A stretch of 64,000 nucleotides of DNA, from the NCBI GenBank assembly GCA_018241665.1, contig JAFEDK010000013.1:27905-91904 (forward strand). Direction: 5' to 3'. Below are positions 1-64,000 of this stretch, piece after piece. The notes under the pieces were generated by a model, which worked only from the letters and a program-made list of their open reading frames with translations, ran no database searches and had not been told where the DNA came from. Each line of letters begins with the position of its first letter. The stretch's first letter is position 1. The translations under genes and the position numbers were made by a program. Source of the DNA: Pseudomonadota bacterium (GTDB taxonomy: Bacteria; Pseudomonadota; Gammaproteobacteria; Burkholderiales; Rhodocyclaceae).

Positions 1-2
1 TG

Positions 3-338
3 ATCGTCAATTCGCGTACCGGTTCGGTGGTCATGAACCAGAAGGTGGCCCTGCAGAATTGCGCGGTGGCCCACGGCAGCCTGACCGTCACGGTCAATAA
101 CGAGCAGCAGGTGAGCCAGCCGAACCCGTTGGCTGGCGGCCAGACCGCGGTCACCAACAAGGGCTCGGTGGATATCAAGCAGGAAGGCGGCACCCTCTTC
201 AACATCAAGGCTGGCACCAACCTGGCCGATGTGGTCAAGGCGCTCAACGCGGTGGGCGCCAACCCCCTCGAACTGATCGCCATTCTGCAGGCTATGAAGG
301 CCAGCGGGGCCCTGCGCGCCGAGCTCGAGGTGATCTGA
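3..338 (+). CDS. flgI: Flagellar P-ring protein FlgI, C-terminal part (5' truncated by window)
   Basis: The open frame runs in from the window edge and gives the last 111 residues. The family hallmark I-V-N-S-R-T-G-S-V-V-M at its start and the C-terminal stretch about assigning a lateral index (LADVVKALNAVGA) match the end of FlgI, which builds the periplasmic P ring around the flagellar rod in the peptidoglycan layer. The stop codon TGA overlaps the ATG of flgJ by one base, so the two are translationally coupled in a flgI-flgJ operon. The signal peptide and N-terminal part lie outside the window. Confidence 0.93.
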   Translation: MVNSRTGSVVMNQKVALQNCAVAHGSLTVTVNNEQQVSQPNPLAGGQTAVTNKGSVDIKQEGGTLFNIKAGTNLADVVKALNAVGANPLELIAILQAMKASGALRAELEVI

Positions 339-1315
339 TGGCCGACTTCAGCCAGATCAACGCCCTCGACCCGAATGCGCTGTCCGGCCTGAAGCGCCTC
401 TCGAAGGACAACTCGCCGGAGGCCATCAAGGAGGCCTCCCGCCAGTTCGAGGCCTTGTTCGTGCAGCAGGTCATGAAGTCCATGCGCGATGCAACGCCCA
501 AGGGCGGCATGTTCGACAGCGAAGAGACGCGCATGTACCAGTCGCTGCTCGACCAGCAGATGTCCATGCAGCTGTCCGCCCGCGGGCGTGGTTTCGGCCT
601 CGCCAAAGTCATTGAGCGGCAGATGAGCCAGGGGCGGGAGCCGGTGAGCCTGCCCGATGGTCCGGTACCGCTGGAGCCGTCGATCCGGCGCAGTTTCGAT
701 ACGGCGCTGCCGCCTCCGGCAAAGGAGGGGGGCAGCGGCAATGCTGCGGCAAATTCTGCCGCGACCTTGCCGGCCGCTGGCGTGGTCGGCAGCACAGCCC
801 CGCAGCTCTCGGACATGGCGAGTAGCAGCCGGGCCCGGGCCTTCGTCGACAAGGTCTGGCCGCAGGCCGTCGAGGCGAGCAAGGCCACCGGCATCCCGGC
901 GCGTTTCCTGGTCGCCCAGGCGGCGCTAGAGACCGGCTGGGGCAAGCACGAACTGAAGAATGCGGATGGCACGCCCAGCTACAACCTCTTCAACATCAAG
1001 GCTGGGCGGAGCTGGGCGGGGGGCACCGTGAATACCTCCACCACCGAACACCGTAATGGCCAGCCGACCGCGGAGAGCGCCCGTTTCCGGGCCTACGCTT
1101 CCTATGAGGAGTCCTTCCGCGATTACGCGCGCCTCATCGCGGGCAATCCCCGCTACGCCGCCGTCGTCGGCCAGACCGACGCCACCCGTTTTGCCCGTGG
1201 CCTGCAGGAGGCCGGTTATGCGACCGATCCGCAATATGCGAACAAGCTGGCCCGCATCATCAATGGCAATACCCTGAGGGTCGCCCTCGGCGCGGGGGCA
1301 GTGCCCAGCGCCTGA
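338..1315 (+). CDS. flgJ: Flagellar rod assembly protein / muramidase FlgJ
   Basis: A 325-residue two-domain FlgJ. Residues about 15-105 form the rod-binding (rod cap) domain, with SRQFEALFVQQVMKSMRDA and a GGMFDSE loop. A low-complexity Ala/Pro linker follows, and from about residue 165 to 315 there is a GH73 glucosaminidase domain that opens peptidoglycan for the growing rod. The likely catalytic glutamate is in QAALETGWGK and the domain keeps the YNLFNIKAG motif. Start ATG overlaps the flgI stop. The full-length two-domain form is the usual one in beta- and gammaproteobacteria with a single polar flagellum. Confidence 0.96.
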   Translation: MADFSQINALDPNALSGLKRLSKDNSPEAIKEASRQFEALFVQQVMKSMRDATPKGGMFDSEETRMYQSLLDQQMSMQLSARGRGFGLAKVIERQMSQGREPVSLPDGPVPLEPSIRRSFDTALPPPAKEGGSGNAAANSAATLPAAGVVGSTAPQLSDMASSSRARAFVDKVWPQAVEASKATGIPARFLVAQAALETGWGKHELKNADGTPSYNLFNIKAGRSWAGGTVNTSTTEHRNGQPTAESARFRAYASYEESFRDYARLIAGNPRYAAVVGQTDATRFARGLQEAGYATDPQYANKLARIINGNTLRVALGAGAVPSA

Positions 1316-1340
1316 GCGGCGCCATTTGCCGGTTCAATGC

Positions 1341-1370
1341 TGGCAAAGTTCTTGCGTAGTCTGCCGTAGA
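1341..1370 (+). promoter_or_regulatory. Candidate flagellar promoter for flgKL (sigma-54 type, overlapping a weaker sigma-28 match)
   Basis: TGGCA at 1341-1345 and TTGC at 1352-1355 place GG and GC exactly 10 bases apart, the spacing required for a sigma-54 -24/-12 promoter. In the same bases CAAAGTTC (1344-1351), 11 bases, then GCCGTAGA (1363-1370) resemble the sigma-28 (FliA) form TAAAGTTT-N11-GCCGATAA. Either would start transcription just before the flgK ATG at 1396. The sigma-54 match is the better one. Hook-filament junction genes are known to be driven by either factor in different bacteria. Confidence 0.5.
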
Positions 1371-1395
1371 TACCTCCGAATCAGGGACGCGGATC

Positions 1396-3348
1396 ATGGG
1401 CAGCAGCATCTTCAACATTGGCCTCACCGGACTCAACGCCGCCCAGGCGGGGCTCATCACGACCAGCCACAACATCTCGAACGCGGGAACGGCCGGTTAC
1501 AGTCGCCAGTCGACGGTCCAGAGCACCAACCCGGCGATGTTCAGCGGCGCCGGCTTCTTCGGCGAAGGGACCAAGGTCGATACGATCAAGCGGGCCTACG
1601 ACAGCTTCCTGACCAACCAGGTGCTGTCCGCCGATACCAAGTACAACGAGTACAACGCCTACAGCGTCGAGATCAGCCAGATCGACAACATGCTGGCGGA
1701 CGCCACGGTCGGCCTCGAGCCGGCGGTGGACTCCTTCTTCCAGGGCGTGCAGGAAGTGGCCGCCAACCCGTCGAGTATCCCGGCCCGTCAGTCGATGATC
1801 TCCAGCGCCCAGAGCCTGGTGGATCGCTTCCAGAATCTGGCGACCCGTCTCAACGACATCCGCTCCGGCGTCGAAGGGCAGATCAAGGACACCGTCACGT
1901 CGATCAGCACCTACGCCCAGGAGATCGCGGACGTCAATCGCCAGATCTCCATCGCTCAGCAGGCGGGGTCGTCCCAGCCGGCCAATGACCTGCTCGACAC
2001 GCGCGACCAGCTGGTGAAGGAGCTGAACCAGCTGGTGCGGGTGTCCACCACCACCGCCAGCGACGGCTCGATGTCCGTCTTCATCGGTACCGGCCAGCCG
2101 CTGGTGGTCGGCATCAACGCCACCAAGCTCGAAGCACGGCCGTCCACCACCGATCCGTCGCGCCTCAACGTCAATATCATCACCCAGAGCGGCGCCCCGC
2201 TGACCGTGCCCGAGAGTCTGCTCGGCGGTGGCAAGCTGGGTGGCCTGCTGGCGATGCGTTCCGAGTCCCTCGATGCCACGCAGAACCAGCTCGGCCTGAT
2301 CGCCGTCGGCCTGAGCTCTGCGTTCAACGCCCAGCACGCGTTGGGCCAGGATCTCAACGGCAACCTCGGGACGTCCTTCTTCACGACGCCCGCCGTCACC
2401 GTGCTGAGCGATTCCAGCGCGACCACGACGCCGCCGACGGTGCAGCTGGGTAACGTGTCCAAGCTGACCGGCGATGATTACAAGCTGGTCTTCACCGATG
2501 CCGTCGGCAACTATTCGCTGACCCGGCTTTCGGACGGCATGTCGGTGAGCCCCGGGACGGTCGGTTTGACGATCACGCCGCCGGCGACCTCCAAGCCCGG
2601 CGACAGCTTCGTGATCCAGCCCACCCGCAATGCCGCGGCCAACATCAACGTCGCCGTTTCCGATACCCGCATGATCGCTGCCGCGGCACCGGTCACCTCA
2701 TCGGCCACCAGCGGCAACCTGGGCTCGGCCAGCATCACGGCACCGGTGGTATCGAGCATGGCCAATCTGGCCAGTTTCGGCACGCCGGCGGCGCCGCTGA
2801 AGCTTACCTACTCGGGCGGTACCCTGAGCGGTTTCCCGGCCGGCCTGCCGGTCACCTACACGCCGGCGGGTGGCACCGCGGTGACGGTGGCGGCGCCGGT
2901 CGCCTCGATCCCCTACACGAGCGGGATGACGGTAAGTTTCGGCGGCGTCTCCTTCGCGATGAACGGTGCCCCGCAAACCAACGATACATTCACGCTGGCG
3001 CCCAACGCCGGCGGTGTGTCGGACAGCCGCAACGCAGTGTTGCTGGGCAATCTGCAGACCAGCAAGCTGCTCCTCGCCGCCAGTGGTCAGCCGTCCGCCA
3101 CCTTCCAGTCGGTGTATGCCCAGCTCGTCAGTGCGGTCGGCAACAAGGCCCGCGAGGTCAGCGTCAACAGCGATGCGCAAAAAAGCCTGGTGGATCAGGC
3201 CGTTCAGGCCCAGCAATCGGTGGCCGGCGTAAATCTTGATGAAGAAGCGGCCAATCTGATCCGTTATCAACAGGCATACCAGGCGGCAGGCAAGGTCATG
3301 ACCATTGCCTCCAAACTTTTCGATCAAGTGCTGGCCCTCGGCCAGTAA
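1396..3348 (+). CDS. flgK: Flagellar hook-associated protein 1 FlgK (HAP1)
   Basis: A 650-residue junction protein placed between hook and filament. The N terminus (IFNIGLTGLNAAQAGL, then HNISNAGTAGYSRQ) is the conserved flagellar rod/hook helix with the ANVDTPGYSRQ-type motif. The C terminus (GVNLDEEAANLIRYQQAY...AGKVMTIASKLFDQVL) is the matching coiled-coil helix that all axial proteins have. The middle, roughly residues 330-560, is a variable Thr/Ser/Gly-rich insert, which is why the protein is longer than the about 550 residues of enteric FlgK. It is followed 11 bases later by flgL. Confidence 0.96.
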   Translation: MGSSIFNIGLTGLNAAQAGLITTSHNISNAGTAGYSRQSTVQSTNPAMFSGAGFFGEGTKVDTIKRAYDSFLTNQVLSADTKYNEYNAYSVEISQIDNMLADATVGLEPAVDSFFQGVQEVAANPSSIPARQSMISSAQSLVDRFQNLATRLNDIRSGVEGQIKDTVTSISTYAQEIADVNRQISIAQQAGSSQPANDLLDTRDQLVKELNQLVRVSTTTASDGSMSVFIGTGQPLVVGINATKLEARPSTTDPSRLNVNIITQSGAPLTVPESLLGGGKLGGLLAMRSESLDATQNQLGLIAVGLSSAFNAQHALGQDLNGNLGTSFFTTPAVTVLSDSSATTTPPTVQLGNVSKLTGDDYKLVFTDAVGNYSLTRLSDGMSVSPGTVGLTITPPATSKPGDSFVIQPTRNAAANINVAVSDTRMIAAAAPVTSSATSGNLGSASITAPVVSSMANLASFGTPAAPLKLTYSGGTLSGFPAGLPVTYTPAGGTAVTVAAPVASIPYTSGMTVSFGGVSFAMNGAPQTNDTFTLAPNAGGVSDSRNAVLLGNLQTSKLLLAASGQPSATFQSVYAQLVSAVGNKAREVSVNSDAQKSLVDQAVQAQQSVAGVNLDEEAANLIRYQQAYQAAGKVMTIASKLFDQVLALGQ

Positions 3349-3359
3349 GGAGCGCCATC

Positions 3360-4550
3360 ATGCGAGTCACCACCGGCATGATCTTTGACAGCGGCGTCGC
3401 GCAGATCCAGTCGCAGAACAGCCAGTTGCTCAAGAGCCAGAAGGAAGTCGCCACCGGGCGCAGGGTGCTGGCGCCGTCGGACGATCCGGTCGCATCGGCG
3501 CGGGCGCTGGAAGTGACCCAATCGAAGAGCGTCAATGCGCTGTACACCTCCAACCAGGGCTACGCGACCGACCAGCTCAAGCTGGTGGACAGCAAGCTGA
3601 GCGCCGCCACCGATCTCGTTACCTATGTCCGTACCCGCGCCGTCGAATCCGGCAATGGTGCCTATACCAACAGCGAGCAGCTGAGCATCGCCGCGGACAT
3701 CACCCAGCAGTTTTCCGCGCTGCAGGGGATCGCCAATAGCCAGGACTCCACCGGCGAATACATCTTCGGCGGCTACACCAGCAATACCCAGCCGTTCGTC
3801 GGCAGCCTGACCTCCGGCATGACCTACCAGGGCGACCAGGGGGCACGCACGCTGCAGATTTCCTCGTCGCGCAACCTGCCGATCACCAGTTCCGGCGACG
3901 AGATCTTCAACGTCCTGCGCGCGCAGGCAGGCTCGGCCTTTGCGCTCAGCGCTGCCGGTAACACCGGCACGGCCCTGGTTTCCGGCCTCGGTTTGAACGC
4001 CTACAACGGCCATACCTACGACGTCAGCGTGGGGGCGGGCCCGACCTACCAGGTCTTCGATTCCACTGCTGATCCCACCCATGCCGCGCCGATCGCGCCT
4101 ACGGTGACGGTCAACGGCTCCGACACCACCCTCACTTTTGGCGGTGTGAGCATGACCCTGAGCGGCGCCGCTGCAGCGGGCGACACCTATTCGGTCGGCA
4201 CGGTGGCCAGTGCCTTCGACGTCATGGGCAATTTCGTGGCGGCGCTGCAGTCCGGCAACTCGGCGGTGACCCGTTTCGGCGGACGCCAGGCCATTGCCGG
4301 CATGGATGCGGCGCAGGACAGCATTTCGCGGGTACAGGCCGGTGTCGGCTCGCGCATGCTGGAGGTGGAAACGCAGCAGAACATCGGCAGCAGCCTGGAC
4401 CTGCAGTACAGCGAAACCCTGTCGCGCCTGCAGGATGCAGACTACGCGTCCGCGGTGAGCAGCCTGTCCCAGCAGCAGATCTATCTGCAGGCCGCCCAGC
4501 AGAGCTTCATCAAGGTCAGCAACCTGTCCCTCTTCAACTACATCAACTAA
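3360..4550 (+). CDS. flgL: Flagellar hook-associated protein 3 FlgL (HAP3)
   Basis: A 396-residue flagellin-like junction protein. The N terminus (MRVTTGMIFDSGVAQIQSQNS and TGRRVLAPSDDPVASARALE) and the C terminus (SRLQDADYASAVSSLSQQQI...SFIKVSNLSLFNYIN) are the D0/D1 helices shared with flagellin. FlgL sits between FlgK and the filament. The central about 150 residues form the variable D2-like insert. The ribosome site AAGGAG lies 8 bases before the ATG, and the gene is co-transcribed with flgK. Confidence 0.96.
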   Translation: MRVTTGMIFDSGVAQIQSQNSQLLKSQKEVATGRRVLAPSDDPVASARALEVTQSKSVNALYTSNQGYATDQLKLVDSKLSAATDLVTYVRTRAVESGNGAYTNSEQLSIAADITQQFSALQGIANSQDSTGEYIFGGYTSNTQPFVGSLTSGMTYQGDQGARTLQISSSRNLPITSSGDEIFNVLRAQAGSAFALSAAGNTGTALVSGLGLNAYNGHTYDVSVGAGPTYQVFDSTADPTHAAPIAPTVTVNGSDTTLTFGGVSMTLSGAAAAGDTYSVGTVASAFDVMGNFVAALQSGNSAVTRFGGRQAIAGMDAAQDSISRVQAGVGSRMLEVETQQNIGSSLDLQYSETLSRLQDADYASAVSSLSQQQIYLQAAQQSFIKVSNLSLFNYIN

Positions 4551-4554
4551 GCGG

Positions 4555-5016
4555 ATGCGGGTCAATCGGCGTTCCTTGCTTGCCCTCGGCCTGGGCCTCG
4601 TGCTTGCCGGTTGCGCCAACCCGCCGGCCAAGGAGTGGGCGCTGCTGCCGGCAGCGGCGCTGGTGGCCTCCAACGCCGGCTATCTGAAGGCGCCGATGGT
4701 GGCGGGTGCGGTAATCTTTTACGTCGTCAGCGATCCTTTCGCGCCTAACTGGAGCATCGAGGAGGCCCGTCAGGGGGAGGACCGCTACCTGCTGGCCCTG
4801 CGTCTGAAGGCGATTCATTCCGGTGGTGACGGTGAAGCACGTCAGGTCTTCATGCGCCGTGCGGCCCAGCTGGCCGGGCAGCCGGGCTTCAGTGCCTACC
4901 AGGTGATTTCCTGGCAGGAGGGCCTCGAAAGCACCCGGCCGTTTGCACAACGGGTCGCCTATGGCGAGCTGCGCCTGGTCCGCGAGGGGCCGGCGCCCGG
5001 CCTGCCGGTGAGATAA
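4555..5016 (+). CDS. Putative lipoprotein of unknown function
   Basis: 153 residues. The N terminus is a lipoprotein signal: RR, a hydrophobic LLALGLGLVL core and a lipobox LAGC, so the mature chain should begin at Cys20 and be lipid-anchored. The mature part has no motif I recognise; it contains a short hydrophobic stretch (AAALVASNAGYLKAPMVAGA) and the tryptophan-containing segment DPFAPNWSIEE. It starts only 4 bases after the flgL stop, so it is probably read through from the flagellar operon, but nothing in the sequence shows a flagellar role. Its frame shows normal GC-rich codon use, so I take it as real. Confidence 0.7.
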   Translation: MRVNRRSLLALGLGLVLAGCANPPAKEWALLPAAALVASNAGYLKAPMVAGAVIFYVVSDPFAPNWSIEEARQGEDRYLLALRLKAIHSGGDGEARQVFMRRAAQLAGQPGFSAYQVISWQEGLESTRPFAQRVAYGELRLVREGPAPGLPVR

Positions 5017-5110
5017 GCGTCACGCCGGATTGCCTGCAAGCGTCTCGGAGCCTTGCAGGACGCGGCCGAGTTTCGTATGGTGCGCGCTTCGACCGCTGGA
5101 ATTTGCTGAT

Positions 5111-5416
5111 ATGGACCGAATGACCGAAAGGCGGAAGGAGCGCCGCATTCCGCTGGGCTGCAAGGTGGGTATCAGGCCGTACGGCGGCGGGCCGACCGTT
5201 GTCGGGACCTGTGTCGAACTGGGCGTCGGCGGCATGACCATCCATTCCAGCCATGTGCCGCGCATGGATGAGGTCTTCGAGGTCGCTGTGCTGCCGCCGG
5301 AAAGCGGCGGCACCTACATGCCCTTGCACGCGCGGGTGCGGGTGCGGCGTTGCCATGGCCTCGAGCAGGCCGGCCTCTACGAGATGGGCGTGGAGATCAT
5401 CGAGATCATCCGCTGA
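5111..5416 (+). CDS. PilZ domain protein (predicted c-di-GMP binding)
   Basis: 101 residues from the ATG at 5111; earlier in-frame starts would add an unrelated, arginine-rich leader, so I prefer this one. The N-terminal RRKERR fits the PilZ RxxxR arginine motif, which clamps c-di-GMP, followed by the beta-barrel strands. The second motif, normally D/NxSxxG, is here ELGVGGM, so the Asp/Ser are missing and binding may be weakened. Position directly after the flagellar genes suggests a link between c-di-GMP and motility, as for YcgR, but the YcgR N domain is absent. The convergent gene downstream is a GGDEF-EAL protein. Confidence 0.72.
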   Translation: MDRMTERRKERRIPLGCKVGIRPYGGGPTVVGTCVELGVGGMTIHSSHVPRMDEVFEVAVLPPESGGTYMPLHARVRVRRCHGLEQAGLYEMGVEIIEIIR

Positions 5417-5443
5417 AACACGCCGTGGGCAGACGCCCCGGAC

Positions 5444-8014
5444 TCAACCGGGGGTGGCCAGCGCGAGGCCGCCCGCCGGCCTGCCGGCAAAGAACGGCAG
5501 CTTCTCGAACTCTTCTGCCGGGCAGGGCTTGCCCAGGTGGTAGCCCTGCAAGACATCCACGTCCAGCTGTTGCAGCGTCGAGGCGGTGGCCTCGTCTTCG
5601 ACGCCCTCTGCGACCGTGCGCAGGCCCAGGGCGCGGGCCAGGTTGACGATGGCCTGCAGGATGCGCAGGCCATCCGGCGTGTGCACCCGCTGCACGAAGG
5701 AGATATCGATCTTCAGCTCGCCAACCGGCAGTTCGTGCAGCTGGGACAGGGACGCATAGCCGGTTCCGAAATCGTCGATGGACAGGGTGAAGCCGGCCTG
5801 CACCAGCTGGCGCAGGCGCTCCTCGGCGGACTCCACTTCCATCAGCGCCACCGATTCGGTCACCTCCAGGATCAGGGCGGCGGCCGGCAGCCCGTAGCGG
5901 GCCGTGTCGGCCTGCAGCAGATCGACGAAATCGGGGGCGAACAGCTGGCGCTTGGAAATGTTCAGGGAGAGCTGCATGTCGGGGCGCAGCCGGTACCACT
6001 GGGCGAACTGCTCGAGCGCCTGGCGACGCACCAACTGGCCAAGGTCGTGGATCAGGCCGAGGGTTTCCGCCATCGGGATGAAGGTGCCGGGGGAGATCCA
6101 GCCGAGGTCGGCGTCGCGCCAGCGGGCCAGCGCCTCGACGCCGGTCAGCTGCCGCGTGCCGTCGGCGCCGGGCGTGGCGGCGAACTGCGGCTGGAACCAA
6201 CTGGTGATGCCCCCATCGCGGATCGCCTGGGCGAGCCGTGACTGGATGTAGAGCTCCTTCTTGCCCAGCCCGCGGGCCGACATGTCGGAGAACATCTGGA
6301 AGTTGTTGCGGCCCTGGGACTTGGCGTAGAACATCGCCCGGTCGGCGTGGGCCAGCAGGGTGTCCACGCTGTCGCTGTCATCCGGGTAGAGGGAGATGCC
6401 CATGCTGAAGGTGGCATTGATGGGCTGGCCTTCCAGTTCGTAGGTCTGCTGCATGACGGCGACCAGCTTGCGCGCCACGTTGCGGGCGTCTTCGGCGCTG
6501 GCGAGGCCGGGCAGCAGGGCCACGAACTCGTCGCCGCCCCAGCGGGCAATCGTGTCGCCGTCGCGCAGGCTCTTTTCGAGGGCCTTGGCCATGCCCAGCA
6601 GCAGCGCATCGCCGGTCTTGTGGCCGTAGGCATCGTTGATGTTCTTGAAGTGGTCGAGGTCGATGAAGCACACCGCCACCCGCGAGTTGGTGCGCCGTGC
6701 CAGCTGGACGGTCTTCTTGATGCGGTCTTCCAGCAGCACGCGGTTGGGGAGGCCGGTGAGCGCGTCGTGCAGGGCCATGTGGGCGATGTGGCGTTCCTGC
6801 AGATAGGTCTTGGTGATGTCCCGCAGCACGCCGCGGATGCCGATCAGCTGGCCCTGTTCATTGCGCTCGGCAACGAAGCGGCACTCCATCCATTGCTCGT
6901 AGGTGGCTTCGGCCATGATGCGGAAGCGGCCATGGAATTCGTCCTTGCGGCCGTTCTGCAGGTCGGCCAGGCATCGCAGGAAGGCGTTCCGGTCCTCCCG
7001 GTGAATCGCGTCGGCCAGCGGTCCGCTGCCCGGCGCATTGCCGGTCAGGTGCCACCAGCCGCTGTTGGCGCTGGCGATGCGTCCGTCCGGTACCAGCTCG
7101 AGCACCGCCTCGTCGAGCATGTCGAGGGTGCGTACGAAGGAATGCTGCTCCGCGGCCCACAGTTTTTCCTTGGCCAGCGCCCGGTTCAGGGCGGCGAAGG
7201 GCTGATGCACGCTGTCCACGAACACTGCCCGGTAGATGAAGCCGTAGGAGACGACCTTATAGACGTGGCCGACGAAGTTGAAGACGTCGCTGACGGATGA
7301 ATACAACGTGAAGCACAGTTCCGACAGTGCGGCGATCGCAGCCGCGGCGAACAGGTCGCTCGCATTATGGGCGGCACCACGGCGGGCTTGCCGGTAGAAC
7401 TGCAGGGCGGCGAGTCCGTAGAGGACGATCAGACCATACTCGCTGACGATCTTGAGCCGGGTCAGGCCGCTGTCCTGGACGAAGAAGGTCGGCAGGCTGG
7501 CGGCATGGAACAGCTCCAGGCCGTACACCGCGCCGACATAGCCGAGCACGGTGGCGAGGAGGCCAAAGCGGTGCAGGCCACGCAGTGTCGGCTGCCAGGG
7601 ACGGGTGGCGACGATCAGCAGGCCGGCGGCGACCAGCACGCGGGCGGCCAACCAGAAGACGATGGCTTTCTGTGGGCTCGACGGGGTAACGAAGTCCGGC
7701 ATGCCGCGATAGCCGAACATGTGCCCGAAATCGAGCAGTGCGGTGCCGAGGAGGACCGTGCCGAGCAGGACCACATTGCCGGGCCGGGCATGGGAGTGGG
7801 CGTTCCAGGCGATGCCGAAGACCAGCATCGACACGATGATCGAGGCCGTTTCCATGGCCGCGTGCAACGGCAGGTAGTGCCCCAGCCCCAGGTCGAGGTC
7901 GCCCTGAAGCCAGAGCATGACGTACAGCAGCGTCAGTGCGCCCAGCCAGTAAAAGGCCCGGGTCAGATCCTGGGGGTGGGATGGGAGGGGAGGGAACGAG
8001 TTTTCAACGCGCAT
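5444..8014 (-). CDS. MASE3-PAS-GGDEF-EAL membrane c-di-GMP turnover protein
   Basis: 856 residues. The first about 270 hold seven or so membrane segments and the MASE3 sensor signature (LDFGHMFGYRGMPDFVTPSS). A PAS/PAC region follows (about 285-405). The GGDEF domain has an intact GGDEF at residues 493-497, preceded by RDGD, a likely product-binding I-site. The EAL domain (about 590-840) keeps GVEALARW, the later ESVA and DDFGTGYASLS motifs. Both catalytic centres look competent, so it may make or degrade c-di-GMP according to a membrane or redox cue read by MASE3. It ends 27 bases from the convergent PilZ gene, a natural effector partner. Confidence 0.93.
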   Translation of the reverse strand: MRVENSFPPLPSHPQDLTRAFYWLGALTLLYVMLWLQGDLDLGLGHYLPLHAAMETASIIVSMLVFGIAWNAHSHARPGNVVLLGTVLLGTALLDFGHMFGYRGMPDFVTPSSPQKAIVFWLAARVLVAAGLLIVATRPWQPTLRGLHRFGLLATVLGYVGAVYGLELFHAASLPTFFVQDSGLTRLKIVSEYGLIVLYGLAALQFYRQARRGAAHNASDLFAAAAIAALSELCFTLYSSVSDVFNFVGHVYKVVSYGFIYRAVFVDSVHQPFAALNRALAKEKLWAAEQHSFVRTLDMLDEAVLELVPDGRIASANSGWWHLTGNAPGSGPLADAIHREDRNAFLRCLADLQNGRKDEFHGRFRIMAEATYEQWMECRFVAERNEQGQLIGIRGVLRDITKTYLQERHIAHMALHDALTGLPNRVLLEDRIKKTVQLARRTNSRVAVCFIDLDHFKNINDAYGHKTGDALLLGMAKALEKSLRDGDTIARWGGDEFVALLPGLASAEDARNVARKLVAVMQQTYELEGQPINATFSMGISLYPDDSDSVDTLLAHADRAMFYAKSQGRNNFQMFSDMSARGLGKKELYIQSRLAQAIRDGGITSWFQPQFAATPGADGTRQLTGVEALARWRDADLGWISPGTFIPMAETLGLIHDLGQLVRRQALEQFAQWYRLRPDMQLSLNISKRQLFAPDFVDLLQADTARYGLPAAALILEVTESVALMEVESAEERLRQLVQAGFTLSIDDFGTGYASLSQLHELPVGELKIDISFVQRVHTPDGLRILQAIVNLARALGLRTVAEGVEDEATASTLQQLDVDVLQGYHLGKPCPAEEFEKLPFFAGRPAGGLALATPG

Positions 8015-8177
8015 CGGACGCCAGGCACACGGACAAGAGCGAGGAACGGATATCAGGCCGACACTAATATCACAAAGCGTTTAAATGACAGCGATTTATG
8101 GCTTCCGGGTCGTGAAATATGGCGTCGTATGGTCTGAAGTATGGCATCGGCACGGTGTGTGATGCCGTTCGCGTCGT

Positions 8178-8939
8178 TCAGAGGCCGATTTCGCGGGCCG
8201 TCTGGGGGCCGATGAGGGTTTCCGCGAGGCTGTCAGGGATCCGGGCCTCTTCCGCACTGAGGGGAATGCGGCCGGCCATGATCTCGGCCGCCGTCTGCGG
8301 ATAGCGCGGCTGTTGCCCGGGGGCGGCGTAGCCAGCCGGAAACAGCGGTGCGAGCTTGTGAAGATCGTACTTGTCCGTCGCGCCGAGGGTGTGCAGCAGC
8401 TCGTGGGCGATGATCACCGCGTTGCGTTGGCGCTCGCGGCGGCTGGCGAAGACCTTCACGACGCCGAGCTTGCCTTTCTCGAGGCCGACCGAATGGTCGA
8501 GTGACGGCGTCAAGGCCGGGTCGTGGTAGAGCAGGAACAGGCGCACATCCGGCCGTGGGCCGGGGGTAGCGTCATGGCGCCATGCCCAGAAACGCAGCTG
8601 CAGGCTCCAGCCTATCATCGCCACGGCGTTGCCGCCGGCCGGAAACGGGGGCGGCAGGCTGGCGAGCGGCGGGGCCAGGTTGATGGCTACCGGCCTCAGC
8701 AGGGGGCGCCCGAGGCGATGCAGCTCCGTTTCCAGCCAGTCGCCAATGGCTGCGAAGTCTTCGGGCTTCAGGTCGGCCACGAGGCGCCGGCTCGTATCGG
8801 AAGGGTCGGCGGCGATCGGATAGACCGTCACGTGCAGGGTGCTGTCCCACGCGGTGCTGCGGGCGCTGGATTTCCAGCTGCCGATGGCGACGGTGGCGAG
8901 GATGAACAGCAGGACGGCGATGCGGAGCTTGCGGAACAT
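8178..8939 (-). CDS. Putative exported protein with HExxH zinc-protease-like motif
   Basis: 253 residues beginning with a signal anchor (RIAVLLFILATVAIG, about residues 6-20), so the rest should be periplasmic or membrane-tethered. A clear HELLHTLGATDKYDLH stretch around residue 175 has the HExxH motif of zincin metallopeptidases with a further His shortly downstream, typical of metzincin-like families. No other domain is recognised. It stands alone: the neighbour upstream is the fumarase terminator and downstream is 163 bases before the MASE3 protein. Function as a peptidase is an inference from the motif only. Confidence 0.65.
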   Translation of the reverse strand: MFRKLRIAVLLFILATVAIGSWKSSARSTAWDSTLHVTVYPIAADPSDTSRRLVADLKPEDFAAIGDWLETELHRLGRPLLRPVAINLAPPLASLPPPFPAGGNAVAMIGWSLQLRFWAWRHDATPGPRPDVRLFLLYHDPALTPSLDHSVGLEKGKLGVVKVFASRRERQRNAVIIAHELLHTLGATDKYDLHKLAPLFPAGYAAPGQQPRYPQTAAEIMAGRIPLSAEEARIPDSLAETLIGPQTAREIGL

Positions 8940-9013
8940 GGGGAATCGCTGGGGTGCCGCGAGGGCGGCTTCCGGAAAGAGCCCGGATTATGCCAAAAGA
9001 TTTTGTGCGGGCC

Positions 9014-9042
9014 GAAAAAAAGCCCGGCCAGAAGGCCGGGCT
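9014..9042 (-). terminator. Rho-independent terminator of the fumarase gene
   Basis: On the minus strand AGCCCGGCC-TTCT-GGCCGGGCT is a perfect GC-rich hairpin followed by a run of seven T. It lies just past the fumarase stop at 9065. Confidence 0.85.
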
Positions 9043-9064
9043 CGGGTGCTGCGCAAGGGCGTGA

Positions 9065-10600
9065 TCAGGCGACGGTGACCGGGATCTTGCCGATCTTGGC
9101 CTGCCATTCCTTCGGGCCGGTGTTGTGCACGCTGGTGCCGGAGGAGTCCACCGCGACGGTGACGGGCATGTCCTGCACGTCGAACTCGTAGATGGCTTCC
9201 ATGCCCAGATCGGCGAAGCCGACGACCTTGGCCGACTTGATGGCCTTGGCCACCAGGTAGGCGGCGCCGCCGACGGCCATCAGGTAGGCGGAGTTGTTGT
9301 CCTTGATCGCCTCGATGGCGACGGGGCCGCGCTCGGACTTGCCGATCATGGAGATCAGGCCGGTCTTCTCGAGCATCATGCGGGTGAACTTGTCCATGCG
9401 GGTGGCAGTGGTCGGGCCGGCGGGGCCGACGACTTCGTCACGCACGGGATCCACCGGGCCGACGTAGTAGATCACGCGGTTGGTGAAGTCCACCGGCAGG
9501 CTCTCGCCCTTGGCCAGCATGTCGGCGATGCGCTTGTGGGCGGCATCGCGGCCGGTCAGCATCTTGCCGTTGAGCAGCAGCTTCTGGCCCGGCTTCCAGG
9601 CGGCGACTTCTTCCTTGGTCAGGGTGTCCAGATTGACGCGGGTGGCCGACTTGAGGTCCGGCGTCCAGGTGACGGCGGGCCAGTCTTCCAGCTTCGGCGG
9701 CTCGATCTTGGCCGGGCCGGAGCCGTCCAGGTGGAAGTGGCAGTGGCGGGTGGCGGCGCAGTTGGGCACCAGGGCGACCGGCAGGTTGGCGGCGTGGCAG
9801 GGGTAGTCCAGCACCTTCACGTCGAGCACGGTGGTCAGGCCGCCGAGGCCCTGGGCGCCGACGCCCAGTGCATTGACCTTCTCGTACAGCTCGAGGCGCA
9901 GCTCTTCGGCGCGGGTGAGGGCGGCGCCGGAGGCGGCCTTTTCCTTCAGCTCATGGATGTTCACCGGCGCCATGATGGATTCCTTGGCGAGCAGCATGGC
10001 CTTCTCGGGCGTGCCGCCGATGCCGATGCCGATGATGCCCGGCGGACACCAGCCAGCACCCATCTCGGGGATCTTGTGCAGGACCCAGTCCACCAGGTCG
10101 TCGGACGGGTTGAGCATGGCGAACTTGGATTTGGCTTCGGAGCCGCCGCCCTTGGCCGCACAGATCACTTCCACGTGGTGGCCTTCGACGATCTCGAAGT
10201 GCACCACGGCCGGGGTGTTGTCCTTGGTGTTCTTGCGGGCACCGACGGGGTCGGACAGCACGGAGGCGCGCAGGGGGTTCTCGGGGTTGCTGTAGGCGCG
10301 GCGCACGCCTTCGTTGATCATTTCCTGGATGCTCATCGTGGCATCCGGCCAGCTGACCTGCATGCCGACCTTGATGAATACCATGCCGATGCCGGTGTCC
10401 TGGCAGATCGGGCGGTGGCCTTCGGCGGCCATGCGGGAGTTGGTCAGGATCTGGGCGATGGCGTCCTTGGCGGCGGGGGATTCCTCGCGCTCGTAGGCTT
10501 CACCCAGGGCCTTGATGTAGTCCAGCGGGTGGTAGTAGCTGATGTACTGGAAGGCGTCCGCGACGGACTGGATCAGGTCTTCCTGTTTGATGGCGGTCAT
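9065..10600 (-). CDS. fumA: Fumarate hydratase, class I ([4Fe-4S], single chain)
   Basis: 511 residues. Interconverts fumarate and malate in the TCA cycle. The alpha part (about 1-280) has the cluster-ligand region GHRPICQDTGIGM and the GGGSEAKS motif; the beta part (about 330-511) has the swivelling domain with GPAGPTTATRMD and the fumarase/tartrate dehydratase C terminus. A third conserved cysteine occurs in VALVPNCAATRHCHFHLDG. This is the oxygen-sensitive iron-sulfur type, unrelated to the class II FumC. Terminated by the hairpin at 9014-9042. The gene upstream (YqhA type) has the same direction with a 27-base gap. Confidence 0.95.
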   Translation of the reverse strand: MTAIKQEDLIQSVADAFQYISYYHPLDYIKALGEAYEREESPAAKDAIAQILTNSRMAAEGHRPICQDTGIGMVFIKVGMQVSWPDATMSIQEMINEGVRRAYSNPENPLRASVLSDPVGARKNTKDNTPAVVHFEIVEGHHVEVICAAKGGGSEAKSKFAMLNPSDDLVDWVLHKIPEMGAGWCPPGIIGIGIGGTPEKAMLLAKESIMAPVNIHELKEKAASGAALTRAEELRLELYEKVNALGVGAQGLGGLTTVLDVKVLDYPCHAANLPVALVPNCAATRHCHFHLDGSGPAKIEPPKLEDWPAVTWTPDLKSATRVNLDTLTKEEVAAWKPGQKLLLNGKMLTGRDAAHKRIADMLAKGESLPVDFTNRVIYYVGPVDPVRDEVVGPAGPTTATRMDKFTRMMLEKTGLISMIGKSERGPVAIEAIKDNNSAYLMAVGGAAYLVAKAIKSAKVVGFADLGMEAIYEFDVQDMPVTVAVDSSGTSVHNTGPKEWQAKIGKIPVTVA

Positions 10601-10627
10601 GGGTGAGGCTCCCTCTACGTGATGTCT

Positions 10628-11158
10628 TTAGTGTTTGGACAGCAGGACGGTCTGGTTCATGATCTTGTCGACCAGCGCCATGGCGAGGGCCGAGAAGAGG
10701 AATACGACGTGGATGATCACCTGCCACTGGATCGTGTGCTCGGGCAGGTTGCCGGCATTGATGAAGGTCTTCAGCAGATGGATCGACGAGATGCCGATGA
10801 TGGCGGTGGACAGCTTGATCTTGAGTACGCCGGCGTTCACGTGGGACAGCCACTCCGGCTGGTCCGGGTGGTTCTCCAGGTCGAGGCGCGACACGAAGGT
10901 CTCGTAGCCGCCGATGATGACCATGATCAGCAGGTTGGCGATCATCACCACGTCGATCAGGCCGAGCACCACCAGCATGGTTTCCGTTTCGCTGATATGG
11001 CCGCCGGATTCGAAGACCGAACTCACCAGGTGGAAGAGTTCGGCCATGAACAGGTAAACGTAGATTCCCTGGGCGACGACCAGGCCGAGATAGAGCGGGG
11101 CCTGGAGCCAGCGGCTCCAGAAGATGAAGCGTTCCATTTGTTGAGGACCGTTGCTCAT
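10628..11158 (-). CDS. yqhA: YqhA / UPF0114 family inner-membrane protein
   Basis: 176 residues from the ATG at 11158; another ATG at 11137 ([14 protein letters not shown]) resembles the E. coli YqhA start and is a fair alternative, while the frame further upstream looks non-coding. Three to four membrane segments are visible: about residues 22-42, 55-80, 110-130 and 140-160. The segments [18 protein letters not shown] and [18 protein letters not shown] are typical of the family (TIGR00645). The molecular role of the family is unknown. It probably forms a transcript with the fumarase gene downstream. Confidence 0.82.
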
Positions 11159-11223
11159 GATGATGGGCTGCAGATTGGGGACCCCGGATTTTATCATCGG
11201 CGAACGGCTCTCCAAGACGCTAA

Positions 11224-12630
<1,407 letters not shown>

Positions 12631-12633
12631 GCC

Positions 12634-12704
12634 CTGTGGGGGCGAATTGATTCGCCCTCCGCCGATTGAATCAAGTTCGTGGGCGAATCAATTCGCCCCC
12701 ACGG
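12634..12704. repeat. REP-like palindromic element, copy 1
   Basis: Arm CTGTGGGGGCGAATTGATTC at the left, mirror arm ending GAATCAATTCGCCCCCAC on the right, about 70 bases in all. It fills the purB to DUF2322 gap, and its right edge runs directly into the GGAGG ribosome site of the next gene. Confidence 0.9.
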
Positions 12705-12712
12705 AGGAACGA

Positions 12713-13030
12713 ATGGCTTTTGCCGACAAGCTCAAGACCCTGCCGGGCGTGTCCCACCTCGCCGCGATCCAGCTGATCGATGGCGCCGACGCGGTGGTCG
12801 CCACCATCGAGAACAAGCCCGGCCAGGCTGGCTCGCTGGCGGTGTACAACCACCTGGCGCAGATCCACGGCGCGATCACCCCCGAAGCGGCAACCCAGGG
12901 TATCGCGATCTACGAGGAGCACAGCGAGGATGCACGGGGGAACCCGGGCAAGCATCCCAACATCGACCGCCTGATCGGCCTCGTCGAGCGGGGCGAGACC
13001 CTGCGTGTGAAGCACGTCTTCGCGACCTGA
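12713..13030 (+). CDS. DUF2322 family protein
   Basis: 105 residues from the ATG at 12713, chosen because GGAGG at 12703-12707 lies 5 bases upstream; an in-frame start further upstream would read through the REP element. Small cytosolic protein with conserved-looking blocks IENKPGQAGSLAVYNHL and NPGKHPNIDRL, which I associate with the DUF2322 family found in beta/gammaproteobacteria. Function unknown. It follows purB in the same direction and ends with a good terminator at about 13087. Confidence 0.75.
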   Translation: MAFADKLKTLPGVSHLAAIQLIDGADAVVATIENKPGQAGSLAVYNHLAQIHGAITPEAATQGIAIYEEHSEDARGNPGKHPNIDRLIGLVERGETLRVKHVFAT

Positions 13031-13086
13031 GCGGCGCTGGATGGGATGATTGGAGGCTCTGCAGTGCAGGGACCTCCGGAAAAGCA

Positions 13087-13114
13087 AAAATCCCCGGGTA
13101 ACCGGGGATTTTCG
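13087..13114 (+). terminator. Rho-independent terminator after the DUF2322 gene
   Basis: AATCCCCGG-GTAA-CCGGGGATT hairpin followed by TTTCGCTTTT. A-rich on the other side, so it may also work in reverse. Confidence 0.8.
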
Positions 13115-13132
13115 CTTTTGGCACAACTATAA

Positions 13133-13203
13133 CTGTGGGGGTGAATTCATTCGCCTGCAGTCGGTTGAACAAGCTCCGAGGGCGAATGAATTCGCCCCCA
13201 CAG
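13133..13203. repeat. REP-like palindromic element, copy 2
   Basis: Left arm CTGTGGGGGTGAATTCATTC (one base changed), right arm GGGCGAATGAATTCGCCC followed by CCACAG; 71 bases. Lies between the terminator of the DUF2322 gene and the convergent cysN. Confidence 0.9.
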
Positions 13204-13266
13204 GGCTCCCCCACAGGTTGCCGCCACGGATGGCCAGGGTCCGGCCATCCCGTTCGAGCCTAACGT

Positions 13267-14541
13267 TCAGCCGACGATCATGCCGGCGCCCACCGTGTTG
13301 TTGGTGGATTCGTCGATCAGGATGAAGGCGCCGGTGGCGCGGGAGTCGGTGTAGTTGTCGGCGAAGACCGGCTGGGCCAGCTTGAGGTGCAGGCGGGCGA
13401 TGTCGTTCATGGCCAGCGTGGTCGTCGCTTCCTTGTCCAGCGTGTTGATGTCCAGGCGGTGGGTGATGCTCGCCACCTTGGCCTTCACTTCGCGGGTGGT
13501 GTGGCGCAGCCAGTAGGTGCGCGCCGGCGACAGCGGGGTTTCCGACAGCCAGCAGACGATGGCTTCGACCTGCTTGGTCTGGGCCGGCACTTCCGCGCTG
13601 CTGACGATCATGTCGCCGCGGGAAATGTCGATCTCGTCTTCCAGCAGCAGGGTTACGGACTGCTCGTGGATCGCCTTGGGCAGGGACTCGCCGTACAGCT
13701 GGATGTCCTTGACCTTGGTGGTCAGGCCGTTGGGCAGCACGGTGACGCTGTCGCCGACCTTGATCTCGCCGGACTCGACGCGGCCCATGAAGCCGCGGTA
13801 GTCGTGCAGCTCGGGGTTGTCGGAGGCCTGCGGGCGGCACACGTACTGGACCGGGAAGCGGAAACTCTCGGCCTGTTCGGTGTGGGCGGCGGGGGCGGCT
13901 TCGAGGATGTCGATCATCGTCGGGCCGTCGTACCAGTCCAGGCGCTCGCCGCGGTCCACGATCATGTCGCCGTTGAGGGCCGACAGCGGGATGAAGCGCA
14001 CGTCGGTCAGGCCGATCTGCTCGGCGAAGGCCTTGTACTCGGCGACGATCTTGTCGTAGGTGGCCTGGTCGTAATCGACGAGGTCCATCTTGTTGACGGC
14101 CACGACCACGTGGGGGATGCCCACCAGTTTGGTCAGGTAGCTGTGGCGGCGGGTCTGGGTCAGCACGCCCTTGCGCGCGTCGATCAGGATGATCGCCAGG
14201 TTCGCGGTGGAGGCGGCGGTCACCATGTTGCGGGTGTACTGCTCGTGGCCCGGCGCGTCGGCGATGATGTACTTGCGGGTGCCGGTCGAGAAGTAGCGGT
14301 AGGCCACGTCGATGGTGATGCCCTGTTCGCGCTCGGCCTGCAGGCCGTCGGTGAGAAGGGACAGGTCGACGGCGGTCATGCCGCGCTTGCTGGAGGTGCG
14401 TTCGATGGCGGTGAGGGTGTCGGCCAGGATGGCCTTGGTGTCGAACAGCAGACGACCGATCAGGGTGCTCTTGCCGTCATCGACCGAGCCACAGGTCAGG
14501 AAGCGCAGCAGGCCGCGGTCTTCAACGTGTTGGGCGCTCAT
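13267..14541 (-). CDS. cysN: Sulfate adenylyltransferase subunit 1 (GTPase) CysN
   Basis: 424 residues. Works with CysD to make adenylyl sulfate (APS) from ATP and sulfate, coupling GTP hydrolysis. N-terminal EF-Tu-like GTPase: P-loop GSVDDGKSTL (about residues 18-27), DAPGHEQY, and NKMD. Domains II and III follow. There is no fused APS kinase (CysC), consistent with direct reduction of APS by the CysH type found here. The start follows the cysD stop with no gap (TAA immediately before ATG), so translation is coupled. Last gene of the sulfate operon. Confidence 0.96.
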   Translation of the reverse strand: MSAQHVEDRGLLRFLTCGSVDDGKSTLIGRLLFDTKAILADTLTAIERTSSKRGMTAVDLSLLTDGLQAEREQGITIDVAYRYFSTGTRKYIIADAPGHEQYTRNMVTAASTANLAIILIDARKGVLTQTRRHSYLTKLVGIPHVVVAVNKMDLVDYDQATYDKIVAEYKAFAEQIGLTDVRFIPLSALNGDMIVDRGERLDWYDGPTMIDILEAAPAAHTEQAESFRFPVQYVCRPQASDNPELHDYRGFMGRVESGEIKVGDSVTVLPNGLTTKVKDIQLYGESLPKAIHEQSVTLLLEDEIDISRGDMIVSSAEVPAQTKQVEAIVCWLSETPLSPARTYWLRHTTREVKAKVASITHRLDINTLDKEATTTLAMNDIARLHLKLAQPVFADNYTDSRATGAFILIDESTNNTVGAGMIVG

Positions 14542-15477
14542 TTAGAAGTAACCCTCTTTCTTGCGTTGTTCCATGGAGGCTTCGCTGGTCTGGTCGTCCA
14601 GACGGGTCGCGCCGCGCTCGGTGATCGTGGTGGTGGCGGTTTCGAGCACGATCTTCTCGACGTTATCGGCGTCGGACTCCACCGGGGCGGTACACGAGAT
14701 GTCGCCGACGGTGCGGAAACGCACCTGCAGGTCGATGATCTCTTCGCCGGCCTTCGGCAGGTTGGTCAGTTCGCCGTTCATCAGCGGCACGTTGACCGGC
14801 ACGATGGCACCGGAACGCATCACTACCGGACGGGTGTGGGCGAAGTAGATGCTGGGCAGCTCGAGCTTCTCGCGCTCGATGTACTGCCACACGTCCATCT
14901 CGGTCCAGTTGGAGATCGGGAAGGCGCGGATGTTCTCGCCCTTGTGGCTGCGCGCGTTGTAGAGGTTCCACAGCTCGGGGCGCTGGTTCTTCGGGTCCCA
15001 TTGGCCGAACTCGTCGCGGAAGCTCATGATGCGTTCCTTGGCGCGGGCCTTTTCCTCGTCACGGCGGGCGCCGCCGATACAGGCGTCGAAGCCGAACTCC
15101 TCGATGGCTTCCAGCAGCGTCACGGACTGGTGCTTGTTGCGCGATTCGTTCTCGTGCTTGAGCACCACGGTGCCGCGCTTCATGGAGTCTTCCACGGAGC
15201 GCACGATCAGGCGCTCGCCCAGCTCGGCGGCGCGCTTGTCGCGGAACGCGACCACTTCCTTGTAGTTGTGGCCGGTGTCGATGTGCATCAGCGGGAAGGG
15301 GAACTTGCCGGGGCGGAAGGCTTTTTCAGCCAGGCGCAGCATGCAGATGGAGTCCTTGCCGCCGGAGAACAGCAGCACGGGGTTACTGCACTGGCCGGCC
15401 ACTTCACGCATGATGTGGATGGCTTCGGATTCGAGCCAGTCCAGGTGGCTCAGGGTCTGTTTGGTGAGCGTCGACAT
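14542..15477 (-). CDS. cysD: Sulfate adenylyltransferase subunit 2 CysD
   Basis: 311 residues, PP-loop ATP pyrophosphatase fold with the SGGKDS motif (FSGGKDSICML, about residues 38-45). Catalyses the adenylyl transfer to sulfate in the CysDN complex. The C-terminal RKKEGYF is the usual CysD ending. It sits 33 bases downstream of cysH. Confidence 0.96.
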   Translation of the reverse strand: MSTLTKQTLSHLDWLESEAIHIMREVAGQCSNPVLLFSGGKDSICMLRLAEKAFRPGKFPFPLMHIDTGHNYKEVVAFRDKRAAELGERLIVRSVEDSMKRGTVVLKHENESRNKHQSVTLLEAIEEFGFDACIGGARRDEEKARAKERIMSFRDEFGQWDPKNQRPELWNLYNARSHKGENIRAFPISNWTEMDVWQYIEREKLELPSIYFAHTRPVVMRSGAIVPVNVPLMNGELTNLPKAGEEIIDLQVRFRTVGDISCTAPVESDADNVEKIVLETATTTITERGATRLDDQTSEASMEQRKKEGYF

Positions 15478-15510
15478 TGCTTTACTCGTTTTATGGTTCC
15501 TGGGTGCCCG

Positions 15511-16236
15511 TCACTTCTTGACGTGCAGGCCGCATTCCTTGGTTTCCGGATTTTCCCACCACCAGCGGCCGGCGCGGACATCCTCGCCGATCGACACCGG
15601 GCGGGTGCACGGGGCGCAGCCGATGCTCGGGTAGAACTTGTCGTGCAGCGCGTTGTACGGAACCTTGTTGAGGCGGATGTAGGCCCACACTTCCTTCTCG
15701 GTCCAGTCGGAGAGCGGGTTGAACTTGACCAGGCCGTTGCCCTCGTCGAGCTGGCGCTTGGGCAGGTCGGTGCGGGTGGTGCTCTGCTGGGCGCGCAGGC
15801 CGGTGATCCAGGCCTGCTTGCCGGCCAGCGCACGACCCAGCGGCTCGACCTTGCGGGCGTGGCAACAGGCCTTGCGCAGTTCGACGCTGTCGTAGAAGGC
15901 GTTGATGCCGTTTTCCCGCGTGAAGGTCTCGATGGCCTCGTGGTTCGGGTAGAAGAACTTCAGCTTGAGGCCGTAGCGCTTCTGCACCTCGGCCATCAGG
16001 TCATAGGTTTCGAGCGGCAGGCGACCGGTGTCCAGCGAGAAGATCTCGATGGGCAGCTGGCTGGTGGCGATCACGTCGGTGAGCACCATGTCCTCGGCGC
16101 CGAGGCTGTTGGCCATCGTGATGGCCGGCAGCTCGGCAGCCCAGGCGGCCAGGTCGGCCTTGAGCTGGGCGACCTTGGCTTCCAGGCTGGCGAGCAGCGC
16201 CGGGTCGTCGAGCTTGGGGTTCTGGTTCGGATGCAT
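15511..16236 (-). CDS. cysH: Assimilatory adenylyl-sulfate (APS) reductase CysH
   Basis: 241 residues. Reduces activated sulfate to sulfite using thioredoxin. The cysteine pattern is that of the [4Fe-4S] APS reductases: CC at 124-125 (KACCHARK) and CAPC at 207-210 (IGCAPCTRP), plus the catalytic C-terminal ECGLH with Cys235. Enteric PAPS reductase lacks the four cluster cysteines. This fits the absence of a CysC kinase in the operon. 33 bases separate it from cysD and 16 from the DUF934 gene. Confidence 0.95.
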   Translation of the reverse strand: MHPNQNPKLDDPALLASLEAKVAQLKADLAAWAAELPAITMANSLGAEDMVLTDVIATSQLPIEIFSLDTGRLPLETYDLMAEVQKRYGLKLKFFYPNHEAIETFTRENGINAFYDSVELRKACCHARKVEPLGRALAGKQAWITGLRAQQSTTRTDLPKRQLDEGNGLVKFNPLSDWTEKEVWAYIRLNKVPYNALHDKFYPSIGCAPCTRPVSIGEDVRAGRWWWENPETKECGLHVKK

Positions 16237-16252
16237 GGAGGTCTCTCCTCGC

Positions 16253-16777
16253 TCAGGCGGCGCGCTGGGCGCGGCGGAACAGGGGTTCGGGCTGGTCGAT
16301 GGCGGCCTGGTAGGGCGTCGAGAAGTCCTTCAGGCTGGCCAGTGCTTCTTCCAGCTGGGCGTCGCTGTACTTGCCGGCCTTCGGCTGGATGGCGTCGAAG
16401 CCGCAGCGCTGCATGAAGAAGAACTGGTCGCGCAGCACATCGCCGATGGCGCGGATCTCGCCCGTGTAGGCGTAGCGGCTGCGCAGCAGCGCGGCGCTGG
16501 AGTAGGCGCGGCCGTCGGTGAACTTGGGGAAGTTCAGCGCGATGGCGCCGATGCTGTCCAGGTCGCCTTCCAGGTCGTCCACGCTCTCGCTGCTGTCCAG
16601 CCACACGCCGAGGCCGGCACGGCCGGATAGGGCGCCCTTGTGGGCCTGCCATACGGCGAGGGGCACGAACACCGGGCCGTCGGGGAGGTTCAGCGCCTCG
16701 GGGCCCTGGACTTCGTCGAGGACCAGGATTTCCGCGGCGTCGTCGATCACGCGGCCGTTCTTGATGAGCTTAGGCAT
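16253..16777 (-). CDS. DUF934 family protein of the sulfite reductase operon
   Basis: 174 residues from ATG 16777, which has AAGGAAG nearby and overlaps the end of cysI by 8 bases; a longer frame exists but would begin inside cysI. Family DUF934 (COG3749) regularly sits between cysI and cysH in alpha- and betaproteobacteria; here MPKLIKNGRVIDD and FPKFTDGRAYSSAALLR are the recognisable blocks. It is presumed to help the siroheme sulfite reductase, for example in electron supply, since no cysJ flavoprotein is seen. That role is an inference from gene context only. Confidence 0.85.
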   Translation of the reverse strand: MPKLIKNGRVIDDAAEILVLDEVQGPEALNLPDGPVFVPLAVWQAHKGALSGRAGLGVWLDSSESVDDLEGDLDSIGAIALNFPKFTDGRAYSSAALLRSRYAYTGEIRAIGDVLRDQFFFMQRCGFDAIQPKAGKYSDAQLEEALASLKDFSTPYQAAIDQPEPLFRRAQRAA

Positions 16778-18452
16778 GTTGCTTCCTTTCGATGATCGCG
16801 GCTTCGCCATACACGCCGAGCTTGAAGGGGTCGAGGCCGGTGCGGCGGACGGTGTCGATGAAGCGCTCGCCGTCCTGGCGCTGGGCCCGGTAGACGTCGA
16901 TGATCTTGCTGATCACATCGGGCATTTCGGCGGCGGCAAACGAGCGGCCGATCACCTTGCCGATGCTGGTGTGGTTGCCCTGGGCGCCGCCGAGGCTGAC
17001 CTGGTACCACTCCTCACCGTTCTTGTCGACGCCGAGGATGCCGATGTGGCCGACGTGATGGTGACCGCAGGAGTTCATGCAGCCGGAGATGTTGAGCTCG
17101 ATGTCGCCGATGTCGTAGAGGTAGTCCAGGTCGTCGAAGCGGGCCTGGATCGCATTGGCGATGGGGATCGACTTGGCGTTGGCGAGGGCGCAGAAGTCGC
17201 CGCCCGGGCAGCAGATGATGTCGGTCAGCAGGCCGAAGGTCGGCGTGGCGAGGCCGGTGGCGCGGGCCTTTTCCCACAGCGCGAAGAGGTCGGCCTGCTT
17301 GACGTCGGCCAGCACCAGGTTCTGCTCGTGGGTGGCGCGCACTTCGCCGAAGCTGTAGGCGTCGGCCCATTCGGCAACCAGGTCGAGCTGCTCGGCGGTG
17401 ATGTCGCCGGGGGCGGTGGCCGGGTTCTTCAGGGACAGCACGACGATCGCGTAGCCGGGCACCTTGTGGGCCAGCACGTTGCGGCGGGTCCATGCGGCGA
17501 AGGCGGTGTTGGCGGCCCGCTGGCTGGCGTAGCCGGCGTCCTCGCCCGGCAGGGCCTCGTAGGCGGGCGTCGTGAAGTGGGCGGCGACGCGGGCCACTTC
17601 GGCTTCGGTCAGCGTGTTGGCGCCGTCCTTGCCGAAGGCCCATTCCTCCTCGACCTGGCGCTTGAACTCGGCGACGCCGAGGGCCTTGACGAGGATCTTG
17701 ATGCGCGCCTTGTAGAGGTTGTCGCGGCGGCCGTAGCGGTTGTATACCCGCAGGATCGCCTCGTTGTAGGTGATGATGTGCTGCCAGGGCACGAAGTCGT
17801 TGATTTCTTCACCGATGATCGGGGTGCGGCCCATGCCGCCGCCGACCAGCACGCGGAAGCCGATCTCGCCGGCCGCATTGCGCTTCAGCTCGAGGCCGAT
17901 GTCGTGGCACTGGATGACCGCGCGGTCCTGGTCGGCACCATTCACGGCGATCTTGAACTTGCGCGGCAGGAAGGCGAATTCCGGGTGGAAGGTGCTCCAC
18001 TGGCGCAGCACCTCGCACCACGGGCGCGGGTCGATGTACTCGTCGCCGGCCACGCCCGCGAAGGGGTCGGAGGTGATGTTGCGGATGCACGCGCCGGAGG
18101 TCTGGATGGCGTGCATCTGGACCTGTGCCAGCTCGGCCAGGATCTCGGGCACCACCTTCAGCTCGGGCCAGTTGAACTGCACGTTCTGGCGGGTGGTGAT
18201 GTGGGCGTAGCCCTTGTCGTGGGTGCGGGCGATGTGGGCGAGCTTGCGAACCTGGGTGGACGACAGCAGGCCATAGGGAACGGCGACCCGCAGCATCGGG
18301 GCGTGGCGCTGGATGTACAGGCCGTTCTGCAGGCGCAGCGGGCGGAACTCGTCATCGGTCAGCTCGCCGGCCAGGTAACGCCGGGTCTGGTCGCGGAACT
18401 GGGCGACGCGCTCGTCGACGATCTTCTGGTCGTAGGGGTCGTAACGGTACAT
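16770..18452 (-). CDS. cysI: Siroheme sulfite (nitrite/sulfite) reductase CysI
   Basis: 560 residues, two ferredoxin-like half domains repeated (about 15-230 and 330-540). Six-electron reduction of sulfite to sulfide. The coupled [4Fe-4S]-siroheme cysteines are in DIICCPGGDFC and NISGCMNSCGHHHVG. The sequence is the ferredoxin-type (NirA-like) form rather than the enteric NADPH-dependent CysI; no CysJ partner is in the window. It begins 30 bases after the stop of the permease gene upstream, so it belongs to the same transcript. Confidence 0.93.
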   Translation of the reverse strand: MYRYDPYDQKIVDERVAQFRDQTRRYLAGELTDDEFRPLRLQNGLYIQRHAPMLRVAVPYGLLSSTQVRKLAHIARTHDKGYAHITTRQNVQFNWPELKVVPEILAELAQVQMHAIQTSGACIRNITSDPFAGVAGDEYIDPRPWCEVLRQWSTFHPEFAFLPRKFKIAVNGADQDRAVIQCHDIGLELKRNAAGEIGFRVLVGGGMGRTPIIGEEINDFVPWQHIITYNEAILRVYNRYGRRDNLYKARIKILVKALGVAEFKRQVEEEWAFGKDGANTLTEAEVARVAAHFTTPAYEALPGEDAGYASQRAANTAFAAWTRRNVLAHKVPGYAIVVLSLKNPATAPGDITAEQLDLVAEWADAYSFGEVRATHEQNLVLADVKQADLFALWEKARATGLATPTFGLLTDIICCPGGDFCALANAKSIPIANAIQARFDDLDYLYDIGDIELNISGCMNSCGHHHVGHIGILGVDKNGEEWYQVSLGGAQGNHTSIGKVIGRSFAAAEMPDVISKIIDVYRAQRQDGERFIDTVRRTGLDPFKLGVYGEAAIIERKQHA

Positions 18453-18482
18453 TTCGTTTTCCTGGTTTATTCGTAAGCCCGG

Positions 18483-19262
18483 TCAGGCCGCAATCAGCTT
18501 GCTGCCCACCAAGACCAGCATGGTTGCCAGAATCGGACGCAGCACCCGGTCGGGGACCCGGGTGGAAATATGGCTTCCCAGCCAGATGCCCGGCAGTGAG
18601 CCGATCAGCAGGCTGCCCAGCAGAGCCCAGTCGACGCTGCCGAGGAACCAGTGGCCGATGCCGGCCACCAGCGTCAGGGGCACCGCGTGGGCGATGTCGC
18701 TGCCGACGATACGCAAGGTCGCCAGCCGCGGGTACAAAAAGAACAGGGCGCTAACGCCCAGGGCGCCGGCACCCACCGACGAGATCGACACCAGAATGCC
18801 CAGCACGGCGCCGGTCAGGATGGTCAGCAGCTTGGTGCGCTGCGGATTTTCCTGGCCGCCGGAGTGCTTCAGGGCGTAGGCCTGGATCTGCTTGCGAAAC
18901 ACGATCGCCACCGCCGTGAGGAGCAGGGCCACGCCCAGCGAAACCTTGATCAGGCTGGCCGCGCCGCCGATGCCGCCGGGCGCGAAGTAGCCGACCAGCA
19001 CCAGCGTGATTGCCGCGGCCGGGATGCTGCCGGTGGCCAAGCGCTTGGTGACCGTCCAGTCCACCGTGCCCTTCATGCCGTGGGCGACGGTTCCGCCGGC
19101 CTTGGTGATGGCCGCGTAGAGCAGGTCGGTGCCGACGGCCACCGATGGGTTGATGCCGAACAGCAGGACCAGTAGCGGGGTCATCAGGGACCCGCCACCT
19201 ACGCCGGTCAGGCCGACGATGGCGCCTACGGCAAAGCCGGCAATCGTGTAAGCAATACTCAT
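18483..19262 (-). CDS. TauE/SafE family permease (probable sulfate/sulfite anion carrier)
   Basis: 259 residues, about eight membrane segments in two similar halves (starting GAIVGLTGVGGGSLMTPLL and, in the second half, ISSVGAGALGVSALFFL). TauE/SafE proteins carry sulfur anions. As first gene of the cysI-DUF934-cysH-cysD-cysN operon and divergent from cysB, it is most simply a sulfate importer or sulfite exporter serving assimilation. There is no CysTWA sulfate ABC importer in the window. Confidence 0.85.
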   Translation of the reverse strand: MSIAYTIAGFAVGAIVGLTGVGGGSLMTPLLVLLFGINPSVAVGTDLLYAAITKAGGTVAHGMKGTVDWTVTKRLATGSIPAAAITLVLVGYFAPGGIGGAASLIKVSLGVALLLTAVAIVFRKQIQAYALKHSGGQENPQRTKLLTILTGAVLGILVSISSVGAGALGVSALFFLYPRLATLRIVGSDIAHAVPLTLVAGIGHWFLGSVDWALLGSLLIGSLPGIWLGSHISTRVPDRVLRPILATMLVLVGSKLIAA

Positions 19263-19338
19263 GATAAGCCCAAATTCCGTGTGCGGGGCATCGTAGAACG
19301 TGTTTTTAGAGCAAAGAAGGTATTTTAGGTTAAACCTT

Positions 19339-19355
19339 TAGAACTTATAGTTCTA
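19339..19355. promoter_or_regulatory. Inverted repeat between cysB and the sulfate operon (candidate CysB site)
   Basis: TAGAAC-TTATA-GTTCTA is a perfect 6-bp inverted repeat with an AT-rich 5-base centre, of the T-N11-A type used by LysR regulators. It lies 39 bases before the cysB ATG and 77 bases before the permease start, so it could serve autoregulation and operon activation. It is surrounded by AT-rich DNA likely to hold both promoters. Confidence 0.5.
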
Positions 19356-19393
19356 TCCTTCCATTTCGCGGTTCTTCCCCGGGGTTCGCGTCG

Positions 19394-20335
19394 ATGAACA
19401 TCCAGCAGTTGCGCTATGTATTCGAAGTGGCCCGCCACGGCCTCAACGTCTCCGAGGCCGCCGAGGCCTTGTTCACCTCCCAGCCCGGTGTGTCGAAACA
19501 GATCCGTGTGCTCGAAGAGGAGCTGGGCGTCGAGATCTTCGTCCGCCACGGCAAGCGCCTGGTGGATGTTTCCGAGCCTGGCAAGCAGGTGCTGACCATC
19601 GTCGCCCGGATCCTGCAGGAGGTGGACAACCTGCGCGAGGTGGGGGCCGAGTTCAGCAATGAGGCCACCGGCAGCCTGTCGATTGCCTTTACACATACCC
19701 AGGCCCGCTATGCGCTGCCCAAGGTTGTGCAGGCCTTCATGGCGCTTTATCCCAACGTGCGTCTGTCCTTCCATCAGGGCAACCCGCGTCAGGTGTGCGA
19801 ATACGTGCTGTCCGGCGTGGCCGACATCGCCATCGCTACCGAGGCGATCGCCGAGCACGAGGACATCGTGATGCTGCCCTGCTATCAGTGGAACCGCTGC
19901 GTGATCGCGCCCTTGCGTCATCCCATCCTGGCGGCGCAGCCGCTGACGCTGGAGGAGATCGCCCGCTATCCGCTGGTGACCTACGACTTCGCGTTTACCG
20001 GCCGCAACCGCATCAACGAGGCTTTCACCGGGCGGGGTTTGAAACCGAACGTGGTGCTCACCGCCATCGACTCGGACGTGATCAAGACCTACGTGGCCAT
20101 GGGCCTCGGTGTCGGCATCATCGCCAAGATGGCCTACGACCCGGTGGCGGACAAGGATCTTGGCATGCTGGACGCCGCCCATCTGTTCGCCTCCAGTACC
20201 ACCCGCATCGGCCTGCGCAGGAACGCCTGGCTGCGTGGCTATATCTACGCCTTCATCGAGTGTTTCGCGCCGCACCTGAGCCGGCGGGTGGTGGATGCGG
20301 CCCTGGCGGGCGGGGGGCAGGATCCGGGCCTGTAG
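19394..20335 (+). CDS. cysB: LysR-type regulator CysB
   Basis: 313 residues. N-terminal winged HTH (about 1-60: MNIQQLRYVFEVARHGLNVSEAAEALFTSQPGVSKQI), typical of the CysB/Cbl subgroup, then a periplasmic-binding-type effector domain. CysB activates sulfate assimilation genes when N-acetylserine signals cysteine shortage. Divergent from the sulfate operon with a 131-base shared gap. Length and sequence blocks such as VADIAIATEAI and YPLVTYDFAFTGR fit CysB rather than a general LysR protein. Confidence 0.95.
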   Translation: MNIQQLRYVFEVARHGLNVSEAAEALFTSQPGVSKQIRVLEEELGVEIFVRHGKRLVDVSEPGKQVLTIVARILQEVDNLREVGAEFSNEATGSLSIAFTHTQARYALPKVVQAFMALYPNVRLSFHQGNPRQVCEYVLSGVADIAIATEAIAEHEDIVMLPCYQWNRCVIAPLRHPILAAQPLTLEEIARYPLVTYDFAFTGRNRINEAFTGRGLKPNVVLTAIDSDVIKTYVAMGLGVGIIAKMAYDPVADKDLGMLDAAHLFASSTTRIGLRRNAWLRGYIYAFIECFAPHLSRRVVDAALAGGGQDPGL

Positions 20336-20350
20336 CGCAGGCGTCTGAAA

Positions 20351-20378
20351 TGAAAAAAGCCGGGGCATGCCCCGGCTT
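20351..20378 (-). terminator. Hairpin terminator between cysB and the PEP-CTERM gene
   Basis: AAGCCGGGGCATGCCCCGGCTT is shown at 20357-20378 and is fully palindromic; the A run at 20353-20358 gives a T tail on the minus strand, ending the PEP-CTERM gene. It may also stop cysB transcription. Confidence 0.8.
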
Positions 20379-20399
20379 GAATGGCTTGCAACGGCCCGG

Positions 20400-21596
20400 T
20401 CAGCTTTGCCGTGCGCGGCGTACGCGGCTGATGCCGAGCAGCCCCAGGCCGGCCAGAACGATGGAAGACGGTTCCGGCACATCCTGGCGGGCGATCGCGC
20501 CGATGAAGCCGAACTCTTCACCACCGTTGGTGTTGCAGCCAAGCGTGGTCTTCGGGGCATCCGGGGTCTGGTTCGGATAGGCGCCGACGAGCCAGGTCTT
20601 GTCCTGGTTCTGGATACAACCCAGGTTGGCGGTGATCACGATGAGGTCGGTCGACAGGAACTTGTTCAGGTCCATGTCCGGCGAGTAGGCCAGGAAGTCC
20701 GGCTTGCCGGAGCCCTTGTTGTGGTCGAGCTTCAGGTATTCGTCGCCGTTGTCGGTGATACCTGCGCAGCCGCCCTGGCTGGTCGGCGAATAGGCGCCAG
20801 CGGCCAAGCAGTCGGCCAGGTTGCCGTACGCGCTAGCCAGGCCGTAGTTGAAGGTCGGGCTGGTGACGTCGAGCTGGCTGTTCTTGACCTGGTCGAGGTC
20901 CCATTCGGCCTTCAGGGTGTTCTGGGTGCTGTCCCAGATCTGGACCTTGGCGCTGAACCACAGGGAGTCGCTGCTGCCGGCCTGGTTGTAATCCGCGTAA
21001 ATGACCGGGATGCTGGCCTTCGGATCCATGGAATGCAGGTAGGTCAGCATGTTGCCGACCGTGGACGTGCCATTCACATTGGACGACTGGGTCGTGTAGG
21101 ACACGCCGCCGACGGGATAGTTGGTGCAGGACTGGGTCAGCCCGCCCCAGGTACAGGTCCAGCCCATCACGGTGCTGTTGCTGGTCAGGTCGGCCGGATC
21201 CTGGAAATTAACCCCGGAACCGTTCGGGTTCAGGTTGGTGGCGCCGCCGGCATTGGAGGTCAGGTTGACCGCGATGGTGCCGGTGCCGACCGAGAAGTCG
21301 TAGGTGCCGTAGGTTGCAGTCGGGAGGAGGGCAGGCGACTTGGTCTGGATCGCGTCCAGCAGTTTTGCCGAATACGACCAGAAATCGTCATATTTGAAAG
21401 CGATGGCGACGCCGTTGTAAACGATGGCCTCGCGCATGTTGCCCATGCCGTCCGGCCGCAGCTGATAGCTGGCGCCCGGCGTGTTCTCCGGCGTCGGCAG
21501 CAGGCTGAAGGGCGACGGCGCAGCCGCTGCAGCGCCCGACAAGCTCATTGCGGCCAGCACGGCGGCGAGCTGCAGTTTTTGCTTGATGTATTTCAT
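20400..21596 (-). CDS. PEP-CTERM exported protein
   Basis: 398 residues. Signal peptide at residues 1-25 (LQLAAVLAAMSLSGAAAAA). The C terminus is a classical PEP-CTERM sorting tag: VPEPSS, a hydrophobic IVLAGLGLLGIS helix, then the basic RVRRARQS. Such proteins are cut by an exosortase and placed on the surface or in the matrix. The mature part is rich in Asn/Ser/Thr/Gly with several Cys residues and no catalytic motif I recognise. It is single, preceded by a sigma-54 promoter (21662-21677), so it looks like an independently regulated surface protein. No exosortase gene is in the window. Confidence 0.88.
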   Translation of the reverse strand: MKYIKQKLQLAAVLAAMSLSGAAAAAPSPFSLLPTPENTPGASYQLRPDGMGNMREAIVYNGVAIAFKYDDFWSYSAKLLDAIQTKSPALLPTATYGTYDFSVGTGTIAVNLTSNAGGATNLNPNGSGVNFQDPADLTSNSTVMGWTCTWGGLTQSCTNYPVGGVSYTTQSSNVNGTSTVGNMLTYLHSMDPKASIPVIYADYNQAGSSDSLWFSAKVQIWDSTQNTLKAEWDLDQVKNSQLDVTSPTFNYGLASAYGNLADCLAAGAYSPTSQGGCAGITDNGDEYLKLDHNKGSGKPDFLAYSPDMDLNKFLSTDLIVITANLGCIQNQDKTWLVGAYPNQTPDAPKTTLGCNTNGGEEFGFIGAIARQDVPEPSSIVLAGLGLLGISRVRRARQS

Positions 21597-21918
21597 TTCC
21601 GTCTCCTCGCAGGCAAGACAAGTAGTGGATTTTTAATATTTGCTGGTTACAGCCATCCCCTTGCACAGGTTGTGCCAGCTGTGACGTATTTATCGAAAAC
21701 CCCCATTTCATGCGGCTTTCCAAGGGGGGAGGGGAGGGCGGACGGTGGCCCGTTTCTGATGGCTGTAAAGAATCCCGACAGTTTTCTGCAAGCTTTGAGA
21801 GTTTTGGCGCTTCTCCGGCGGCGCCGCGGCGCCGTTGTTTGTTTCCATTTTCTTCCGCTGGCATTCCGGCCCCGTCTTTGTGAGAGACTTGAGATTCCGT
21901 AGTCGTGTCCCGTCTCTC
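21597..21918. other. Intergenic region between the PEP-CTERM gene and the Kef antiporter
   Basis: 322 bases with divergent genes on both sides. The left part carries the sigma-54 promoter and leader of the PEP-CTERM gene; the middle has a purine-rich GGGGGGAGGGGAGGG run near 21724; the right part must hold the antiporter promoter, but no clear -35/-10 pair stands out. No further gene is supported. Confidence 0.6.
21662..21677 (-). promoter_or_regulatory. Sigma-54 promoter of the PEP-CTERM gene
   Basis: On the minus strand TGGCACAACCTGTGCA gives GG and GC with exactly 10 bases between, with TGGCAC perfect and TGC present at -12. The start would lie near 21650, leaving a leader of about 54 bases. 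PEP-CTERM genes controlled by RpoN with the PrsK/PrsR two-component pair are known from floc-forming betaproteobacteria. Confidence 0.7.
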
Positions 21919-23703
21919 ATGCAATCGCTGACCACCCTTGCTGCGCTGCTGCTTGCCTCCGTGCTTTTGGTGCCCCTTTTCAAGCGGGCGGGGCTGGGCA
22001 CGGTGCTGGGCTATCTGGCGGTGGGGGTGATCATCGGCCCTTTTGGCGCGAAGCTCGTGCGCGACCCGGACAACCTGCTCCATACCGCCGAGCTGGGTGT
22101 CGTGCTGCTGCTTTTCGTCATCGGCCTGGAACTTAAGCCGTCGCGGCTGTGGGCGTTGCGGCGCTCGGTGTTCGGGCTTGGTGCGCTGCAGCTCTTCGGG
22201 GTGGCCGCGGCGCTGGCCGGCGCGGGCCGCTATCTGGGGCTGTCGTGGCCGGCGGCAACGGTGGTGGGGATCATCCTGGCCCTGTCATCGACGGCCTTCG
22301 TGCTGCCTACGCTGGCTGAACGGCGCGAATTGTCCACTCGTCATGGTCGCGAGGCTTTTGCGATTTTGCTGTTTCAGGATCTATCTGTCATTCCGCTGCT
22401 GGCCCTGATCCCGCTGTTCGGCACCGGCCGTCCGACGGCGCTGACCCACCCGGCGGTCGGTCTCGGCTTGCTGGCGGTGGTGGCGGTGATCGGCCGGCCG
22501 ACGCTGGACATGCTGTTTCGCCACGTGGCCCGGGTTAACAGCCGCGAGATGTTCACCGCTGCTGCGCTGGCTACGGTACTAGGGCTCGCCCTGCTGATGC
22601 AGGCGGGCGGCCTGTCCATGTCGCTGGGCGCTTTCGTGGCCGGTGTGCTGCTGGCCGATTCCGAGTTCCGTCATGAGCTGGAGGCCGCCATCGCGCCCTT
22701 CCAGGGGTTGTTGCTCGGCCTGTTCTTCATGGCCGTAGGGATGTCCACCAACCTGGACCTGCTGATCAAGTTTCCGGGGCAGATCGTCCAGCTCACCGCC
22801 GGTCTGATCGTCGTCAAGGGCATTGTGCTGTTCGTGCTGCGTCGGCTGCTCGGGGGCTCCACTGGGGATGCGCGCCTGCTCGCCCTGGCCCTGGCCCAGG
22901 GCGGGGAGTTCGCCTTCGTGCTGTTCGACGCCGCCCAGTCCTTCCGCGTGCTCGGCGAGGTGCAGGCCGACAAGCTGACCCTGGTGGTGGCGATGTCGAT
23001 GGCGGTGTCGCCGCTGCTCTTGATGTTTGGCGACTGGCTGGCCAGGTCCGCCAAGAAGAATGAACCGCCGCGGGCTTTCGACGAGATGCCGGAGGACGGC
23101 AGTGAAGTGCTGATCGCCGGCTTCGGACGGGTCGGGCAGATCGTCGGCCGCCTGTTGCTGGCGCGGGGCATCAGCTTCACCGCGCTGGATTCCGATGCGG
23201 GCCAGGTGGATACGGTGCGCCGTTTCGGCCTCAAGGTCTTCTACGGCGATGCGGCCCACCTGGATCTGCTGCATGCGGCGCAGATCGGCCAGGCCAAGGT
23301 CTTCGTGCTGGCCATCGACGATGTGGAGGCTTCCCTGCGTACCGCCGAGCTGGTGCGCAAGCACTTTCCGCACGTGCAGATCGTCGCCCGCGCGCGCAAT
23401 CGCTTCCACGCCAGCCGGCTGATGGACCTGGGCATCGAGCGGCAGATCCGCGAGGCCCTGCCGTCCAGCCTGGAAATGGCCAAATGGACGCTGGAACTGC
23501 TCAACGAGCCGCCGGCACTGGCCGAGCAGATGGTGAACCGCTTCGCCCGCCACGATGCCGAGGTGCTGGCCCGCCAGCAGGCCATCGGCCACGACGAGCA
23601 CAAGCTGATCCAGTCCTCTCTCGAGGCCCGGGAAGAACTGGCCCAGGTGCTGGAGGAGGCGCGGGTGGCGTTCACCCGCAAGGGGCGTGGCGCGGCGTCG
23701 TGA
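21919..23703 (+). CDS. Kef-type monovalent cation:proton antiporter (CPA2 family)
   Basis: 594 residues from ATG 21919; a start 84 bases upstream would add an arginine-rich stretch that does not look like CPA2. About 12 membrane segments over residues 1-385 (for example LGTVLGYLAVGVIIGPFGA and GAFVAGVLLADSEFRHELE), then an RCK/TrkA-N nucleotide-binding domain beginning VLIAGFGRVGQIVGRLLLA with a GxGxxG motif. Exports K+ in exchange for H+, with gating by the cytosolic RCK domain; glutathione gating as in KefB/KefC is possible but not shown by this sequence. Single gene. Confidence 0.92.
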   Translation: MQSLTTLAALLLASVLLVPLFKRAGLGTVLGYLAVGVIIGPFGAKLVRDPDNLLHTAELGVVLLLFVIGLELKPSRLWALRRSVFGLGALQLFGVAAALAGAGRYLGLSWPAATVVGIILALSSTAFVLPTLAERRELSTRHGREAFAILLFQDLSVIPLLALIPLFGTGRPTALTHPAVGLGLLAVVAVIGRPTLDMLFRHVARVNSREMFTAAALATVLGLALLMQAGGLSMSLGAFVAGVLLADSEFRHELEAAIAPFQGLLLGLFFMAVGMSTNLDLLIKFPGQIVQLTAGLIVVKGIVLFVLRRLLGGSTGDARLLALALAQGGEFAFVLFDAAQSFRVLGEVQADKLTLVVAMSMAVSPLLLMFGDWLARSAKKNEPPRAFDEMPEDGSEVLIAGFGRVGQIVGRLLLARGISFTALDSDAGQVDTVRRFGLKVFYGDAAHLDLLHAAQIGQAKVFVLAIDDVEASLRTAELVRKHFPHVQIVARARNRFHASRLMDLGIERQIREALPSSLEMAKWTLELLNEPPALAEQMVNRFARHDAEVLARQQAIGHDEHKLIQSSLEAREELAQVLEEARVAFTRKGRGAAS

Positions 23704-23711
23704 GGAGGGGG

Positions 23712-23840
23712 ATGGGCGAATGAATTCACCGCCGCGGGGAGTTCATGGAGTTTGTCGGCATGGCGTCGCCATCCCGGGGGCGAATGAATTTACCTCAGGG
23801 AAGCAGGCCACCATACCGTAGGGGCGAATTCATTCGCCCG
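23712..23840. repeat. Degenerate REP-like cluster, copy 3
   Basis: Three partial arms: GGGCGAATGAATTCACC at 23714, GGGGGCGAATGAATTTACC near 23776, and GTAGGGGCGAATTCATTC at 23819. It fills the gap between the antiporter and the asparaginase, whose stop is at 23849. Confidence 0.75.
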
Positions 23841-23848
23841 CTGCCAGT

Positions 23849-24802
23849 TCAGCCGTCTACTGCCTCTCCACGGTCTCCACGGAGGAAGCTCCGTGCCTCG
23901 CTGCCGGCAGCGAGGGCCAGCATCAGCGCGATGCGGGCCTTGGCGGGTGGCAGGTCGCCGGCGGTGAGCCAGCCTTCCCGGTCGTCGTCGGCGTTGGCGT
24001 TATGGTCCACCGGGCCGGCGCAGCGGCTGGCGCGCAGGATTGCCACGCCGTGTTCGCGGGCCCGGGCGAGGGCTGGCTGCCAGGCGGCGGGCACGCTGCC
24101 GTGGCCGGTGAGGGCCAGCACCAGGCCGCGGGCGCCGGCGGCGATGCAGGCATCGACCAGCTCAGCCGGCGCACCGGCGTAGCCCATCAGCACATCCACC
24201 CGCGGCAGCGTGGCCGGGCTCAGGTCGGCGCAGCGCCCGTCGGGGCGGCCGTCGGTCCATGGCCTCGCTGACTCGAAGGCGTCCAGCCCGGTCGTGCGGG
24301 CCTTGCCGAGCCAGCGCGCCGGGTAGGCGGTCCGGTTCATCACCGCCAGCACCCCCTTGCCCCGGGCGCTGGGGCTGGCCGCCAGACACACGGCGGCACG
24401 CAAGTTGGCCGGGCCGTCGGCCTGCGGGTGGTCGGCCGGGCGCATCGCGCCGGTCAGCACCACCGGCTTGTAGCCGGGCAGCGTGAGGTGCAGGAAGTAG
24501 GCGGTCTCTTCCAGCGTGTCGGTGCCGTGCAGGATCACGATGCCGTCTATCGCCGGGTCGGCCAGCGCGCGGCGCGCGGCAGCCAGGATCACCAGCCAGT
24601 CGGCCGGCGCCATGTCCTTGCTGTCGAGGGACAGGATCTGCTCGGCGCTCAGCTCGGCGGTGGCGTCCAGGCCGGGGACGGCCGCGAGGAGTTGTTCCAC
24701 CGGACGTACGCCGGCCCGGTAACGGGGGCTGTCGGCGGCGGGATCGGCTTCGCCGGCGATGGTGCCGCCGGTGGCCAGCAGGTGGATGCGGGGAAGGGTC
24801 AT
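23849..24802 (-). CDS. Cytoplasmic L-asparaginase
   Basis: 317 residues from ATG 24802, 11 bases after the stop of the ABC ATPase; the reading frame continues further upstream but there it only mirrors the ATPase. Active-site motifs: TGGTIAG (11-17, nucleophile Thr14), the second HGTDTLEETAYFLHL with the Thr-Asp pair, and GAMRP. No signal peptide, so cytosolic. Hydrolyses asparagine (perhaps glutamine) to aspartate and ammonia. Being last in a glutamate/aspartate ABC operon it may deal with imported Asn. Confidence 0.92.
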   Translation of the reverse strand: MTLPRIHLLATGGTIAGEADPAADSPRYRAGVRPVEQLLAAVPGLDATAELSAEQILSLDSKDMAPADWLVILAAARRALADPAIDGIVILHGTDTLEETAYFLHLTLPGYKPVVLTGAMRPADHPQADGPANLRAAVCLAASPSARGKGVLAVMNRTAYPARWLGKARTTGLDAFESARPWTDGRPDGRCADLSPATLPRVDVLMGYAGAPAELVDACIAAGARGLVLALTGHGSVPAAWQPALARAREHGVAILRASRCAGPVDHNANADDDREGWLTAGDLPPAKARIALMLALAAGSEARSFLRGDRGEAVDG

Positions 24803-24813
24803 GGCGCCGGCGT

Positions 24814-25542
<729 letters not shown>

Positions 25543-25557
25543 CTCGGGCTCCGGAAA

Positions 25558-26247
25558 TCAGTGCGCCACGTGGGCGTTGAGCTTTTTCTGGTAACGGCGG
25601 ACCGCCTGGGAGGCCGCGAAGCAGATCACGAAATACACCGCGCCGGCGAACAGCAGCAACTCGACCAGTCGCCCGTCCCGGTCACCGACCTTGTAGGCGG
25701 CGCCGAAGAAGTCGGCCAGCGCCGACACATAGACCAGGGACGTATCCTGGAACAGCACGATGGCCTGGGTCAGCAACAGCGGCACCATGTTGCGGAAGGC
25801 CTGGGGCAGCACGACCAGGCGCATGGCCTGGGCGTAGCTCATGCCCAGCGCCGAGGCGGCGGAGATCTGCCCCTTCGGCACCGACTGGATGCCGGCGCGG
25901 ATGATCTCGGAGTAGTAGGCCGCCTCGAACAGCGCGAAGCCGACCAGCGCCGAGGCCAGACGCACGTCGGTGCCGGCGTCCAGCTTGAATACGCCGCGCA
26001 GCACCTGAGGCACGATCAGGAAGAACCACAGCAGCACCATCACCAGCGGGATGGCGCGGAACAGATTGACGTAGCTGGCCGCCAGCCAGGCCAGCGGCTT
26101 GATGGAGGACAGGCGCGCCATCGCCAGCAGTGTGCCCCAGGCGATGCCGAACAGCACCGCGCAGGCGGTAATCTCGAGGGAGACCTTCATGCCTTCCCAC
26201 AGGAAGGGCAGCGCGCCGGGAATCGAGGACCAGTCGAATTCGTACAT
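25558..26247 (-). CDS. gltK: Glutamate/aspartate ABC transporter, permease (GltK type)
   Basis: 229 residues, His/Glu/Gln/Arg-opine permease family, five or so membrane segments. The EAA loop is [20 protein letters not shown] near residue 110-130. It starts one base after the stop of gltJ (spacing 1), so is translationally coupled. Confidence 0.92.
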
Positions 26248-26248
26248 G

Positions 26249-26989
26249 TCACTTGCCTCCCAGGTAGCCCGGTACCCGCGTACGCGCCTCGACGATGCGC
26301 ATCAGCGCCATCACGATGACGTTGATGAGGAGGTAGAACAGGGTCACGGCGATGAAGGACTCGTAGGGCTGGGCGGTGTAGTCCACCAGCTGGCGGCCCT
26401 GGGCGGCCAGTTCGAGCAGGCCGATGGTCGAGCACACCGCCGAGTTCTTGAAGATGTTGAGGAATTCCGAGGTGAGCGGCGGCACGATCAGGCGGAAGGC
26501 CATTGGCAGCAGCACGTGGCGGTAGGTTTGTGGCAGCGTGAAGCCGAGGGCCAGGCCGGCGGCCTTCTGGCCGCGGGGCAGGGCTCCGATGCCGGCGCGG
26601 ACCTGCTCGGCGACGCGGGCGCTGGTGAAGAAGGCCAGGCACAGCATGGCGGCCAGGAACTGCTGGGTCAGCGGCGCGAGCTGCTGCTTGAAGGCGTCGC
26701 CAAGGCCGAAGGGCAGGATCTCCGGCAGCACGAAGTACCAGCTGAACAGCTGCACCAGCAGCGGGGTATTGCGGAAGATCTCCACGTAGGCGGCGGCCAG
26801 GCCGGACAGGGCCTTGTTCGGCACGGTGCGCAGCACGCCGACCAGGCTGCCCAGTGCGAGGGCCAGCAGCCAGGCCGCCAGGGACAGTTCCACCGTCACC
26901 TGCAGGCCCGACAGCAGCCAGGCCAGATAGGTGGTTTCACCGGTCGGGACGGTACTGCCGAAAATGCTCCAGTTCCATTGGTAGCCCAT
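26249..26989 (-). CDS. gltJ: Glutamate/aspartate ABC transporter, permease (GltJ type)
   Basis: 246 residues from ATG 26989, selected because AAAGGAAA precedes it; the frame upstream runs into REP DNA. Five membrane segments; EAA loop [18 protein letters not shown]. Forms the heteromeric pore with GltK. The gap to the binding-protein gene upstream contains REP copy 4. Confidence 0.92.
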
Positions 26990-27050
26990 CGGATTTCCTT
27001 TCGGGACGCGTTGCCGGGCAGGCGCTGGCGCTCCCTCCCCGCTCTCCAGC

Positions 27051-27121
27051 CGTAGGGGCGAATTCATTCGCCCTCCGTCGCTTGCATGGATGTCCGCGGG
27101 CGAATGAATTCGCCCCTACGG
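27051..27121. repeat. REP-like palindromic element, copy 4
   Basis: CGTAGGGGCGAATTCATTC on the left, mirrored by GAATGAATTCGCCCCTACG on the right, 71 bases. This copy has GTAGGGG rather than GTGGGGG edges. It separates gltI from gltJ inside the operon, where a stable hairpin could favour higher expression of the binding protein. Confidence 0.9.
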
Positions 27122-27141
27122 TCAGTCCGCCCGTCGTGTCC

Positions 27142-28044
27142 TCAGTCGAAGGGCTTGTCGTTGGGGGCCTTGTAGAGCTTGATCATGGCGTCGGAGAGCG
27201 GGAAGTTGAGGTTCAGTCCCTTGGGGGGGATGGGCTGGGTGAACCACTTCTTGTAGATGGCTTCGGCTTCGCCGGAGGTCATGGCCTTGGCGAGGGCGGC
27301 ATCGACGAGTTTCTTGAAGCCGGGGTCGTCCTTCCTGAGCATGCAGCCGTAGGCCTCGAAGCTCTGGGGCGTGCCGGTGACGACCCAGTCGGCGGGGCGC
27401 TTGGCCTTGGCCATTTCGCCGTAGAGGAGGGCGTCGTCCATCATGAAGGCGACGGCGCGGCCGGTCTCGAGGGTGAGGAAGGCCTCGCCGTGGTCCTTGG
27501 CGGAAATGATGTTCATGCCGAGCTTCTTGTCCTCGTTCATCTTGCGGATGAGTCGCTCGGAGGTGGTGCCGGCGGTGGTGACGACGTTCTTGCCGGCGAG
27601 CTCGGGGAAGTCCTTGATGCCGGAGTCCTTCTTGGTGAGCAGGCGGGTGCCGATGATGAAGAGGGTGTCGGAGAAGGCGACCTGGCGGGCGCGCTCGGCG
27701 TTATGGGTGGTGGAGCCGCACTCGATGTCGATGGTGCCGTTCTGGATCAGCGGGATGCGGTTCTGGGAGGTGACGGGTGTGAGCTTGACCTGCAGGGCGG
27801 GCAGCTTGAGGTTGGCTTTCACCGCGTCGACAACCTTGAGCATGAGCTCCTGGCTGTAGCCGACGACCTGCTGCTTGTCGTCGTAGTAGGAGAAGGGGAT
27901 GGAGGATTCCCGGTGGCCCAGGGAGATGGTGCCGCTCTCCTTGATCTTCTTGAGGGTCGGCGATTCCTGGGCTGCGGCGGGCAGGGCGGTGAGGCCGGCG
28001 GTCAGGGCCAGGGCGACGAGGGCGAACTTGGGGGTACAGGACAT
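27142..28044 (-). CDS. gltI: Glutamate/aspartate periplasmic binding protein (GltI type)
   Basis: 300 residues with a signal peptide ending PAAAQES. SBP family 3 features: RESSIPFSYYDDKQQVVGYS and DIECGSTTHNAERARQVAFS match GltI of E. coli closely. Captures glutamate/aspartate for GltJKL. The binding protein is first in the operon. No conserved regulatory site is visible in the 150 bases upstream. Confidence 0.93.
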   Translation of the reverse strand: MSCTPKFALVALALTAGLTALPAAAQESPTLKKIKESGTISLGHRESSIPFSYYDDKQQVVGYSQELMLKVVDAVKANLKLPALQVKLTPVTSQNRIPLIQNGTIDIECGSTTHNAERARQVAFSDTLFIIGTRLLTKKDSGIKDFPELAGKNVVTTAGTTSERLIRKMNEDKKLGMNIISAKDHGEAFLTLETGRAVAFMMDDALLYGEMAKAKRPADWVVTGTPQSFEAYGCMLRKDDPGFKKLVDAALAKAMTSGEAEAIYKKWFTQPIPPKGLNLNFPLSDAMIKLYKAPNDKPFD

Positions 28045-28194
28045 GAGCGGCTTCCTCCACGGAATGTCGAACGATCACAGATCGGGTCTCCCGCCCGTCG
28101 CCCGGCGGCGCAGCAAGGCGGGGCGCGCCTCGGCGCGCATTCCGGGCATTGTAGCCCTCCCTGTTGCACCGCGGTGCTCGGCGGTTGTGCCGGA

Positions 28195-30012
28195 TCAGGC
28201 CGCGTCGATACGTGCGTGGATGGCCTTCAGGTCGGCTTCGTCGAGGGTTTCGCGGGTCAGCAGGTCGCGGGCCGTCTCCTCGAGGATCGTCCGGCGCGCG
28301 GCGAGGATCGCCAGGCTGCGCTCGAAGGCGGCGGCGACGATGCGGCGCACTGCGCAGTCGATCTCGCGGGCGGTCTCCTCGGAGTAGGCGCGCTCCTGCG
28401 GCGGCGCGGCGTTCTGGCCGAGGAAGTTGGCCTTGTCGGTGTCGTAGGCCACGTTGCCGAGCTCGGCGTCCATGCCGAAGCGCATGACGATGGAGCGGGC
28501 GATCGAGGTGACCTTCTGCAGGTCGTCGGCGGCGCCGGTGGACACTTCGCCGAAGATGATCTGCTCGGCGGCGCGGCCGCCCAGCAGCACCGCCATCTTG
28601 TTCTCCAGCTCGGCGCGGGTCATCAGGAAGCGGTCTTCGGTGGGGCGCTGGATGGTGTAGCCGAGGGCGCCGACGCCGCGGGGGATGATGCTGATCTTGT
28701 GTACCGGGTCGGTGCCGGGAAGGCCCATCGCGACCAGCGCGTGGCCCATCTCGTGGTAGGCGACGACGGTGCGCTCGTGCTCGTTGAGGACGCGGTTCTT
28801 CTTCTCGAGGCCGGCGACGATGCGCTCGACGGCGACCGTGAAGTCCTCGACGGTGACTGCTTCGGCGTTGCGGCGGGTGGCGACCAGCGCCGCCTCGTTG
28901 CACAGGTTGGCCAGGTCGGCGCCGGAGAAGCCCGGCGTCAGCGCGGCGACCTTCTCGGCGTCGGTGTCCGGGGCGAGGGTGATCTTCTTCATGTGCACCG
29001 CCAGGATCGCGATGCGGCCTTTCTTGTCGGGGCGGTCGACGAGTACCTGGCGGTCGAAGCGGCCGGCGCGCAGCAGGGCCGGGTCGAGCACCTCGGGGCG
29101 GTTGGTGGCGGCCAGCAGCACCAGGCCGGACGAGGAGTCGAAACCGTCCAGCTCCACCAGCAGCTGGTTCAGGGTCTGCTCCTTCTCGTCATGGCCGCCC
29201 ATCGCGAAGGCGCCGCGGGCGCGGCCCATGGCGTCCAGCTCGTCGATGAAGATGATCGCCGGGGCCTTGGCGCGGGCCTGCTCGAAGAGGTCGCGCACAC
29301 GGGCGGCGCCGACGCCGACGAACATCTCGACGAACTCGGAGCCGGAGATCGAGAAGAAGGGCACGCCGGCCTCGCCGGCGACCGCCTTGGCGATCAGCGT
29401 CTTGCCGGTGCCTGGCGGGCCGACCAGCAGCACGCCCTTCGGCACGCGGCCGCCGAGGCGGCCGTAGCGCTGCGGGTCCTTCAGGAAGCCGACGACTTCC
29501 TTCAGCTCGTCCTTGGCCTCGTCCACGCCGGCCACGTCCTCGAAGCTGACGCCGGTGTTGGCCGCCACATAGACCTTGGCCTTGCTCTTGCCGAGGTTCA
29601 TGAAGCCGCCGCCGAGGCCCTGCTTGCCGGCGAACTTGCGCATCGCGAACATCCAGATGGCAACGAAGATGACGGCCGGCAGCACCCAGCCGAGGATGTC
29701 GCGGAACAGGGTGTTTTCGACGACGCCGGTGAATTTGACGTCGTACTGGCCGAGGTCCTTGGCCAGCGCCGGATCGACGCGGGTGGTGACGAACTTCTGG
29801 CGGCCGTCCTGCAGAGGCTGCTTGAGGGTGCCCTGGATGGTGTTGTCGGCGATGGCGATCTCGGCCACCTCGCCGGCCTTCACCATGCGCTGGAACTCGC
29901 TGTAGGGCACCGGCTCGACGGTGCGCATCTGCACCCACAGGTCATGCAGGGTGAAGATCGCGAACAGCGCGAAGACGAAGTACCAGAGGCTGAACTGGGT
30001 TTTCTTTTCCAT
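28195..30012 (-). CDS. ftsH: FtsH-type ATP-dependent zinc metalloprotease (paralogue)
   Basis: 605 residues from ATG 30012 ([12 protein letters not shown]); ATG 30042 is an alternative. Membrane segments at about 10-25 and 108-124 enclose a short periplasmic domain. AAA module: Walker A GPPGTGKT (198-205), Walker [36 protein letters not shown]. The protease site is HEMGH (420-424), where canonical FtsH has HEAGH, and the third ligand is expected in the later Asp of TGAADDLQ. It degrades membrane and regulatory proteins. The gene is isolated from the usual rlmE-ftsH-folP context, so it is probably a second FtsH. Confidence 0.88.
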
Positions 30013-30218
30013 GGGGCTGGGCTGGGCGGCAATGCCTTCCATATGGAGCCGCAGTGGGCCATTTTCAAGCGGACCGCGCGGTCTGGAAGGATTTGTCCGG
30101 CTGCGTGACAACTTTCCTGGAGACTCCGCGACCGATTGCGAGTTCCGTCACGGGTGAGGGCGGGCGCCGCCGAGACAATGGCGGTCGTGGAAAAATTCGC
30201 CCGGCCTGCCTGAACTTC

Positions 30219-33059
30219 ATGTCGTCCCTGACCCTGCGTTCCGCCCTGACTGCCCTCCGTGCCCCGGCCCTTGTCCTGCTGATGTGTTGTGGCCCGGCCA
30301 GCTCCGCGGCCTTTGCCGCCGTGCAGGGGGCGAATGGCCAGGCCGCCCGTTATTACCAGGATGCGAGCGGACGCTTTGCCCGCAAGGACTTTGCCGGCGC
30401 CATCATCCAGGCCCGCAATGCGATCCAGCAGGAGCCGCGCTTGCTGGCGGCCCACCTGCTGCTCGGCAAGGCCTTGCTGAAGGACGGCCAGGCCGCCGCC
30501 GCGGAGGCCGAGTTCGAGCGTGCCCTGGAGTTCGGTGCGGGCATGGCCGAGATCGCCCAGCCATATGGCACGGCGCTGATGATGTTCGGCAAGAGCGAGA
30601 AGCTGCTCCAGCGCATCCGGCCCGACGGGCTGTCCGCCGGCCCGCGGGCCGAAGTCCTGGCCATGCGGGCCACCGCCCATGCCGACCTCGGGAACATGCC
30701 TGAAGCCTTCCGTGCGATCGAAGCGGCACGCCAGGCCGACCCGAAATCCCTGGCCCCGTTGCGCGCCGAAATCGACCTGGCCCTGCGCGACCGCAACGGG
30801 GCGCGGGCCCGCAAGGCCCTCGATACCGCGCTGGGGATGGCCCCGGCCGATCCCCAGCTGCTCCATCTGAAGGGCACTCTCCTGCAGTCCGGAGGCGATG
30901 TGCGGGGGGCGCTGGATTACTTCGGCAAGGCCCTCGCGGCTGATCCCCGGCAGCTCGATGCGCTGATCGCCCGTGCATCCCTGCTGCTGGATCTGCAGCG
31001 GCCGGACGAGGCCATGCGCGACCTGGATCTGGCAGGCGGCCTGGTTCAGCGCGAGCCCCGCGTGGCCTACCTCCGCAGCCTGGTCTATGCCGCGCGTGGC
31101 GACAGCAAGGCATCGCGCGCCCAGCTCGAGGAGGTGACAGCGCTGGTGGATATCCTGCCGGACGACTTCGTCACGCGGCAACCGCCGCTCCTGATGCTGG
31201 GCGGGCTGGCGTCCTACGCGACGGCGCGCGGTGAGCGGGCCCGGATGCTGCTCGAACGCTACGTGCAGCGCATGCCGAACGATCCGGCCGGCCGCAAGCT
31301 GCTCGCCAACATCTACCTGGAGGCGGGCGACAGCGCCCGCGTCGCTGATCTGCTCGAGCCGATGCTGCGCTCCGGCGATGTGGATCCCCAGGCCCTGACT
31401 ACCCTGGCGGCGCTGCGCATGCAGCAGCGGCGCTACCGGGAGGCGGCGGAGGCACTGGAGGCCGCCGCCCGCGTCTCCGGCGATCATCCGGGCATCATGG
31501 CCCAGCGGGGCTTTGCGCTGCTCGGCAGCCAGCAGTCGGATCTGGGGCTGCAGGCCCTGCGCCGTGCCTTCGACAAGGAGCCGCGCCAGATCAACGTGGC
31601 CTCGGCCCTGAGTACCCTCTATCTGCGCCGCGGGGATCACCGCGCCGCGCTACAGGTTGCCGAGACTTTGGTGAAGGGGCTGCCCGGAGAGGGGCTGGCC
31701 TACAACCTGCTGGGGGCCGTGCAGGCTGCCAGCGGCCGGCCGGTCGAGGCACGCAACGCCTATCTCAAGGCGGTGGCCCTGGCGCCCGGGCTGGTCCCGG
31801 CGCAGCTCAACCTCGCCCGCATGGACGTGGCCGAGGAGCGGTTGGACGCTGCCCGCCAGCGCCTGACCGCGCTGCTCGCCCGGCAGCCCCAGCACGTCCA
31901 GGCCATGACCGAGTTGGCACGGGTGGAACAGCGGGCAGGTCGTATCGGGGCTGCCCAGACTTTGCTGGAGCAGGCCTGGGCGAAGGCGCCCGGAGACGTC
32001 CAGGTCGGGCTCGAATTGCTGGCGGTGTATCGGCCCCTGAACAAGCCCGCCGCCGCGCTGGTGATCGCCCGTCAATTGACTGCCGCCCGTCCTGACGATC
32101 CGGTGGTGACCGGGGCGCTGGGGCGGGCCGCGCTGGCCACCGGCGACCTGGCGACTGCCAGGGCCGCGTTCTCGACGCTGGCCCGTCTGGTGGGCAAGGA
32201 CGCCGAGCGCCTGGTCGAGGTCGGGCGCCTGCAACTCCAGGCCGGTGCGCCGATCGAGGCGGCGGCGAGCGCCGAAAAGGCCCTGGCTGCCCGAGCGGGC
32301 TTCGAACCGGCCCTGGTCCTGCAGGCCGAGGCGGAGCTGGCGGCAGGCCACGTACCGCGCGCCGAAGGCTTGCAGCAGGCACTCGCCCGCCGTACTGCCA
32401 ACGGCGCCGAAGCCTTGCGCCTGGCGGGCGACATTGCGCTGGCCCGGCGCCAGCCGGCGGAGGCCCGGCGCCTGTATCTGGCCGCGCTCGGCAAGAGTCC
32501 GTCGGCGCCGCTGGTGCTGCAGGCCGTCAACGCGTCCTTCCGGGCCGGGGAGGGCGACAAGGGCGTCACCCTGCTCGAAGACTGGCTGCGTGCCCATCCG
32601 GACGATGTGCCGGTGCATGCCGCTGCGGCCGAGGCCTATTTGCGCCTGAACCGACTGGGCGAAGCCCGCAAGGCCTACGAATGGCTGATTGCCAGGGATC
32701 CGCAGAACGCGGAGGTGGCCAACAACCTGGCCCAGGTACTGCTGCGCCAGAACGACCGCGGCGCCGTGGCGATGGCCGAACGGGCTGCCCGCGCCGCGCC
32801 GGGCGATGCCAATGTGCTGGATACCCTCGGGTGGGTGCGGGTGCGCAACGGGGTGATGGACGGTGGTTTGCAAAACCTGCGGGATGCGAGCCAGCGGGCG
32901 CCCGAATCCCGTGACATCCGCTATCACCTGGCCTGGGCCTTGGACCGTATCGGCCGCAAGGATGAAGCCCGGGCCGAACTGGCTGCCGCGCTGCGTGCCG
33001 GGGGAGAGTTCGACAGTGCCCAGGAGGCGCAACAGTTGCGCAGGAGCTTGGGTTTGTGA
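30219..33059 (+). CDS. prsT: TPR-repeat protein, PrsT-like (PEP-CTERM system)
   Basis: 946 residues from ATG 30219; the frame upstream lacks coding character. N-terminal signal peptide (LVLLMCCGPASSAAFA), then more than twenty tetratricopeptide-like repeats to the C terminus (for example AAHLLLGKALLKDGQAAAAEAEF). Length and pattern fit PrsT (TIGR02917), a periplasmic TPR protein found with exosortase/EPS genes. It is divergent from ftsH and followed by a PEP-CTERM gene, which supports the call, but TPR repeats alone cannot prove it; a general TPR protein is the alternative. The rest of an EPS/exosortase locus is not here. Confidence 0.72.
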   Translation: MSSLTLRSALTALRAPALVLLMCCGPASSAAFAAVQGANGQAARYYQDASGRFARKDFAGAIIQARNAIQQEPRLLAAHLLLGKALLKDGQAAAAEAEFERALEFGAGMAEIAQPYGTALMMFGKSEKLLQRIRPDGLSAGPRAEVLAMRATAHADLGNMPEAFRAIEAARQADPKSLAPLRAEIDLALRDRNGARARKALDTALGMAPADPQLLHLKGTLLQSGGDVRGALDYFGKALAADPRQLDALIARASLLLDLQRPDEAMRDLDLAGGLVQREPRVAYLRSLVYAARGDSKASRAQLEEVTALVDILPDDFVTRQPPLLMLGGLASYATARGERARMLLERYVQRMPNDPAGRKLLANIYLEAGDSARVADLLEPMLRSGDVDPQALTTLAALRMQQRRYREAAEALEAAARVSGDHPGIMAQRGFALLGSQQSDLGLQALRRAFDKEPRQINVASALSTLYLRRGDHRAALQVAETLVKGLPGEGLAYNLLGAVQAASGRPVEARNAYLKAVALAPGLVPAQLNLARMDVAEERLDAARQRLTALLARQPQHVQAMTELARVEQRAGRIGAAQTLLEQAWAKAPGDVQVGLELLAVYRPLNKPAAALVIARQLTAARPDDPVVTGALGRAALATGDLATARAAFSTLARLVGKDAERLVEVGRLQLQAGAPIEAAASAEKALAARAGFEPALVLQAEAELAAGHVPRAEGLQQALARRTANGAEALRLAGDIALARRQPAEARRLYLAALGKSPSAPLVLQAVNASFRAGEGDKGVTLLEDWLRAHPDDVPVHAAAAEAYLRLNRLGEARKAYEWLIARDPQNAEVANNLAQVLLRQNDRGAVAMAERAARAAPGDANVLDTLGWVRVRNGVMDGGLQNLRDASQRAPESRDIRYHLAWALDRIGRKDEARAELAAALRAGGEFDSAQEAQQLRRSLGL

Positions 33060-33205
33060 GCAGCCTGATGCAGCCGGACTTCCGCGCCGATACCTGATCT
33101 TTCAGATTTTTGAGATTTTTGTCAGCTTTGTGAAATCCATCCTGGGGTATCACCATTCACTCCGTTTATCGTGAGCGGCAAACAGATGATTAGATAAGGT
33201 TTGTG

Positions 33206-34072
33206 ATGTCCAAGAGCGTAATCAGGTCTCTCGTCGTGTTCGGACTTGCCATGTCCGGTGCTCTCCAGGCGCATGCCGCGACCAGCTGGAGCTTCACTAC
33301 CGGTGGAACGGAGTCCGGTGGCGGCAATTTTGGCAACACGCGTAGCTATACGTCCGGGGTGGGCAGCAAGGTGGCTGTGTCGGCGTGGTCGGACACGAAG
33401 AATGCGTCGACAGGTGGCGTCAAGAATGCCTACATCGAGAGCGCCTATCTTGGATCGTGGGCGGGCGGTCTTGGCGTCACTAACCGCGATGGCGCCAACG
33501 GTGCCGGAGACAAGAACGAGGGGACGATTGCGCTCACTCAGGCGCCCGGCCATACGATGGATAACGACAGCCGCTACGACTCGATGCTTTTCGACTTCGG
33601 CGGGAAGGCCGCCAAGCTCAACAGCGTGACGGTCGGCTGGTGGACCGGCGACTCCGACATCACGGTGCTGGCCTACACGGGGAAAGGGACGCCCACCTTC
33701 ATGTCCGCCGATCAGGGGTATGCCGCGTTGCTGAGCAGCGGGTGGAGCGTGGTGAAGAGCTCGGCGGGTAAGACCGGCACGGCGCACTATTCCAATGCCG
33801 CCGGTGGCGCTCCCACGGAGTCCACCAACGCGGCCAAGTATGTCCCGCTGGCGGTGAATGATCTGAACATCAGCGCTCGCTACTGGCTGGTCGGTGCGCT
33901 CAATACACTCGTGCAGTCGCTGCCGACCGGTACCTCGGTCAACAAGGGCGATGATTACGTCAAGATTGCCGGCGTGAGTGCCACCTTCGATACGCCCGAG
34001 CCCTCCAGCATGGTGCTCGCGAGTGGCGCCCTGGCAGGGGTTGTCCTGATGCGCCGGCGCCGGAAGGGCTGA
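33206..34072 (+). CDS. PEP-CTERM exported protein
   Basis: 288 residues, start ATG 33206 with AAGG upstream (a GTG one codon before is possible). Signal peptide ends LQAHAA. The C terminus is a sorting tag TPEPSS, a hydrophobic MVLASGALAGVVLM stretch and RRRRKG. The body is rich in Gly, Ser, Asn and aromatic residues with the block RYDSMLFDFGGKAAKL, and lacks catalytic motifs. Likely a surface or biofilm matrix protein anchored or released by exosortase. It follows the PrsT-like gene by 146 bases and ends at a strong terminator. Confidence 0.85.
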   Translation: MSKSVIRSLVVFGLAMSGALQAHAATSWSFTTGGTESGGGNFGNTRSYTSGVGSKVAVSAWSDTKNASTGGVKNAYIESAYLGSWAGGLGVTNRDGANGAGDKNEGTIALTQAPGHTMDNDSRYDSMLFDFGGKAAKLNSVTVGWWTGDSDITVLAYTGKGTPTFMSADQGYAALLSSGWSVVKSSAGKTGTAHYSNAAGGAPTESTNAAKYVPLAVNDLNISARYWLVGALNTLVQSLPTGTSVNKGDDYVKIAGVSATFDTPEPSSMVLASGALAGVVLMRRRRKG

Positions 34073-34100
34073 CGGGCCCTGGCGATGCCCGGATGAAAAA

Positions 34101-34129
34101 AAGAACGGCACCTTCGAGGTGCCGTTCTT
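34101..34129. terminator. Bidirectional hairpin terminator
   Basis: AAGAACGGCACC-TTCGA-GGTGCCGTTCTT with T tail (TTGTTT) on the plus strand and A run (GAAAAAAAG) on the other, ending both the PEP-CTERM gene and the convergent helicase gene. Confidence 0.85.
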
Positions 34130-34177
34130 GTTTGGGCGCCTGATCAGCCCCGCGGGGGCGGGGCTGTGTGGCGTGAC

Positions 34178-36040
<1,863 letters not shown>

Positions 36041-36285
36041 GGGATGTCGGGCTCCTGCGACGGCCTGACCGCTCATGGAAAGCGGCACCAATCGGGGCGG
36101 ACGCAACGAGAGTTCGTGATCGCGGGGCGATCAGTCGAAACGGATGAAAGATAGACCTGTACGCCGATTGGCTTGCGTAAGGCCCCGGAATTGTACGGGT
36201 TTTACTGGTTTGTTTGGGGCGTTTTTTGCGCTGTTTCATGCCGGCCCGCCAAGGGGGTGGCAGGCCGGTGGCAAAGGCAGGCGTG

Positions 36286-36705
36286 TCAGCTTTCCGGCCG
36301 GGTCAGGATGTAGCCGCCGGCGGCGATCTGCGGCAGGCCGGCGACGGCCAGCAGCAGCGGCGCATCCTGCAGCGTGAAGGCGCACATGGCGAGCCCGAGG
36401 CTGAGCCCGGCGAGGGCGAAATGCTTGCCGCGCCGGCTGATCGTGCCGTCCTCCATCCAGGCGCGCACATGGGGACCGGCGACGGGCAGGGTGTACAGCT
36501 TGTGCTGCAGGCGCGGACAGCTCTTGCTCCATGCCCAGGCGGCGGCGATCCAGAACACGGTGGTTGGCAGCAAGGGCAGGAACAGGCCCACCGTGCCCAC
36601 CGCGAAACAGGCCCAGCCGACCACGAACAGGCTTTGGCGGCCGATGAGCTGGATGAGGCTGGGAGCCGGCGGCGCGACGGCGTCGTGGCAGGTGTCGGGG
36701 GGCAT
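36286..36705 (-). CDS. DUF454 / YbaN family small membrane protein
   Basis: 139 residues with start ATG 36705 and ribosome site AAAGGAAG. Two or three hydrophobic segments (about 28-48 with LFLPLLPTTVFW, and 95-130). Blocks LPLLPTTVFWIAAAWAWSKS and RGKHFALAGLSLGL fit DUF454 (E. coli YbaN). Function unknown. The neighbours do not explain it: the helicase is 246 bases downstream and the next gene upstream on the same strand ends at 36870. Confidence 0.82.
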   Translation of the reverse strand: MPPDTCHDAVAPPAPSLIQLIGRQSLFVVGWACFAVGTVGLFLPLLPTTVFWIAAAWAWSKSCPRLQHKLYTLPVAGPHVRAWMEDGTISRRGKHFALAGLSLGLAMCAFTLQDAPLLLAVAGLPQIAAGGYILTRPES

Positions 36706-36869
36706 GATCGCTTCCTTTCTTGTTATGCGGTCGGTCGAGCGGGGCGTGCTGGGCGGGGGCTGGCCCATCCCGCCTGTCGTCGAGCAGGTGGAAAAACCGC
36801 CCGCTCCTGTGTAGTCAGCGTTTCCGTCCCGATGGTTCCGTGCGCGCTGGAAGCGATGCCGGCCGGCCG

Positions 36870-37277
36870 TCAGCGCGGCATCGACTCGGCGAGGGAGAAG
36901 AAGCCGTGGGCCTTGTCCAGCTCGCCGTCGCGGACGACGACCCGGTGGATCAGCCAGCGCCCATCGCGCAGCCGCCAGGCACGCAGCGACTCGGCGTAGG
37001 CCAGGGTGCGGAAGGCGGCGGGGATCTCCGGCCCGCGGCTCTCCTCCAGTACGTAGCTGTGGGCGCAGTAGCAGGCGTTGTCGTCCTCGTCGCGGCCGAG
37101 GATACGGGCGGCGGTGACCACGTAATCCATGTAGTGGTCGAAATAGAGCGGCGCGACGACCTGCTCCTGCCATTCGGCCGGCAGGCCCTCGTTCCAGCGG
37201 ATCGCGGTTTCCGATCGGCGGCTGTGGCCGGGGCGGATATCAAAATATTGATGGGTGTATAGCCTTGCGTGGGACAT
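36870..37277 (-). CDS. Hypothetical protein
   Basis: 135 residues, soluble, acidic, with a start at ATG 37277. No motif I recognise. Aromatic-rich segments (LYFDHYMDYVVTAARIL, NACYCAHSYVLEE, LRDGRWLIHRVVVRDGE) suggest a small compact domain. It is in-frame over its whole length with codon use like its neighbours. Separated by 164 bases from the downstream YbaN-type gene, so no operon is evident. I cannot assign a family. Confidence 0.55.
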   Translation of the reverse strand: MSHARLYTHQYFDIRPGHSRRSETAIRWNEGLPAEWQEQVVAPLYFDHYMDYVVTAARILGRDEDDNACYCAHSYVLEESRGPEIPAAFRTLAYAESLRAWRLRDGRWLIHRVVVRDGELDKAHGFFSLAESMPR

Positions 37278-37440
37278 GGTCGGGCCTCGTTCATTGGTGG
37301 CATCACGGGCGTGTTCCAGCCGGTGCAGTCGTGGTCGTGGCGATGCTTGTCAGATGTGCGTTGCAAGCTGCGGCAGTCGGCAGGTCTGGCGGATTCATGT
37401 TGTTGGTTGTTTGGTATGCATTTGATTTTTTTGGGAGTGC

Positions 37441-37510
37441 CGTGGGGGCGAATTCATTCGCCCGCAGAGGTCCGACAGCCAATGCAGGGCGAATGAGTTC
37501 GCCCCCACAG
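37441..37510. repeat. REP-like palindromic element, copy 5
   Basis: Left arm CGTGGGGGCGAATTCATTC, right arm ends GAGTTCGCCCCCACAG, 70 bases. Lies 8 bases beyond the TupA-like gene stop at 37519 and may serve as its hairpin terminator. Confidence 0.9.
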
Positions 37511-37518
37511 CGTGTCTC

Positions 37519-38364
37519 TTACTTGCCGGCCATGGCGAGTGGAAAGATCCACGGGCCACCGGCGGCCTTGTCCGCGGCGACGAGATCGGCCTGGCCCTGC
37601 GGCCCGGTGAGGTAGTCGGCGAGGCGGCGGGCCAGGCGGCGGCGTGAGCCGTCGGCGGGATGGCGGGGGCCGGGCTCGACTACCACGAAGACCCGGCGCA
37701 TCGCCGGATCGCCTTTCACGAGTACCTTGAGGCCGGCGTCGGGCATCTTGCCGAAGGCTACCGGCATGTGCCCGACCACCGCGTAGGCGCCTTGGCGGGC
37801 GGCCGACAGCAGGACTTCCTGCGGACGCTCGGCGTCGTCGTAGAGCTGCTGGCGCGGGCCGGGGCGCAGGCCGGCCTGGCGCCACAGACGTTGCACGATG
37901 GTGAAGCTGCCGGGATCGCGGAAGGCCAGCAGCGGCGCGTCGTGGGCGGCGATGCGGCGCAGCGCCTCGGTGGCGTCGGGCGCGTCGGCGATGCCGGCCG
38001 GATCGGCGGCGGGGCCGACCAGCACGTGCTCGTTGAGGGCCCAGGCGCGCAGCGGCGCAGCATCGCCCGCGGCGAGGAGCTGGAAGGTCTCGTCGCTGCC
38101 GTGGATCACCAGCAGGTCGGCCTCGCCGCGCTGGAAGATCGGCACGACGGTCTCCTTCGGGGCCGCGGCGACCAGTTCGATGGGAATGCCGGTGGCCTTG
38201 CTGGCCCGACGGGCCAGTTCGGGCCACACGCCGGCCATCACCGGGCCGCCGACCACCGCCACGTGCAGCGTCGGTGGTGCGGGGCTGGCGGCGGCGGGCA
38301 GGGCGGTGGCCAGCAGCAGGCCGGCAAGCAGTGGCGCCAGGCGCCGCAGTGTGCGGGATGTCAT
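37519..38364 (-). CDS. TupA-like periplasmic oxyanion-binding protein (partner of TonB receptor 1)
   Basis: 281 residues from ATG 38364, 8 bases after the receptor stop. Signal peptide LLAGLLLATALPAAA. The mature part aligns by eye with tungstate-binding TupA: NEHVLVGPAADPAGI and FRDPGSFTIVQRLW correspond to TupA's NDFVIVGP.DPAG and SRGDDSGTH regions, and LVKGDPAMRRVFVVVEPGPRHP to its C-terminal block. The TTTS-type oxyanion loop of TupA is replaced by AVVGGPVMAG, so specificity may differ. No ABC permease or ATPase accompanies it. Its place behind a ModE-box receptor supports a tungstate/molybdate-like ligand. Confidence 0.75.
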   Translation of the reverse strand: MTSRTLRRLAPLLAGLLLATALPAAASPAPPTLHVAVVGGPVMAGVWPELARRASKATGIPIELVAAAPKETVVPIFQRGEADLLVIHGSDETFQLLAAGDAAPLRAWALNEHVLVGPAADPAGIADAPDATEALRRIAAHDAPLLAFRDPGSFTIVQRLWRQAGLRPGPRQQLYDDAERPQEVLLSAARQGAYAVVGHMPVAFGKMPDAGLKVLVKGDPAMRRVFVVVEPGPRHPADGSRRRLARRLADYLTGPQGQADLVAADKAAGGPWIFPLAMAGK

Positions 38365-38372
38365 CGCGGACC

Positions 38373-40673
38373 TCAGAAGCTCAGCGCCAGCTTGCCGAGC
38401 AGGGTGCGCGGGTTGCCGGGATAGTAGTTGGTGGTGCCGGTCTGCAGGTCGCCGGCGTCGATCAGGCCGAGGTACTTGCGGTCGAACAGGTTGAGGGCGC
38501 TGAGGCTGGCGTCCACGCGGGTCGGGCCGATCTGCCAGCGGTAGCCCAGTTCCAGGTCCACCAGCGTGTAGCCGCCGAAGCGGTTGGTATGCACCGAGTC
38601 GTCGTAGCGGCCGCCCGTGTAGCGCAGCAGCGGCACGGCGCGGAAGTTGCCGGCCTTCCATTCGGCGCCGAGGGTGCCGATCAGGCGCGGCGTGTCTGGG
38701 AACTGCTGGCCCTTGACGGCGACGACGGTGCTGGCCGCGGTGCGCAGGTTCTCGTCGAACACCGCACGGCTCCACGACGCGCTGCCGAACAGGTTCAGGC
38801 TGGGGCGCGGCTCCCAGCCGGCAGCCAGCTGCACGCCGGCCAGATGGCCGTTGCCGATGTTCTGGCCATAGTTGAGGCCGACCGTCGGGTCATACACGTT
38901 CACCGACTTGTTGTTGATGCTGGCGTAGTAGACCGTCGGCTCCACGTAGCCCTGGGTGAAGCGCAGGCGCAGGCCGAGGTCGGCGGCGTCGTCGGTTTCC
39001 GGCTTCAGCTTGTTCCACAGGCTCTGGGCGAGGGCCTGCTGGCTGGCCTTGAGGTTGCGGATGTTGCTGTTCCAGATGTCGAAGGAGGCCGGGCCGATGT
39101 TGCGGCCGGCCGAGAAGCGCCCTTCGATGGTCGGCGTGAAGGCGTAGCGCAGGCCGACCCACGGCAGCACCTTGGCGACGGTCTGGCCGTCCACCGCCAC
39201 GGAGACGCCCGGTGAGGCGGCCAGCGCGGCGCGGTAGGACACGTCGCCGACGCCGGTCTTGGTGTATTCGGCGAGGCTCGGCATCTTCTCCTGGAACCAG
39301 CGCAGGCCGCCTTCGAGCTGCAGCGCCCGGTACTGCCAGGACGCCATCGCGAAGAGGGTCTGGAAGACGTGGCGGCCGGTGACTTCGCTGAGGGTGGTCC
39401 AGCCCTGGTTGCTGCTGCTGGCGGTGGCGGCGGCCCAGCTCAGGCCGCTGGCGGTGGCGGTGTAGAAGCGCTGGGCGTTGGGCGGGCCGGGCGGCTGCAT
39501 CGACGTGTAGCTGTAGCCGGCCTTCAGGCGGGTGGCATCGATGCGGGTTTCGACGTCGGCGCTGGCGCCGAAGCTGTTGTGCTCCATGATCCACTGACGG
39601 ACCTTGTTGGTGCCATTGGCATCGAAGGTGGAGCCGGACTCGTCGAAGCTGAACAGCTTGAGGCGGGCCCGGGTGTCGCTGCTGACACGGTATTCGGCTT
39701 CGCCGATGTAGGCCTGGTTGTCGAAGCTCTGCCGGTTGTAGGCGTAGTAGTTCTGGTAGTTGCCGGCCACCGGCTTGGCGTCGTAGCCGGTGTAGCGGTA
39801 GGCGGACAGGTCGAGGGCCTGGGCGGCGGTCAGCGGCTTGTAGTTGTTCTGGTCGATGTTGCTGCTCACCGCCAGCAGCTTGAGGGTCAGCGGGCCGAGG
39901 TCGGTGGCGACGGCCAGCAGGTAGTTCTGGCGCTCGGCCTGGCCGGGGCCGCGCCACAGGTTGGCATGGGCGGTGGAGGCGGAGGCCGCGATGCGGGTGT
40001 TGCCGGGCCCGAAGGCGCCGCTGTCCACCCGCGCAAAATAGCGCTCGAAGCCGTTGTCGCCGCTGGCCGCGGACAGGCTGCCGCCGGCCTTCCGTGCCGG
40101 CCACAGGATCTGGCTGTCGAGGGCCCCGGCGGTGTTGAAGAGGGCCGGCTGGTCGGGGGCGACCGGCCCCTGCGCCATGCTCACGCCGGCCAGGTTCTCC
40201 CTGTCGAACATCTGCAGATAGCCGGGGCCGGGATTGATGTTGGACAGGGTCAGGCCGTCCACGGTGCCGACGGCGCCGTGCCAGGCGGCGATGCCGCGCA
40301 CCCGCATGCCCTTGTTGCCGCCGATACGGCTGCTCAGGCCGTAGGGATCGAGGGCTTGCACCTTCACGGCCGGCAGGCCGGAAACCATCGTGTAGGGATT
40401 GGTGCCGCCTGCGGCGCCGAAGGTCTCCAGGCCGTCCGGCCCGACCTGGTAGGCCGTGGCGGACGTGTCCGGCCGCGAAGACAGGAATTCCGCGTGGCCG
40501 GGCTCGGCGGTGGCGGTAACCACGACGGTGTCGAGGGTCGTTGGTGTGCCCTCTGCGCGCAGATCGGAGGCGATGAGGGTGCCGGCCAGCGCGGCGCCGA
40601 CGGCAGCGGCGACGGGCGTAGGCAGGGCGGGGCGGGCTGTCGGGCGACGACGCTGGGTGGGGCGGACTCTCAT
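38373..40673 (-). CDS. TonB-dependent outer-membrane receptor 1
   Basis: 766 residues. Unusual N terminus: an Arg/Pro-rich stretch of 20 residues, then a signal segment (VAAAVGAALAGTLIA). TonB box LDTVVVTA at about residue 47. Plug domain follows, with MRVRGIAAWHGAVGTVDGL and the NINPGPGYLQMFDREN block; the remaining about 550 residues are the beta-barrel, ending in KLALSF with terminal Phe as for outer-membrane proteins. The ligand is not shown by the sequence, but the 24-bp ModE-type box ending 20 bases upstream of the ATG and the TupA-like gene behind it point to molybdate, tungstate or their chelates. Divergent from receptor 2. Confidence 0.85.
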   Translation of the reverse strand: MRVRPTQRRRPTARPALPTPVAAAVGAALAGTLIASDLRAEGTPTTLDTVVVTATAEPGHAEFLSSRPDTSATAYQVGPDGLETFGAAGGTNPYTMVSGLPAVKVQALDPYGLSSRIGGNKGMRVRGIAAWHGAVGTVDGLTLSNINPGPGYLQMFDRENLAGVSMAQGPVAPDQPALFNTAGALDSQILWPARKAGGSLSAASGDNGFERYFARVDSGAFGPGNTRIAASASTAHANLWRGPGQAERQNYLLAVATDLGPLTLKLLAVSSNIDQNNYKPLTAAQALDLSAYRYTGYDAKPVAGNYQNYYAYNRQSFDNQAYIGEAEYRVSSDTRARLKLFSFDESGSTFDANGTNKVRQWIMEHNSFGASADVETRIDATRLKAGYSYTSMQPPGPPNAQRFYTATASGLSWAAATASSSNQGWTTLSEVTGRHVFQTLFAMASWQYRALQLEGGLRWFQEKMPSLAEYTKTGVGDVSYRAALAASPGVSVAVDGQTVAKVLPWVGLRYAFTPTIEGRFSAGRNIGPASFDIWNSNIRNLKASQQALAQSLWNKLKPETDDAADLGLRLRFTQGYVEPTVYYASINNKSVNVYDPTVGLNYGQNIGNGHLAGVQLAAGWEPRPSLNLFGSASWSRAVFDENLRTAASTVVAVKGQQFPDTPRLIGTLGAEWKAGNFRAVPLLRYTGGRYDDSVHTNRFGGYTLVDLELGYRWQIGPTRVDASLSALNLFDRKYLGLIDAGDLQTGTTNYYPGNPRTLLGKLALSF

Positions 40674-40692
40674 GGTGGATACGGACCTGATT

Positions 40693-40716
40693 CGATATGT
40701 TGTGATTGATATAGCG
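40693..40716. promoter_or_regulatory. ModE-type box A before TonB receptor 1
   Basis: CGATATGT, 8 bases, ATATAGCG on the plus strand (CGCTATAT, 8 bases, ACATATCG for receptor 1). The E. coli operator is CGTTATAT-N8-ACATAACG, the same 24-base layout. It lies 19 bases before the ATG. Confidence 0.75.
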
Positions 40717-40876
40717 TTATTAGCAGCTGGCGTGCCTGCTTGTTGCGGCGCATCGAATCGAAGCTCGCACTGCCTGCCCGGGAGCGTGGGGAGAAGGCGT
40801 TCTGTTCATTCATCCGGGCTGTCTGGATATTCTGAAAATCGCTGCAATGGCCTTTATTTTGTCGCATTCAAGACAT

Positions 40877-40900
40877 CGCTGTGTAGTAAGTTATACATCG
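40877..40900. promoter_or_regulatory. ModE-type box B, weak, mid-intergenic
   Basis: CGCTGTGT, 8 bases, ATACATCG. Half sites match each other (CGCTGTGT versus CGATGTAT when reversed) with the same 24-base layout but poorer agreement than the outer boxes. Confidence 0.4.
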
Positions 40901-40994
40901 AAATAGGTGCTGTGTCGGAGTTTGTGTGCGCCGCACAAGGTTTTCCCGCAGGCACGCTCATTGCTCGGCATGGGATAGGAAGAGCTTCATATTT

Positions 40995-41018
40995 CGGTAT
41001 ATACAAACTTATATAGAC
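40995..41018. promoter_or_regulatory. ModE-type box C before TonB receptor 2
   Basis: CGGTATAT, 8 bases, ATATAGAC; 22 bases before the ATG of receptor 2. Confidence 0.7.
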
Positions 41019-41040
41019 GGTGTTCGTACAGGGGGTCTCG

Positions 41041-43095
41041 ATGAAAAGAAGGCAGATGCAGGCGTGGGTGCTGGGCGGCGTGTCGGCAGCGTTGGCGGGG
41101 TCGGCGGTGGCGGCGGACGGGGTATTTCAGCTCGGTACCGTGGATGTGGTGGCCAGCCCGATCGACGCGGCCGCGCCGGGGGAGGCCGTGATCAAGGGCG
41201 AGGCCCTGGAGCAGTTCAACCGTGACACCCTCGGCAAGGCGGTGGCGTTGACGCCGGGGATCAGCCTGTCCCGCAACAGCCGCAACGAGGACATCGTCTA
41301 TCTGCGCGGCTTCGACGTGCGCCAGGTGCCGCTGTTCATCGACGGCATCCCGGCCTACGTGCCCTATGACGGCTATGTGGACTTCGGCCGCTTCACGACC
41401 TTCGACCTGGCGGAGATCCGCGTCGCCAAGGGCGCGGCGTCGCTGCTCTACGGGCCCAACACGCTGGGAGGGGCGATCAACCTGGTCAGCCGCAAGCCGG
41501 TGAAGGCACTCGAAGGCGACTTGCGGGCGGGCTTTGGCGCCGGCGGCCTGCAGAAGTACGCCGCCAACGTGGGCAGTAATCAGGGCATGTGGTACATGCA
41601 GCTCGGCGCGTCCTACACCGACAGCAACTACTTCCCGCTGTCGAGCAACTACTCGCCGAAGTCCATTCCGACCAGCGCCAGCAACGCCACCCGCAACGTG
41701 CTGGAGGACGGCGGCCATCGGGAGAACTCCTACCAGACCGACTCCCGCCTGTCAGTGAAGCTGGGCCTGACCCCCAACGCCACCGATGAATACGCCATCG
41801 GCTACGTTCAGCAGAACGGCCGCAAGGGCAACCCGCCTTACGCCGGCAATGCGCCGGGGCAGTATCTGAACATCGGCGGCGGTGCCAACAGTCGCTTCTG
41901 GCAGTGGCCGTACTGGAACCTGGAGAGCACCTATTTCATCGCCAACGTGGCGGTCGGGCAGGACCACGTCGTCAAGGCGCGGGTGTACCAGGACAACTAC
42001 GACAACAAGATCCTCGCCTACAGCAACGGCAGCTATTCCTCGCTGATCGCCAACACCACCAACTTCCCGAGCTGGTACAAGGATTCGACCACCGGCGTGT
42101 CGGTCGAGCTGGACAGCTTCGCGTTCAGCGGCCACGAGCTGGCCATCGCCTACCACTACAAGGAAGACAAGCACCAGGACAACGGCCTGGCCCTCAGCAA
42201 GAACTACCGGGACGTGACCACCTCCATCGCGGTGGAGGACATGATCCGCGTCTCCGACCTGTGGCGCCTGCGCCTCGGCGCCAGCCACGACCAGCGCGAC
42301 GCCAAGGCGGTGTACTACTGGCCGACCGGCTCCACGTCCGGCACCAACTGGCTGGCCGAGCTGACCCGCAAGCTCGGTGGCGGGGCCGAGGCCTTCGCCA
42401 GCGTCGCCCACAAGACCCGCTTCCCGACCATCAAGGATCGTTACTCGGCGTCCCTCGGCAGCGGTCTGCCGAACCCCGACCTCAAGCCCGAGCGCGCCCT
42501 CAACGTCGAGACCGGCCTGCGCGGCAGCCCGTGGGGTGGCGCCCGCGGCCAGGCCAGCCTGTTCTACAGCCGCATCGAAAACCTGATGCAGCGCGTGAAC
42601 ATCATCCCGGTGTCCCTGTGCAACCAGCCGGGCGTCGGCGCGGCGACCTCCTGTGCGCAGCTGCAGAACATCGCCGAGGCGCGCCATGCCGGCGTCGAGC
42701 TGTCTTTGGAGCAGACCCTCGGCCACGGCTGGACGGTGGGCGGCAACTACACCTACCTGGATCGGGAAAACCGGACCTCGACGACGCCGCTCACCGACAC
42801 CCCGCGCAACCGCCTGTTCGCCTACGCCAGCTGGAAGCCCGCCGACCGCTGGGAATACCAGGCCTCGGTGGATGCGGAGAACGGCCGCGTGGTGGCCTAC
42901 GGCAGCGGCAACGCGGCGACCTACGTGAAGATGGGCGGCTTTGCGCTGGCCAACGTGAAGGCGGTGTACAAGCCGCTGCCAGCGTGGGCGCTGGAGGTCG
43001 GCGCGACCAACCTGTTCGACGCCAGCTACGCGCTGGCCGACGGCTACCCGATGCCCGGTCGCATGTGGTTCGCCAACGGCGCCTACAAGTTCTGA
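41041..43095 (+). CDS. TonB-dependent outer-membrane receptor 2
   Basis: 684 residues from ATG 41041 (AGGGGG upstream); the frame extends seven codons further but those fall outside the box. Signal peptide with GGVSAALAGSAVAA, TonB box-like LGTVDVVAS, plug domain with VYLRGFDVRQVPLFIDGIP and KGAASLLYGPNTLGGAINL, then a beta-barrel ending in GAYKF. The pair SLCNQPG...SCAQL could form an extracellular disulfide. Receptor family members transport siderophores, cobalamin or metal chelates. Leads an apparent operon with the Tat-exported binding protein (10-base gap) and the di-heme protein. The ModE-type box argues for a Mo-linked ligand. Confidence 0.88.
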   Translation: MKRRQMQAWVLGGVSAALAGSAVAADGVFQLGTVDVVASPIDAAAPGEAVIKGEALEQFNRDTLGKAVALTPGISLSRNSRNEDIVYLRGFDVRQVPLFIDGIPAYVPYDGYVDFGRFTTFDLAEIRVAKGAASLLYGPNTLGGAINLVSRKPVKALEGDLRAGFGAGGLQKYAANVGSNQGMWYMQLGASYTDSNYFPLSSNYSPKSIPTSASNATRNVLEDGGHRENSYQTDSRLSVKLGLTPNATDEYAIGYVQQNGRKGNPPYAGNAPGQYLNIGGGANSRFWQWPYWNLESTYFIANVAVGQDHVVKARVYQDNYDNKILAYSNGSYSSLIANTTNFPSWYKDSTTGVSVELDSFAFSGHELAIAYHYKEDKHQDNGLALSKNYRDVTTSIAVEDMIRVSDLWRLRLGASHDQRDAKAVYYWPTGSTSGTNWLAELTRKLGGGAEAFASVAHKTRFPTIKDRYSASLGSGLPNPDLKPERALNVETGLRGSPWGGARGQASLFYSRIENLMQRVNIIPVSLCNQPGVGAATSCAQLQNIAEARHAGVELSLEQTLGHGWTVGGNYTYLDRENRTSTTPLTDTPRNRLFAYASWKPADRWEYQASVDAENGRVVAYGSGNAATYVKMGGFALANVKAVYKPLPAWALEVGATNLFDASYALADGYPMPGRMWFANGAYKF

Positions 43096-43105
43096 GGAGG
43101 TCGTC

Positions 43106-44407
43106 ATGGACAGCCTGCACAAGCCTTCCCGCCGCGCCTTCGTGCGTGCCGCCGGCGCCCTCGCGGCGGCGGGGGCATCCGGCCGCCTGTGGGCGGCGCC
43201 GACGAAGGACGTGGTGGTGCTCACCGCCTACCCGGACGCGGTGGTGTCGCGTTTCGAGGCCGCCTTCGAGAAGGCCTGGCCCCAGTACCGTCTGCGCATC
43301 GTCTGGCGCATGCCCCACGACGCCTTGCCTTACCTCCGCCAGGCGGGGCAGGGCGGGATTGACGTGTACTGGAGCGCGTCGCCGAAGACCTACGCCCAGC
43401 TCAAGGACGAGCATGCTTTCCGCAAGCTGCCGGTGAGCCTGGAGGGCCTGCCGGGGCGGGTCGGCGGTAGTGTCATTAACGATCCGGACGGCTTCTACGC
43501 GGCGTCCGAGGTGGCTGGCTACGGCTTCGCGGTGAACCCGGCCTACCTGCACCGCCACCAGCTGCCGTCGGTGGCCGACTGGAGCGACCTGGCCGATCCG
43601 GTCTACGCCGGCCACCTGACGGTGCCGGACCCGGTGGAGGTGGGCTTCGCGCCGGTGCTGGTGGACATCCCGCTGCAGGCCTACGGCTGGGACATCGGCT
43701 GGGCCCTGTGGAGCGCCATCGCCGCCAACGCGGCCTTCACCGGGCGCGGCGGCACCTTCGTCAGCGACGAGATCGGCGGCGGGCGCAAGGGCATCGGGCT
43801 GTCCATCGACTTCTTCGTCGCGTCGGCGGTGGCCAACGGTGCGCCGGTCCAGTTCATCTACCCGCGCCAGGGCGGCGTCAATCCGGCCCACATCGCGGTG
43901 ACCGCCGGCAGCCCGAATCCGGACGGCGCGAAGGCTTTCGTGGACTTCGTGCTGTCCGACGCCGGGCAGAAGATCCTCGCCCACCCGGACATCCGCAAGC
44001 TGCCGGTGCGGCCGTCGGCCTACGTGGGCCTGCCGGCTGGCTACCATGACCCCTTCGCTGAGGCGGCGCGGGGCGGCTATCTCTATGACAACGCCCGTGG
44101 GCGTGGTCGCGCGGCACCGATTGCGGCGGCCTTCGGGCAGGCCTTTGTGCGACCGCATGTGCGCCTCGTCGAACTGTGGCGGCGCCTGCATGCGGCCGAC
44201 GGGGCCACCTGGAATACGGTCTGGCCGCTGCTGACGACCCCGCCGCTGAAGGAGACGGAGGCCGACGATCCGGCGATCCAGCGCGCCTTCTTCGCCCGCC
44301 GCGACGACCCGGCCGCCGAGGCGCTGGCCGCCGGCCTGGAAAAGACCTGGGCGAGCCGCGTCGATGCGCGCTATGCGAAGGCCGCCAGCCTGCTGGGGGT
44401 GGCCTGA
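43106..44407 (+). CDS. Tat-exported ABC-type solute-binding protein (AfuA/FbpA fold)
   Basis: 433 residues. The N terminus PSRRAFVRAAGALAAAG is a twin-arginine signal (S-R-R-x-F), so the protein folds with cofactor or metal before export. The body shows the family 6/1 binding-protein fold: VVVLTAYPDAVVSRFEAAFEK, TYGFAVN-like GYGFAVNPAYL, NPAHIAVTAGSPNPDGAKAFVDF. Longer than the usual about 340 residues, with a C-terminal extension from about 320. No permease or ATPase follows. It ends in a TGATG overlap with the di-heme gene, showing translational coupling. Ligand unknown; by context an anion or metal complex delivered by receptor 2. Confidence 0.82.
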   Translation: MDSLHKPSRRAFVRAAGALAAAGASGRLWAAPTKDVVVLTAYPDAVVSRFEAAFEKAWPQYRLRIVWRMPHDALPYLRQAGQGGIDVYWSASPKTYAQLKDEHAFRKLPVSLEGLPGRVGGSVINDPDGFYAASEVAGYGFAVNPAYLHRHQLPSVADWSDLADPVYAGHLTVPDPVEVGFAPVLVDIPLQAYGWDIGWALWSAIAANAAFTGRGGTFVSDEIGGGRKGIGLSIDFFVASAVANGAPVQFIYPRQGGVNPAHIAVTAGSPNPDGAKAFVDFVLSDAGQKILAHPDIRKLPVRPSAYVGLPAGYHDPFAEAARGGYLYDNARGRGRAAPIAAAFGQAFVRPHVRLVELWRRLHAADGATWNTVWPLLTTPPLKETEADDPAIQRAFFARRDDPAAEALAAGLEKTWASRVDARYAKAASLLGVA

Positions 44408-45747
44408 TGCGACGGCTGGGTCTTCTGTGGCTGGTGTGCGGCGTCTTCGCCGCGGCCGGCGCCCGGGCGGCGGACTGGCAGGTGCTGGACGCCGGCCGCG
44501 AGGCTTTCGCGCGGCCGCTGGAAGGTCTGACCGACGCGGAGCGGGAGCGCTTCTTCCACGGTCGTTCCCTGTTCAATCAGAGCTGGGTGGTGGCGCCGGC
44601 TAAAGATGAGCAGGTGGACGGCCTGGGGCCGCTGTACAACCGCTTGGCCTGCATCTCCTGTCACGCCCGCAATGGCCGCGGCCTGCCGCCGGAACATCCG
44701 GACGAGCGCATGCAGTCGATGCTGGTTCGGCTGTCGGTGGCCGGGCGGGGGCCGCATGGCGGACCACGGCCCCACCCGGCCTATGGCGACCAGTTCAACG
44801 AGGAAGGCATCCCCGGCGTGCCCGGCGAGGGTCGCATCCGCCTGGGCTGGGTCGAGTCGAAGCACCGGCTGGCGGATGGCGAAGTGGTGTCGCTGCGCCG
44901 TCCGCGGCTGGCCTTCACCGAGCTGGGCTACGGGGCGATCGGCAAGGTGCTGAGCTCGCCGCGGGTCGGTCAGCAGGTGGTGGGCATGGGCCTGCTCGAT
45001 GCCGTGTCGGCGCAGACCCTGGCGACGCTGGCCGCGGAGCGCAAGCCGGATGGCGTGAAAGGGCGGGTGAACCGGGTGTGGAACCCGGAGAGCGCGGCGC
45101 TGGAGGCCGGCCGCTTCGGCTACAAGGCCAACATGCCGACGCTGCGCGCGCAGCTTGCCGGGGCTTTTCTGGGCGACCTGGGCATCACGTCCGACCTGCA
45201 TCCGGCGCAGAACTGCACTGCCGCGCAGTCCGCCTGCCGGCAGGCGCCGAACGGCGGCACACCGGAGCTGAGCGCCCGCCAGCTGGATGACGTGGAGTTC
45301 TATCTGGCCCATCTGGCCGTGCCGGCCCGCCGTGATGCGGACAGCGAGGCGGTGCAGCGCGGCGAGGCGTTGTTCGCCCGCGCCGGTTGCGCGCAATGCC
45401 ACCGGCCGAGCCTCTCGACCGGGGCGTCGCCACGTTTCCCGCGGCTCGCCGGGCAGACCATCGCGCCTTATACGGATCTGCTGATCCACGACATGGGCCC
45501 CGGCCTGGCTGACGGCCGGCCGGATTTCACGGCGTCAGGGCGGGAGTGGCGCACGCCGCCGCTGTGGGGGATCGGGCTGACGCAGACGATCAGCGAGCAG
45601 CAACGCTATCTCCACGACGGCCGCGCCCGCAGCCTGACCGAGGCGATCCTGTGGCACGGCGGCGAGGCAAAGGTCGCGCGCCGACGTTTCGCCGCCCTGC
45701 CGGCGTCACAGCGCCGCGCCTTGCTGGCCTTTCTCGAAAGCCTGTGA
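44407..45747 (+). CDS. Di-heme cytochrome c oxidoreductase (DUF1111 / COG3488)
   Basis: 446 residues. Signal peptide residues 1-21. Two c-heme motifs: CISCH (82-86) and CAQCH (328-332). The family, called thiol oxidoreductase or DUF1111, resembles MauG/CcpA di-heme peroxidases but with different heme ligands; it is periplasmic. Overlaps the stop of the binding-protein gene by one base. By context it might change the redox state of the imported ligand or chelate, or of the binding protein, but no reaction is shown by the sequence. It ends with a tandem repeat and REP element. Confidence 0.87.
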   Translation: MRRLGLLWLVCGVFAAAGARAADWQVLDAGREAFARPLEGLTDAERERFFHGRSLFNQSWVVAPAKDEQVDGLGPLYNRLACISCHARNGRGLPPEHPDERMQSMLVRLSVAGRGPHGGPRPHPAYGDQFNEEGIPGVPGEGRIRLGWVESKHRLADGEVVSLRRPRLAFTELGYGAIGKVLSSPRVGQQVVGMGLLDAVSAQTLATLAAERKPDGVKGRVNRVWNPESAALEAGRFGYKANMPTLRAQLAGAFLGDLGITSDLHPAQNCTAAQSACRQAPNGGTPELSARQLDDVEFYLAHLAVPARRDADSEAVQRGEALFARAGCAQCHRPSLSTGASPRFPRLAGQTIAPYTDLLIHDMGPGLADGRPDFTASGREWRTPPLWGIGLTQTISEQQRYLHDGRARSLTEAILWHGGEAKVARRRFAALPASQRRALLAFLESL

Positions 45748-45782
45748 GGGGGCTGTTGTGGGGGACTGCTGTTGGAGGGAGT

Positions 45783-45828
45783 GCTGTGGGGGAGAGCACT
45801 GTGGGGGAGAGCACTGTGGGGGAGAGCA
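45783..45828. repeat. Tandem 15-base repeat at the REP edge
   Basis: Three near-perfect copies of CTGTGGGGGAGAGCA lead straight into the REP left arm, which begins with the same CTGTGGGGG. It looks like local duplication of the element edge. Confidence 0.85.
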
Positions 45829-45899
45829 CTGTGGGGGCGAATTCATTCGCCCTCGGACCTCAGTCAAGCGACTGCGGGCGAATGCATTCGCCCCCACGG
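45829..45899. repeat. REP-like palindromic element, copy 6
   Basis: CTGTGGGGGCGAATTCATTC on the left, GCGAATGCATTCGCCCCCAC on the right, 71 bases. Placed behind the di-heme gene stop. Confidence 0.9.
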
Positions 45900-45956
45900 G
45901 GAAGCAAGATCATTGATCGCCAGATAAATCAGAGAAATGCACAGTGAATGTGCATT

Positions 45957-45980
45957 CGCTATATTCAGGTGCATATAGTG
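45957..45980. promoter_or_regulatory. ModE-type box D (orphan)
   Basis: CGCTATAT, 8 bases, ATATAGTG: the best symmetrical match of the five to CGnTATAT-N8-ATATAGCG. Neither flanking gene starts here, since both end at this gap. Confidence 0.65.
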
Positions 45981-46049
45981 ATCCGCAGGGGGCGTGTCCG
46001 GATGTCCCGCGACTCTGCGCGGACGGGGCGTGGCGTCGCCGCCGGTACT

Positions 46050-46478
46050 TCAGCCGGTGACGCCGAGGATTACCGACGGTGCCTTGAAAACGGCGATTGC
46101 CGGGGTGCCGACCTTCAGGCCGAGGGCGACCGAGGCTTCGTGGGTGATGGTGGCATGGACGGTCTGGCCGTTGCCGAGGGTCAGCGCCACGTCGCTGCTG
46201 ACGGGGCCTTCGGTGAGCGCCGCGATGGTGCCCGGGAGGCGGTTGCGGGCCGACAGCCTTGCGCCGTCAGAGTCGGTCAGGAGCAGTACCGAAGAGGCTT
46301 TTACGAAGGCCTGGACGGGCTTTCCGGCTGTCAGTCCGAGCTCTCTGATGCTGTCGTTGGTGACGGTCGAGACGATCGTCAGGCCGCCGGGCAGGGCCAC
46401 GTCCACCTCGGAATTGATGGCGCCGGGCTTGATGGTCTGGATGGTGCCGTCGAAGGCGTTGCGGGCGCTGATCTTCAT
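46050..46478 (-). CDS. Di-Mop molbindin (molybdate-binding protein)
   Basis: 142 residues from ATG 46478 with GGAG upstream; the frame upstream is not coding. Two Mop domains in tandem (about 1-68 and 72-142), each beginning SARN and ending KASSVLL / KAPSVIL, the known molybdate/tungstate oxyanion-binding fold. Cytosolic; buffers or stores molybdate (ModG/Mop type). Divergent from modE with a 155-base shared gap holding ModE box E. Its domains resemble those at the end of the ModE and ModC proteins here. Confidence 0.93.
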   Translation of the reverse strand: MKISARNAFDGTIQTIKPGAINSEVDVALPGGLTIVSTVTNDSIRELGLTAGKPVQAFVKASSVLLLTDSDGARLSARNRLPGTIAALTEGPVSSDVALTLGNGQTVHATITHEASVALGLKVGTPAIAVFKAPSVILGVTG

Positions 46479-46603
46479 GGGGCGTTCTCCGGAAGCGGTG
46501 GCGGCATGGGCTGGGGCATCCAGCTTACGCAAGGAGGTCGCTGTCTTTCAACCGTGCGGCTCGGCGGGTGGTGGCCCGCTATTTGCTGGAGTACAGTACG
46601 CTC

Positions 46604-46627
46604 CGTTGTATATCGACATATATAGGA
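46604..46627. promoter_or_regulatory. ModE-type box E before modE
   Basis: CGTTGTAT, 8 bases, ATATAGGA; half site 7 of 8 identical to the E. coli CGTTATAT. The right end overlaps the AGGA ribosome site of modE (ATG 46634), so ModE bound here would block its own operon and perhaps also affect mop. Confidence 0.75.
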
Positions 46628-46633
46628 ACAAAA

Positions 46634-48245
<1,612 letters not shown>

Positions 48246-48259
48246 ACGATGGCTGAGTG

Positions 48260-48946
48260 ATGGAATTGACACCGGAAGACTGGTCGGCCGTTCGCCTGAC
48301 CCTCGAGCTGTCCACCGTCGTCACGGTGCTGTTGCTGATCATCGGGACGCCCATTGCGTGGTGGCTGGCCCGCACCCGGTCGCGCCTGCGCGGCGTGATC
48401 GGGGCGGTGGTGTCGCTGCCCATCGTGTTGCCGCCAACGGTGCTGGGCTTCTACCTGCTGGTGCTGATGGGGCCGCAGGGGGCGGTGGGGCGCTTCACCG
48501 AGGCGCTTGGTATCGGGCGGCTGCCCTTCACCTTCACCGGCCTGGTGGTGGCCTCGATCATCTACTCGCTGCCCTTCGTGGTGCAGCCCATTCAAAACGC
48601 CTTCATGGCGATGGGCGAGCGTCCGCTGGAGGTCGCCGCGACCCTGCGCGCCTCGCCGCTCGCCACCTTTTTCACGGTAGCCTTGCCGCTGGCGCGGCCG
48701 GGTTTCATCACCGCGGCCATCCTCGGTTTCGCGCACACGGTGGGCGAGTTCGGCGTGGTGCTGATGATAGGCGGCAACATTCCGGACAAGACGCGGGTCA
48801 TCTCGATGCAGATCTACAACCACGTGGAAGCGATGGAATACGGCCAGGCCCATGGCCTCGCGGCCTGCCTGCTGGCCTTCTCCTTCATCGTGCTGCTGGG
48901 GCTCTACGCCGTCGGCGGGCGCAATGCGCTGGGGGGCTCGCGATGA
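48260..48946 (+). CDS. modB: Molybdate ABC transporter permease ModB
   Basis: 228 residues from ATG 48260 (a GTG one codon earlier is possible). Five membrane segments; permease EAA loop [30 protein letters not shown]. Its stop overlaps the modC ATG (ATGA). Confidence 0.95.
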
Positions 48947-50028
48947 ACGACGCCACCGGCATCCAGCTGCAATGCCGCCTGCCGCTGGCGGATTTCACCC
49001 TGGAAGTGGACCTGCACCTGCCCGGTCGTGGCGTGACCGCGCTGTTCGGGCCATCCGGCTCGGGCAAGACCTCGCTGCTGCGCTGCGTGGCCGGGCTGGC
49101 GCGGCCGGCCGGGCGGGTGGAGATCAACGGTGAATGCTGGCAGGACGACGCGCGGCGGGTCTTCCTGCCGACCCACCTGCGGCCCCTCGGCTACGTGTTC
49201 CAGGAAGCCAGCCTGTTTGCCCACCTGTCGGTGCGCGCCAACCTGGAGTTCGGCCTGAAGCGCATCCCCGCGGCAGAGCGCAAGGTCGGCTGGGAGGCGG
49301 CGGTCGAACTGCTGGGCATCAGCCATCTGCTGGACCGCGGCACGGCGGCCCTGTCCGGTGGTGAGCGCCAGCGGGTGGCGATCGCCCGCGCGCTGCTGAC
49401 CAGTCCGCAGCTGCTGCTGATGGACGAGCCGCTGGCGGCGCTGGACAGCCGGCGCAAGCAGGAAATCCTGCCCTATCTCGAACGCCTGCACGACGAGCTG
49501 GCGACGCCGATCCTGTACGTCAGCCATTCGCCGGACGAGGTGGCGCGGCTGGCCGACCACATGGTGCTGCTGGAGCAGGGCCGGGTGGTGGCCAGTGGGC
49601 CGACCGCCGAGCTGCTGGCCCGCCTGGACCTGCCGCTGGCCCTCGATGAGGACGCGGCGGTGCTGGTGGACACCCAGGTCGTCGGCCACGACGAGGACTA
49701 TCAATTGACCCGGCTGGGTTTTCCCGGCGGCGTTATCAAGGTGACCCGCAAGGCCCTCGACGTGGGCAAGCGGGCGCGCCTGAAGATCCAGGCCCGCGAC
49801 GTGAGCATCGCGCTCACCGGCGAGAACCGCTCGAGCATCGTCAACCGCCTGCCGGCACGCATCGTCGGTTTTGGCGACGCAGCCCATCCGGCCCAGTGCC
49901 TGGTGCGCCTGGACGCGGGCGGAACGCCGCTGCTGGCGCGGATCACCCGCCTGTCGAAGGACCAGCTCGAACTGCGCGAGGGCCTGCCGGTCGTCGCGCA
50001 GATCAAGTCGGTGGCGCTGCTGGCCTGA
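48943..50028 (+). CDS. modC: Molybdate ABC transporter ATPase ModC
   Basis: 361 residues from ATG 48943, overlapping the modB stop by four bases. Walker A GPSGSGKT (36-43), signature LSGGERQ (137-143), Walker [13 protein letters not shown]. The C-terminal about 70 residues are a Mop/TOBE domain ([15 protein letters not shown]...[12 protein letters not shown]), which lets molybdate inhibit transport in some ModC proteins. Ends at a hairpin with the convergent aldehyde dehydrogenase gene. Confidence 0.95.
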
Positions 50029-50034
50029 GCTACC

Positions 50035-50055
50035 GGCCGGCAGCGCCGCCGGCCT

Positions 50056-50058
<3 letters not shown>
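50035..50058 (+). terminator. Candidate terminator after modC
   Basis: GGCCGGC-AGCGCC-GCCGGCC hairpin followed by TTTA; short T tail, overlapping the convergent gene's stop. Confidence 0.5.
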
Positions 50059-51558
<1,500 letters not shown>

Positions 51559-51586
51559 GTGGCGTGTCTCCTTCTTGGTGGGGCGA

Positions 51587-52450
51587 TCAATAGACGTACA
51601 GCACGCGGGCCTGGATGGCGCTGACCTTCGGGCCTTCCTCGATCTTCAGGTCTTGCGAGTACTGGAGCTGGACCTGCCACTGCTTGTCGACGAAGGACGC
51701 CCAGGTCAGCATCGCGGTGCCGTTGTTCTTGGCGCCGGCCAGCTCGACGCCGTCGAGCTTCTCCTTGGCGCCCCAGGCGTGGCGGTAGGTGGCGGCGACG
51801 TAGGTGGCGTCGCTGAGGTGGTAGCGCAGGTGGCCGTGGGCCTGCAGCAGCGGGTCCTTTTGGGCCTTGGTGTCGCGCTGGTCCTGGTAGAACTCGGTCT
51901 CGCCGATCAGATCGACGGTCCATTTGTCGGACAGCTTGCGGATGTAGCCGACCTGCAGGTCGGTGGCCCAGCGGTTGTTGCTGAGCGCGAAGCCCTGGTT
52001 CTTGTCGCCGCCGGTGGGGGCGGTGAAGAACACCGACCAGCCCAGGTGCTCGCCCTTGGCCAGGTCGGCGAGGGTCCATAGCGTGGCGCCGAAGATCACG
52101 TCGCCGAGGCCGCTGGTCTTGCTGTCGGACAGGCCGATCTTCTGGCTGCCGAAGGGCACGATGATCTGCGGGTCGATGATGTAGTCGCCCAGCTTCATGT
52201 AGTGCACGTAACGCAGGATGCCGGCATTGACCGACAGGTCCAGGTTGTCGACGACCTTGTTGCCCTTGCTGTACACCTTGTCGCCGCGGGGGAACTGGGC
52301 ATAGGCGAGGAGCAGGTTGGTGCCGGCGGGCAGGCCGGTGTAGTCGCCCGGATCGGGGCGCACGTCGGCGAAGGCCGGGCTGGCCGACAGGCCGGCGGCG
52401 AGGAGGCCGGCGGCGCACAGGCGCAGGGCGAAGCGCTGGGTGGTGGTCAT
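51587..52450 (-). CDS. Putative outer-membrane protein of the alcohol locus (MetA-pathway/transporter-like)
   Basis: 287 residues. Signal peptide ending SPAFA. The body has alternating beta-strand patterns with aromatic ends (NLLLAYAQFPRGDKVYS, LRYVHYMKLGDYIIDPQI, TYRHAWGAKEKL) and ends RVLYVY with a terminal aromatic residue, typical of a beta-barrel. It resembles the phenol/MetA-pathway outer-membrane family (PF13557). Between the aldehyde dehydrogenase and the alcohol dehydrogenase in the same direction, so it might let the alcohol or its precursor in. Function inferred by position. Confidence 0.68.
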   Translation of the reverse strand: MTTTQRFALRLCAAGLLAAGLSASPAFADVRPDPGDYTGLPAGTNLLLAYAQFPRGDKVYSKGNKVVDNLDLSVNAGILRYVHYMKLGDYIIDPQIIVPFGSQKIGLSDSKTSGLGDVIFGATLWTLADLAKGEHLGWSVFFTAPTGGDKNQGFALSNNRWATDLQVGYIRKLSDKWTVDLIGETEFYQDQRDTKAQKDPLLQAHGHLRYHLSDATYVAATYRHAWGAKEKLDGVELAGAKNNGTAMLTWASFVDKQWQVQLQYSQDLKIEEGPKVSAIQARVLYVY

Positions 52451-52496
52451 GGTCTTGTCTCCTGGTTGTTATGGTTTGGGTCTGGGTGCGGCGGAA

Positions 52497-52543
52497 TAAA
52501 AAGGGCCGCGGTCCGCCGGATAGGGGAGGGCTGTGACCGCGGC
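52497..52543 (-). terminator. Probable terminator after the PQQ alcohol dehydrogenase
   Basis: On the minus strand GCCGCGGTC, 21-base loop, GACCGCGGC, then CCCTTTTTATT. Nine-base stem, long loop. Confidence 0.6.
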
Positions 52544-52587
52544 AAGAGGGAGCTGCTGCTCCGGAGGAGGCGGTATGCGGCGCTGTA

Positions 52588-54726
52588 TCAGGGCTTGGGC
52601 CGCACGGCGTCGGCGGTGCCCTGGATGAAGGCCTTGATCTTCTCCACGTCGGCGGGGCTGAGCTTGCCGCTGAAGTCGGGCATGCCCTTCTTCACGAAGG
52701 GGCCGTTGAAGACGAAGTCGGACAGGTTCTCGATGTCCTTGGCCGGTACGTAGCCCAGGTTGGGAACGTTGCCGCCCTTGTCGACGCCGGGCACGCCATG
52801 GCAGAACACGCAGTTGCTGACGTAGAGCTTGGTGCCTTCGGCGATGTGGGCCGGGTCGTACTTGACGCCGGAGATCAGCTCACCGAGGGCGTAGGGCTGC
52901 GGCTGGGGCAGCGGCGCAGTGCCGCCGAGGGCAAAGGTGTAGACGCGGCCGTGGTCCTGCTTGTCGGTGGCCCGCTGCATCAGCCCGAACACGCCGCCCC
53001 AGCCCACTGCGATGGACACGTACTGGCGGCCGTCCACCTCGTAGGTGACCGGCGGGGCGATGATGCCGGTGCCGATCGGGGCCTCCCACAGCTTGTCGCC
53101 CTTGTCGGCGCTATAGGCCGCGAAGCGTCCGTCGGCGGTGCCGGCGAAGACCAGGTTGCCGGCGGTGGTGAGGGTGCCGCCGTTCCACGGCGAGGCGTAT
53201 TCCTGGCGCCAGACTTCCTTCTGCTTGACCGGGTCCCAGGCGATCAGGCGGCCGAAGGCCTTGCTCTTCGGCGGCTGGGTGTTGATCAGCATGCCGGTGT
53301 TCCAGCCGGTGCCGGCCTGGGGCTGGCCGGGCTGCTTGGCGTTGTGGGACCAGTTGTTGTCCTCGGCCAGGTTGAGCGGCACGTTCTGCACCGGGAAGTA
53401 GGCCAGGCCGGTCTTCGGGTTGAAGGACATGGCGTGCCAGTTGTGGCCGCCGAAGGGGCCGGGGACGCTGTCGAAGGCCTCGCGGGAGCGGGCTTCGGGC
53501 GTCTCGATGGGGCGGCCGTTCTTGTCGTAGCCGGTGGCCCAGTTCACCTCGGTGAAGGGCTTGGCGGAGATGAACTTGCCGTTGGTCCGGTCGATGACGA
53601 AGAAGAAGCCGTTCTTCGGCGCGTGCAGGATCACCTTGCGCTTCTTGCCGTCGAGGACGAGGTCGGTGAGGATCATGTCCTGCACCGAGGTGTAGTCCCA
53701 GTTGTCGCCTGGGGTTTCCTGGTAATGCCAGACGTACTTGCCGGTGTCCGGATCGAGGGCAACGATGGAGGCCAGGTAGAGGTTGTCACCCCCGCCGGGG
53801 CTGCGCTTGCGGTGGTTCCACGGCGAGCCGTTGCCGGTGCCCACGTACATCAGGTTGAGCTCCGGGTCGTAGGTCATGCTGTTCCAGGCGGTGCCGCCGC
53901 CGCCGTTCAGCCACCACTTGCCGGCCGGGTCCCAGGTCTTGGCGGCCTTGGCCATGGCTTCGTTCTCGAAGGGCTTGGCCGGGTCGCCCGGCACGGTGTA
54001 CCAGCGCCATTTCTGCTCGCCGGTCTCGGCGTCGTAGGCGGTGAGGTAGCCGCGCACGCCGTATTCGGCGCCGCCGTTGCCGATGATCACCTTGCCCTTG
54101 ATGACCCGCGGCGCACCGGTGACGGTGTAGGCGTGGCTGCGGTCCTCGATGGTGTCCTTTTCCCACACCGGCTTGCCGGTGGCGGCGTCGAGGGCGACCA
54201 GGCGGCCGTCGAAGGTGCCGACGAAGACCTTGCCCTTGTACAGCGCCACGCCGCGGTTCACCACGTCGCAACAGCCCTTGAAGGCCATCTCGCGGGGCAC
54301 CTTGGGATCGTAGGACCACAGCTTCTTGCCGCTGCGCACGTCCACCGCGTGCACCACGCTCCACGAGGCCGACACGTACATGATGCCGTCCACCACCAGC
54401 GGGGTGGCCTCGACGCCGCGGGTCGATTCCAGGTTGTAGCTCCACGCCAGGCCGAGCTGTTTCACGTTGCTGGCGTTGATCTCGGTGAGCTTGCTGTGGC
54501 GGGTCTCGGCGTAGTCGAGACCGTAGGTCGGCCAGTCGCGGCTCGTCGCGGCGTTGGCACGGACGGCCTTCTCATCCACCCGGGCGGTGGAGGCGGCAAT
54601 GTGTTCCCGTGAGACCTTGGCAGGCTCGGCGAAGCTGGTGCTGGCGGCAAGGCTGAAGGTGGCCAGCATGGCCAGGGCAAGTCGCTTTTCCAGCCGCCGG
54701 CGGGGGGCGTGAGAGTGAAGGTGCAT
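52588..54726 (-). CDS. PQQ-dependent quinohemoprotein alcohol dehydrogenase (methanol/ethanol family)
   Basis: 712 residues from ATG 54726 (AGGAGA upstream; frame upstream would add a non-signal leader). Signal peptide to about residue 33. Eight-bladed propeller with PQQ; vicinal cysteines 152-153 (KGCCDVV) that stack on PQQ; catalytic Asp344 in NWDYTS. The residue two places on is Thr346, not Asp, so calcium rather than lanthanide use is predicted. C-terminal c-type heme motif CVFCH (639-643) makes it a type II quinohemoprotein. Periplasmic; passes electrons to cytochromes. Its promoter is sigma-54, divergent activator. Confidence 0.93.
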   Translation of the reverse strand: MHLHSHAPRRRLEKRLALAMLATFSLAASTSFAEPAKVSREHIAASTARVDEKAVRANAATSRDWPTYGLDYAETRHSKLTEINASNVKQLGLAWSYNLESTRGVEATPLVVDGIMYVSASWSVVHAVDVRSGKKLWSYDPKVPREMAFKGCCDVVNRGVALYKGKVFVGTFDGRLVALDAATGKPVWEKDTIEDRSHAYTVTGAPRVIKGKVIIGNGGAEYGVRGYLTAYDAETGEQKWRWYTVPGDPAKPFENEAMAKAAKTWDPAGKWWLNGGGGTAWNSMTYDPELNLMYVGTGNGSPWNHRKRSPGGGDNLYLASIVALDPDTGKYVWHYQETPGDNWDYTSVQDMILTDLVLDGKKRKVILHAPKNGFFFVIDRTNGKFISAKPFTEVNWATGYDKNGRPIETPEARSREAFDSVPGPFGGHNWHAMSFNPKTGLAYFPVQNVPLNLAEDNNWSHNAKQPGQPQAGTGWNTGMLINTQPPKSKAFGRLIAWDPVKQKEVWRQEYASPWNGGTLTTAGNLVFAGTADGRFAAYSADKGDKLWEAPIGTGIIAPPVTYEVDGRQYVSIAVGWGGVFGLMQRATDKQDHGRVYTFALGGTAPLPQPQPYALGELISGVKYDPAHIAEGTKLYVSNCVFCHGVPGVDKGGNVPNLGYVPAKDIENLSDFVFNGPFVKKGMPDFSGKLSPADVEKIKAFIQGTADAVRPKP

Positions 54727-54823
54727 CGTGTCTCCTGATTGACTTCGTTTGTTGAAGTTCTTTACTGTGGAACGCGTTTCCGCGGGATCGCGGAGCGGAC
54801 TCCCGGTGGTGCACACATTGATT

Positions 54824-54839
54824 TGCAGCATCCGTGCCG
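54824..54839 (-). promoter_or_regulatory. Sigma-54 promoter of the alcohol dehydrogenase
   Basis: CGGCACGGATGCTGCA on the minus strand: GG and GC separated by exactly 10 bases, with GGCACG-N4 matching the consensus core TGGCACG-N4-TTGC. It would leave a leader of about 87 bases. Confidence 0.72.
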
Positions 54840-54934
54840 ACCTCGGGCAATACGTAAAAATCACAAAGAATCAGGCTTTTGCAGCCGCCAAGGGAGCGCC
54901 CGGAGAAAACGCCGGGATGGGCGGTTGACTTGAA

Positions 54935-54966
54935 ACGAGTCAGTCCGGCGCCGACGGTTGACTCGT
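54935..54966. promoter_or_regulatory. Inverted repeat: probable enhancer site of the AcoR-type activator
   Basis: ACGAGTCA at 54935-54942 and TGACTCGT at 54959-54966: a perfect 8-bp inverted repeat, 16 bases apart. It lies about 100-140 bases upstream of the sigma-54 promoter of the divergent gene, where bacterial enhancer-binding proteins sit, and shortly before the activator's own start. Confidence 0.6.
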
Positions 54967-54992
54967 TACTGGCCGTATCGAGGAGACAATTC

Positions 54993-56944
<1,952 letters not shown>

Positions 56945-56948
<4 letters not shown>

Positions 56949-58555
56949 ACCCGGAAGCGGGCCACGCTGCTGCGCAGCTGGTCCGCGACACTGGTCAGGC
57001 GGCCCGCTGTGTCGGCGGAGGAGGCCGCTGCGGCCGCGTTCTCTTCGGACATCTGAGCGATGTGCTCGACGTTGCGGGCCAGCTCGGTGGAGGCGCCGCG
57101 CTGCTCGTTGAGGGCGTCGGAAATGCTCTCGATGGCGCCCTGCATGGTCTGCGTGGAGGCCTGGATCTCCCCCATCGATTCGCCGGCCGTGCGGGCGCTG
57201 ACGACCACTTCGCCGACCAGCGCGCGGCTGGACTGCATGCTGCTGACCGCATCCACCGCGCCCTGCTGGATCGCCCCGACGACGTGGCTGATTTCCTGCA
57301 CCGAGCTGGTCGTGCGTTCGGCCAGCTTGCGCACTTCGTCGGCCACCACCGCGAAGCCGCGCCCCTGCTCGCCGGCGCGGGCGGCCTCGATGGCGGCATT
57401 GAGGGCCAGCAGGTTGGTCTGGTCGGCGACTTCGCGGATCACCACGGTGATGCGGTCGATCTGCTGGACCTGCTCGGACAGCGCCTGGATGCGTTCGGCG
57501 GTGGCGTCCACCTGGTTGGCCACCTGGCCGATGCGCTGGGTGGCGTCTTCCACGCCACGGGCGCCGGTGGCCGCCTTGTTGCCGGCGTCCTCGGCCTGGC
57601 GGCTGGCGTCGTCGGCGCTCGCGCCCACGTGGTCGATGCTCACTGTCAGCTCTTCCACCGCGGCGGCGGCGGCGGCCGTCGAACTGGATTGCTGGCTCGA
57701 ACTCTGGGAAACCTGCTGGGCGGTGCTGGACAGCTGGGCGGCGGAACTGGCCACGCTCTCGGAGCTGGCGATGATCTCGCGGATGGTCTGGGCCAGATCC
57801 TGGCGCATGGATTGCAGTGCTTCCAGCAGCTTGCCGATCTCGTCCCGCGGGCCATGGCTGTCGTCACCGGCGGTGAAGTCGCCGGCAGAGATGCGTCCGG
57901 CGATGCGGTTGGCGTCGGACAGGCGCTGCTTGAGGTAGCGGGTCGTCGTCACGCTGATGACTCCCTGCAGGATGGCTGCGATGACGAGCACCACGATGGC
58001 GGTGGTGCTGGCCCGCTCCTTGATCCGGCGGGCCTCCACGGTGGCCTGCTCGCCAAGCTCCTTGTTGAGCTTGAAGTGCTCGTCGAGCTGGCTCTCGAAC
58101 TTGCGCGCCAGCGGCACGTGCTTGAGCAGGTGTTCCCGGGCCTCGGCCTTGCGTTGGCTGCGGGACAGGGCCAGGGTTTCGTCGAGCAGCTTGTCGAACT
58201 CGACGAGGCTGGCTCTTTCGGCCTCCAGGTATTGGCGGTCCTGCGCGTTGGCGATGAGGCTTTCATAGTCCTTGAGCGCCTTTTGCGTATTGGCCTGGGC
58301 CTCGCGGATCGTCTTCTCGGTGGCCTCCATCTGCGCCGGGTCGTCCTGCATCACGTGGCGGTCGGCGCGCAGCCTGCTGCGGCTGTACCACAGGCGCGCA
58401 TCGCTGAGCTGGAGGATGCTTGGCGTCACGTTGGCACTGGCCTGGCTGGTGGTCTCGAACACCTTGTCCGTCTCGTGGTAGTTCACCGCGGTCAGGACGA
58501 TCAGGCTGAGGATCGCGCAGCCCACAAGCAGTTGCAGGCGTTGAAGTATGGACAT
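56945..58555 (-). CDS. Methyl-accepting chemotaxis protein
   Basis: 536 residues. Membrane helix at about 8-28, a helical periplasmic sensor (about 30-190, 4-helix bundle type), second membrane helix near 190-212, HAMP, and the signalling hairpin with the tip block [20 protein letters not shown]. No C-terminal CheR/CheB pentapeptide. Its stop overlaps the end of the activator gene by 4 bases (convergent). A sigma-28 promoter lies upstream (58628-58654), so it is expressed with the late flagellar genes. Ligand unknown; closeness to the alcohol locus hints at related attractants. Confidence 0.94.
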
Positions 58556-58627
58556 CGTGCGTCTCCCTCTGGACTTGTCTGATTTGAGTTATGTGGTTTC
58601 CGCCGTGGCGGGGGTCCATGTGGTGTA

Positions 58628-58654
58628 AATACGGCGCCGTCAAAGATTACTTTA
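58628..58654 (-). promoter_or_regulatory. Sigma-28 (FliA) promoter of the chemoreceptor gene
   Basis: Minus strand TAAAGTAA, 11 bases, GCCGTATT, against the consensus TAAAGTTT-N11-GCCGATAA: correct spacing, six of eight in the first box and GCCG intact. About 75 bases before the ATG. Confidence 0.65.
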
Positions 58655-58775
58655 GGTGCATGAAATTGGCGCGTGAAGGCACTTACTGAAAGCGTATGGC
58701 GGGTATGGGCTGGCGCGCGGTCGTACAATTCGGGCTGTTTGACAGTATTGCCGGTCTTGCCGGCGCCTTGCCCCG

Positions 58776-59636
58776 ATGTCCCGTGCTCCTGCCGTACTCG
58801 TCCTGCCGAGTCCTTTCTTTTCCGATTCCGACACCATCCGCCTGCTCGAGCCGGCGGACTGCGACACCCAGTGGGTGCTGCGCCAGGTGGTATCCGGTGC
58901 CTATGACAAGCCTTTCGTCATCGACGATGGCACCACGCGGACCCTGCATTTCTCCCTGTCGCTGATCCAGAGCACGATGAGCCTGAAGGACCCCTTCGCG
59001 CTGGAACTGGATTACACCCAGGCGATGATGAGCTTCCTGCTGTTCCTGCCGCGCCCGCGCCAGATGCTGATGCTGGGTCTTGGCGGTGGCTCGCTGGCCA
59101 AGTTCTGCTACCGGCACGTGGGGTCGGCGAAGATTTCCGTCGTCGAGATCGACCCGCAGGTGATCGCTTTCCGCGACCAGTTCGAGCTGCCGCCGGATGA
59201 CGGGCGCCTGCAGGTCATCGAAGGGGACGGCGCCGACCACGTGCTGCGCAGCGCCGGCTGGGAGGAGCGCCCGGACGTGATCATGATGGACGCCTTCGAC
59301 CGCCATGGGCTGTCCGGCTCGGTCAGTTCGACGCAGTTCTACCAGAGTGTGCATGACGCGCTGGCCGGGCGCGGCGTGATGGTGGCCAACCTGGCCGGCG
59401 ACAAGGCCGACCGGGAAGACCACCTGGCGATGATTGCCGGGGTCTTCGACGACCGCGTGCTGACGATGGCGATTCCCGACGGCAACGACATCGTGCTGGC
59501 TTTCCGCGCGCCATCCTTCGCCCCCCGCTGGCGCGAGATCGCCAACCAGGCCAAGGCCCTCCGCGCGCGAACCGGCCTCGATTTCCCGAAGTTCGCCGAG
59601 CGCCTGGAGCGCAGCCGGCGCCTGCGCTACGTCTGA
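58776..59636 (+). CDS. Spermidine synthase-like methyltransferase-fold protein
   Basis: 286 residues, Rossmann fold. Glycine motif GLGGGSLAK (101-109), VEIDPQVI acidic loop and MMDAFDRHG match the spermidine synthase (SpeE-like) family, which uses decarboxylated SAM, but the polyamine-binding gate residues are not clearly conserved. It could make polyamines or be an unrelated homologue. Single gene. The neighbouring chemoreceptor is divergent. Confidence 0.78.
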   Translation: MSRAPAVLVLPSPFFSDSDTIRLLEPADCDTQWVLRQVVSGAYDKPFVIDDGTTRTLHFSLSLIQSTMSLKDPFALELDYTQAMMSFLLFLPRPRQMLMLGLGGGSLAKFCYRHVGSAKISVVEIDPQVIAFRDQFELPPDDGRLQVIEGDGADHVLRSAGWEERPDVIMMDAFDRHGLSGSVSSTQFYQSVHDALAGRGVMVANLAGDKADREDHLAMIAGVFDDRVLTMAIPDGNDIVLAFRAPSFAPRWREIANQAKALRARTGLDFPKFAERLERSRRLRYV

Positions 59637-59680
59637 GTCTGCCGGCCTGCATCCGCAGGAGGCATAACCCTTGGTTAAGG

Positions 59681-59750
59681 CTGTGGGGGTAAAGCTGTGG
59701 GGGTAAAGCTGTGGGGGTAAAGCTGTGGGGGTAAAGCTGTGGGGGTAAAG
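59681..59750. repeat. Five tandem copies of a 14-base unit at a REP edge
   Basis: CTGTGGGGGTAAAG repeated five times without change, running into REP copy 7, whose left edge is CTGTGGGGG. Confidence 0.95.
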
Positions 59751-59821
59751 CTGTGGGGGCGAATTCATTCGCCCGCGGAGGTGATGCCACGCGCGTAGGG
59801 CGAATGAATTCGCCCCCACAG
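59751..59821. repeat. REP-like palindromic element, copy 7
   Basis: CTGTGGGGGCGAATTCATTC left arm, GAATGAATTCGCCCCCACAG right arm; 71 bases. Confidence 0.92.
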
Positions 59822-59840
59822 TATGAGAAGCTTTACAGTG

Positions 59841-59909
59841 CCAAAGCCCAAAGCCCAAAGCCCAAAGCCCAAAGCCCAAAGCCCAAAGCCCAAAGCCCAA
59901 AGCCCAAAG
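59841..59909. repeat. Heptanucleotide tandem repeat CCCAAAG, about 10 copies
   Basis: Perfect CCCAAAG units end 20 bases before the fdhD stop (59930), on the far side of that gene's end. Likely to vary in number by slippage. Confidence 0.92.
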
Positions 59910-59929
59910 CCCTGACCGGGGTGTGGTCG

Positions 59930-60772
59930 TTACAGGGTGATGCCTTCCGGGTGGCTGTAGACGACCAGGCGCCGGTCACGGGCGAAGCCGGTCAGCGTGA
60001 CGCCGGTATCGCTGGCGAGGCGGATCGCCAGGGCGGTGGGGGCCGATACGGCGACCAGGCTGCGGATGCCGAGGGCGGCGACTTTCTGCACCATTTCATA
60101 GCTGGCCCGGCTGGACACCAGTACGAAGCCGTCCTCCATGGCCTGCCCCTGGCGGGCCAGGTGGCCGAGCAGCTTGTCGAGGGCGTTGTGGCGGCCGACG
60201 TCTTCCCGCAATGCCCGGATGTGGCCGCCCCGGTCGATCCAGGCCGCCGCATGGACGGCCCCGGTGGTGTGGCGCAGGCGCTGCCAGGCGGGGAGTTCGG
60301 CCAGGCCGCGGCCGATGGCGGTGGCCGGGATGGGCTGGCCGGTGGACAGTGGCGCCAGGGGGCGGGCGAGGGCGTCGAGGCTTTCCAGCCCGCACAGGCC
60401 GCAGCCGGTGCGCCCGGCCAGGTTGCGGCGGCGCTCCTTGAGGGCCATGAAGCGTTGGGCGGCAATTTCCAGGCGCAGCTCGATGCCCCGCGGATGGGGC
60501 TGCTGTTCGCAGTCGTAGAGTTCACCGCGGCTGGCGAGGATGCCTTCGCTGAGGCTGAAGCCGAGGGCCAGATCGTCCAGATCGGATGGGGTGGCGAGCA
60601 GCACCGCGTGGGAGATGCTGTTGAAGACCAGCGCCACCGGCACTTCCTCGATGACTTCGTCGACATCTGTCCGGGCCTGCTCGCCTTCCACGCGCAGGAC
60701 CGTGGCCTGCCGGGTGGCGGGCCAGGTGTGTTCGTCGTCGGTGGCGGGGAGGGGGCAGGAGAACTGGTTCAT
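59930..60772 (-). CDS. fdhD: Formate dehydrogenase accessory sulfurtransferase FdhD
   Basis: 280 residues. Conserved CGLCG (C124, C127) cysteine loop that carries sulfur from IscS to the Mo cofactor of formate dehydrogenase. Other blocks: GFSLSEGIL, EDVGRHNALDKLLG, SSRASYEMVQK. Cytosolic. No formate dehydrogenase structural gene is in the window. Its product makes sense of the nearby molybdate genes, since the host evidently uses at least one bis-MGD Mo/W enzyme. Confidence 0.95.
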   Translation of the reverse strand: MNQFSCPLPATDDEHTWPATRQATVLRVEGEQARTDVDEVIEEVPVALVFNSISHAVLLATPSDLDDLALGFSLSEGILASRGELYDCEQQPHPRGIELRLEIAAQRFMALKERRRNLAGRTGCGLCGLESLDALARPLAPLSTGQPIPATAIGRGLAELPAWQRLRHTTGAVHAAAWIDRGGHIRALREDVGRHNALDKLLGHLARQGQAMEDGFVLVSSRASYEMVQKVAALGIRSLVAVSAPTALAIRLASDTGVTLTGFARDRRLVVYSHPEGITL

Positions 60773-60841
60773 CGGCGGGGCAGCAGGCGGGCGTGGAGGC
60801 GTGGCCCCATTGTAGCGGCCGGCGCGGCGGCAGGGCTTGTT

Positions 60842-62689
60842 TCAGCCATAGGCGATGCGTGGGCCGCCCTGGCGGCGGGCCTGCAGGGCACGGGCGTCGG
60901 CCAGCTCCAGCAGGCCATCGGCGCCGTCGGCGTCGTGGGGAAAGATGGTGATGCCGATATGTGTACCGAGCAGGGTGTAGGGGGCCTCGTCGCCGAAGGG
61001 CCGGTCGAGGGCGGCCAGGACCTTGCTGGCGACTTGTTCGGCATCCGCCGGGCGCTCCAGTTCGGTGAGCAGGATCACGAAGTCGTTGTCGTCCAGGCGG
61101 GCCACCGTGTCGCAGGCCCGCACGCAGGCCCGCAGGCGGCTGGCAGTGTCGAGCAGTTGCCGGTCACCCGCGGCGTGGCCATCGTATTCGTCCGCGCCCT
61201 TGAAGTCGTTGAGGTCTACCAGGATCACGCCGACCTGGCGCTGCTGGCGGCGGGCGCGGGCGATCGCCTGGTGGAGCCGGTCGGTGAGCAGGCGCCGGTT
61301 CGGCAGGCCGGTCAGCGCGTCATGGTAGGCCAGGTGGCGGACCCGCTCGTTGCCGCGCACCTGTTCTGTGACGTCCAGTGCGACGCCGTGGTGGCCGACG
61401 AAGGCGCCGTGCTCATTGACGCGGGGTACGCCGCAGATGTTCAGCCAGCGTGGCTGGCGTTCGCCGTCCGGCACTTCGAGGAGCAGGTTGCGGAAGCCGT
61501 GGCGGCTCTCGAAGGCGCGCAGGGTGGCGGCCTGGCCGGCCGGTACGCCGTCGGCCCGGTGGAAGTGCCACCAGTGGCGGCCGATGCTGTCGGCCAGGTG
61601 GTTGTCGTCGGCGCCGTGACGGGTGATGCGGGTCAGGCGGTGCTGGGCGTCGGTCTGCCAGTACCAGTCGGCGCTGTGCCCGAGGAGGTCATGGAGCTGG
61701 GCGCTGGCCAGTTGCTGGCGGGCGGTGGCGCCGACCCGTTCGCTGATGTCGCTGACGACCCACACCACCTGCAGCGGTGCGAGGCCCGGATTGACGGCCT
61801 GGGCGGCGATGTCGGCCCAGAAGACGCTGCCGTCGCCGCGGCGCAGTCGCACCGATTCCCGGTAGGCCTGGCCGCGCAGGAAGGCGCCGGCGGCGGCGCG
61901 GGCGTGGCGCCGCCATTCGCTGCAGTCGGCCAGCCAGGCGGCCAGGCGGCGGCCGGCGATGTTGCCGGGGCCGTCGTGGATGAGCTCGGCAAAGCGCTGG
62001 TTGCTGTGCAGGACGCGGTTGCCGTGGGACAGCACGATCGCCTCGCTGGCATGCTCGAGCATGGTCTGGTGCTGGCGCCAGGCGGCTCCGCCGTGCAGCG
62101 GGGCGGCTCGCAGGCGGCTGTTCAGCAGGTCGTTGATGGTGACGGCGAGCAAGGCCAGGACGCCCAGCCACAGGCCGGCCAGGGGCAGCGCCGGTGGCGG
62201 GCTGGCGAGGGTCTGGATGAACAGCGGGAGCAGCGTGGTACAGGTGAAAACCGCGTAGGTGCCACGGCTGCCCGCCAGCACGCCGGCACCGCCGACAACC
62301 ACTCCGCCGAGGATCAGGAACAGGGTCAACTGGGCGTGGGGGCTGGACTCGTAGGGGCCGAGCAGGGCCAGCGCGCCCCAGGCAGCGCCGGCCAGCAGGG
62401 TGCCGGCGCTGGCCAGGTAGCCGTGCAGCGCGGTGTCATCGGCCGTGGCCCGGGGGATCCGCCGGCGTAGTGGCTGGGTGGCCAGCATCAGCTGGATGCT
62501 GGCGGTGCCCAGCCACCAGGCGAGCAGGGGGTAGGGCTGGGCGAGCTGCGGCCACAGGGCGGCGGCGGCCAGCAGGCAGGCCAGCTGGGCGATGAAATGG
62601 ACGCGGAGGCGGGCCCCGTCGCGCCGGCTGTTGTCGGCCGGCGGCAGGACCAGGGCGGGATTGGGGGGCGTGAGGCAGCCTGACTTCAT
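60842..62689 (-). CDS. Membrane PAS/PAC protein with degenerate GGDEF domain
   Basis: 615 residues. About six hydrophobic segments in residues 30-190, then two PAS/PAC sensors, then a GGDEF fold (about 440-610; YHDALTGLPNRRLLTD). The GTP-binding signature, normally GGDEF, is DDNDF at 533-537, so it probably cannot make c-di-GMP. The upstream RxxD (RACD) product-binding I-site is present, so it may bind c-di-GMP as receptor. No EAL domain. Start ATG 62689. Confidence 0.88.
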   Translation of the reverse strand: MKSGCLTPPNPALVLPPADNSRRDGARLRVHFIAQLACLLAAAALWPQLAQPYPLLAWWLGTASIQLMLATQPLRRRIPRATADDTALHGYLASAGTLLAGAAWGALALLGPYESSPHAQLTLFLILGGVVVGGAGVLAGSRGTYAVFTCTTLLPLFIQTLASPPPALPLAGLWLGVLALLAVTINDLLNSRLRAAPLHGGAAWRQHQTMLEHASEAIVLSHGNRVLHSNQRFAELIHDGPGNIAGRRLAAWLADCSEWRRHARAAAGAFLRGQAYRESVRLRRGDGSVFWADIAAQAVNPGLAPLQVVWVVSDISERVGATARQQLASAQLHDLLGHSADWYWQTDAQHRLTRITRHGADDNHLADSIGRHWWHFHRADGVPAGQAATLRAFESRHGFRNLLLEVPDGERQPRWLNICGVPRVNEHGAFVGHHGVALDVTEQVRGNERVRHLAYHDALTGLPNRRLLTDRLHQAIARARRQQRQVGVILVDLNDFKGADEYDGHAAGDRQLLDTASRLRACVRACDTVARLDDNDFVILLTELERPADAEQVASKVLAALDRPFGDEAPYTLLGTHIGITIFPHDADGADGLLELADARALQARRQGGPRIAYG

Positions 62690-62897
62690 GCGCGGGACGA
62701 AAACGTGGCGGTTGCTCTGGAAGCGTGGCTGGCGCGGGCTTCAAGTGCCCGCCGGGGGCTGCGACAATGGCGGCCGGTGCTGTCTGTGCCGCAGTCCGGA
62801 TTATCCCGGCAGCGGGCGGCAGGAGGAATATGTCGAAAGTCATAAAATATGCGTGCGGTCTTGAATTTCGGGGTCCTGCGGGTGTTGGGGGGCTAAC

Positions 62898-63824
62898 ATG
62901 AGTGCTGAGTGGAGGGCCGCGCCGGCTGCGGTGATCGGCCGCTTTGCCCCGTCGCCGAGCGGGCCGCTGCATTTCGGTTCCCTGGTGGCGGCGCTCGGCA
63001 GCTGCCTGTCGGCGCGCAGCCAGGGTGGGCAGTGGCTGTTGCGCATCGAGGATGTGGACACGCCGCGCAGCGTGCCTGGCGCGGCGGAGGGCATCCTGCG
63101 CACGCTGGAGCGCTTCGGCTTCGAATGGGACGGGCCGGTGGTGTGGCAGAGCGCCCGCGCCGCCGCCTATCGGGATGCCCTGGCGCGCCTGCAGGCGGCC
63201 GGCCGGATCTTCGGCTGCGCGTGCACCCGCAAGGAGATGGCCGATTCGGCGCTGGCCCGGGATGGCACGCGGCGCTATCCCGGCACCTGCCGCGACGGCC
63301 TGCCGTCCGGCCGTGCGGCGCGGGCCTACCGCCTGCGGGTGGAGCCCGGTACGCTGAGTTTCGATGACCGTGTGCAGGGCACCATCGCCGAGGATGTCGC
63401 GGCCGATGTCGGGGACTTCGTGCTGCTGCGCGCCGATGGCCTGTTCGCCTACCAGCTGGCGGTGGTGGTGGATGACGCGGAGGCGGGCGTCACCGAAGTG
63501 GTCCGCGGCGCCGACCTGCTCGACTCGACCTGCCGACAGATCCTGCTGCAACGTCTGCTCGGCTATCCGGTGCCGGTCTATGCCCATCTGCCGGTCGCCT
63601 GCAATGCCGCCGGCGAGAAGCTCTCCAAGCAGACCCTCGCCCGCGCAGTGGACGAGGCCGAGCCGGCCCGCCTGCTGGCTGACGTGCTGGACTTCCTCGG
63701 CCAGCAACCGCCGCCAGACCTGGCCGCGTCCGGCCTGGCCGCCGTGTGGGCGTGGGCGCGGAAGAATTGGTCGATGGACCGTGTCCCACGGCAACGCACC
63801 CAGCCCGCCCCCGGCTATGCGTAG
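62898..63824 (+). CDS. gluQ: Glutamyl-Q tRNA(Asp) synthetase (GluQ, YadB)
   Basis: 308 residues: shortened glutamyl-tRNA synthetase without the anticodon-binding part. HIGH-like GRFAPSPSGPLHFGS near residue 15-28, KMSKS-like EKLSKQT, and the zinc motif CACTRKE...GTCRDG. It loads glutamate onto queuosine of tRNA-Asp. No DksA gene beside it as in enterics. The 208-base gap before it shows no other gene. Confidence 0.95.
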   Translation: MSAEWRAAPAAVIGRFAPSPSGPLHFGSLVAALGSCLSARSQGGQWLLRIEDVDTPRSVPGAAEGILRTLERFGFEWDGPVVWQSARAAAYRDALARLQAAGRIFGCACTRKEMADSALARDGTRRYPGTCRDGLPSGRAARAYRLRVEPGTLSFDDRVQGTIAEDVAADVGDFVLLRADGLFAYQLAVVVDDAEAGVTEVVRGADLLDSTCRQILLQRLLGYPVPVYAHLPVACNAAGEKLSKQTLARAVDEAEPARLLADVLDFLGQQPPPDLAASGLAAVWAWARKNWSMDRVPRQRTQPAPGYA

Positions 63825-63906
63825 AAGCCGCGCCTGAAGGGGCAGAATCTGTTGAGGCAAGTCCAGGGCAAGAAGCCTGTAGGGGTCGAGGCTGTGGGGG
63901 GTGAGG

Positions 63907-63977
63907 CTGTGGGGGCGAATTCATTCGCCCACCGCGGATGGCCTCACCTCCGCGGGCGAATGAATTCGCCCCCACAG
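63907..63977. repeat. REP-like palindromic element, copy 8
   Basis: CTGTGGGGGCGAATTCATTC left, GAATGAATTCGCCCCCACAG right, with extra edge copies on both sides: GAGGCTGTGGGG at 63889-63900 and repeated CACAGGGACCAGCC at 63974 onwards, running out of the window. Confidence 0.9.
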
Positions 63978-64000
63978 GGACCAGCCCACAGGGACCAGCC

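Follow-up and report, generated by a model that had tools for sequence, protein, structure and literature searches.

A gene cluster in a Rhodocyclaceae genome probably serves the TonB-dependent uptake of molybdenum (or tungsten) under repression by ModE, as suggested by the gene content observed, the sequence and conservation of the ModE-type boxes present in it, and the gene neighbourhood. The usual view is that Mo and W oxyanions cross the outer membrane through porins, and the classical targets of ModE are inner-membrane uptake systems and Mo enzymes. The recurrence of relatives of one of the two receptors (TBDT2) with ModE-type boxes in many bacteria points to, without proving, an active outer-membrane route for Mo/W compounds. 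If this is true, many beta- and gammaproteobacteria actively scavenge Mo by means of a box-linked receptor family, Mo-binding chelators of soil and water gain a possible receptor, and the route is of relevance to Mo-limited nitrogen fixation and nitrate reduction.

Gene order and gene content

The window, i.e. the whole stretch of DNA analysed, comprises 64,000 nt (contig JAFEDK010000013.1, positions 27,905-91,904, forward strand) of the 5.43-Mb genome of a Pseudomonadota bacterium (Rhodocyclaceae; GCA_018241665.1), a sludge bacterium whose near relatives are named Zoogloea. From left to right, orf135, SBP1 and TBDT1 are located on the minus strand and are followed by a divergent 367-bp stretch with two boxes and by TBDT2, SBP2 and DHOR on the plus strand; then come a box, mop on the minus strand, a further box and modE-modA-modB-modC on the plus strand (Table 1). 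The first-pass annotation had described divergent TonB receptors, a TupA-like binding protein, a Tat-exported binding protein and a di-heme protein beside mop, modE and modABC, and domain and family matches bear this out. The DNA-binding domain of ModE matches TIGR00637 with 105.7 bits (NCBIfam cut-off 98.5), and the products of modA, modB and modC each exceed the curated NCBIfam cut-offs, which identifies a ModABC molybdate importer. The remark that no ABC pore lies beside the new binding proteins holds for the window; some relatives do have one.

Table 1 Features of the cluster, with positions counted from the first nucleotide of the window
Feature	Position	Strand	Description
orf135	36870..37277	-	135-aa protein, no Pfam match
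SBP1	37519..38364	-	TupA-like periplasmic binding protein
TBDT1	38373..40673	-	TonB-dependent receptor, 766 aa
ModE-type box	40693..40716		~20 bp before TBDT1; 1 mismatch
ModE-type box	40995..41018		~22 bp before TBDT2; 0 mismatches
TBDT2	41041..43095	+	TonB-dependent receptor, 684 aa
SBP2	43106..44407	+	Tat-type periplasmic binding protein, AfuA/FbpA-like fold
DHOR	44407..45747	+	di-heme oxidoreductase-family protein
ModE-type box	45957..45980		between 3' ends of converging DHOR and mop; 0 mismatches
mop	46050..46478	-	two Mop/TOBE domains; TIGR00638, E 8e-41
ModE-type box	46604..46627		between mop and modE; 1 mismatch
modE	46634..47461	+	HTH and two TOBE domains, molybdate-responsive regulator; start read from sequence
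modA	47487..48245	+	TIGR01256, 228.8 bits (cut-off 62.5)
modB	48257..48946	+	TIGR02141, 241.4 bits (cut-off 182.6)
modC	48943..50028	+	TIGR02142, 460.3 bits (cut-off 285.05)

Receptors and periplasmic partners

Both receptors match the TonB_dep_Rec_b-barrel domain (PF00593; E 1e-30 for TBDT1 and 2e-32 for TBDT2). TBDT2 also matches the Plug domain (PF07715; E 7e-18) and hence has both barrel and plug domains; in TBDT1 only the barrel was detected, a Pfam search at E 0.001 giving no Plug match. No named receptor family scored above its NCBIfam cut-off for TBDT1, nor for TBDT2 among the matches listed. Since the solved structures closest to them belong to receptors for siderophores, colicins, cobalamin and PQQ, the barrels give no indication of the substrate. 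TonB-ExbBD genes adjoin the receptor in some relatives.

SBP1 matches PF13531 (E 3e-7), gave no NCBIfam family and is homologous to TupA (3lr1, E 3e-15; 5my5, E 5e-14). The TTTS stretch of TupA, which we take to be its oxyanion-binding stretch, is replaced by VGGP in the alignment with 5my5, and this loss disfavours SBP1 as a plain TupA. SBP2, an SBP_bac_6 member, carries the stretch SRRAFVR, read in translation and taken here as a twin-arginine (Tat) motif. It shares the fold of FbpA, but all 19 of the 19 SBP2 rows have Phe-Phe aligned to the Tyr-Tyr pair of FbpA (7li0), presumably the Fe ligands, which disfavours an ordinary ferric-binding protein. DHOR is a member of the di-heme oxidoreductase family (PF06537, E 3e-88) with two CxxCH heme motifs, again read in translation.

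ModE-type boxes in the window and in the source genome

A scan of the window at up to two mismatches gave six rows as against 0.06 expected from shuffles. The rows correspond to four places (starting at 40693, 40995, 45957 and 46604), because two of them are reverse-strand readings of a place already listed, and on the better-matching strand no place has more than one mismatch. Of the five boxes announced by the first-pass annotation, four were thus recovered as strong sites, with the placement before each receptor and before modE correctly described, and a fifth full box was not found; the best candidate (37244-37261, two mismatches) lies inside codons of orf135, may merely reflect protein conservation and was rejected. 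The likeness in layout to the E. coli ModE operator also proved right, as the boxes match the consensus quoted in the accessible part of PMC545781. In the whole 5.43-Mb genome, 14 rows were obtained at up to two mismatches compared to nine for a reversed-pattern control. At zero or one mismatch there were six rows, five of which (four places) fall within this 6-kb stretch, the sixth being a one-mismatch box outside the cluster (C54:161501).

Conservation in the Zoogloea group

Close relatives were searched in a set of 60 genomes, the source genome included. Strong matches to TBDT1 (>1600 bits) are present in three genomes besides the source, and the TBDT1 relatives in three Zoogloea-group genomes stand at 92-94%; TBDT2 has strong matches (>1200 bits) in seven genomes and a 40% relative in G059, which belongs to another family. 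The whole cluster is kept in G016, G020 and G021, that of G020 being split over two contigs, and is likewise complete in Zoogloea sp. LCSB751 (L086); G004, G011 and G012 contain TBDT2-SBP2-DHOR-mop-modEABC without TBDT1 and SBP1. In G010 the contig end falls inside SBP2, and in G017 SBP1, TBDT2 and SBP2 are represented by fragments only, close to orf135, mop and mod genes. G059 possesses TBDT2-SBP2-DHOR, and a perfect box lies 57 bp upstream of its receptor open reading frame. A putative SulP-type transporter, as read from the translation, is encoded next on the same strand in this genome.

Boxes with up to two mismatches were found in these loci at the receptors, orf135 and modE wherever the contig covers the place. 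The box at 40693 is kept with one or two mismatches in G016, G020 and G021, and that at 40995 is kept in relatives. The box at 45957 is present in all six other Zoogloea-group loci having DHOR and mop on one stretch, and is not among the sites listed for G017, which is without DHOR.

An insert in G021 comprises orf135, TonB, ExbB, ExbD, a FecCD permease and its ATPase, and also encodes an additional TBDT1-like receptor together with a Peripla_BP_2 protein and a luciferase-like monooxygenase; after SBP1 this genome encodes one more Peripla_BP_2 protein as well as a globin, and in G020 a second receptor and an ATPase occur at similar spacing. The orf135 gene of G021 has a box with two mismatches upstream and a further one-mismatch box inside. 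In some relatives orf135 is the gene after the boxes (L075-L078, L093, L095, L100, L103 and L122), and its family occurs in 13 of the best 80 of the 303 TBDT2 loci described below.

Boxes in the wider TBDT2 family

A scan with the TBDT2 alignment, one genome per species, yielded 303 relatives, and the loci of the best 80 were fetched. By title these are mostly from beta- and gammaproteobacteria, with 15 Janthinobacterium loci, some metagenome-assembled genomes (MAGs) labelled Proteobacteria only and one Verrucomicrobiaceae MAG. Boxes were counted over an upstream window of about 420 bp in 79 evaluable loci, L087 with 45 bp of upstream sequence being left out. According to the first-pass annotation, a lack of conserved boxes at orthologous receptors would speak against its reading; the boxes turned out to be conserved. 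A box with up to two mismatches precedes the receptor in 65 of the 79 loci, with up to one mismatch in 44 and with a perfect core in 22, as against 7.14, 0.62 and 0.02 in dinucleotide shuffles of the same windows. Such a box (up to two mismatches) occurs in 3.5% of 4324 random windows of the same loci and, in a larger window, before one of 20 control TonB receptors of other kinds taken from the genomes of the relatives. Counted once per group, with grouping based on titles, the values are 41/50 at up to two and 25/50 at up to one mismatch.

Eight of the 14 loci without a near box carry one at a greater distance upstream, in most cases ahead of the gene that seems to open the operon, a count without matched control (L091, L093, L095, L097, L100, L103, L122 and, weakly and 1.4 kb off, L106). 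L143 has a three-mismatch site, L145 only two-mismatch sites further off, and in L092, L094, L125 and L156 no box was found either in the near window or further up.

The flanking C and G, which were not used in site selection, are conserved to 84% and 87% in 41 one-per-group sites (both strands), giving the full motif TCGnTATATA-N6-TATATAnCGA. With this conserved flanking CG the motif is identical to the consensus for E. coli ModE. The TBDT2 locus of Janthinobacterium sp. LM6 is without mod genes nearby. In the genome of this strain the full palindrome with up to one mismatch occurs at three places, two of them in tandem before TBDT2; the third precedes a modA-like gene heading an ABC-modE run and lies some 112 bp upstream of the point where the match to that gene begins. 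At up to three mismatches the reversed-pattern control gave 15 sites per strand and the real pattern eight, so that only sites with zero or one mismatch carry weight there.

Neighbouring genes

Any of modE/mop, modA, modB, modC or a tupB-like gene lies within 10 kb of the receptor gene in 42 of the best 80 of 303 loci. The individual counts in these 80 are 40 for modE/mop, 19 each for modA, modB and modC, and 16 for a tupB-like permease, defined as having less than 50% identity to ModB and thus open to other permeases; further neighbours are SBP2 (30), DHOR (28), MolA-like (17), FecCD (12), TBDT1 (10), NifQ (9), DUF2478 (7) and ExbB (3), the labels NifQ, DUF2478 and PF00174 resting on Pfam matches of one representative each; hits below the set limits were removed ahead of the counting. 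Beside the 20 control receptors (stretches of 13-20 kb), there were no modE, mop, modA or modB matches and four weak modC matches (35-36% identity, ~90-105 bits) which look like generic ATPases, so that none of the 20 counts as having Mo genes nearby when judged like the 80 loci. In the remaining 38 of the 80 loci no mod, tup-like or modE/mop gene is present in the stretch examined, some stretches being short. A search of 26 of these genomes revealed a match to the ModE DNA-binding domain in all 26, above the cut-off in 22, weak matches also arising in half of the control genomes.

The designation MolA-like is based on one representative (L122), which matches 4pag (E 4e-75) and HI_1472 (3psa; E 2.5e-18), the latter being, as we assume, MolA of the H. 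influenzae MolBCA system. In L122, one same-strand run follows the boxes: orf135-TBDT2-SBP2-DHOR-TBDT1-MolA-like-globin-TonB-FecCD-FecE-luciferase-like monooxygenase. A MolA/FecCD importer elsewhere in the source genome was considered and rejected, the sole FecCD match being 37% identical with one stop in frame; a TonB receptor is weakly matched about 1.3 kb away from it.

A protein with a sulfite-oxidase fold (PF00174) is encoded in 38 of the 80 loci, in 37 directly after TBDT2 and in L155 elsewhere on the other strand; none was found in the window. The domain was detected in all 26 members scanned out of 39 in the family, 18 of the 26 having a Cys in one alignment column, whose match to the Mo-ligand Cys of the enzyme is a candidate assignment. 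Several groups from the clustering of open reading frames (e.g. 17, 29 and 32) were set aside as shadow frames, with no Pfam match in the one member of each that was tested.

An independent class-level sample

In a class-level search, in which up to three candidates were scored per genome, a TBDT2 relative at E 1e-60 is present in at least seven of 370 genomes, the source included. Upstream matches to the ModE-operator consensus, frequent among the best 80 loci, were obtained in only two of the six other loci here (L225 and L230); mod or modE genes are present in two (L225 and L229), and either feature in three. L225 combines a perfect box with modE, DUF2478, MolA-like and FecCD genes, and in L230 MolA-like and FecCD genes accompany two boxes. 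No box was found in L226 (a TupA-like SBP1 relative of 53%, DUF2478, MolA-like, FecCD), in L227 (SBP2, DHOR and ExbD only), in L228 (SBP2 and weak SBP1-like (24%) and modC-like (41%) matches) or in L229 (modABC, mop, MolA-like, FecCD, TBDT1). The Mo link of the TBDT2 family is real, yet not uniform beyond the best 80 loci. The earlier proposal that the receptors carry a Mo/W compound over the outer membrane under ModE gains from box conservation, the Mo genes in 42/80 loci and the LM6 sites, and is supported less strongly by the independent sample.

Proposed mechanism and alternative explanations

From these observations we infer the binding of ModE to the boxes, the direction of control, the substrate, the order of steps and the role of DHOR as follows. 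When molybdate is scarce in the cell, ModE would leave the boxes and both receptors would be made. TBDT2, and TBDT1 where present, would then pull a Mo/W species across the outer membrane, which would more likely be bound in an organic complex than present as free oxyanion, and SBP2 and SBP1, or the MolA-like protein in other species, would take it over in the periplasm. DHOR may help to release the metal, a role as redox helper being a guess. The inner-membrane step would be catalysed by ModABC here and, in some relatives, by importers of the TupABC-like or FecCD type; a few relatives have their own TonB-ExbBD.

A chelate is favoured because a luciferase-like monooxygenase and a globin accompany the receptor in some relatives; some metal-chelate-cleaving monooxygenases belong to the luciferase-like family. 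Together with the pterin-fold protein, these genes fit an organic ligand better than uptake of free molybdate or tungstate, which we regard as unlikely. Free molybdate is, moreover, small enough to fit through porins, and SBP1 is without the TTTS stretch; the TupA-like nature of SBP1 and the mod/tup-like neighbours, in turn, do belong to oxyanion uptake, and TonB receptors for simple metal ions, MnoT for Mn and OprC for Cu, are described in the accessible part of PMC8602904. A variant in which TBDT2 imports pterin-bound Mo, i.e. molybdenum cofactor or a breakdown product from other cells, with the periplasmic sulfite-oxidase-fold protein as carrier, would amount to Mo-cofactor scavenging and appears improbable.

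It is also improbable that the receptors supply vanadium or iron as a different metal required in the absence of Mo. A precedent may exist in Azotobacter vinelandii, where, according to the accessible part of PMC9542535, vnfA1 is repressed by ModE, as is anfA in part, and VnfA1 controls operons with TonB receptors; the TonB genes concerned are switched on when both Mo and V are lacking. A search of the source genome for an alternative nitrogenase gave no AnfG/VnfG match and no AnfK match above the cut-off, which disfavours metal supply for such an enzyme there, and against another metal also stand the Mo/W genes in the neighbourhood and the missing ferric Tyr pair in SBP2. That ordinary siderophore receptors lie beside mod genes by chance is very improbable: the best solved matches do include siderophore receptors, but boxes and Mo neighbours recur far above controls in the best 80 of 303 loci. 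We retain the ModE-repressed uptake of a Mo/W species, perhaps chelated, as the preferred reading.

Comparison with known systems

A search of the open-licence literature yielded no TonB receptor characterised as specific to Mo or W, the accessible portions of PMC5343134, PMC10781756 and PMC3093359 containing nothing on such a receptor. In the Mo cluster of A. chroococcum NCIMB 8003 (Achr_39320-39230), a TonB receptor "potentially for molybdate" and an ABC transporter lie beside modG, modE and modA1B1C1; in the part of PMC4465626 available this assignment is a guess made in annotation, with no boxes, family or test given, and the comparison is one of descriptions only. An outer-membrane step for molybdate is also known from the type VI secretion-linked ModA-IcmP system of P. 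aeruginosa, but IcmP is a metalloproteinase outer-membrane protein partnering secreted ModA and is not described as a TonB receptor in the accessible parts of PMC8602904 and PMC11734730. The H. influenzae MolBCA system resembles those relatives in which a MolA-like protein and a FecCD/FecE importer accompany TBDT2, and differs from the window, where this importer is absent, the weak FecCD match of the source genome lying elsewhere. PruR pairs with DcpA-type regulators and is without the Mo-ligand Cys (PMC13259868, as far as available), whereas the PF00174 family of the relatives follows TBDT2 and mostly has the Cys mentioned above.

With the TonB-dependent uptake of other metals (siderophores, MnoT, OprC) the cluster shares the receptor barrel and, in some relatives, TonB-ExbBD; the regulator differs, and so, by inference, does the metal. 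With the ModE-modABC regulon it shares the regulator family, the operator layout (accessible part of PMC545781) and the ABC importer, and it differs in that the boxes of the window precede outer-membrane receptors with periplasmic partners.

ModE-type boxes and repeats in the genome of the window

DHOR, which encodes a di-heme oxidoreductase-family protein, and mop converge, and the stretch between their 3' ends holds a perfect ModE-type core, that is, a candidate operator matching the ModE consensus; no gene start was seen at this box. It is kept in all six other Zoogloea-group loci having DHOR and mop in one stretch (with one mismatch in one of them), and its GTGCATATA half is conserved in these loci. 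The sole other one-mismatch box in the same genome, located near an ORF that reads like an aspartate kinase gene, could be a chance match. The repeats behind SBP1 (TupA-like binding protein) and DHOR resemble each other, and the one behind DHOR contains short direct repeats.

Features in the window and in other loci
Feature	Location	Remark
orf135, small protein	window 36870-37277	minus strand
Repeat with GCGAATTCATTCGCCC-like palindromes	window 37446-37520	after SBP1; read from sequence
Repeat with GCGAATTCATTCGCCC-like palindromes	window 45750-45905	after DHOR; read from sequence
Perfect ModE-type core	window 45957-45980	between DHOR and mop
One-mismatch box	G000:C54:161501-161522	own genome
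Receptor-region fragments	L080 (G017) 3248-4629	between orf135 and mop-modEABC
Inserted block	L069 (G021) 4241-12252	behind orf135
TBDT2-SBP2-DHOR and SulP-like ORF	L079 (G059) 3806-10411	same strand

Variation of the locus

The protein encoded by orf135 has no Pfam match; the gene occurs in 13 of 80 loci encoding relatives of the TonB receptor TBDT2 (best 80 of 303 relatives, one genome per species), and in several of these it is the first gene behind the boxes. In G017 (genome ~80% complete), SBP1, TBDT2, and the Tat-type binding protein gene SBP2 are present as fragments only, and this lineage seems to have lost the receptors. The inserted block of G021, seen in part in G020 (L073), encodes its own TonB-ExbB-ExbD, an FecCD importer, a second TBDT1-like receptor, a binding protein, and a luciferase-like monooxygenase. 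In G059, a box is located upstream of TBDT2, and DHOR is followed by an ORF whose putative product resembles SulP-type anion transporters.
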